DNA from: a virus
Reading direction: 5' to 3' (one strand)
Length of the DNA: 30,334 nucleotides
Virus record (IMG/VR): IMGVR_UViG_3300047455_000371
Span: 1-30,334 of that record
The notes below the pieces were generated by a model, which made no database searches, was not told the DNA's origin, and worked only from the letters and a program-made list of their open reading frames with translations. The position numbers were made by a program, and so were the translations under genes. Of this stretch, positions 1 to 30,334 are shown piece after piece. Numbering within the stretch: the first letter of the stretch is position 1; each line of letters starts with the position of its first letter.

Positions 1-1
1 T

Positions 2-1288
2 GGAAGTTGTGTACCTGTTGTATTTGGTTGTATGGACCCAGATTCATTTAACTATAATCCAGATGCTAATACAGACAATGGAACTTGTGAACCAGTAGTA
101 TTCGGTTGTACTGATCCTGATTCATTTAACTACAATCCAGATGCCAACACAGATAATGGAACTTGTGTTCCCGTAATTCTAGGATGTACAGATAATACAT
201 CATTCAACTATAATCCAGAAGCTAATACAAATGATGGTTCCTGTATTCCTATATTAGCAGGCTGTACAAACCCAGACTCATTTAACTATAATGAATTAGC
301 AAATACTGATGATGGAAGTTGTATAGATGTAATTTATGGTTGTACAGATAACACCTCTTTAAATTATAACCCAGAAGCAAATACAGACGATGGTACCTGT
401 GTTCCAATTTTATATGGCTGTATGGATCCAGATTCATTTAATTACAATGCATTAGCAACTGTAGATGATGGAAGTTGTATTCCTGTAGTAGAAGGATGTA
501 CAGATAATACTTCATTAAATTACAATCCAGATGCTAATACCGATGATGGTAGTTGTATCCCTCTTTTATACGGCTGTATGGATCCTAACTCATTTAACTA
601 CAATGCACTAGCGACTGTTGACGACGGTAGCTGTATTCCAATTGTAACAGGTTGTACAGACCCTGATGCATTAAATTACAACCCAGAAGCTAATACAGAA
701 GATTATACCTGTATAGAAAAAGTATACGGCTGTATGGATCCTGATTCAGTAAATTATGATCCTGAAGCTAATGTAGATAATGGTACTTGTATTACTGCAG
801 TAGTAGGTTGTATGGATCCTGAATCTTATAACTATAACCCAGAAGCTAACGTAGCAGATCCAGATGCTTGTTTATATGATGCTGGTTGTATTACAGGACC
901 AGGTGAACCATATTGGTTAAATAATCAATGCTATGCTTGGGTAATTGACGTAGATAATTATTGCTGTGAAAATGAATGGGATCCAATTTGCCAAGAAACT
1001 TATAACTACTGTGAAAACGGATGGCCAGAAGGAATGGATATAGACGGTATGTTCTCTAGAGGACTAGATAATGTAAGTATAATTGTTTATCCAAATCCTA
1101 CAGACGGTATAATTAATATAGCAACTAACCTAGACATTACTTACTCAGTACGTGATTTATTAGGTAAAATTATAATTCAATCTTCGGATAAAAAACAATT
1201 AGATTTATCTAATGTAGAGTCAGGAGTTTATTTCTTGTCTATTAATCATGAAGGTCAAATATTTAACAAAAGAATAATTATAGAATAA
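2..1288 (+). CDS. Cys-rich repeat protein with C-terminal T9SS sorting domain (5' partial)
   Basis: The reading frame is open to the left edge, so the start lies outside the window; the ATG at 32 is internal to a repeat. The visible part has eleven 26-residue units of the form GC(T/M)DPDSFNYNPDANTDDGSC plus a short linker, then a Cys-rich segment (about 299-345 counting from the ATG at 32) with the motif YCCENEWDPIC, then a tail of about 70 residues containing VYPNPTDGIINI, DLLGKII and ESGVYFLSI and ending KRIIIE. That tail matches the type A sorting domain that directs Bacteroidetes proteins through the type IX secretion system to the cell surface. Two cysteines per unit suggest disulfides outside the cytoplasm, and the Asp/Asn-rich loops may bind calcium. 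I infer that the protein is displayed on, or released from, the infected cell. A virion role such as a tail fibre cannot be excluded. The next gene starts 2 bases after the stop. Confidence 0.8.
   Translation, partial: GSCVPVVFGCMDPDSFNYNPDANTDNGTCEPVVFGCTDPDSFNYNPDANTDNGTCVPVILGCTDNTSFNYNPEANTNDGSCIPILAGCTNPDSFNYNELANTDDGSCIDVIYGCTDNTSLNYNPEANTDDGTCVPILYGCMDPDSFNYNALATVDDGSCIPVVEGCTDNTSLNYNPDANTDDGSCIPLLYGCMDPNSFNYNALATVDDGSCIPIVTGCTDPDALNYNPEANTEDYTCIEKVYGCMDPDSVNYDPEANVDNGTCITAVVGCMDPESYNYNPEANVADPDACLYDAGCITGPGEPYWLNNQCYAWVIDVDNYCCENEWDPICQETYNYCENGWPEGMDIDGMFSRGLDNVSIIVYPNPTDGIINIATNLDITYSVRDLLGKIIIQSSDKKQLDLSNVESGVYFLSINHEGQIFNKRIIIE
26..883 (+). repeat. Eleven 78-bp in-frame tandem repeats
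   Basis: Units begin at 26, 104, 182, 260, 338, 416, 494, 572, 650, 728 and 806, each exactly 78 bases (26 codons), and the end of an earlier unit is visible at 2-25. Units 5 and 7 share GCTDNTSLNYNP and units 6 and 8 share NYNALATVDDGSC, so part of the array has a 156-base period consistent with two-unit duplication. Units 9-11 are the most diverged. The array continues beyond the left edge. Confidence 0.9.
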
Positions 1289-1289
1289 A

Positions 1290-2357
1290 ATGAAAAAATT
1301 ATTAATACTACTTTTAGTAATCCCATTTTTGGGTTTTAGTCAAGAATCTGAATCTAAATTTAAAAAAGAACTAAAGAAAACATTTAAATTTTCTACTATT
1401 TTTGCTGCGGTAAATGGGGGAACATCTTTAGCAGACAAAAATCAATTTTCAGTTAATACTGGAACTTTAATCCAAGACGTAATTGAAACCCCTTTTGATT
1501 ATTCTTTATCATTAGGTATTAGAAAAATTGCCCGTTTTCAATATGAAAATAGAGCTAATGTATTTTATAATGGTACAGAAGAATCATATTCAGATAATGC
1601 TACATTAGGTAAAATAAAAGGATTTGAATTTTTATTTGAAGCTGATTATAGAAGAATACAAGGAGAAACATATTTAGACCAGCATCACTTTTTAAGATAT
1701 GTAGCTGATAATTGGGTAGCTAAAGTAGAATATCTAGTAGGAGGTTTTATTGATATAGAGTACTTTCAAGCTTCTCAAAGATATAAACATAATATAACTA
1801 AAGAACTTTCTATTAATTTAGGGGTTGCACAAAGGCTCTCTAAACCTTATGGATACGATCCTTTACAAGAGTGGATGTTAAGTAATGGTAATTTACATTA
1901 CACCTATTTAGCTCTACAGGAAGGTTATAATGTAAACTTTAACGGAGGAGGAGATATAGAATATCTTAACCCTCAAGGAGCAGTAGTAGCAACGAGTACC
2001 GAAGTATGGGAAGAAGTAATTATTCCTCAAGTATTAGTTAATTACGTAGAGAAAAAAGAAGACCAAGCTCCATTAAGATTAGAATATTCAGCCATATTCG
2101 GTTTCGATTATTATAAATACACTAAAAACTTCTGGTTACATGCTTGGGGTAATGTAATGCCTATACATATAAAAGGTGGTGATACATTTTCTTTTCATAA
2201 TTATAATGGAGGCCAATGGACGGACTATTCTGGAGGTTTAATATTTGGTTATAAATTAACTAAGTCATTAGGATTATTTGCAGAAGGAACATACAATAAA
2301 TATTGGAATAGAAATTGGCATAATTTTTCAATGGGAGTTAATTATATAATTTTTTAA
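1290..2357 (+). CDS. Predicted outer-membrane beta-barrel protein with signal peptide
   Basis: The 355-residue product begins with a classic signal peptide, MKKLLILLLVIPFLGFSQ, ending in the 'FSQ' cleavage context common in flavobacteria. The mature part is rich in aromatic residues and alternating polar/hydrophobic stretches (for example YSLSLGIRKIARFQYENR and KSLGLFAEGTYNKYW), and the last residues, MGVNYIIF, end in Phe like an outer-membrane barrel C-terminus. I do not recognise a specific family. It starts 2 bases after the T9SS-tagged repeat protein and is probably co-transcribed with it. An export signal on a phage gene suggests it acts in the host envelope during infection, perhaps altering the surface or blocking superinfection; that role is inference. 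A host-derived barrel with an ordinary metabolic function is the alternative. Confidence 0.65.
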   Translation: MKKLLILLLVIPFLGFSQESESKFKKELKKTFKFSTIFAAVNGGTSLADKNQFSVNTGTLIQDVIETPFDYSLSLGIRKIARFQYENRANVFYNGTEESYSDNATLGKIKGFEFLFEADYRRIQGETYLDQHHFLRYVADNWVAKVEYLVGGFIDIEYFQASQRYKHNITKELSINLGVAQRLSKPYGYDPLQEWMLSNGNLHYTYLALQEGYNVNFNGGGDIEYLNPQGAVVATSTEVWEEVIIPQVLVNYVEKKEDQAPLRLEYSAIFGFDYYKYTKNFWLHAWGNVMPIHIKGGDTFSFHNYNGGQWTDYSGGLIFGYKLTKSLGLFAEGTYNKYWNRNWHNFSMGVNYIIF

Positions 2358-2359
2358 AA

Positions 2360-2644
2360 ATGGCAAAAGAATTAAGTGAAAATACCAGCTTTACCGTTAG
2401 CATCCAGACACTAATAGGTATTGCATTTGGGATAGCAACAGTAGTAGGAATGTGGTTTGCATTGCAATCTGACATACAAGAAGCAAAAGAACTTCCAATA
2501 CCCCCTCCACCCGATGTAACTAGAATGGAATATGATATGAAGGATCAGTTAATCCGTCAAACAATTATGTCTACTCAAGAAGATGTAAAGGAACTAAAAG
2601 AACGTCTTGTTAGAATGGAAGAGAAAATTGATAAACTAAGATAA
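2360..2644 (+). CDS. Small membrane-anchored coiled-coil protein
   Basis: This 94-residue protein has one hydrophobic segment at about residues 14-36 (TLIGIAFGIATVVGMWFAL), a Pro-rich link (IPPPPD, about 47-52) and a charged C-terminal helix with heptad character (EDVKELKERLVRMEEKIDKLR). The shape, one membrane anchor followed by a coiled coil, resembles inner-membrane spanins and other small phage membrane proteins, but no sequence motif proves that. It lies 2 bases after the barrel gene and 7 bases before an exported thioredoxin-like gene, upstream of the lysis-like block. Function unknown. Confidence 0.6.
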   Translation: MAKELSENTSFTVSIQTLIGIAFGIATVVGMWFALQSDIQEAKELPIPPPPDVTRMEYDMKDQLIRQTIMSTQEDVKELKERLVRMEEKIDKLR

Positions 2645-2651
2645 ATTTATT

Positions 2652-2981
2652 ATGAAAAAGTTTTTAATATTACCTATTTTATTATTATCTTCTATAACTA
2701 TGTTTAGCCAGGTAGAAGTTAAATATTTTAATGCTGCTTGGAATGCATCTAATGAAATAAAATGGGTAGATAAACTATCAGATTGTGATATTAAAAAATA
2801 TGATATAGGATCAAAACCTGAAGATGCAGGTAAATTTAAAGTTGTTGTTGTTCCAACTATATTAATATTTCAGGATGGAGAAGAAGTTGAAAGATACCAA
2901 GCAGATATTAGTTTTAAAATGGCAGCAACAAGAGAAGAACTTCAAGATTATATTGACGAACTTATAATGAGCGCTTTTTAG
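2652..2981 (+). CDS. Exported thioredoxin-fold protein lacking the CxxC site
   Basis: The 109-residue product has a signal peptide (MKKFLILPILLLSSITMFSQ) and a thioredoxin-like core: VKYFNAAWNASNEI, then a strand-helix part, then the cis-proline strand VVVPTILIFQDGEEV and a final helix. At the usual WCGPC position it reads WNASN, so both catalytic cysteines are absent and redox activity is unlikely. A second, catalytically intact thioredoxin lies at 8913. The protein would sit in the periplasm. Its role could be binding rather than catalysis; this is inference. Confidence 0.65.
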   Translation: MKKFLILPILLLSSITMFSQVEVKYFNAAWNASNEIKWVDKLSDCDIKKYDIGSKPEDAGKFKVVVVPTILIFQDGEEVERYQADISFKMAATREELQDYIDELIMSAF

Positions 2982-3028
2982 TTAATATTTATAATTGACA
3001 AACTAGTTACTAATTAAATTGTTATTTT

Positions 3029-3283
3029 ATGTTAAACAAATTAAAACAAAAGTGGATGGCCTTTAAAGACATTTTTAATGATAAAAACGATATAAATGAA
3101 AAAACTGTAGTTGGTTTTGCTTCATTTGCTATCATGACTATATTTGCTGTAGTAGATTTAGTAACAGGATACTTTGGTAAAGATTTAGTAATTAATGAAT
3201 TTATATATGATTCCTTTTTATTTATTACCTTAGGTAGCTTTGGTATTGCTGAAATTGGAAAAATATTTGGAGATAGAAAATAA
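3029..3283 (+). CDS. Small two-helix membrane protein
   Basis: The 84-residue product has a basic N-terminus (MLNKLKQKWMAFKD) and two hydrophobic segments, at about 28-48 (VGFASFAIMTIFAVVDLVTGY) and 60-80 (SFLFITLGSFGIAEIG). Its stop overlaps the next start as TAATG. It opens the block that holds a lipoprotein, a cell-wall enzyme and a holin-like protein, so a part in lysis, for example as a holin or antiholin, is plausible but unproven. I recognise no family. Confidence 0.6.
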   Translation: MLNKLKQKWMAFKDIFNDKNDINEKTVVGFASFAIMTIFAVVDLVTGYFGKDLVINEFIYDSFLFITLGSFGIAEIGKIFGDRK

Positions 3284-3471
3284 TGAAAAAAAATATAATA
3301 TCAATATTATTTTGTATAATGCTTCTAGTACCTAGTTGTGCTACTTCTAAACCAACAACTCAAAAACCACCACAACCACAAGAAGTAGTTAGTGGTGAAA
3401 ATGATCCAATAATGAAATTATTACTTTCAGGACTTATTATATTATCAGTTAATTTTCTATTCACAAAATAA
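3283..3471 (+). CDS. Small lipoprotein, possible outer-membrane spanin
   Basis: This 62-residue protein carries a type II signal peptide with lipobox LVPSC, so the mature protein would begin at a lipidated Cys near residue 19. A short Pro/Gln-rich stretch (KPPQPQE) follows, and a hydrophobic C-terminal segment (LLLSGLIILSVNFLF). Small Pro-rich lipoproteins next to lysis genes are often outer-membrane spanins; the added C-terminal hydrophobic helix is not typical of that class. The start overlaps the upstream stop (TAATG), suggesting translational coupling. Confidence 0.6.
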   Translation: MKKNIISILFCIMLLVPSCATSKPTTQKPPQPQEVVSGENDPIMKLLLSGLIILSVNFLFTK

Positions 3472-3479
3472 AATAAATT

Positions 3480-4088
3480 ATGAGTTGTTACACTAGAGAA
3501 CAAGTAGAAGCCGCTATGGCTAGTAAAGGTTATAAATACTTTACAGGAGGAGACTATGATGTTAACATTATTGGCATCAGAAATTCAAAAACCAAAAATA
3601 GAGTTACTAATGCATTTGATGACTGTATTACTTTATCTTATAAAATAGAAGGCGAGTGGCAATTTCATTGCTTTAAATGTACTACAGATCCTGGAACACA
3701 TTGGGTAGAAAACGTAATGAATGATAAAGGAGTAGCAATTTTAAAACCAGGTCAATATAGAAGCTCTCATAAACTAAGACTCCATGCTGGAAAATATTTA
3801 GCTTTAGGCCAACAAAAACCAGTTAAAGTATATAGAGACAATAATAGAGATAGTAAATATGATCTACTAGAAGAAAATGTAGATGAAGGCATATTTGGGA
3901 TTAATATTCATAGAGCAACTGGAAGATCAGGAGGTAAATCTACTAGAGTAGATAAATGGTCAGCTGGGTGTCAAGTTATAGCTGATAACGATGACTGGTA
4001 TGAATTTTTAGATGTTTGCCAATCAGCTAGAGAAATATGGGGTAACTCATTTACATATACATTATTAGAAAGTAACGATATAAGTTAA
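3480..4088 (+). CDS. YkuD-like (L,D-transpeptidase fold) cell-wall enzyme, probable endolysin
   Basis: The 202-residue protein has no signal peptide. A conserved-looking core runs from HAGKYLALGQQ (about 102-112) through VKVYRDNNRD and GIFGINIHRATG (His144) to WSAGCQVI (Ser161, Cys164). The order His, then SxGC, is that of the YkuD/L,D-transpeptidase catalytic site (HxnSxGC). Phages of Bacteroidetes could use such a fold to cut rather than form peptide cross-links, which would make this the endolysin. Its place between a small lipoprotein and a holin-like gene supports lysis. Direct membership of the family was not tested; the final Arg of the usual SxGC(I/V)R motif is Gln-Val here. Confidence 0.55.
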   Translation: MSCYTREQVEAAMASKGYKYFTGGDYDVNIIGIRNSKTKNRVTNAFDDCITLSYKIEGEWQFHCFKCTTDPGTHWVENVMNDKGVAILKPGQYRSSHKLRLHAGKYLALGQQKPVKVYRDNNRDSKYDLLEENVDEGIFGINIHRATGRSGGKSTRVDKWSAGCQVIADNDDWYEFLDVCQSAREIWGNSFTYTLLESNDIS

Positions 4089-4091
4089 TAA

Positions 4092-4508
4092 TTGAAAACA
4101 ACACAAACCATATTAGCCTTTACAAGTATGTCCATAGGATTTATATGTTCTTATTTTATGGAAATTACAATGCAAAATGCAGAACAATATCTAGCTATCA
4201 CTACTTTAGTATTTGCTGATGGGTTTTTTGGTATAATAGCTGGAGTAAAAAGAGAAGGTTTTAAAACTTACAAAGCAATTAAAATTTTAAGGACATTAAT
4301 TTTTTGGGTTATTATGTTAACCCTAATATTAGTTATCGAAAAAAGTATCCCAGGGGCTGGGTGGTTAAGTGAAACCATGCTTATGCCTCTAGTAATATTT
4401 CAATTAATAAGTACAGTAAAAAATGCATCAATGGCAGGATTTATTAAGGGCGAAATATTAAACCAAATTTTAGATAATATAGATAAACATAAAGGCCTTA
4501 GAAAATAG
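4092..4508 (+). CDS. Holin-like membrane protein (Phage_holin_4-like)
   Basis: The frame opens with TTG at 4092, 3 bases after the upstream stop; an ATG at 4128 is an alternative that would shorten the first hydrophobic helix. The 138-residue product has three or four hydrophobic segments. The stretch FADGFFGIIAGVKREGFKTY followed by KILRTLIFWVIM resembles the Asp-x-x-x-Gly helix and Lys-rich loop of the phage holin 4 superfamily. Its place right after a probable endolysin fits a holin that times lysis through the inner membrane. The next gene has its own promoter-like element. Confidence 0.6.
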   Translation: MKTTQTILAFTSMSIGFICSYFMEITMQNAEQYLAITTLVFADGFFGIIAGVKREGFKTYKAIKILRTLIFWVIMLTLILVIEKSIPGAGWLSETMLMPLVIFQLISTVKNASMAGFIKGEILNQILDNIDKHKGLRK

Positions 4509-4509
4509 G

Positions 4510-4538
4510 TTGTCTTAGTTTTACTTCTTTACTATATT
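4510..4538 (+). promoter_or_regulatory. Putative promoter, TTG-N20-TATATT
   Basis: TTG at 4510-4512 and TATATT at 4533-4538 are separated by 20 bases, the spacing seen in the other copies of this element. The four bases before TATATT are TTAC instead of TTCG, making this the most divergent copy. It sits in a 37-base gap and would drive the gene at 4546. Only 7 bases separate TATATT from the ATG, so the transcript may be leaderless. Confidence 0.45.
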
Positions 4539-4545
4539 TATAATC

Positions 4546-5775
4546 ATGCTTAAAAACATTAAACAAGGAATGTTCCCATTCCTAATTGGATTTTCTGCCC
4601 TATCAGTTTCGGGTTCAGCTGCTTTCTATTCAGTTAGTGGCTTGAGCAAACTTTTTGCTGGAGCTAGTTTAGAAGTTATTATAATGGCTGGTTCATTAGA
4701 ATTTGCTAAATTAGTTACAGCTTCCCTTTTATATCAATATTGGGATACAATTAACAAAACATTACGTACTTATTTATCCATTGCTACTATTATATTAGTA
4801 TTAATTACTAGTATGGGTATTTATGGGTTTTTAAGTGCGGCTTACCAAGAAACATACTCTAAACTTACAGCAGTAGAAAACCAAAAAGAATTTATCCAAC
4901 AAAAAATAGATTTTTATAAAAATGATGTAGATCGATATGATACGGAAATTGAAAGAATATCTAGTAATATTAGTACTTTATCTAATGCCAAAGCCTCATC
5001 AATCCAGGTACGAGACACCTCGGTGGTTGGGGGCGTTAGATCAACCATCTCAACAACGGAACTTAGAATGGCGCAGAATCGTATTAATATTGAGGAGGAA
5101 AATCGTAAAATGGCGCAAGGAAAGAGGGAAATAGTAGCTGATTCACTTCAAAAATTTCAATTGCAAGTACTAGAACTTGATAATAATAACGAAGTTGCTG
5201 GAGAATTAGGACCACTGCAGTATTTATCGGGTTTAACCGGTATATCCATGGATAAAATTATAAACTGGTTATTACTTATTATAATATTTGTATTTGATCC
5301 CCTTGCTATATCTCTTGTAATAGCAGCTAACTTTGCTTTTGAAAAAGCTTACCCAAAAAAGAAATATAAAGAAAATTTATATGGCGAAAAAATAGAAGAT
5401 ATTGAAGTTAAAGATGCTGAAGAAATAAAAACTCAAGATGAATTTATGGCTAATCTAGATAGGATTGAAGAACAAAAACACTGGAAAGCCAGACAACAAG
5501 AAATTAAAGATTGGGAAGCAGCAGAACAAAGAATGGAAATTATAGGACAAAATGGTAATGATGGTAATCATTATAATGAATTAGACTTAAATAAAGATGG
5601 GAAAGTTGATAGTAATGAATTATTTCAAGCAAAACAAGAATTAAAACAACTTAAAAGTTCAATTATTGGGATAACTAAAAGTTCTAATAAAGTAGATAAG
5701 GCTTTAAAAAGAATAAAAGTATTGGAATCAGAAATTATAAGGTTAGAAGAAGATGATTTAACTAAAACTTATTAA
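4546..5775 (+). CDS. Polytopic membrane protein with coiled coil and EF-hand loop
   Basis: The 409-residue protein has three hydrophobic segments near the N-terminus (about 10-30, 38-62 and 76-98), a long helical, probably coiled-coil region (about 100-215), a fourth membrane segment (about 238-264) and a charged C-terminal tail. In the tail, DLNKDGKVDSNE (347-358) fits the 12-residue EF-hand loop: D, N, D, G, V, D and E fall at positions 1, 3, 5, 6, 8, 9 and 12. Bases from about 4985 to 5125 are more GC-rich than the surroundings. I do not recognise the family. A calcium-responsive membrane sensor or scaffold is a guess. The gene overlaps the next one (TAATG). Confidence 0.65.
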   Translation: MLKNIKQGMFPFLIGFSALSVSGSAAFYSVSGLSKLFAGASLEVIIMAGSLEFAKLVTASLLYQYWDTINKTLRTYLSIATIILVLITSMGIYGFLSAAYQETYSKLTAVENQKEFIQQKIDFYKNDVDRYDTEIERISSNISTLSNAKASSIQVRDTSVVGGVRSTISTTELRMAQNRINIEEENRKMAQGKREIVADSLQKFQLQVLELDNNNEVAGELGPLQYLSGLTGISMDKIINWLLLIIIFVFDPLAISLVIAANFAFEKAYPKKKYKENLYGEKIEDIEVKDAEEIKTQDEFMANLDRIEEQKHWKARQQEIKDWEAAEQRMEIIGQNGNDGNHYNELDLNKDGKVDSNELFQAKQELKQLKSSIIGITKSSNKVDKALKRIKVLESEIIRLEEDDLTKTY

Positions 5776-5975
5776 TGAAAAGTTTTTTAAAATTTCTTAT
5801 AATATGGATTAGTCAAAATTTAGCTATTCCTTTTTGGGTAGTAGGTCATATTCACTTATCAATTCATAATTTTCATGATTTAGTAGAAATTGGAGCTTCT
5901 ATAGGTATGAATATTATAGTAGCAGTTGGTTTTTTTCTTGATTATAAACAATCCAATAAAGATTTGGATACCTGA
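5775..5975 (+). CDS. Small membrane protein
   Basis: The 66-residue product has two hydrophobic segments, about 6-26 (KFLIIWISQNLAIPFWVVGH) and 40-57 (GASIGMNIIVAVGFFLDY), with a His-rich link between them (HIHLSIHNFHD). The start overlaps the stop of the preceding membrane protein, so the two are likely translated together and may interact. No family recognised. Confidence 0.55.
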   Translation: MKSFLKFLIIWISQNLAIPFWVVGHIHLSIHNFHDLVEIGASIGMNIIVAVGFFLDYKQSNKDLDT

Positions 5976-5992
5976 ATAAGGGTTCGTATATT
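5964..5992 (+). promoter_or_regulatory. Putative promoter, TTG-N16-TTCG-TATATT
   Basis: TTG at 5964-5966 (preceded by T, giving TTTG), then 20 bases ending in TTCG, then TATATT at 5987-5992. The 8-mer TATATTTA is close to the Bacteroidetes -7 box TAnnTTTG. It lies at the end of the upstream gene and in the gap, 24 bases before the ATG at 6017, and may also serve the deazaguanine block. Confidence 0.6.
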
Positions 5993-6016
5993 TAGGTATA
6001 GAAAAAAATAAAGGTC

Positions 6017-6133
6017 ATGAAAAAATTTATCAAAAAGTACAAATCCCAAATCGATACAGTATCAGGTTTTTTGTTTATTGCAGCAATATTTTATACATTA
6101 TATTTTGTTTTATGGGTAGTTTGTCCTTGTTAA
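6017..6133 (+). CDS. 38-residue single-span membrane peptide
   Basis: This short frame begins MKKFIKKYKSQIDTVSG and continues with one hydrophobic segment (FLFIAAIFYTLYFVLWVV) ending in CPC. It follows the promoter-like element at 5964-5992 by 24 bases. A purine-rich AAAGG lies 3 bases before the ATG, one of the few Shine-Dalgarno-like signals here. Too short for family assignment; a real small membrane protein is likely because it fills the gap between promoter and next gene. Confidence 0.5.
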   Translation: MKKFIKKYKSQIDTVSGFLFIAAIFYTLYFVLWVVCPC

Positions 6134-6152
6134 TAGTTTTAAAATAAAGTTT

Positions 6153-6662
6153 ATGTTTGATATACCTATGTCAAGAAAAGAAGTAGATAAGCAATTATCT
6201 CAATATCAAAAAATAAATTACAACCAATTTAGGTGGTGGAGAAGCTATCAACCAAAGAATAAACCACTTGATAACCGTAAACCTCTTCGTGAGCGTATAT
6301 TCAATGGTGATTTTGATTTTTCATGTTATAAAGCTCAACAATATCAAGTTGAATATCAATTAAATGATATATTAAAAGAATGTGATATGGATTATGCCAA
6401 ATACCTAGAAAAAACTCAGGTTATTAGAGCACGAAGAAAACGTCTAATGGAAGACTTTGAAAAAGATGAAGCTGAGAGATTACGTTCTTTAACAGTTGAA
6501 TTTACAAAATATTTCAAATGTAATAGAGAACAAGTTGAAAAAGAAATGTTAGAATGTAGTGGCTCCCTGATAGATCTTTATTATATTATAGAAGAAAAGT
6601 ATAAAATAGTCCATATGCCTGTTCCATTAAAGCGTAGAGGACGACCAAAAAAAGTTATATAA
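6153..6662 (+). CDS. Basic protein with C-terminal AT-hook-like motif
   Basis: The 169-residue protein is soluble, rich in Lys, Arg, Tyr and Gln, and ends KRRGRPKKVI. The core GRPKK preceded by basic residues is an AT-hook-like minor-groove binding motif. The middle has a helical, charged segment (about 90-120). It lies 1 base before the DpdA-like gene and is probably co-transcribed. A DNA-binding accessory factor for DNA modification is possible but not shown; no family recognised. Confidence 0.6.
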   Translation: MFDIPMSRKEVDKQLSQYQKINYNQFRWWRSYQPKNKPLDNRKPLRERIFNGDFDFSCYKAQQYQVEYQLNDILKECDMDYAKYLEKTQVIRARRKRLMEDFEKDEAERLRSLTVEFTKYFKCNREQVEKEMLECSGSLIDLYYIIEEKYKIVHMPVPLKRRGRPKKVI

Positions 6663-7454
6663 ATGAAAGTATCACATGAAGTACCTCGCTGTTTATTAAC
6701 AGCATCCCCTGAATTTAATGATTACGATTATGCTCTACCTCACTTGTTTGATCAAGATGAAGAATATTTACAATATTTTATGGACGCTAAAGCAGATGGT
6801 CGTTATATTATAATGGATAATTCACTTCATGAATTAGGAGAAGCATATGATCATGAAAGATTACGTTATTGGGTTAGTGTAATAGAACCAGATGAATTTA
6901 TAGTACCTGATGTTTGGATGAGATGTGCTGAAACTGCGGCACAAGCTAAATACTGGAAACAATTTAAATATCCTAAAAAAACTAAACTTACAGCTGTAAT
7001 TCAAGGTGAAAATAAAAACCAAGCATATTTGTGTGCTAACCTATTAGCTGGGTTAGGATATAACAAATTATGTGTATCATATGGTGCTACTTGGTATAAC
7101 GATTTCTTCCCACATACTAACGCAGATATGGGAAAAGCATTAGGTAGAGTACGATTTGTACAAGGTCTATTTAAATTAAACCAATTAAAAGATATTAAAT
7201 TCCATTTACTAGGTTGTTCAATACCACAAGAATTTGGTTGGTATGATAATAATCCAAGAATAGAATCAATTGATACTTCTAACCCAGTAATGGCTGCTTT
7301 AGAAAGTACATGGTATAATGATAATGGTTTAAATACAAAACCAAAAGCAAATATGAATGATTATTTTGATATAGATTTTTCAAAAATTGATTATTTAAAT
7401 GTTGTTCATAATACAACTAAATTTAGAAGAATTAATAATTTAAAAATTAAATAG
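6663..7454 (+). CDS. dpdA: DpdA-like DNA 7-deazaguanine transglycosylase
   Basis: The 263-residue protein resembles a compact tRNA-guanine transglycosylase (TGT) barrel. Visible TGT-like elements are IIMDNSLHELGE (Asp52), FIVPDVWMR (Asp83), the AVIQGEN loop (about 111-117, compare VQGG of TGT) and HLLGCSIPQEF followed by ESIDTSNP (Asp204), matching the position of the TGT nucleophilic Asp. The C-terminal zinc site of tRNA TGTs is not seen, as expected for phage DpdA enzymes that act on DNA. Known DpdA proteins swap guanine in DNA for a 7-deazaguanine base. QueC, QueD, QueE and FolE within 5 kb supply that base, which strongly supports the call. The remaining alternative is a tRNA-acting TGT. 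Confidence 0.72.
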   Translation: MKVSHEVPRCLLTASPEFNDYDYALPHLFDQDEEYLQYFMDAKADGRYIIMDNSLHELGEAYDHERLRYWVSVIEPDEFIVPDVWMRCAETAAQAKYWKQFKYPKKTKLTAVIQGENKNQAYLCANLLAGLGYNKLCVSYGATWYNDFFPHTNADMGKALGRVRFVQGLFKLNQLKDIKFHLLGCSIPQEFGWYDNNPRIESIDTSNPVMAALESTWYNDNGLNTKPKANMNDYFDIDFSKIDYLNVVHNTTKFRRINNLKIK

Positions 7455-7456
7455 TT

Positions 7457-7651
7457 ATGGCAAAGTTAACAAGAAATGTAAATTATTGTAATTATAGATG
7501 GGAAGAATATGTACTAACAGAAGAAGAATTAGCACAGTGGAAAACAGGTGATGAAGATCTCCAACAAGAAATTATAGATAATGCAGATTGGGACTTAGTA
7601 AGAGATAAACCAATTGATGATTATAGTGAACCAGAATTTGTAGAAGAATAA
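7457..7651 (+). CDS. Small acidic protein
   Basis: The 64-residue product is soluble and strongly acidic (EEELAQWKTGDEDLQQEI) and ends in EPEFVEE. It sits 2 bases after the DpdA-like gene and 1 base before the next, so it is part of the same operon. The ATG is preceded by AATAGTT, the A/T-rich leader common here. No family recognised. Confidence 0.55.
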   Translation: MAKLTRNVNYCNYRWEEYVLTEEELAQWKTGDEDLQQEIIDNADWDLVRDKPIDDYSEPEFVEE

Positions 7652-7652
7652 T

Positions 7653-7838
7653 ATGGCAGAATTTATAAGACACGCACTAGGGCTTTGTGGAGAGCACTAT
7701 CATCCAAATTTATGGACACTTCTTATAGGAGGAGTTGGATTTTCAACTATTTTTTCATATGTTCGATCATACATAAAATGTAAATTTAATCAAGCGTTAG
7801 CCTATACGCGAAATACCTGGCAAATTTTAAATAAGTAA
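7653..7838 (+). CDS. Small protein with one hydrophobic segment
   Basis: The 61-residue product has a possible membrane segment at about 20-38 (LWTLLIGGVGFSTIFSYV) and a basic C-terminal half. It lies between the small acidic gene and queC with gaps of 1 and 3 bases. I recognise no family; it is accepted because it fits the tight operon spacing. Confidence 0.45.
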   Translation: MAEFIRHALGLCGEHYHPNLWTLLIGGVGFSTIFSYVRSYIKCKFNQALAYTRNTWQILNK

Positions 7839-7841
7839 ATT

Positions 7842-8633
7842 ATGGCACATTGTGTAGTAAGTTTAAGTGGTGGAATGGATAGCAGCACCCTATTGTTAAG
7901 AGCTATCGAAAAGTACGATACCGTAACTGGTATCTCATTTGATTACGGTCAAAAACACAGAGTAGAGCTAGAGAGAGCTCAATCATTAATTGATTATCTT
8001 GCAAGTAAAGGTCACAAAGTAAATTATCGTCAAATCAAATTAGACGGATTAGTAGATCTACTAGATTCAGCTTTAGTTCAAGGTGGAGATGATGTACCAG
8101 AAGGACATTATGAACAAGATAATATGAAAGAAACAGTTGTTCCTAATAGAAATAAAATGTTTGCTTCTATTACTCAAGCAGTAGCATTATCTGTAGCAAA
8201 TAGAACAGAAGATGTTTGTGATATTGCTTTAGGCATTCATGCTGGTGATCATGCAGTTTACCCTGATTGTAGGCAAGAATTTAGAGATGCAGATGATGCA
8301 GCTTTTAGAATTGGGAATTGGGATGCAGATAGAGTAGGTTACTTTACACCTTATTTAGATACTGATAAATTTGGTATCCTACAAGATGGGGAAAAGTTAT
8401 GTGAAATTTTAAATATTGATTTTGATGAAGTCTATTCTAGAACTAATACTAGTTATAAGCCTTTTCCTAGTGGGAATAGTGATTATAAGTCTGCTTCGTC
8501 TGTTGAACGAATTGAAGCATTTATTGCTTTGGGTAGGAAAGATCCTGTTCAATATGAAGACGAAACTGGTCCTGTGGATTATGAAGTAGCTAGAGCATCA
8601 GTTGAAAAAGTATTAGCTGACTACTCAGTATAA
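7842..8633 (+). CDS. queC: QueC-like 7-cyano-7-deazaguanine synthase, zinc cysteines replaced
   Basis: QueC uses ATP and ammonia to turn 7-carboxy-7-deazaguanine (CDG) into the amide and then preQ0. The 263-residue protein has the PP-loop SGGMDSS (9-15), FDYGQKHRVEL (33-43), VPNRNKMF (100-107) and HAGDHAVYPDCRQEF (133-147), all typical of QueC. Canonical QueC then has a C...CGxCxxC zinc site before RxxAF. Here the matching segment reads SY (Ser204), then DYKSASSVERIEAF, placing Asp214, Ser217 and Ser220 where cysteines are expected, so all four ligands are lost. There is no N-terminal glutamine amidotransferase domain. The protein may stop at the amide, work without zinc, or use another partner. 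tRNA-Gln follows at once. Confidence 0.85.
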   Translation: MAHCVVSLSGGMDSSTLLLRAIEKYDTVTGISFDYGQKHRVELERAQSLIDYLASKGHKVNYRQIKLDGLVDLLDSALVQGGDDVPEGHYEQDNMKETVVPNRNKMFASITQAVALSVANRTEDVCDIALGIHAGDHAVYPDCRQEFRDADDAAFRIGNWDADRVGYFTPYLDTDKFGILQDGEKLCEILNIDFDEVYSRTNTSYKPFPSGNSDYKSASSVERIEAFIALGRKDPVQYEDETGPVDYEVARASVEKVLADYSV

Positions 8634-8640
8634 ATACATT

Positions 8641-8713
8641 TGTCTCGTGGTGTAATTGGTAACACGTCTGGTTTTGGTCCAGAAGAGTATAGGTTCGAGA
8701 CCTGTCGAGACAA
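8641..8713 (+). tRNA. tRNA-Gln (anticodon UUG)
   Basis: A full cloverleaf folds by eye. The acceptor stem TGTCTCG (8641-8647) pairs perfectly with CGAGACA (8706-8712), with discriminator A at 8713. The D stem is GTGT/ACAC. The anticodon stem TCTGG/CCAGA encloses the loop TTTTGGT (8672-8678) with anticodon TTG at 8674-8676. The variable loop has 5 bases, and the T stem ATAGG/CCTGT encloses TTCGAGA. CCA is not encoded. Gln tRNA is not a queuosine substrate, so its place beside queC does not imply tRNA modification. Confidence 0.93.
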
Positions 8714-8728
8714 CTAAAATTAAAAGTT

Positions 8729-8893
8729 ATGAAAAAACAAGAATTACCTGATGCAAAAAAACATCAACAAATCAGCTTTATTAAATCTGGTATTCGTATC
8801 TTAGGGTATGGGGCCTTATGGTACAGTTTGGATATTGCAGTTATTTTACTTATATTGAGTGAAATAGTTGGTATTGGTGAAGAAATGGTTTAA
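8729..8893 (+). CDS. 54-residue protein with one membrane segment
   Basis: The frame reads MKKQELPDAKKHQQISFIKS, then a hydrophobic stretch centred on YSLDIAVILLILSEIVGIG, ending EEMV. The ATG at 8729 follows the TTAAAAGTT leader common in this window. It fills the space between tRNA-Gln and the thioredoxin gene with a 19-base gap downstream. I recognise no family. Confidence 0.5.
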   Translation: MKKQELPDAKKHQQISFIKSGIRILGYGALWYSLDIAVILLILSEIVGIGEEMV

Positions 8894-8912
8894 ATTAATA
8901 AATAAATAAAAA

Positions 8913-9158
8913 ATGAAAGAAATATTATATTTTAGTGCTGATTGGTGTGGACCTTGTAAACAATTAGCTCCTACAATGGAATCATTAAAAGGACAAATTA
9001 ACTACAGAAAAATCAATGTAGATCAGGATCAAGAATTATCTGCAAAATATGGGGTTAGAAATATTCCAACTTTAATTTTAGTAGAAAATGGAGAAGCTAA
9101 AGGTAAAATAGTAGGTAATCAACCAAAAGAAACAATTTTAAATTTTTATAATGGGTAA
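8913..9158 (+). CDS. Thioredoxin
   Basis: The 81-residue cytoplasmic protein has the thioredoxin active site ADWCGPCKQLAPTM near the N-terminus, the KINVDQDQELSAKYGVRNIP region and the cis-proline loop IPTLILVENGEAKGKIVG. It is shorter than bacterial thioredoxins (about 105 residues), as is usual for phage forms. It would reduce disulfides, for example in ribonucleotide reductase or in the polymerase module. It overlaps queD by 8 bases, so it is tied to the deazaguanine operon and might reduce a pathway enzyme. Confidence 0.9.
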   Translation: MKEILYFSADWCGPCKQLAPTMESLKGQINYRKINVDQDQELSAKYGVRNIPTLILVENGEAKGKIVGNQPKETILNFYNG

Positions 9159-9615
9159 ATTTCAATCAAGTAAAGTATTTGACGGGTTTAGCACAGTGTT
9201 TCGTCAATGGAAAGCAAAAACAACACACTGTAGATTTGTACATGGTTATGGAATATCCTTTAAAGTATATTTTGAAGGAGAATTAGACGAAAGAAATTGG
9301 GTTTGGGATTTTGGTGGAATGAAAAGAGCTAAAACCTTAATTGATGGTAAACAACCCAAAGCTTGGATGGATTATATGTTTGATCATACTATGATCATTG
9401 CAGAAGATGATCCTGAAGTAGAAGCATTTAAACAAATGGATGCTGTTGGTGTAGCTCAAGTAAGAATCATTCCAGCTACGGGTGCAGAAAAATTTGCTGA
9501 ATATATTTATACTAAATTAAATAGTTTTGTAAAAGCTGAAACCGAGAACAGAGTAAGAGTAACAAGAGTGAAATTTATGGAACACGGTAAAAATGCAGCT
9601 AGTTATAGTGAATAA
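9151..9615 (+). CDS. queD: QueD-like 6-carboxytetrahydropterin synthase, variant metal site
   Basis: QueD converts dihydroneopterin triphosphate, the FolE product, to 6-carboxytetrahydropterin. The 154-residue protein matches the family through FSTVFRQWKA, THCRFVHGYGISFKVYF, GELDERNWVWDFGGMKRA, FDHTMIIAEDD and VRVTRVKFMEHG. In canonical QueD the zinc is held by an early His (AAH) and HGH. Here the first region is TVFRQ and the second HGY, so two usual ligands are missing, while the catalytic Cys before HGY is kept. A THC..HGY type of QueD-like protein exists in marine bacteria as I recall, so this may be a known variant. It overlaps the thioredoxin gene by 8 bases. Confidence 0.82.
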   Translation: MGKFQSSKVFDGFSTVFRQWKAKTTHCRFVHGYGISFKVYFEGELDERNWVWDFGGMKRAKTLIDGKQPKAWMDYMFDHTMIIAEDDPEVEAFKQMDAVGVAQVRIIPATGAEKFAEYIYTKLNSFVKAETENRVRVTRVKFMEHGKNAASYSE

Positions 9616-9658
9616 AAGTACAACAGTGAATGAAAAACCACTTAAAAAAATTAACAAT

Positions 9659-10444
9659 ATGCATAAGCAACTAAAACGTATTGAGGATTACGATAAAAAC
9701 CTCCCGATTGTAGAAATTTATACTGCCGTACAATCAGAAGGATCTAGAGCAGGGTACCCCACAGTAGTAATTAGAACAACAGGATGCACTCACAGATGTT
9801 ATTTCGGTGAAGGGGGTTGGTGTGATTCTTGGTATACAAGTATCCACCCAGAGAAAGGACATTTTAATTTTAAAGACATTATTGCAATGTATGAGAAAAA
9901 TCCTCATATAAAAGAAATGATGTTAACAGGAGGTTCTCCTACTATGCACCCCGCTTTAGTAAATGAATTAACACATTTTGCACATGAAAACGATATTTTT
10001 ATTACTATCGAAACTGAAGGATCTCATTTCCTTCCTACTGATTATCCTATTAATCTACTGTCAATTTCTCCTAAGTTTTCTAATAGCGTTCCCATTGTTG
10101 GTGTTGCTACCCCTCAGGGAAAAATTACAGATGAAAAGATGATTAAAACTCATAATAGGCTTAGACTTAATTATGATGCAATTAAACAATCTATTGCTTA
10201 CCACTCAGATTATCATATTAAACCTGTATGGGATGGTAAAGATCAAGGGGCCTTAGCTGAAATTATGGAATGTATTTCTATATTAGATGTTAAACCTGAA
10301 AAAGTTTGGTTTATGCCTGCTGGGGATTCAAGAGAAGCATTATTTAAATCCTACCCTATACTATTTGATTGGGTTAGAGATAATGGTTATAGAATGACTT
10401 GGAGACCGCATATTATTGCATTTGAAGATCAACGAGAAGTATAG
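9659..10444 (+). CDS. queE: QueE-like radical SAM 7-carboxy-7-deazaguanine synthase
   Basis: QueE rearranges 6-carboxytetrahydropterin into CDG. The 261-residue form starts at the ATG at 9659; the frame stays open upstream to an ATG at 9593, which would overlap queD by 23 bases, so the later start is preferred. Family features are PIVEIYTAVQSEGSRAG, the radical SAM cluster motif in TGCTHRC...GWCDSWYT (Cys43, Cys47, Cys55), MMLTGGSPTMHP and the IETEGS strand. The cluster spacing is CX3CX7C rather than the usual CX3CX2C, and the GGEP motif reads GGSP. Context with queC, queD and folE supports the call despite these changes. Confidence 0.85.
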   Translation: MHKQLKRIEDYDKNLPIVEIYTAVQSEGSRAGYPTVVIRTTGCTHRCYFGEGGWCDSWYTSIHPEKGHFNFKDIIAMYEKNPHIKEMMLTGGSPTMHPALVNELTHFAHENDIFITIETEGSHFLPTDYPINLLSISPKFSNSVPIVGVATPQGKITDEKMIKTHNRLRLNYDAIKQSIAYHSDYHIKPVWDGKDQGALAEIMECISILDVKPEKVWFMPAGDSREALFKSYPILFDWVRDNGYRMTWRPHIIAFEDQREV

Positions 10445-10472
10445 TGGATAAGCAAGAAGCCCTTCGTATATT
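10444..10472 (+). promoter_or_regulatory. Putative internal promoter, GTG-N16-TTCG-TATATT
   Basis: GTG at 10444-10446, 20 bases ending in TTCG, then TATATT at 10467-10472. The element lies inside the 44-residue frame, 95 bases before folE, and would allow separate expression of folE and the genes after it. Because the sequence is also coding, it is less certain than the intergenic copies, but the spacing is exact. Confidence 0.4.
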
Positions 10473-10578
10473 AGAGGAAATAGAAGAGAACATTAATGTC
10501 TGTTGTGCGATAACAATGGAACCCGATGAAGTATTAGTATTAGTAGATAAATTAAAAAGTTATATAAATGGAGAATAA
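10444..10578 (+). CDS. 44-residue small acidic protein (GTG start)
   Basis: This short frame starts at GTG 10444, overlapping the queE stop by one base (TAGTG), and ends at 10578 inside the folE start region (11-base overlap). The product is MDKQEALRILEEIEENINV followed by CCAITMEPDEV and a Lys-rich helix. It looks helical and acidic with an adjacent Cys pair. It fills the queE-folE gap exactly, which supports it. A promoter-like element lies inside it. Confidence 0.5.
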   Translation: MDKQEALRILEEIEENINVCCAITMEPDEVLVLVDKLKSYINGE

Positions 10579-11263
10579 ACGTAGAAAAATCCACGAAGAA
10601 TTAGAAGTAGTAAAAGTAGGTTATGCAAATGGTGTTGCTGAAGGATTTCCTTTCACTACCCTAGAAAAAGAAGTTATGATTGATAGAGCAGAAGAAGCTT
10701 ATGGTAAGTTTTTAGATGCTTTAAAATGTGATTGGAGAAATGACCCTAATTCAATGGAAACACCTCGTCGTGTAGCTAAAGCTTATGTGAACGATTTATG
10801 GGCTGGTAGATACACTGCAATGTCTCCTATTACATCATTTCCCTCAGATGGTTATGATGGTATTGTTATAGAACGTAATATACCATTAACTTCAATGTGT
10901 TCTCACCATCACCAAACAATTGGAGGTGTAGTTCATATTGGATATATAGCAGGAGAAGGTGGTCAAGTAATTGGTTTATCTAAATTAAACAGAATTGTGG
11001 AATTATTTGGTAGAAGAGGAGCAATACAAGAACAATTAACATCAGCTATACATAATGCTGTAGATAAAATTACTGAAAATAATAAAGGTGTAATTGTTAC
11101 TATAGTTGGAACACATAATTGTGTAAGCTGTAGGGGAGTTAAACATCAAGGTGCAGCAATGGTTACAACTAAAGCATCAGGTGTATTTAGAAAAAATAAA
11201 AATTTAGCTCGTAAAGAATTTTTTGACAGTTTAAAAATTAATAACGGAGGACACAATATATAG
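10568..11263 (+). CDS. folE: GTP cyclohydrolase I
   Basis: FolE converts GTP to 7,8-dihydroneopterin triphosphate, the first step of both folate and 7-deazaguanine synthesis; the Que genes nearby point to the latter. The 231-residue protein shows METPRRVAKAY (63-73), the zinc site in SMCSHHHQTIGG (Cys111, His113/114), IGLSKLNRIVELFGRR (135-150), QEQLTSAI and HNCVSCRGVKHQGA (Cys185, Cys188), all diagnostic of type I enzymes. Length is normal. It follows the 44-residue gene with an 11-base overlap and lies 2 bases before the phosphoribosyltransferase. Confidence 0.95.
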   Translation: MENKRRKIHEELEVVKVGYANGVAEGFPFTTLEKEVMIDRAEEAYGKFLDALKCDWRNDPNSMETPRRVAKAYVNDLWAGRYTAMSPITSFPSDGYDGIVIERNIPLTSMCSHHHQTIGGVVHIGYIAGEGGQVIGLSKLNRIVELFGRRGAIQEQLTSAIHNAVDKITENNKGVIVTIVGTHNCVSCRGVKHQGAAMVTTKASGVFRKNKNLARKEFFDSLKINNGGHNI

Positions 11264-11265
11264 TT

Positions 11266-11802
11266 ATGTTAAAAATAGAACCAAATAAAATATCAGTTAG
11301 TTGGTGGGACATGACAGATCTTATAAAAGATTTAACAGAAAAAATCCCATTTGAAGTGCCTTTAGCTGATTCAATTTATGGAATACCAAGAGGTGGTTTA
11401 ATTCCTGCAGTTATGTTATCTCATTCAACCGGTTTACCACTAGTGGATACAATTGGAAAAAATACTTTAGTAGTAGATGATATGACAGATAGTGGAGTTA
11501 CTATGAATAAAATGCCTGGACAATGGACAGCAGTTTTATATCATAAACCACATACCTCTATTTTTACTCCCAATGTGTATTCTGAATTACATAAAGGGGA
11601 TGAATGGTTAATATTTCCTTGGGAAAATTCTAATGCCCCCGCAAAACAAGACTATTTACAATCAGATGAATTTTTAGAATTTGCGGAAAGAGAAGATAAT
11701 TCTGTGGTGTGGTCAGAAGAAGATAGTAAATTACATACTATAGGAGGATTAACTAATGATAAAGAAGGATCATTTATGAAATTTCAAAATAAAATAAAAT
11801 AA
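11266..11802 (+). CDS. Type I phosphoribosyltransferase-like protein
   Basis: The 178-residue protein has YGIPRGGLIPAVMLSHSTG (38-56) and the PRPP-binding loop TLVVDDMTDSGVTM (67-80), typical of purine-type phosphoribosyltransferases. The C-terminal half (about 110-178) is less recognisable and carries IFPWENSNAPAKQDYLQ. It would join a base to PRPP or release it. It lies directly after folE, so it may salvage purines for GTP supply or handle a deazapurine base; that link is inference from position. Confidence 0.75.
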   Translation: MLKIEPNKISVSWWDMTDLIKDLTEKIPFEVPLADSIYGIPRGGLIPAVMLSHSTGLPLVDTIGKNTLVVDDMTDSGVTMNKMPGQWTAVLYHKPHTSIFTPNVYSELHKGDEWLIFPWENSNAPAKQDYLQSDEFLEFAEREDNSVVWSEEDSKLHTIGGLTNDKEGSFMKFQNKIK

Positions 11803-11804
11803 AA

Positions 11805-12365
11805 ATGAACAAGCAATTAAAATTATTTCCAGAAGAAGAATTACCTGTATGGGTTAATGAAGTTCCGTTTGTATCGGAAGTAGAAACTTTTAATCGTACG
11901 TTCGGAAAACCAAATAATTATGAGCCAACAATACCAGAAAAAAAGGAATGGCAATTCGTATACGACTTTGTACTTGAAGAATTGGAAGAATATAGACAGG
12001 CTTGCGAAAACGGAGACATCGTGGAAGTTTTGGATGCTTTGTGTGATATTGCTTACGTTTCCCTTGGGAACGGTACTATGCTACACGGCCTTAAAGATAA
12101 GATATGGCCAGCATATCAAGAAGTACAAGGAAGCAATATGTCGAAGTCTTGTAGCACTAAAAAGGAAGCCATGGAGACTGTCACCCTCCGCTCTAAAGAA
12201 CAAGATGAGCCATGTCACTTTGAACAGGTCGAAGACAGATTCGTAGTATACAGAACACGTGATCGTAAAGTGATGAAATCAATTAATTACTACAAACCTG
12301 ATTTACATCAATTCTTTACAGGAGATGAATTACAAAAATTTCATAACGCAAGTGTAGGGATATAA
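11805..12365 (+). CDS. MazG-like nucleotide pyrophosphohydrolase
   Basis: In the 186-residue protein, residues about 50-95 match the all-alpha NTP pyrophosphohydrolase fold: VLEELEEYRQACENGD (acidic EExxE metal site), then DALCDIAYVSLGNG with Asp77 and Asp81. Such phage enzymes hydrolyse dNTPs or alarmones such as ppGpp. The C-terminal half (NMSKSCSTKKEAMETV onward) is less familiar. Bases from about 11940 to 12260 are more GC-rich, with different codon choice (ACC, CTC, CGC, GGG), unlike the neighbours. The stop overlaps the polymerase start (TAATG). Confidence 0.72.
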   Translation: MNKQLKLFPEEELPVWVNEVPFVSEVETFNRTFGKPNNYEPTIPEKKEWQFVYDFVLEELEEYRQACENGDIVEVLDALCDIAYVSLGNGTMLHGLKDKIWPAYQEVQGSNMSKSCSTKKEAMETVTLRSKEQDEPCHFEQVEDRFVVYRTRDRKVMKSINYYKPDLHQFFTGDELQKFHNASVGI

Positions 12366-14104
12366 TGTATAAGAAATGTTATCAAGGTAAAAAATTAGGT
12401 CATAATGTTTGGGAAATGCATCTGTGGGATGAAAAAGGACACCAAGTTATTCCCTATGAGAATATAGCATATCAAGAATGTAAGGAAGAAGAACATACTA
12501 ATATTGGATTAAATGGGGAATATTTAAAACATACTAATAATTGGTATTTTTCAAAAAACCCAAATTATAGTGATAAAAATACTCCTGGACTTCACTTTCA
12601 TGATATGAAAGTTCATCAAAAATTCTTAGTTGAAAGGTATGGAATTAATGATGTACCTTCTACAGGACATAGAGAAGTATTTTTTGATATTGAGTGTGAA
12701 ATTGGAGGTGCTTTAACTGAAGATTATATTGAAAGTGCACCAATGCCTATAACTTCAATAGCTTGGTGGGACAAAACACCTGATACTTGGCATATTTTAA
12801 TTCTTGATAAAAAGAACCAACTTAAACATACTAAAGCTAGGAATAAAGAAATTATACCATGTAGTACTGAAAGTCAATTACTAGCCAAGTTTATTGAAAT
12901 AATTAGAGACATAGACCCTGATATTTTAATTGGTTATAATTCAGATTATTTTGATATACCTTACTTATATTATAGAATGTGCAATACAATAGGCAAGGAA
13001 TTTGCTGACCATTTATCACCTTTAGGTAAAGTAGAATCTAAGAAATTTTCTAAATTTTTCTACAAACGAAATCAATATGTTGATATTGTAGGAGTTGAAT
13101 CTCTAGACTATATTCGTTTACATAAAAAATATAGTTGGAAAGATGAACCAAGTTGGAAACTAGATGCTATTGGAGAGAAATATGTTGGTATGAATAAAGT
13201 TGAGTATGAAGGAAATTTAGATCAATTATTTGAAACCGATATACAAAAGTTTATCCAATATAATTTTGTTGATGTTGAAATACTTCAAAAATTAGATGAA
13301 AAATTACAATATATTGCTTTAACTAAAAACTTATCACATAAAGGTAAACATAATTATAGTGAAGTTTATTCTAATAGTGTAACCCAAGATGGAGCAATTT
13401 CAGCTTATTTATTATCTCAAAATATAATCCCACCCCCTAAAGAACCTAACCCTCAAAAGAAAGATGGTTATGCTGGAGGATACCTTTTTTGCCCCAAAGC
13501 GGGATTATACAAGTATATGTTTGATGAAGATTTAACATCACTGTATCCATCTATAATTATGTCAATTAACATTGGTAAAGAAACATTTGTGGGTCGTATT
13601 ATAGATGCAGATGATCGTAATAATAGATTGGGTCTTAACGATTTAAAAGAACGTGATCCTAAAGATTTATTATTAGTTGAAAATGGAAAACGACGTCAAA
13701 CTAATGTTGAAGCTGGAGAATTAGTGAAAATAATTAAATCACAAAATTTAGCTGTTGCCGCTAATGGTTCAATGTTTAGAACAGATAAGGAAGCAGTATT
13801 ATCAACTATACTTAAAAAATGGTTTGAAGAACGTGTTTTATATAAAGGACGTATGAAAAAAGCATATAAGTCTGGAGATAAAGAAGCAGGTGAATATAAT
13901 CATTTAATGCAATATACAATGAAAATTTTGCTTAATAGTTTATATGGGGCTACAGCATTACCTTCATTTAGATATGGTATGAATCAATCCATACTAAGTG
14001 AAGCTATTACATTATCAGGCCACAGAATTATACAAGAATCAGCTCTATGTGCTAACAGGCATATGAATAAAGTTATGCGTGGAGAGTTAAAATTAGAAAT
14101 ATGA
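12365..14104 (+). CDS. 43: DNA polymerase family B, N-terminal part (exonuclease and motifs A-B) of split gp43
   Basis: This T4 gp43-type polymerase fragment of 579 residues carries the 3'-5' exonuclease motifs Exo I (FFDIE, Asp108/Glu110), Exo II (GYNSDYFDIPYL, 190-201) and Exo III (YNFVD, 299-303), then polymerase motif A (DLTSLYPSII, Asp389) and motif B (KILLNSLYG, 520-528). It stops at LKLEI, before motif C. The missing YxDTDS and the thumb are found in the gene at 18315. The two parts add up to 890 residues, close to T4 gp43 (898). The stop overlaps the next start as ATGA. Alone it lacks a catalytic aspartate of the palm, so activity would need assembly with the second part. Confidence 0.93.
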   Translation: MYKKCYQGKKLGHNVWEMHLWDEKGHQVIPYENIAYQECKEEEHTNIGLNGEYLKHTNNWYFSKNPNYSDKNTPGLHFHDMKVHQKFLVERYGINDVPSTGHREVFFDIECEIGGALTEDYIESAPMPITSIAWWDKTPDTWHILILDKKNQLKHTKARNKEIIPCSTESQLLAKFIEIIRDIDPDILIGYNSDYFDIPYLYYRMCNTIGKEFADHLSPLGKVESKKFSKFFYKRNQYVDIVGVESLDYIRLHKKYSWKDEPSWKLDAIGEKYVGMNKVEYEGNLDQLFETDIQKFIQYNFVDVEILQKLDEKLQYIALTKNLSHKGKHNYSEVYSNSVTQDGAISAYLLSQNIIPPPKEPNPQKKDGYAGGYLFCPKAGLYKYMFDEDLTSLYPSIIMSINIGKETFVGRIIDADDRNNRLGLNDLKERDPKDLLLVENGKRRQTNVEAGELVKIIKSQNLAVAANGSMFRTDKEAVLSTILKKWFEERVLYKGRMKKAYKSGDKEAGEYNHLMQYTMKILLNSLYGATALPSFRYGMNQSILSEAITLSGHRIIQESALCANRHMNKVMRGELKLEI

Positions 14105-15297
14105 AAAAACCAAAAAACAAAATTCCATTATTTAAAGTATTTATGTCCCCTAAAGCTGGAGAAGAAGTAACTAAAGTACTTAACAGTGGGTTTATTGGTC
14201 AAGGACCAAAAGTAGAAGAATTTGAAACTGTTTTAAAAGAATATTTTGATCACCCTCATATCCAAACCGTAAACGCTGGGACATCTGCTTTACATATGGC
14301 TTTGCATTTACTTAAAAAACCACAAGAACATATGGAAGATGTATTCCAAGGATTAGCTTGGGTGCAACATAAGTGGCCTGGTTTAGAACCAGGGGATGAA
14401 GTTTTATGTACAGCAATGACTTGTACTGCTTCAAATTGGCCAGTTTTAGCTAATGGTTTAAAAATTAAATGGGTAGATATTAATCCAAAAACACTAAATA
14501 TGGATTTGGATGATTTAGAAAGTAAAATTACTGAAAAAACTAAAGCTATTATGGGTGTTCATTGGGGTGGATATCCTTTAGATTTAGATCGAATTAAAGA
14601 AATACAAAATAATACTCGTAAAAAATTTGGTTGGGCACCTGTTCTAATTGAAGATGGAGCTCATTCATTTGGTTCTAAATATAAAGGAAAATTAATAGGT
14701 ACTAATGGAAATTTAACTATGTTTTCTTTACAGGCAATTAAACATATCACTTCTATAGATGGTGGATTATTATTTAGCCCTCATAAAGAATTACATGATA
14801 GAGGTAAATTAGTTAGATGGTATGGAATTGATAGAGATGGTGATAGAAAAGATTTTAGATGTGAAGCTGATATTGAAGAGTGGGGTTTTAAATTCCATAT
14901 GAATGATGTTTGTGCTACAGTGGGTATTGAAAACTTTAAGTTTATGGAAAATATAATTACTAAACATAAAAACAATGCTGCTTATTATGATAAAAATTTA
15001 AAAGATATAGATGGGGTTACTTTATTAGAACGAAAAGAAGGTCATGATTCTGCTTTTTGGATTTATACTATGCTAGTAGATGACAGGGATGGCTTTTATA
15101 AACATATGGATGAATGTAATATCACAGTATCCCAGGTACATGAAAGAAATGATAAGCATACTTGTACATCTGAGTTTAGAACTGATTTGCCTAATTTAGA
15201 TAAAACCATAGGAAAAGTAGTTAATATTCCTGTTGGTTGGTGGGTAACAAAAGAAGAAAGAGAATATATTGTAGAATGTATTAAAAAAGGATGGTAA
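14101..15297 (+). CDS. DegT/DnrJ/EryC1-type PLP-dependent sugar aminotransferase
   Basis: These enzymes transfer an amino group from glutamate to nucleotide-linked ketosugars. The 398-residue protein has FIGQGPKVEEFE (31-42), NAGTSALHMALHLL (58-71), GDEVLCTAMTCTASNWP, VLIEDGAHSFGSKY (181-194; Asp185 would contact the PLP ring nitrogen) and FSLQAIKHITSIDGG with the probable Schiff-base Lys214. A segment of about 20 residues after residue 73 (EDVFQGLAWVQHKWPGL) appears inserted compared with typical members. As first gene of the insert it starts inside the polymerase stop (ATGA). The substrate sugar cannot be told from sequence. Confidence 0.92.
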   Translation: MKKPKNKIPLFKVFMSPKAGEEVTKVLNSGFIGQGPKVEEFETVLKEYFDHPHIQTVNAGTSALHMALHLLKKPQEHMEDVFQGLAWVQHKWPGLEPGDEVLCTAMTCTASNWPVLANGLKIKWVDINPKTLNMDLDDLESKITEKTKAIMGVHWGGYPLDLDRIKEIQNNTRKKFGWAPVLIEDGAHSFGSKYKGKLIGTNGNLTMFSLQAIKHITSIDGGLLFSPHKELHDRGKLVRWYGIDRDGDRKDFRCEADIEEWGFKFHMNDVCATVGIENFKFMENIITKHKNNAAYYDKNLKDIDGVTLLERKEGHDSAFWIYTMLVDDRDGFYKHMDECNITVSQVHERNDKHTCTSEFRTDLPNLDKTIGKVVNIPVGWWVTKEEREYIVECIKKGW

Positions 15298-15298
15298 G

Positions 15299-16270
15299 TT
15301 GAAGGATTTATTTTTAATAACGGCATATACTCCCGATGATAAAAGAAAAAATTTATTAAGGAATTTTGTATCTTCTATAGATAAAGAATTGTTTGATATT
15401 ATGGTAGTTAGTCATAGTAGTATCCCAGAAGATATTATTAATAATATTAATTATTTTATTTATGATTCAACAAATATTTTACTAACGGGTTTTGAACATA
15501 AGTATGTAATGTTCTATGAAAGTGATAAATTTACAATCCATACTACTGAAAATAGACCTTTTAACCATTTTATAGCTGCCTGGAAATTAGTAACCTTAGG
15601 TTTATCAACTGCAAAAAATGAGGGATATAAAAAAGTCCATTGTATTGAATATGATACAGAATTATTATCTTCGGATGAATTTATAGAAAATTCTAGTCTT
15701 TTAGATAGATATAGTTTAGTATATTATAGTACAAATTATCAACCTTCTATTATTAGTTTTCCTGTATCCTTCCATTTAGACAAAATTAATGAGCAATGGT
15801 TTATATGTGATGAAGAAGATTTAAAAAATCAATTATCAACAAGACATATTAAAACTATTGAAGATCATGAATTAAAAATTTTAGCTAATGAACCCAAAAA
15901 ATTATCAAAATCCCATACCTTATTATCAGGAAAAGATATTAAAATAAACACATATTATTCAGGTGGGGAAGATATATGGGTAACACCAGTTATAGATAAA
16001 AACAATAATTTAGTTGTATTCTCATATAACCCAACTCAACATTTAACTAAAAAAGATATTTTAATTTATAATGTTAAGATTTTAGTAAATGATGAATTTT
16101 ATACTAACTATGATAATAAACTAGGGGGGTGGCATTTAACATTTGTAAAAAACTTTGATGAAGTAAGAAAACTAACTATTATTAGAAATAATAAAAAAAT
16201 AGTTAACTATGATTTTAGTAAAATAGATAAAGAAAAATTTAAACAATTAAATAGGTATGAAATTAAATAA
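15299..16270 (+). CDS. Glycosyltransferase-like protein (GT-A type, tentative)
   Basis: The 323-residue frame opens with TTG at 15299, 1 base after the aminotransferase stop; the next ATG is about 35 codons inside and would remove the first strand, so TTG is preferred. MKDLFLITAYTPDDKRKNLLRNF, with its early strand and turn, is followed by FDIMVVSHS and, near residue 115, KVHCIEYDTELL, which could be a DxD-like metal site. These features resemble GT-A sugar transferases of polysaccharide loci, but the match is weak. It overlaps the GNAT gene by 14 bases. An uncharacterised glycan protein is the fallback. Confidence 0.5.
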   Translation: MKDLFLITAYTPDDKRKNLLRNFVSSIDKELFDIMVVSHSSIPEDIINNINYFIYDSTNILLTGFEHKYVMFYESDKFTIHTTENRPFNHFIAAWKLVTLGLSTAKNEGYKKVHCIEYDTELLSSDEFIENSSLLDRYSLVYYSTNYQPSIISFPVSFHLDKINEQWFICDEEDLKNQLSTRHIKTIEDHELKILANEPKKLSKSHTLLSGKDIKINTYYSGGEDIWVTPVIDKNNNLVVFSYNPTQHLTKKDILIYNVKILVNDEFYTNYDNKLGGWHLTFVKNFDEVRKLTIIRNNKKIVNYDFSKIDKEKFKQLNRYEIK

Positions 16271-16730
16271 ATTAATATTTGAAGATTTAAAAGAAATAAA
16301 AGATATAAGAGACTATTGTCTAGAATATTTAAATGACTCCACTTCTTTTACTTTAGAAGAAACCGAAAATTGGTACAAGAATACAAATCCTGAGTGGTAC
16401 ACAATCAGAGTTCAAGATAGAGATAGAATAGCAGGGTATATTAGAACTTCTAATTATGATATTAAAAATAATTCAATTTATATAGGTTTAGATTTACATC
16501 CTAATTTTAGAGGGTATGGTTATGCATTCCAAGCATATCAAAAAATAATGGAAAAACTTAAAGTTGAAAAAAATATAAGAAGATTTTATTTAGAAGTACA
16601 GGTATCTAATTTTAGAGCTTATAATTTATATAGAAAATTAGGGTTTCAAAATATAGGAATTATACCTGAAAAATTTTATAATAAAAATAAAGGGTTTATA
16701 GACGTAATATTAATGTATAAAAATGCCTAA
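16257..16730 (+). CDS. GNAT-family N-acetyltransferase
   Basis: The 157-residue protein has the GNAT layout: an N-terminal helix, IAGYIRTSNYD, the central strand YIGLDLHPNFRGYGYAFQAY containing the acetyl-CoA loop RGYGYA (85-90), then LEVQVSNFRAYNLYRKLGF and GIIPEKFY. This is the RimJ/RimL-like type often used to acetylate aminosugars, for example after a DegT-type aminotransferase. The order aminotransferase, transferase, acetyltransferase therefore suggests synthesis of an N-acylated aminosugar. It overlaps both neighbours (14 and 8 bases). Confidence 0.88.
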   Translation: MKLNKLIFEDLKEIKDIRDYCLEYLNDSTSFTLEETENWYKNTNPEWYTIRVQDRDRIAGYIRTSNYDIKNNSIYIGLDLHPNFRGYGYAFQAYQKIMEKLKVEKNIRRFYLEVQVSNFRAYNLYRKLGFQNIGIIPEKFYNKNKGFIDVILMYKNA

Positions 16731-17673
16731 AATGACAGAAAAAACCTGTTACATTTCAGTATTTTATTTAGGACACAGAAGAATTTTTCAAAAAGAAATT
16801 GATGAAAAATTTGGATATAGTCTTAATCCTAAAGATAGATTTGAATATTTACATAAACAAATAACTTACTTGTCAAAATTTCAACATAATTTAGATAAAA
16901 TATTTTTTGCATTTAATTTAGACCCAGAACATCTTGCTTATATTGGTACTATTAATGATATGATCCCAAGAAAAATACAAGGCACCCCTACAGAAGTAAT
17001 TTTTAGAGAGAACAAAGGATTTAGTTATGGGGCTTGGAATGATATATTTGAACAAAATAGAAATGATTTTGATTATTTTATATTCAATGAAGATGATTAT
17101 GTATTTGTAAAAGATAACTTTGATAAATATCTAATAAATAAATTCAACTCATACTCGGATGCTGGTTATATATGCCCCTTTGTAAAAGAAAGTATAGGAG
17201 GACACAACTATAAAAAACATACTGCCCATTCAACTGGGATATCTTCTAAAGAAGTTTTAAATAAAATTTGGGACACAAATGGATATTTAATAAGTTATAG
17301 TGGATCTCCAAATTATTATCCTGATGGAGAAGTTCTTCAACTAAATTGGGGTCATATGTTTATACAAAATGGATTTAACATTTATGATATAAGAGATGAT
17401 TTTAGAGTAGCATTTTCTATAACTGAATTATATCTTCCTCATCTTTGGAAATTATGGTGGTGGAATGAAGAAGATTTAATTTTACCTACTAATGCTTTAT
17501 TTTTAAATGACAAAAACCCTAGAACCCATTACCCTTGGTGGTCAGCTTGGGATGTACAATACCAACAAAACTTTAAAAATACTACTTTAAAACAAGCCCA
17601 AGAATTAGAAAAAAACAAACAATCATATCTTTCTTTATTTTTCTTAAAGGAAGAACCTAATCCAACAAAATAA
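16723..17673 (+). CDS. Glycosyltransferase-like protein with NEDD motif
   Basis: The 316-residue protein contains FRENKGFSYGAWNDIFEQ and DFDYFIFNEDDYVFVKDNF, the latter resembling the metal-binding DxD strand of GT-A transferases. Later parts, GGHNYKKHTAHSTGISSKEV and LQLNWGHMFIQNGFNIYDI, are Trp/Tyr-rich as in sugar-binding enzymes. No signal or membrane segment is seen. It overlaps the GNAT by 8 bases. The second ATG, three codons in, is an alternative start. A GT-A type transferase acting on the sugar made by the neighbours is the best reading. Confidence 0.6.
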   Translation: MPKMTEKTCYISVFYLGHRRIFQKEIDEKFGYSLNPKDRFEYLHKQITYLSKFQHNLDKIFFAFNLDPEHLAYIGTINDMIPRKIQGTPTEVIFRENKGFSYGAWNDIFEQNRNDFDYFIFNEDDYVFVKDNFDKYLINKFNSYSDAGYICPFVKESIGGHNYKKHTAHSTGISSKEVLNKIWDTNGYLISYSGSPNYYPDGEVLQLNWGHMFIQNGFNIYDIRDDFRVAFSITELYLPHLWKLWWWNEEDLILPTNALFLNDKNPRTHYPWWSAWDVQYQQNFKNTTLKQAQELEKNKQSYLSLFFLKEEPNPTK

Positions 17674-17675
17674 TT

Positions 17676-17939
17676 ATGGCATTAAAAAAACAATCAATTA
17701 GAAGTAAACATCATATAACAGTAGAGGGTAAAACTGTTTCTAAAGATATCTTAATTACTAGAAGTGAAGACTGGAATGAAGTCCAAGAAAACCTATTTAG
17801 AAAAATGCTTAAACAAGGGGGCACATTTAAAGTTGCAGGAATTAAATATAAAATAGAAATTGAAGAAAGAAATGACCTAGATTCAAATAGACAAGCACCA
17901 ATTAATTTACCACCAATCCCAGGAGAAAGATCATTTTAA
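17676..17939 (+). CDS. Small basic protein of unknown function
   Basis: The 87-residue protein is soluble, with SIRSKHHITVEGKTVSKD, WNEVQENLFRKMLKQGG and a final INLPPIPGERSF. The order of predicted strands and one helix suggests a small alpha/beta domain. It is the only insert gene without an evident sugar link and could be an older phage gene carried along. It is spaced 2 bases from the preceding gene and 1 base from the next. No family recognised. Confidence 0.5.
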   Translation: MALKKQSIRSKHHITVEGKTVSKDILITRSEDWNEVQENLFRKMLKQGGTFKVAGIKYKIEIEERNDLDSNRQAPINLPPIPGERSF

Positions 17940-17940
17940 T

Positions 17941-18318
17941 ATGAAAGTAGAAATATCAAACGGGGAATTATTAGACAAAATTTCAATTTTAGAGATTAAA
18001 TTAGATAAAATTAAAGATAAGGATAAATTAGTAAACATTCAAAAAGAATTTAATGAACTAAATCCTTTATGTAATGAACTGTTTAAAATATATGGCGGTG
18101 AATTACAAGTTCATTATTTAGCTTTAGCTAAGATTAATGGTCAACTTTGGGATATAGAAGATTGGGTAAGGGATTGCGAACATGAAAAGAGATTTGATAA
18201 AGAATTTGTAGAATTAGCTCGTTCTGTGTATATTACCAATGATAAAAGAAGTGAAGTTAAAAAAATTATTAATATAGTAACTAACTCAGGTTTAATAGAA
18301 GAAAAATCATATAAATGA
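17941..18318 (+). CDS. DUF6165-like protein
   Basis: The 125-residue protein begins MKVEISNGELLDKISILEIK and has WDIEDWVRDCE, FVELARSVYITNDKRSEVKK and a final LIEEKSYK. These features match my memory of the DUF6165 family, short helical proteins found in lipopolysaccharide and polysaccharide loci; their function is not known. This supports reading the insert as a glycan module. The stop overlaps the start of the second polymerase part (ATGA). Confidence 0.7.
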   Translation: MKVEISNGELLDKISILEIKLDKIKDKDKLVNIQKEFNELNPLCNELFKIYGGELQVHYLALAKINGQLWDIEDWVRDCEHEKRFDKEFVELARSVYITNDKRSEVKKIINIVTNSGLIEEKSYK

Positions 18319-19250
18319 AACATTTAGAAGAAACACCTTGGTGGATATGTGATACAGGTGATGAAAATTACTGTGCTTATGTTGATACTGATTCTAATTA
18401 CTTTAATGCCGAACCTATATTACTTCATTTATATCCTAATTTTGAGGAATTTACTGATAAAGAAAAGGATGATATTTTAGAAAAAGTAGCTCTTAAATAT
18501 CAAGATGTTATTACTGATCATTATGATATTTTAGCTAAAGAATGTTTTAACGTCCCAGAACATAGACTTGAAATGAAAACTGAATGTGTGATTAGGTCAG
18601 CATATTTTAGGGCAACAAGACGTTATGCGCAATGGATTACTAAACAAGAAGGTATTGAAAAAGAAACTTTAGATATTAAAGGTTTAGAGTTTATGAAAGC
18701 AAATTTCCCACCTATCTTAGGGGAATTTTTTAATGATATACTTCAACAAGTACTTAAAGGTGAAGAAAAATCAAGTATAATTGATCAAATTAAAGTATTT
18801 AAAAAACAAATATTGGGTGGAGAAATACCATTAGCAAAATTAGGTAATCCTACTGCAGTTAAAAAATTACAAAAATATCAAGGTACAAGTGCTAGAGCAG
18901 GTGAAATGTTTACTGAAATACTTAAAGGAGCTCCTGCACCCGTAAGAGCAGCTATTAGATATAATGATTTATTAAAATTATGGAAATTAGATAGAAAACA
19001 CAATTTAATTACAATGGCGGATAAAGTAAAATGGATTTATTGTAAAGATAACCCATATAAAATAGAAGCACTAGCATTTTTTGATTATGATATTCCTGAA
19101 AAAGTGCAAGAATTTTTAGATAGATATGCCGATAGACAAAAAGTCTTTGATTCAATATTATTAAATAAATTAGAGGGATTCTTCAGTGATTTACAATGGT
19201 CATTAGATTTAAATCCTTACACAAATGCATTAAGTTCGTTTGAAATTTAA
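18315..19250 (+). CDS. 43: DNA polymerase family B, C-terminal part (motif C, palm and thumb) of split gp43
   Basis: The 311-residue protein begins shortly before polymerase motif C, CAYVDTDSNYF (DTDS at 24-27), which supplies the catalytic aspartates missing from the gene at 12365. It then follows T4 gp43 order: LEMKTECVIRSAYFRATRRYA (compare the KKRYA region), LDIKGLEFMKANFPPI, AAIRYNDLLKLW and a C-terminal end LSSFEI, where gp43 carries its clamp-binding peptide. With the first part it would form one complete enzyme of 890 residues. It starts with ATGA coupling and lies directly upstream of the clamp gene, as expected for replication genes. Confidence 0.92.
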   Translation: MKHLEETPWWICDTGDENYCAYVDTDSNYFNAEPILLHLYPNFEEFTDKEKDDILEKVALKYQDVITDHYDILAKECFNVPEHRLEMKTECVIRSAYFRATRRYAQWITKQEGIEKETLDIKGLEFMKANFPPILGEFFNDILQQVLKGEEKSSIIDQIKVFKKQILGGEIPLAKLGNPTAVKKLQKYQGTSARAGEMFTEILKGAPAPVRAAIRYNDLLKLWKLDRKHNLITMADKVKWIYCKDNPYKIEALAFFDYDIPEKVQEFLDRYADRQKVFDSILLNKLEGFFSDLQWSLDLNPYTNALSSFEI

Positions 19251-19267
19251 GATAAAATTCGTATATT
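19240..19267 (+). promoter_or_regulatory. Putative promoter, TTG-N15-TTCG-TATATT
   Basis: TTG at 19240-19242 (TTTG with the base before) lies 19 bases before TATATT at 19262-19267, with TTCG directly upstream of the box. It spans the end of the polymerase gene and the gap before the clamp gene. The clamp ATG at 19274 is 6 bases after the box, so the transcript could be leaderless or nearly so. Confidence 0.6.
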
Positions 19268-19273
19268 ACAGTT

Positions 19274-19996
19274 ATGATAAATAAGAGTACACTCACATCA
19301 GTTATTTCCAAATATTACCTAAATGGTTTAAATAATCAGGTAAAATGGAGAATTAAAGATAAACAACTCACTATTTACGCAGGTGAATCAGGTAGAGTAT
19401 GTAAAATAGAACATAATAATTTTCCACTAGAGGATGCTGAATTAGGTGTATTTGATACACATAAATTAAGTAAATTAATATCTATTACTAATGGTGATCT
19501 AATGGTTTCATTAGAAAAAATTAAAGCAGTTTATACTAAAATGCATTTTGCAGATGCCAATTTTGATTTAACTTATTCATTAGCTGATATTCTTATTTTG
19601 GGTAAAAATACATACTATGAAGACCCAGAATCATTTGAAATGGAGCTTGATTTAACTAGGGAAGATATTGATCATTTAATTAAAGCTAAAAGTGCATTAG
19701 CTGATGTAAATAATATGTTAATTACAAGTACAACAGATATGGATGGTACAAATATTTGTGAGTTTATATTTGGTGATAATACGGGATTTTCAAACAAAAT
19801 TACTTATCAAATACAGGGTAGTATAACTAAGAGTGGTATAGAAATACCTTTTGATTCTGATATATTTAAAGATATCCTAAATGCTAATAAAGATATGGAT
19901 AGTGGCACACTAAAACTATCAGAACAAGGAATGTTAAAATTAAACTTTTATTCAGAAGAAGTAAATAGTGAATACTTTATCGCGAGAAATGAGTAA
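19274..19996 (+). CDS. 45: Sliding clamp (T4 gp45-like)
   Basis: The 240-residue protein has the length and texture of T4 gp45 (228), a trimeric ring that holds polymerase on DNA. Features are an N-terminal helix (KSTLTSVISKYYLNGL), a run of strands (KWRIKDKQLTIYAGESGRVC), YSLADILILGKNTYYEDP, the second-domain repeat starting LDLTREDIDHLIKAK and a final EEVNSEYFIARNE. Identity is supported by its place between polymerase and the clamp loader genes. Its own promoter-like element would allow high expression. Confidence 0.85.
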   Translation: MINKSTLTSVISKYYLNGLNNQVKWRIKDKQLTIYAGESGRVCKIEHNNFPLEDAELGVFDTHKLSKLISITNGDLMVSLEKIKAVYTKMHFADANFDLTYSLADILILGKNTYYEDPESFEMELDLTREDIDHLIKAKSALADVNNMLITSTTDMDGTNICEFIFGDNTGFSNKITYQIQGSITKSGIEIPFDSDIFKDILNANKDMDSGTLKLSEQGMLKLNFYSEEVNSEYFIARNE

Positions 19997-20093
19997 TCAC
20001 ATATGTATAATAGAACATAAGATTGCAGCTAGGGCGCGTTGTTATGTTTAAATTAAATTAACCGAGAGCTACGGCCTCACAAAACTAAATGAT
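19997..20093 (+). other. 97-base leader before hsp20
   Basis: This gap is longer than most here and has a GC-richer core around 20022-20040 and 20062-20077. I see no tRNA fold, no ORF worth calling and no strong terminator. ATATGTATAATA at 20001-20012 resembles a -10 region and recurs at 26527-26538, but it has no clear upstream partner. It may hold a promoter and a structured 5' leader of the heat-shock gene. Confidence 0.25.
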
Positions 20094-20510
20094 ATGAGTA
20101 CATTATTCAATGAACGTACACCGTTCGACTTACTATTCCGTAACTTTTTTAAAGCAGACGGATCTTTTCAACCAACAACGTTTGACAACAAACAACCTCA
20201 CCCACTAGATATTTTTTATGACGAAGAAGGGCTTCACTTTGAGATTGCCTGTACTGGTCTAACTAAAAAAGACATTCAACTAGAAATAGATGGGGATCTT
20301 TTAAAAATTATCTATGATAAACCAAAAGAAGAAGAAGATTATTCTGGCTATATCTATAAGGGATTAGCTAAACGATCTTTTAACCTAGGTTATAAAGTAG
20401 CAGCTAAATTTGAACTTGAAAGCTTATCAGCTGAAATGAAGGATGGCTTACTTCATATTTTTATTCCAATTGCCGAATCTAAAAAGCCAAAAACAATTAA
20501 AATTAAGTAA
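20094..20510 (+). CDS. Hsp20/alpha-crystallin small heat-shock protein
   Basis: The 138-residue protein starts with a Phe-rich segment (TPFDLLFRNFFKADGSF) followed by the alpha-crystallin domain: GLHFEIACTGLTKKDIQLEI, GYIYKGLAKRSFNL and DGLLHIFIPIAESKKPKTI, with an IKIK end (the IxI-type tail). It would hold unfolding proteins in a state ready for refolding. T4-like cyanophages also carry Hsp20. With GroES and GroEL 0.4-2.7 kb downstream it makes a phage chaperone group inserted within the replication genes. Confidence 0.93.
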   Translation: MSTLFNERTPFDLLFRNFFKADGSFQPTTFDNKQPHPLDIFYDEEGLHFEIACTGLTKKDIQLEIDGDLLKIIYDKPKEEEDYSGYIYKGLAKRSFNLGYKVAAKFELESLSAEMKDGLLHIFIPIAESKKPKTIKIK

Positions 20511-20528
20511 AAGTTATATTAAAAAAGC

Positions 20529-20557
20529 GTGTCCTAGCGCAATATTGTTCGTATATT
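20529..20557 (+). promoter_or_regulatory. Putative promoter, GTG-N16-TTCG-TATATT
   Basis: GTG at 20529-20531, 20 bases ending in TTCG, then TATATT at 20552-20557. It lies wholly in the 74-base gap after hsp20, 27 bases before the ATG at 20585, and would drive the small gene plus groES and groEL. This is the clearest fully intergenic copy. Confidence 0.65.
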
Positions 20558-20584
20558 CACGTTACACATAAAAATAAAAGTTAT

Positions 20585-20902
20585 ATGACCAAAAAACGAA
20601 AGTCAATACAGACTATTACAGATCCTTTATTAGAACCCTTCTTTATAACTAAAGATGAGTACAGTTATGCTGTAAAAGAAATGGTTAAGTCGGATTCGGA
20701 CCATTTTAGATCTAAAGGTAAAAGTAAAACTTATGAAAAATCACTTTATTATTATCCCTTATTTGAACAAGCAATAGCTAAAATTGCAGAATTAAAATCT
20801 TCAAAAACGGATTTTAATAATTTAAATAAATTTTTAGAAAATTATAAATCAATCAAAAACCAAATAAAAAATTATACTGATGGAATTAGAAGCGCTGTTT
20901 GA
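20585..20902 (+). CDS. Conserved-looking phage protein of unknown function
   Basis: The 105-residue protein is basic and helical: TITDPLLEPFFITKDEYSYA, then DHFRSKGKSKTYEKSLYYYP, then a Lys-rich C-terminal helix. I believe similar short proteins occur near chaperone or replication genes of T4-like marine phages, but I cannot name a family. It is first after the promoter element at 20529-20557 and overlaps groES by 23 bases, implying coupled translation. Confidence 0.6.
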   Translation: MTKKRKSIQTITDPLLEPFFITKDEYSYAVKEMVKSDSDHFRSKGKSKTYEKSLYYYPLFEQAIAKIAELKSSKTDFNNLNKFLENYKSIKNQIKNYTDGIRSAV

Positions 20903-21251
20903 TGCTGTTATCGTAAAACCTATAGAAGTAGAAGAAACTACTTATGGTAATATTATTGTACCTGACTTAGGTAAAGAAAAAAATGAAATGGGTACTGTAG
21001 TAGCAGTAGGCCCAGGAAAACCAACAATTTCTGGTAATTTTATTCCTACTAATTTAAAAGTAGGAGATAGAGTAGTTTTACCTACTATGGGATTTACAAA
21101 ACTTCCATATAATGGAGAAGAGTACTATGTAGGACCAGAAAATCAGGTTTTGGCTAAACTTAAATCACAAGTTGCAATTGAGGAAGCAATAGCAACTACT
21201 AAAGTTACTGAAGAAGAAATTAACCAATTAAAAGATATATCTAATGAGTAA
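20880..21251 (+). CDS. groES: GroES-type co-chaperonin
   Basis: The 123-residue protein shows the GroES fold: ALFDAVIVKPIEVEETTYGN, IIVPDLGKEKNEMGTVVAVG, LKVGDRVVLPTMGF and a final NGEEYYVGPENQVLAKL. The segment TTYGNIIVPDLGKEKNEMG corresponds to the mobile loop that touches GroEL. About 25 extra residues at the C-terminus (IEEAIATTKVTEEEINQLKD) exceed the usual length of about 97. It overlaps groEL by 8 bases. It may adapt the chaperonin to phage proteins, as gp31 does in T4. Confidence 0.9.
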   Translation: MELEALFDAVIVKPIEVEETTYGNIIVPDLGKEKNEMGTVVAVGPGKPTISGNFIPTNLKVGDRVVLPTMGFTKLPYNGEEYYVGPENQVLAKLKSQVAIEEAIATTKVTEEEINQLKDISNE

Positions 21252-22863
21252 ACAAGTTATATTAGGTTCGGATGCAAGAACCAATTTAGTAAAAGGAATT
21301 GACATACTAGCAGATGCAGTGGTATCAACATTAGGACCTAATGGTAGAAATGTAGTAATTGCAAACCCCCAAGGAGCACCTCAATCAACTAAAGATGGAG
21401 TTACTGTAGCAAAATCAATTACACTATCAGAACCTAATCAAGAGTTAGGAGTGCAGTTAGTAAAACAAGCAGCAATTAAAACTGCAGAAAAAGCAGGTGA
21501 TGGTACAACAACATCTACTTTATTAGCTCGTGAAATGGTTAAAGCTGGATTAAATGCTTTAAACAATAACGAAAATGCTGTACAAATTAAAAGAGATATT
21601 GACTCAACTGTTGAAGAAGTAGTCAATAATCTTAGAAATAATATATCAGAAGATATTTCAGGTGAAGAACAATTAGAACAGATTGCAACAATTTCTGCTA
21701 ATAATGACCCTGAAACTGGAAAATTAATTTCAACCGCAATAGAAAAAGTAGGATTAGAAGGTGTTGTCCATATTGAAGAATCTCGTACAGGAGAAACTTA
21801 CTTAGAAACTGTTGAAGGGTTACAGTTTGAAAGAGGATATAAGTCTCCTTATTTTGTTACTAATAATAGTAATATGACTGCCACATTAGATAACCCTCTA
21901 ATCCTTATTGCGGATCAAAAATTAACCCAAGTTAAAGAATTATTACCAGTATTAGAAGCAGTATCAGCACAAGCAAAATCATTATTAATTATAGCAGAAG
22001 ATATTGATAATGAAGCATTGGCAACTCTTATTGTTAACAAAATGAGAGGTACAATGAAAGTATGTGCTGTAAAAGCACCTGATTTTGGTGATAGACGTAA
22101 ATTAATACTGGAAGATATTGCTATCACTACTGGTGGAGTAGTATTTGATAAACAAAAAGGAATGAAGCTTGACAAATTCTCTTGGGAGTGGTTTGGTGAA
22201 GCTCGTACTGTAACAATAGAAAAAGAACAAACAACAATTGTAGATGGAAAAGGAGGAATTGAACCAATTGAAGCACGTATTGAAGAGTTACAACAACAAA
22301 TCAATAAAGCAACAACGCCGTTCGAAACAGAAAAACTTCAAGAAAGACTCGCGAAATTCACAGGAGGAGTAGCGATAATTCATGTAGGTGGAAACACTGA
22401 AACCGAAATGAAGGAGAAAAAAGATAGAGTTGATGATGCATTACATGCAACAAAAGCTGCTATTGAAGAGGGAATAATTCCTGGAGGCGGAACAGCACTA
22501 TTATATGCTTCATCAGGTTTAGAGGGTAAAACAACGGGTGCAAAAATTGTAATACAAGCTTGTTCTAAACCCTTTAATCAAATTTTAGTTAATGCAGGAT
22601 TTGATAAAGTTAAAGGTCAAATACTAGCAGATAATCTAACCAACTCCGGTAATGATGCTTGGGCAGGGTTTGATATTAAAACTGATAAAGTTGTTAATAT
22701 GAAAGAAGCTGGTATTATTGATCCAACTAAAGTAGCTAGAACAGCTTTAGAAAACGCAGCATCAGTAGCGGGTACAGTATTGTTAACAGAATGTACTGTA
22801 GTGGATGAACCAAGTGAAGAATCAACTCAACAACAAATTGACCCAATGATGGGTATGATGTAA
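21244..22863 (+). CDS. groEL: GroEL chaperonin
   Basis: The 539-residue protein is a full-length chaperonin. It has LGPNGRNVVI (30-39), KDGVTVAKSI (50-59), the ATP-site AGDGTTTSTLLAREM (84-98), the apical-domain FERGYKSPYFVT and late GGGTALLYA, and ends PMMGMM in place of the usual GGM tail. The hinge and equatorial motifs look intact, so an active ring is likely. Phage GroEL is uncommon outside a few large phages. With GroES just upstream it forms a bicistronic unit. Confidence 0.97.
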   Translation: MSKQVILGSDARTNLVKGIDILADAVVSTLGPNGRNVVIANPQGAPQSTKDGVTVAKSITLSEPNQELGVQLVKQAAIKTAEKAGDGTTTSTLLAREMVKAGLNALNNNENAVQIKRDIDSTVEEVVNNLRNNISEDISGEEQLEQIATISANNDPETGKLISTAIEKVGLEGVVHIEESRTGETYLETVEGLQFERGYKSPYFVTNNSNMTATLDNPLILIADQKLTQVKELLPVLEAVSAQAKSLLIIAEDIDNEALATLIVNKMRGTMKVCAVKAPDFGDRRKLILEDIAITTGGVVFDKQKGMKLDKFSWEWFGEARTVTIEKEQTTIVDGKGGIEPIEARIEELQQQINKATTPFETEKLQERLAKFTGGVAIIHVGGNTETEMKEKKDRVDDALHATKAAIEEGIIPGGGTALLYASSGLEGKTTGAKIVIQACSKPFNQILVNAGFDKVKGQILADNLTNSGNDAWAGFDIKTDKVVNMKEAGIIDPTKVARTALENAASVAGTVLLTECTVVDEPSEESTQQQIDPMMGMM

Positions 22864-22890
22864 TAATTAATAACTAATAAATAATAAAAA

Positions 22891-23058
22891 ATGACAAAAA
22901 ATGAAATTTTTGAGATTATTGAAACAAATTTCAATATCTTAGCAGCAGAAAACGATGGAACTACTAAGGCAAGTCAAGCACGAGCTAGAAAAGCGGCCCA
23001 AGCTATTAAAAGAGTAATCACAGATTATAAAAAGGCATCTGTGGCTGAGTCGAAATAG
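22891..23058 (+). CDS. Hc1-like histone (histone H1-like DNA-binding protein)
   Basis: The 55-residue protein reads MTKNEIFEIIETNFNILAAE, then NDGTTKASQARARKAAQAIK, then RVITDYKKASVAESK. The basic ARARKAAQAIKR helix and the final YKKASVAESK match small histone H1-like (Hc1 type) proteins of Bacteroidetes. It would bind and compact DNA in the cell or virion. The ATG is preceded by an A-rich leader (AATAATAAAAA). Short length keeps some doubt. It follows groEL by 27 bases. Confidence 0.72.
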   Translation: MTKNEIFEIIETNFNILAAENDGTTKASQARARKAAQAIKRVITDYKKASVAESK

Positions 23059-23069
23059 TTTCGTATATT
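23041..23069 (+). promoter_or_regulatory. Putative promoter, GTG-N16-TTCG-TATATT
   Basis: GTG at 23041-23043, 20 bases ending in TTCG, then TATATT at 23064-23069. The next ATG (23070) touches the box, so a start site some bases downstream would fall inside that frame. The transcript probably serves gp44 and gp62, or the small gene before them is read from the upstream transcript. Confidence 0.55.
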
Positions 23070-23339
23070 ATGGCTACACAAATAGAAGAAAAAAATATCC
23101 TAATCGCTCGGAGAGTTCCTCCGGGCGATAAATGGAGATTAGTTGCAAATGAACCAGATGGTCCTGTACATAAAACTTTAACTGATACTTTAGAAGCGTA
23201 TATGGTTAAGACAGGTTTTAAAGGTAGTTATAGATTAGAACCATTAAAAAGTAATTTATATGCAATCGACTCTAAAGAAACAGAAGTAATTCCTGAACCA
23301 GAAAAGAAATATTCAATATATGGCGAATATGGAGCATAG
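23070..23339 (+). CDS. Small soluble protein
   Basis: The 89-residue protein has ARRVPPGDKWRLVANEPDGP, GFKGSYRLEPLKSNLYAID and a charged tail KETEVIPEPEKKYS. No membrane segment or family is recognised. Its first ATG directly abuts a promoter-like box, which is odd, and its end overlaps the clamp loader gene by 20 bases. A downstream start is unlikely because no internal Met occurs before residue 45. Confidence 0.5.
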   Translation: MATQIEEKNILIARRVPPGDKWRLVANEPDGPVHKTLTDTLEAYMVKTGFKGSYRLEPLKSNLYAIDSKETEVIPEPEKKYSIYGEYGA

Positions 23340-24246
23340 TTTACTAGTAGAAAAATACAGACCTAAAACATTAAATAACTATGTTGGGAATGAAAATATA
23401 AAAAAGTCTATATCTGCGTATTTAAACCAAAATGATATACAAAATTTTATATTTTATGGTCCTGCAGGAACTGGTAAAACAACGTTAGCAAAAATTATTG
23501 TTAATAGTCTAGATTGTGATCATCTATATATTAATGCTTCCGATGAACGTGGTATTGAAACTATTAGAGATAAGGTTTCTAGTTTTGCATCCGTTGCTTC
23601 ATTTAAACCCCTTAAGGTTGTTATTTTGGACGAAGCAGATTTTCTTACTATACAAGCTCAAGCTTCACTCCGTAATATAATTGAAACATTTTCACGTACT
23701 ACAAGATTTATTATGACTTGTAATTTTGTAGAACGTATTATTGACCCATTACAATCTAGGTGTCAAGTACTTAAAATTGTACCTCCAACTAAAAAAGATG
23801 TTGCTAAACATTTAAATTGGATTTGCAATGAAGAGTCTATCACACACGAAATAAATGATTTAGTACCTTTAGTTAACCAGTATTATCCTGATTTACGTAA
23901 GTGTATTAACACTATACAATTATCAACTGTAGATGGTGGGGCAAATGATTTATATCTTAGTTTAGACCAATCAGTATTAGTATCATCTAATTATATAGAT
24001 AAAGTTATTACTGAATTGAAAGGTAAAGCTGATTTTAAAACAATTCGTCAAATTATAGCTGATGCTAATGTAGATGATTTTGATGAATTATTCAGAGCAC
24101 TATATGAAAGATCATCTGAATATTTACAAGATAAAGAAGGTACAGCATCTATTTTAATAAATGAACACCAATATAAAGCAAATTTCCGAATCGACAAGGA
24201 AATAAACACAATGTCGTTAATCCAAAATTTAATAAATAATAAATAA
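23320..24246 (+). CDS. 44: Clamp loader large subunit (T4 gp44-like AAA+ ATPase)
   Basis: The 308-residue ATPase loads the gp45 ring onto DNA with its partner gp62. It begins MEHSLLVEKYRPKTLNNYVG (4-23), typical of RFC/gp44 proteins, then Walker A GPAGTGKTTLAK (47-58), Walker B VVILDEADF (100-108), and the SRC box QSRCQVLKIV with an arginine finger. The start at 23320 overlaps the previous gene by 20 bases; an ATG three codons later (23329) is equally possible. Length agrees with T4 gp44 (319). Confidence 0.92.
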   Translation: MANMEHSLLVEKYRPKTLNNYVGNENIKKSISAYLNQNDIQNFIFYGPAGTGKTTLAKIIVNSLDCDHLYINASDERGIETIRDKVSSFASVASFKPLKVVILDEADFLTIQAQASLRNIIETFSRTTRFIMTCNFVERIIDPLQSRCQVLKIVPPTKKDVAKHLNWICNEESITHEINDLVPLVNQYYPDLRKCINTIQLSTVDGGANDLYLSLDQSVLVSSNYIDKVITELKGKADFKTIRQIIADANVDDFDELFRALYERSSEYLQDKEGTASILINEHQYKANFRIDKEINTMSLIQNLINNK

Positions 24247-24248
24247 TT

Positions 24249-24494
24249 ATGCAACAGCAAGTACAACAACCCCCAATTGATTTAAAAAATACAACAGCAA
24301 TTAAAAATTTTGATGGTGGAGTAGTTTTCCAACAAGGAGTAGTATTAAGAACTGTATCTAAATTTGTAATGGGTACAGATGAAGATGCCCTACTACCAAT
24401 CCCAGTTTTTTATGATCCATCAACTAAAAAAATTCTTAAATCATCAGTTCCAAAAGAACTTAGAGAAGAATTGGCTGACGAATTAATGGACTAA
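24249..24494 (+). CDS. Small soluble protein between clamp loader genes
   Basis: The 81-residue protein starts QQQVQQPPIDLKNTTAIKNF and has VVFQQGVVLRTVSKFVMG and PIPVFYDPSTKKILKS, ending in an acidic helix (LREELADELMD). It sits exactly between gp44 and the gp62-like gene with 2-base gaps, so it is probably part of the same operon. I recognise no function; no T4 gene occupies this place. Confidence 0.55.
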   Translation: MQQQVQQPPIDLKNTTAIKNFDGGVVFQQGVVLRTVSKFVMGTDEDALLPIPVFYDPSTKKILKSSVPKELREELADELMD

Positions 24495-24496
24495 GT

Positions 24497-24910
24497 TTGA
24501 AAAATATTTTTGATTGGTTAAAGGCAATTAATACTACTAAACCTCCCGTTGAGTCATTTACTGATAAGGATTGGGAGGTTTGGAACAGTTATATGATTCA
24601 TAGGTTCATATCAATGAACCCAGATTATATTGAAGTTGCTAACTATATACAAGATTTTCCCCCACAAGAAAAAAAAATGATATATTCTATTTACAAAGAA
24701 TTTATCCCTAAAAATAATAAATGGAATAAGTATATTAAATCTAAGGTAAAACAACCTAATAAAGATTTAATAGACCATATTAAAAATTATTTTGAATGTT
24801 CTAGTAAAGAAGCAAAGGAATATATAAATATATTGGCTACCCAAGAAATTAGTCGTATATTAACTAATAAAGGATTAGATAAAAAAGAAATAAAACCATT
24901 ATTAAAATGA
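24497..24910 (+). CDS. 62: Clamp loader small subunit (T4 gp62-like)
   Basis: The frame opens with TTG at 24497, 2 bases after the upstream stop. The 137-residue helical protein has IFDWLKAINTTK, WNSYMIHRFISMNPDYIEVA and IKNYFECSSKEAKEYINILA, which recall phage gp62 proteins; T4 gp62 is longer (187). In T4, gp62 completes the clamp loader with four gp44 subunits. The gene order 45 ... 44 ... 62 supports the call. The stop overlaps the next start (ATGA). Confidence 0.75.
   Translation: MKNIFDWLKAINTTKPPVESFTDKDWEVWNSYMIHRFISMNPDYIEVANYIQDFPPQEKKMIYSIYKEFIPKNNKWNKYIKSKVKQPNKDLIDHIKNYFECSSKEAKEYINILATQEISRILTNKGLDKKEIKPLLK
24833..24861 (+). promoter_or_regulatory. Putative internal promoter, TTG-N16-GTCG-TATATT
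   Basis: TTG at 24833-24835, 20 bases ending in GTCG, then TATATT at 24856-24861, inside the end of the gp62-like gene and 45 bases before the ATG at 24907. It would allow separate expression of the nuclease group. One mismatch in TTCG and the coding location lower certainty. Confidence 0.4.
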
Positions 24911-25140
24911 CAAAAGAATTATACACTATGTTAAAAACATCTGCAGAAGCAGATAAAGCTAAAGCATTATTATCACTTGAATTACTAGGTAATAAAGCAG
25001 TTGGTATTGGAGACCATTCAACAGAAGATTTTTATAAAAATGCTGAAGAAGCACTTATAAATTTAGTTGATGCTGATGATAGACTTACAACACTAGATAC
25101 ATATTTCAATATTAATAGACCAGTACAAGTAAATGGGTGA
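24907..25140 (+). CDS. Small acidic protein
   Basis: The 77-residue protein is helical and acidic: TKELYTMLKTSAEADKAKAL, then DHSTEDFYKNAEEALINLVD and a final FNINRPVQVNG. No family is recognised. It overlaps gp62 by 4 bases and the next gene by 8 bases, so it lies in a tightly coupled operon. Confidence 0.55.
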   Translation: MTKELYTMLKTSAEADKAKALLSLELLGNKAVGIGDHSTEDFYKNAEEALINLVDADDRLTTLDTYFNINRPVQVNG

Positions 25141-25543
25141 TACAATAACTAAATACCACGAAATGATGAGTGACAGAGAAATTATGGATGCCAAACATCC
25201 AGATAAAGCAGCAGTGAGAGCATTCGAAAAAGAATATCCCATATTGTCAAATGAATTCAAATCGATACAAAAAGAAATGTATGAAATGTTTGCTCGTAAA
25301 CATATGGATTATGGTTTAAATAACATTGCTTTAGGCGGAGATATCGTTAATAATAGCGATGATAAACAATTCTCACTAACTGGGTTGTGTATTAGGTTAA
25401 CGGATAAAATATCACGTTTAAAAAACCTACTAATAAATGGTAGATCATTTGTTGAAGGTGAAGGTATGCAAGATACATTTATAGATATTGCCAATTATGG
25501 GATAATCGGTCTTTTAGTAGGCCGAGATAAATGGAAAAAATAG
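25133..25543 (+). CDS. Nmad1/DUF1599-like protein
   Basis: The 136-residue protein has MFARKHMDYGLNNIALGGD, then FSLTGLCIRLTDKISRLKNL and MQDTFIDIANYGIIGLL. The pattern KHxDYG...GL..R..DK..RL...L...DT..D.ANY resembles DUF1599, named nucleotide modification associated domain 1 (Nmad1). Members are related in style to all-alpha NTP pyrophosphohydrolases and are linked to modified nucleotides in phages. That fits the deazaguanine genes at 6.7-11.3 kb. Its reaction is not known. Confidence 0.75.
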   Translation: MGDTITKYHEMMSDREIMDAKHPDKAAVRAFEKEYPILSNEFKSIQKEMYEMFARKHMDYGLNNIALGGDIVNNSDDKQFSLTGLCIRLTDKISRLKNLLINGRSFVEGEGMQDTFIDIANYGIIGLLVGRDKWKK

Positions 25544-25544
25544 T

Positions 25545-26519
25545 TTGGCTAAAAAAATTCCTAGTATTGTAAAGGAGATTAGAAATAATCCACCTAAGCA
25601 AATTAACTTTGCTTACCAAAAGAATATATCATATTCACAAATGTCTATCTTTAGAAGTTGTGCCTATAGGTGGAAACTACAATACAAGGATAAGATAAAA
25701 AGATTCAATTCATCTATTCATACTGTATTTGGAACGGCTATACATGAAGTAATGCAACATTATTTAGATATAATGTACGAAAAATCAGCGGCAGCTGCTG
25801 ATAGAGAAATAGATATAGAAGAGTATTTCCAAGATAAATTTATATCTGAGTACCAATCACAGTACAAGTCTAACAATAATGAACATTTTTCCTCAGCTGA
25901 AGAGATGAGAGAATTTTTTGAAGATGGTGTAGCTATTTTAAATTGGTTTAAGAAAAAACGTAGTAGATATTTTAGTAAAAAAGGTACATATTTAGTTGGT
26001 TGTGAAATACCAATTGTAATTGCGCCAAATAAAATGTTAAATAACGTATTATATATGGGATATTTGGATGTTGTAACATATTGTGAAACAACAGATACAT
26101 TTAAAATAATCGATATTAAAACAAGTACTAAAGGTTGGAATTCGTATGATAAAAAGAATGAAGATAAACATTTTCAACTAATATTATATAAGAAATTTTT
26201 CTCTGAACAATATGGAATACCTTTAGATAAGATTGAAATTGAATTTTTAATTGTAAAAAGAAAAGTGCTAGATTGGGATGATGAAAAAATAATGTCACCT
26301 CATCAAGCGTATAGAGTACAACAATTTGTGCCACCTAGTGGTAAAATAAAAATAAATAGAGCCAATAATGCTGTAAAAGATTTCATAGCAGAATGCTTTA
26401 GTTCAAATGGAAAAATTAAAGAAATAGATTATCCAAAATCCCCCTCTAAATGGAATTGTACATTTTGCCCTTATGGAGAAGATAAAGAATTATGTGGGGC
26501 AAAAGTGCATTTTGAATAA
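25545..26519 (+). CDS. PD-(D/E)XK nuclease with probable Fe-S cluster (RecB/Cas4-like)
   Basis: The frame opens with TTG at 25545, 1 base after the upstream stop. The 324-residue protein has ISYSQMSIFRSCAYRWKLQY (28-47, Cys39), FGTAIHEVM (62-70, with His67), GYLDVVTY (Asp175), IIDIKTSTKGW (Asp190, Lys192) and QLILYKKFF (211-219). The core motifs are those of RecB-type PD-(D/E)XK exonucleases. Cysteines 39, 305, 308 and 317 (last three in CTFCPYGEDKELC) match the 4Fe-4S layout of AddB and Cas4. It likely acts in replication or recombination of phage DNA. Confidence 0.9.
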   Translation: MAKKIPSIVKEIRNNPPKQINFAYQKNISYSQMSIFRSCAYRWKLQYKDKIKRFNSSIHTVFGTAIHEVMQHYLDIMYEKSAAAADREIDIEEYFQDKFISEYQSQYKSNNNEHFSSAEEMREFFEDGVAILNWFKKKRSRYFSKKGTYLVGCEIPIVIAPNKMLNNVLYMGYLDVVTYCETTDTFKIIDIKTSTKGWNSYDKKNEDKHFQLILYKKFFSEQYGIPLDKIEIEFLIVKRKVLDWDDEKIMSPHQAYRVQQFVPPSGKIKINRANNAVKDFIAECFSSNGKIKEIDYPKSPSKWNCTFCPYGEDKELCGAKVHFE

Positions 26520-26560
26520 TACTTATATATGTATAATAAATGTTTTAAATAATAAAGACT

Positions 26561-26749
26561 ATGACAAATAAAAAACCAATGACACTAACGAGTGTCAAAG
26601 TCAAAAGCGATTTATTCGAGAATTTTAAGATTGAATGTGTAAAACGTAAATTTTCTTTTCAAAAACTTGCCGATCGGGCTCTATTTTTGTATCTTACAGA
26701 TGAAGATTTTCGTAAACAAATTACTAATCAAATTAATCTCGACTTATAA
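26561..26749 (+). CDS. Small ribbon-helix-helix-like protein
   Basis: The 62-residue protein starts with a strand-like segment (PMTLTSVKVKSDLFENFKIE) followed by two helices (CVKRKFSFQKLADRALFLYL, DEDFRKQITNQI). This is the layout of MetJ/Arc-type ribbon-helix-helix DNA-binding proteins, often regulators. It has its own 41-base upstream gap and lies 5 bases before the glycosyltransferase gene, which it might control. Short and weakly conserved, so the fold is a prediction. Confidence 0.6.
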   Translation: MTNKKPMTLTSVKVKSDLFENFKIECVKRKFSFQKLADRALFLYLTDEDFRKQITNQINLDL

Positions 26750-26754
26750 ATCTT

Positions 26755-28194
26755 ATGAATAAAGACTTTAAATACATCCCTAAGGATAAAAGAAAAAAAA
26801 TACTTCTAATATGCGATGATATTAGAGTACATTCTGGAGTGGCTACAGTAGCAAAAGAAATAGTTGTTCATACGGCACATCATTTTAATTGGGTACAAAT
26901 GGCTGGTTCAATCAATCATCCCGAAAAAGGCAAAAGGTTAGATTTATCGGTAAGTACTAATGATATAGCTGGTATAAAAGATTCTTATGTAATGTTATAC
27001 CCAACAGATGGGTACGGGGATACTCAATCTATAAGACAATTAATAGAATTAGAAAAACCAGATGCCTTATTTTTAATTACGGATCCAAGATATTTTATGC
27101 ATATATGGAATATGGAACAAGAAATTAGGAAAAAAATCCCAATTACTTATTTAAATATATGGGATGATTATCCTGCCCCAATGTATAATAAACCTTATTA
27201 TGAAGCATGTGATTTATTAATGGGTATTTCAAAACAAACCGTTAACATTAATAAATTAGTTCTTAAAGGTAGTGAGGGTAACAGAATTTTTAGATATATC
27301 CCTCATGGTAAAGATACAAATAATTTTTTCCCTATTAAAAGTAATGATTTAGATTATAATAATTTTAAAAATTCTCTTTTTAAAGGTAAAAGTTCTAAAT
27401 TTACACTTTTCTTTAACTCAAGAAATATTAGAAGAAAACAAATCCCAGATGCTATGTTAGCATTTAGGACTTTTTTAGATTCTCTACCAAAAGAAGAAGC
27501 TAAAGATTGTTATATGGTATTGAAGACAGAAAAAGTAACAAATGCAGGAACTGATTTACCTAAAGTTAAAGAATATTTATTTGATGAAAAATATAAAAAT
27601 AATGTAATTTTTATTGATCAAAAATTATCTGAACAACAATTAAATTGGTTATATAATATAGCTGATGTTCACATTTTACTTACTTCTAATGAAGGTTGGG
27701 GATTAGCAAATACTGAAACAATGTTAGCGGGGACGCCTATTATAGCAAATGTTACAGGTGGTATGCAAGACCAAATGCGATTTGTAGACGAAAATGAAGA
27801 ATGGTTTACACCAAGTGCGGATATACCTTCTAATCATAGAGGAACTTATAAAAATCATGGTGAATGGGCATTCCCCGTTTACCCAACTAGTAGATCAATT
27901 CAAGGCTCACCCCAAACCCCTTATATTTTTGATGATAGATGTAGATGGGAAGATGCAATGGATAGAATAAAAGAATGTTATAAATTAGGTAGAAAAGAAT
28001 TAAAACGTAGAGGATTAAAAGGAAGAGAATGGGCTTTATCTAATGAAGCCGGTTTTACTTCTAAACATCAAGCTAATAGAGTAATAGAAGCTCTAGATAC
28101 GTTATTTAATACTTGGGAGCCAAGAGAAAAATACGAATTAGTGAATACTAGTGAATATAAAGGTAAATTTTTAAATCATAAAATTATATATTAA
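26755..28194 (+). CDS. Glycosyltransferase (GT-B, family 4-like)
   Basis: The 479-residue protein has an N-terminal Rossmann-type part (KKILLICDDIRVHSGVATVA), a middle containing FFNSRNIRRKQIPDAMLAF and the nucleotide-sugar site LLTSNEGWGLANTETMLAG followed by TPIIANVTGG. This E-x(7)-E type layout is that of GT4 enzymes, which move sugar from a nucleotide donor to a glycan, protein or DNA. The stop overlaps the next gene (TAATG), a second GT of the same type, so the two probably act in order. No signal peptide is seen. Confidence 0.85.
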   Translation: MNKDFKYIPKDKRKKILLICDDIRVHSGVATVAKEIVVHTAHHFNWVQMAGSINHPEKGKRLDLSVSTNDIAGIKDSYVMLYPTDGYGDTQSIRQLIELEKPDALFLITDPRYFMHIWNMEQEIRKKIPITYLNIWDDYPAPMYNKPYYEACDLLMGISKQTVNINKLVLKGSEGNRIFRYIPHGKDTNNFFPIKSNDLDYNNFKNSLFKGKSSKFTLFFNSRNIRRKQIPDAMLAFRTFLDSLPKEEAKDCYMVLKTEKVTNAGTDLPKVKEYLFDEKYKNNVIFIDQKLSEQQLNWLYNIADVHILLTSNEGWGLANTETMLAGTPIIANVTGGMQDQMRFVDENEEWFTPSADIPSNHRGTYKNHGEWAFPVYPTSRSIQGSPQTPYIFDDRCRWEDAMDRIKECYKLGRKELKRRGLKGREWALSNEAGFTSKHQANRVIEALDTLFNTWEPREKYELVNTSEYKGKFLNHKIIY

Positions 28195-29489
28195 TGAATA
28201 AACCACGTTTTGTAATAAGCTGCCCTTATGATACTTACTCAGGTTATGGGGCAAGATCAAGAGATATAGTAAAATCTATAATTGAATCAAATAAATATAA
28301 GGTAGAATTATTATCCCAAAAATGGGGAGAAACATCTTGGGGATTTTGTAAAGATCATCCTGAATGGCAATTTTTATATAAATATGCAGCTAAACAAGAT
28401 TTTCAGAAACAACAACCTGAATTATGGATGCAAATAACTATCCCTAATGAATTTCAACCTGTTGGAAAATATAATATAGGGTTAACTGCTGGAATTGAAT
28501 CAACTGCTTGTAAAGCAGAATGGATTGAAGGTTTAAATAGAATGGATATGAATTGGGTTTCTTCTAATTTTGCTAGAGATACTTTTAGGCAAATGGTTTA
28601 TGATAAACAAGATCCTAGGACAAAACAAATTGTATCTCAAATCAAATTAGAAAAACCTGTAGAAGTTATTTTTGAAGGGGTTAATTTAGATACTTATAAA
28701 TCACTTAAACCTTCCGAAGTTAAATCTATTAGTTTAAAGGATATAAAAGAAGATTTTTGTTATTTGTTTGTGGGTCATTGGATGCAAGGTGATTATGGGC
28801 ATGATAGAAAAAATGTAGGAGTTTTAGTTAAATCTTTTTACGAAACTTTTAAAACGGGTATGGGTAAAAAACCAGCGTTGCTTTTAAAAGCATCTTTAGG
28901 TGTTGCTTCCTATATTAGTAGGGATGGAATTTTAGATAAAATTAAAGAAATTCGAGATACTTATGGGGATATTAAATTACCTAATATATATTTACTTAAT
29001 GGTGAATTTGACGACTCAGAAATAAATGAATTATATAATCATTCTAAAGTAAAAGCTATGGTTAGTTTTACTAAAGGTGAAGGATTTGGTAGACCCCTCT
29101 TAGAGTTCGCTACCACAGGAAAACCTATAATAGCGTCTGGTTGGAGTGGACATACTGATTTTCTAAAATCGGATTATAATGTTTTATTACCTGGAGTATT
29201 AGAGAATGTTCACCCAAGTGCTGCTAATAATTGGTTAATCAAAGAAGCTAAATGGTTTCAAGTAGATAATAAAACTGCGATAAGTGCTTTAAGGCAAGTA
29301 TATAAACATTATAAAGATTATATAAAAAGATCCAGAAAACAAAAACAATATATAAAAGAAAATTTTAGTTGGGAAAAGATGAATCAATTAGTTCACTCTA
29401 AATTGAATGATATACCGGATATCCCAGTACAAGTGAATTTAAATATGTCAAAGGCAATTTCTGGTTTACCTAAATTGAATAAAATATAG
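28194..29489 (+). CDS. Glycosyltransferase (GT-B, family 4-like)
   Basis: The 431-residue protein begins RFVISCPYDTYSGYGARSRD, the glycine-rich acceptor-side loop, and has LFVGHWMQGDYGHDRKNVGV and the donor site VSFTKGEGFGRPLLEFATTG followed by KPIIASGWSGHTDFL. These place it in the GT4-like group. It follows the preceding GT by an overlapping TAATG, and a third GT lies at 29938. Acceptor and sugar are unknown; virion or host surface glycans are the likeliest targets. Confidence 0.85.
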   Translation: MNKPRFVISCPYDTYSGYGARSRDIVKSIIESNKYKVELLSQKWGETSWGFCKDHPEWQFLYKYAAKQDFQKQQPELWMQITIPNEFQPVGKYNIGLTAGIESTACKAEWIEGLNRMDMNWVSSNFARDTFRQMVYDKQDPRTKQIVSQIKLEKPVEVIFEGVNLDTYKSLKPSEVKSISLKDIKEDFCYLFVGHWMQGDYGHDRKNVGVLVKSFYETFKTGMGKKPALLLKASLGVASYISRDGILDKIKEIRDTYGDIKLPNIYLLNGEFDDSEINELYNHSKVKAMVSFTKGEGFGRPLLEFATTGKPIIASGWSGHTDFLKSDYNVLLPGVLENVHPSAANNWLIKEAKWFQVDNKTAISALRQVYKHYKDYIKRSRKQKQYIKENFSWEKMNQLVHSKLNDIPDIPVQVNLNMSKAISGLPKLNKI

Positions 29490-29492
29490 AAT

Positions 29493-29936
29493 ATGGAACA
29501 TGATAAAATAATAGATTGTCCAAAATCTGGTGGAGATTTATGTTATAAAATTGAGGTAACTAAAGATATTACTAATTATTATAGTATATCTTGTGGGTTT
29601 TGGAGCAATAGTTTAATGAAAGTTGATACTGAATTTTATAATCAACAAATGGAAATGCTCCCTGAATTATATAAAGATTTAGCTTGGGTAGACCCTAAAA
29701 CGGAATTAACTTGGTTACCTCATACTATTAATGAACCAAAATTAGGAATGGTATATGCATCCGGAGCTAGTGTTGATGATTGGTCGTGGGCAGCAGTTAA
29801 ATCAATTAAAATTAAAAAAAAAGATAGAAAAAAATATAAAGGAGAAACTCATAAAGCTGATATGTCAACTATGAAGTTATTTAAAGAACGTGATTATATG
29901 GATGCTTTATCTTATATTGGGGTATTACCAGAATAG
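29493..29936 (+). CDS. Protein of unknown function in glycosyltransferase group
   Basis: The 147-residue protein starts EHDKIIDCPKSGGDLCYKIE with a Cys pair and has YYSISCGFWSNSLMKVDTEF, WVDPKTELTWLPHTINEP and KSIKIKKKDRKKYKGETHKA. It is soluble with no membrane segment. Two early cysteines and a third in ISCGFW could bind metal, resembling a small zinc-ribbon start. Operon spacing (3 bases before, 1 base after) ties it to the glycosyltransferases. No family recognised. Confidence 0.55.
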   Translation: MEHDKIIDCPKSGGDLCYKIEVTKDITNYYSISCGFWSNSLMKVDTEFYNQQMEMLPELYKDLAWVDPKTELTWLPHTINEPKLGMVYASGASVDDWSWAAVKSIKIKKKDRKKYKGETHKADMSTMKLFKERDYMDALSYIGVLPE

Positions 29937-29937
29937 T

Positions 29938-30334
29938 ATGAAAATAAGTTATGCAATAACCGTTTGTAACGAATATGAAGAAATTCAAAGGCTAATATCT
30001 ACTCTTATGTTAAATACAAATGGAGAAGATGAAGTAATAGTTTTATTTGATAAAAAAACAGGAACAGCAGAAGTATGGGATTACTTAGTTGGACTTCAGA
30101 GTCAGGACTTGATCAAGGCATACCCTAAAACTTTCAAAGGTCACTTTGCTGATTGGAAAAATTACCTTTCAAGCTTATGTACAGGAGATTTCATATTCCA
30201 AATTGATGCTGATGAATATCCTAATAAGGAGTTACTAGATACTCTTCCATTTTTACTTGAAATGAACAAAGATGTAGATGTTATATTAGTACCTAGAGTA
30301 AACACAGTAGAAGGTTTAACTCAAGATCATATTG
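29938..30334 (+). CDS. Glycosyltransferase family 2-like protein (3' partial)
   Basis: The frame begins at ATG 29938, 1 base after the previous stop, and runs off the right edge after 132 codons. It reads MKISYAITVCNEYEEIQRLI, then DEVIVLFDKKTGTAEVWDYL, then KGHFADWKNYLSSLCTGDFI and FQIDADEYPN. The opening strand with CNE, the conserved GD(F/W)IFQIDADE and its DAD metal site are typical of GT-A family 2 transferases. It extends the glycan group. Confidence 0.88.
   Translation, partial: MKISYAITVCNEYEEIQRLISTLMLNTNGEDEVIVLFDKKTGTAEVWDYLVGLQSQDLIKAYPKTFKGHFADWKNYLSSLCTGDFIFQIDADEYPNKELLDTLPFLLEMNKDVDVILVPRVNTVEGLTQDHI

Follow-up and report, generated by a model that had tools for sequence, protein, structure and literature searches.

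The window, the whole 30,334-bp linear IMG/VR fragment analysed here, comes from a phage of marine Bacteroidota and very probably encodes a pathway that places 7-deazaguanine in phage DNA through a DpdA-type enzyme. Phage operons for 7-deazaguanine DNA modification are an already known kind; on a reading we hold somewhat above even, phages that replace guanine in their DNA run a closed guanine loop whose recycling enzyme is required and has been repeatedly recruited, and the present lineage additionally operates the pathway with a zinc-free QueC. In the proposed scheme, FolE, QueD, QueE and QueC would convert GTP to the free 7-deazaguanine base, which a short DpdA of the CP220 branch would exchange for guanine in already-made phage DNA, freeing one guanine per exchange. 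The phosphoribosyltransferase (PRT) encoded at 11266 would return the freed guanine to GMP, hence GTP, and the regained GTP would feed FolE again. DNA modified in this way is expected to resist many host restriction enzymes.

The operon genes are listed in Table 1, together with the helical protein upstream of dpdA, a candidate member. The open reading frames lie where the initial annotation had placed them, and its FolE, QueD, QueE and QueC were all recovered, three through Pfam and QueE through PHROG 2076 together with PF04055; QueC, QueD and QueE nevertheless remain under the NCBIfam equivalog cut-offs (TIGR03367 for QueD). The gene content given for 6663-11263 holds, but the block does not end at 11263 and reaches 12365. 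QueE probably starts at 9659 instead of 9593, making it 22 aa shorter; its relatives are about 257-273 aa long. The AlphaFold model of the helical protein upstream of dpdA has no fold match in the PDB (best E 2.4). The tRNA-Gln (TTG) is not among the GUN tRNAs that carry queuosine. A Nmad1-like gene proposed at 25133 is real by its PF07659 match (2.2e-8, above cut-off), but lies 13 kb away and, being a domain name only, adds little to the suggested theme. The complete-replacement branch, the guanine PRT and the altered metal sites described below go beyond that annotation.

Table 1. Features of the dpdA operon and its upstream neighbour in the window.
Feature	Position	Strand	Evidence
Conserved helical protein, directly upstream of dpdA	6153..6662	+	AF2 pLDDT 87.9
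DpdA-type DNA-guanine transglycosylase (predicted), 263 aa	6663..7454	+	phrog_19058 1.3e-43; AF2 pLDDT 95.6; Foldseek
QueC, 7-cyano-7-deazaguanine synthase, without the four zinc cysteines	7842..8633	+	PF06508 5.2e-37
tRNA-Gln (TTG), within the operon	8641..8714	+	ARAGORN
Thioredoxin	8913..9158	+	PF00085 1.7e-20
QueD, 6-carboxytetrahydropterin synthase, phage subfamily, HGY for HGH	9151..9615	+	phrog_2389 2e-40; PF01242 3e-15
QueE, 7-carboxy-7-deazaguanine synthase, radical SAM	9593..10444	+	phrog_2076 1.1e-51; PF04055 2e-6
FolE, GTP cyclohydrolase I	10568..11263	+	PF01227 1.6e-42
Guanine/xanthine-type purine phosphoribosyltransferase	11266..11802	+	PDB 1vdm 8.7e-11; phrog_8995 8e-14
MazG/PRA-PH-like nucleoside triphosphate pyrophosphohydrolase, last gene of the block	11805..12365	+	PF01503 3e-10

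The protein encoded at 6663 is a DpdA-type enzyme of the CP220 branch, and not DpdA1 or DpdA2, as judged from its fold, motifs and context. Its closest studied relatives are those of Campylobacter phages CP220 and CPt10, which places it in their branch: it shares 36-37% identity with the CP220-group proteins across 99% of the query, and falls in the PHROG family in which the CP220 protein itself scores 1.5e-181. We take this branch to be DpdA3. DpdA3 is linked to complete guanine replacement. An HMM search of 6663-7454, proposed earlier as a check on the DpdA-like assignment, succeeded with the CP220 family phrog_19058, while the curated TGT and DpdA models (Pfam, NCBIfam, PADLOC) gave no match; PF01702 (tRNA-TGT) is unmatched and the CxCxxC zinc motif is absent from the sequence. 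The missing Pfam TGT match is uninformative, because the same model also fails on the established DpdAs of phages 9g and CAjan. Since the curated TGT models are silent, membership was established by structure. Among 350,542 PDB chains, many of them TIM barrels, the AlphaFold model of the protein matched first the bacterial DpdA crystal structure 7ui4 (Foldseek, 1.1e-6) and second the TGT 4q8q (3.6e-5), and several viral TGT/DpdA models also match. A PDB profile search was ambiguous, with designed TIM barrels on top and 7ui4 only at E 0.71, so the fold search decided the assignment. Profile comparison (hhalign, with small alignments) with DpdA1 of 9g/CAjan and DpdA2 of nt-1 was not significant (E 0.36 and 0.14), and the A2 profile matched nothing in the 9g, CAjan or nt-1 genomes. 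The two motifs by which the protein had been called TGT-like are present and belong to an invariant core in 33 diverse homologues: V112 and Q114 in VIQG, D204-P208 in IDTSNP, and, among the catalytic-type positions, D52, D83, Q114 and D204. D52 and D204, equated with the TGT catalytic residues by motif order, are also kept in 7 divergent family members. The dN/dS of dpdA (0.17-0.29) indicates purifying selection. Together with the structural match and the CP220 homology, the conserved operon under purifying selection makes a DpdA-like DNA-modification pathway, as first proposed, the best-supported reading.

Relatives of the transglycosylase are abundant in aquatic viromes, where at least 568 viral contigs encode them, and those examined share the same operon. 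Where the downstream flank spans 7.5 kb or more (59 loci), QueC occurs in all 59, QueD in 56, QueE in 54, MazG in 52 and FolE in 49. Thioredoxin relatives are frequent neighbours (88/128 loci), and a homologue of 6153..6662 is found in 102 of the 108 loci having at least 3 kb upstream. In the isolates CP220 and phiST and in the Bacillus phages, the homologues go under unrelated names or carry a hypothetical-protein annotation.

The metal sites of three pathway enzymes are remodelled, which looks new. QueC is characterized by SGGxDS, YxQxHxxE, VPxRN and YPDC, and zinc is reported as a requirement for it (PMC13329287). The window QueC retains SGGMDS, YGQKHRVE, VPNRN and YPDC, but all four cysteines of the zinc motif C(x)8CxxCxxC are gone, with S, D, S and S at their positions; the same four residues are found in 92 of 111 aligned QueC sequences, so the change is lineage-wide, and queC is under purifying selection. 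The zinc-less enzyme bears on the role of zinc in QueC. In QueD the catalytic Cys is kept while two of the three zinc histidines are replaced, the corresponding columns reading F/Y-H-C-H-Y in 83/89 sequences as against H-K-C-H-H in 9g/CAjan. The cluster motif of QueE is CX3CX7C in place of CX3CX2C (105 of 110 sequences surveyed). A simple rule by which zinc-less QueC causes the pathway to stop at ADG was rejected, because CP220 makes dADG with a cysteine-bearing QueC and because immuto pairs a zinc-less QueC with QueF.

Next to folE, all 66 loci that extend past this gene carry a guanine-type PRT. In the 11266 protein, whose relatives are of the 6-oxopurine type and which scores below cut-off with the NCBIfam xanthine PRT model (3.2e-13), the PRPP motif DDxxDxGxT is invariant at D71, D72, D75 and T79, and most of the flexible loop found in full-length enzymes is missing, which could mean weak catalysis. 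Two PRT families alternate beside folE in one operon, never both in one locus, with at least three forced switches across the 66 loci; the family swapped in is an ordinary HGPRTase (TIGR01203, 9e-39). A third arrangement, a mini PRT fused to FolE, occurs in other phages (Queuovirinae), and a PRT is also present in immuto, CP220, phiST and StAshley. The distant family members in phages BSTP12 (Bacillus), Youna2 (Weizmannia) and MA9V-3 (Chryseobacterium) are accompanied by no recognisable PRT, so recycling is not universal. The simplest reading, which we favour by a modest degree, is that the PRT recycles guanine ejected by DpdA to GTP. By our own arithmetic, complete replacement would free about 48,000 guanines per copy of a 160-kb genome of 30% GC, and 100 copies in a 1-fL cell would give several millimolar guanine, far above its solubility. 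How such phages cope with freed guanine is a question we did not find raised in the literature, nor did we find a report of guanine recycling in guanine-replacing phages; the link looks new. A PRT tied to the pathway would answer it directly and in a way open to testing, and might serve to mark high-replacement phages.

The earlier statement that the window has no QueF was confirmed by blastp of its ORFs. Absences seen within the window alone carry no weight, since it is a fragment; 13 relatives (55-164 kb) also contain none, with immuto as a positive control. Weak QueF matches in two of the relatives fell below cut-off and were left uncounted; they probably stem from another member of the T-fold group, for example FolE. 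The proposal that the base is at the carboxy, amide or nitrile stage stands, and preQ0 or ADG is favoured because QueF was not found in the lineage: preQ0 with slightly better than even chances, ADG as a distinctly weaker candidate. Kinship to CP220 makes it plausible that guanine is replaced to a high degree, perhaps entirely, which would be predicted to blunt host restriction enzymes.

The same genes could be read as raising preQ0 for host tRNA queuosine, with the TGT-like protein working on tRNA and not DNA. The TGT-like fold with 4q8q as second PDB match, the tRNA gene within the operon and a role of this type suggested for phages with the pathway but without DpdA (PMC6884629) fit this reading, but the top structural match is DpdA, the 263-aa protein has neither a PF01702 match nor CxCxxC, the operon tRNA is no queuosine tRNA, the nearest studied relative comes from phages with 100% modified DNA, and the queuosine-specific QueA, QueG and QueH are reported absent from phages (PMC6884629); we consider it very unlikely. 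Less probable still is an unrelated TIM-barrel enzyme in an incidental que neighbourhood. The silence of the curated models and the non-significant DpdA1/DpdA2 comparison would agree with it, and against it stand the first and second ranks of DpdA and TGT in the fold search, the matching viral TGT/DpdA models and the linkage to queC in 59/59 loci. We infer that DNA is the substrate.

Two further alternatives concern the route and the product. The PRT might charge the 7-deazaguanine base to a nucleotide, so that part of the modification enters via dNTPs before replication: the operon includes an enzyme that turns bases into nucleotides in 66/66 relatives, nucleotide kinase-like genes adjoin dpdA in CP220 and immuto, and modified dGTP was once proposed for Campylobacter phages (PMC6884629). 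DpdA is, however, present every time, and replacement by an ordinary HGPRTase fits guanine better. The catalytic Asp of DDxxD faces the purine N7 in hypoxanthine-guanine phosphoribosyltransferases; this residue (D75) is invariant here, and 7-deaza bases lack N7. The dNTP route thus appears improbable. That the altered QueC, QueD and QueE make another 7-deazaguanine (carboxy or decarboxylated) instead of preQ0 or ADG is unlikely, if a little less so: the lost zinc ligands of QueC and QueD and the reported zinc requirement of QueC point that way, but the remaining QueC signature residues are invariant, the essential Tyr of the zinc region included, queC is under purifying selection, and immuto has the same zinc-less QueC together with QueF, whose substrate is preQ0. 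DpdA-mediated exchange in DNA, with preQ0 or ADG as the base, remains our preferred reading.

Among known systems, the dADG system of CP220/CPt10 (Firehammervirus), in which 100% of dG is replaced by dADG (PMC8306585), has the transglycosylase family, FolE and QueC in common with the window, along with a QueE-like radical-SAM gene and a PRT of guanine type. It differs in that its genes are scattered and not in a single operon, its QueC keeps the zinc cysteines while YxQ and YPDC deviate, and its DNA polymerase B is intact. Flavobacterium phage vB_FspM_immuto has annotated DpdA, QueC/D/E/F and FolE (35%, 69%, 70% and 84% identity to the window for DpdA, QueC, QueD and QueE), and likewise a zinc-less QueC, a CX3CX7C QueE, a PRT and MazG. 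Unlike the window, it carries QueF and a formyltransferase adjoining dpdA, making a further-modified preQ1 likely there, and it uses DNA polymerase A. Cellulophaga phage phiST has QueD, QueE and FolE of the same type and a PRT (gp064); gp042, annotated there as 'hypothetical', is by HMM (72.6 bits) a member of the window protein's transglycosylase superfamily, though highly divergent (phrog_20335), and QueC was not found at the locus. CAjan and 9g (DpdA1) and Vibrio phage nt-1 (DpdA2) also combine FolE and QueD/E/C with DpdA, but these DpdA branches have no detectable sequence similarity to the window protein, their QueC has zinc cysteines, and there is no separate PRT. Deletion of dpdA abolishes modification in CAjan (PMC6884629), and G replacement amounts to about 32% in CAjan and 0.1% in nt-1 (calculated from PMC6884629 Table 2). 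In Queuovirinae with a long FolE (Quinobequin-P09, VpKK5), the mini guanine-type PRT domain is fused at the FolE N-terminus, unlike the separate gene of the window, and their DpdA differs in type (phrog_887 in the case of Quinobequin-P09).

The protein encoded at 6663, called DpdA-like in the initial annotation, is a DpdA; that reading is upheld by its membership of phrog_19058 (1.3e-43), its fold match to DpdA and its invariant motifs. The same phrog includes proteins of the Campylobacter CP220 group (37% identity over 99%) and a protein of Flavobacterium phage vB_FspM_immuto (immuto) annotated DpdA (35% identity). No curated family model matches the protein, and the Pfam TGT model also fails on the established DpdAs of Escherichia phages 9g and CAjan. 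The AlphaFold model, computed from 33 aligned natural sequences, has a pLDDT of 95.6. Among 350,542 PDB chains, its first-ranked match is the DNA preQ0 insertase DpdA (7ui4, 1.1e-6), followed by the TGT 4q8q (3.6e-5); among viral models it matches Cellulophaga phage phiST, the DpdA2 of Vibrio phage nt-1 and several viral TGTs. Residues D52 (MDNSL), D83 (VPD), Q114 (VIQG) and D204 (SIDTSNP) are unchanged across 33 relatives, with D52, D83 and D204 kept even in the most divergent family members. By motif order, D52 and D204 would be the acid/base and nucleophile of TGT. Assignment to DpdA1 or DpdA2 is rejected, as profile similarity is absent. The branch that holds the CP220 proteins is reportedly the one named DpdA3 and associated with complete replacement by Cui et al. 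2023.

QueC, QueD, QueE and FolE, identified by Pfam and PHROGs, lie where the initial annotation placed them. They share a single block with tRNA-Gln, thioredoxin, a phosphoribosyltransferase and a MazG/PRA-PH pyrophosphohydrolase, after which DNA polymerase B follows. Relatives of this DpdA are encoded on at least 568 viral contigs (the lineage). Of the 59 loci that extend 7.5 kb or more past dpdA on its downstream side, all 59 have QueC, 56 QueD, 54 QueE, 49 FolE and 52 MazG; dN/dS is 0.06-0.29 across the que genes, folE and dpdA. The helical protein upstream of dpdA keeps this position in 102 of 108 loci and matches no family or fold in family and fold searches. The Nmad1 domain reported at 25133 is indeed present.

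Features of the window
Position	Feature	Remarks
32-1288	first ORF	about a dozen GCTDPDSFNYNPDANT repeats; C-terminal end resembling a T9SS-type sorting sequence (by eye)
6153-6662	conserved helical protein	AT-hook-like RRGRPKK tail
6663-7454 (+)	DpdA	263 aa
7842-8633	QueC	
9151-9615	QueD	
9593-10444	QueE	
10568-11263	FolE	
11266-11802 (+)	phosphoribosyltransferase	gpt-like
11805-12365	MazG-like	
12365-14104	DNA polymerase B, first gene	motifs A, B
14101-17673	DegT-type aminotransferase, glycosyltransferase-like and GNAT-like genes	by eye
18315-19250	DNA polymerase B, second gene	YVDTDS
20094	small heat-shock-like protein	by eye
20880-22863	GroES-like and GroEL-like pair	by eye
25133-25543	Nmad1	PF07659, 2.2e-8; 13 kb from the block

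Non-canonical metal sites are common to all three dedicated preQ0 enzymes. In QueC, the four zinc cysteines are replaced by S, D, S and S in the window, immuto and nearly the whole lineage, while the SGGxDS, YxQxHxxE, VPxRN and YPDC motifs persist, as does the essential Tyr in the zinc region. This zinc-less QueC probably still makes preQ0, since immuto combines the same QueC with QueF, an enzyme that acts on preQ0. In two relatives (L067:7462 and L068:5709), a distant (32%) cysteine-bearing QueC takes its place. Of the three zinc His of QueD, one remains and the others are F/Y and Y; the catalytic Cys is kept, with an almost invariant additional His ahead of it. This altered-His type is a broad phage subfamily that includes phi47:1, phiST, Iggy and StAshley. 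QueE carries CX3CX7C in place of CX3CX2C in 105 of 110 sequences.

The closest studied homologue of the window's DpdA comes from Campylobacter phages CP220 and CPt10, in whose DNA dADG takes the place of 100% of dG (PMC8306585). In measured DpdA1 or DpdA2 phages, replacement reaches about 32% at most by our arithmetic, and removal of dpdA from CAjan abolishes modification (PMC6884629). The window's system very probably modifies DNA with a 7-deazaguanine; we infer DNA as its substrate, as well as the extent of replacement and protection. QueF, reported missing from the window, was not found in 13 lineage records of 55-164 kb, either by HMM above the cut-off or with the immuto QueF as query, which does find QueF in immuto. 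Immuto, in contrast, has QueF and a formyltransferase. Because QueF was not found in the 13 records, the lineage probably stops at preQ0 or ADG, unlike immuto; preQ0 is the final base we cautiously favour, and ADG is a possible but less likely product.

The window, which spans a whole linear IMG/VR virus record of 30,334 bp, is a fragment, and the entire analysis is computational. Its GC content is 30%, and one strand carries nearly all genes. The ending of the first ORF suggests a phage product that may be exported via the Bacteroidota type IX system. The nearest relatives are immuto and contigs, some within Flavobacteriales MAGs, which, with this T9SS-like ending, makes a marine bacterium of the Bacteroidota the very likely host. 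GroES/GroEL are likewise present in immuto. DNA polymerase B is undivided (882 aa) in CP220 and in one relative's locus (L197), whereas that of the window is split, as it is across the lineage. The gap is usually 0.3-1.7 kb, with a few 4-nt overlaps; in the window, 4.2 kb of other genes separates the halves, and the cargo at 14101-17673 is window-specific, being almost missing from relatives' loci.

The gene adjoining folE encodes a gpt-like purine phosphoribosyltransferase (1vdm, 8.7e-11; phrog_8995), and this enzyme belongs to the 7-deazaguanine system. In 72 loci having QueE plus FolE or MazG, the gpt-like type occurs in 55 and an HGPRT type (recognised by TIGR01203, 9e-39, and PF00156) in 11, directly preceding folE in most of these; no locus has both, and the six with neither all end within or just past folE. 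Mapped onto the DpdA tree, the gpt-like and HGPRT types require four changes, at least three of them forced by well-supported branches. Queuovirinae such as Quinobequin-P09 and VpKK5, and the related phage Bhz54, have a FolE with an N-terminal mini-phosphoribosyltransferase (RGG, IDDxxDSGxTM, WxVFPWE). As PF00156 barely detects this fused domain, the absence of a guanine-type phosphoribosyltransferase above cut-off from all 14 phages with other or unassigned DpdA types (one weak sub-threshold match) covers recognisable separate genes alone. Exceptions to the general pattern are BSTP12, Youna2 and MA9V-3, which have no recognisable phosphoribosyltransferase. Swapping, adjacency and fusion together link FolE with the guanine phosphoribosyltransferase. 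Recycling, a proposal we consider somewhat probable, would explain this most simply: base exchange by DpdA would free one guanine per modified site, and the phosphoribosyltransferase step would return it to GTP, clearing a poorly soluble base and refuelling FolE. In full-text literature searches, no publication was found that draws this connection. As in the window, a guanine-type phosphoribosyltransferase is present in immuto and phiST; in CP220 it lies two genes before the radical-SAM gene, and in Brevundimonas phage StAshley, which has another DpdA of the CP220 branch (HMM 7.7e-9 against four sequences), it adjoins folE.
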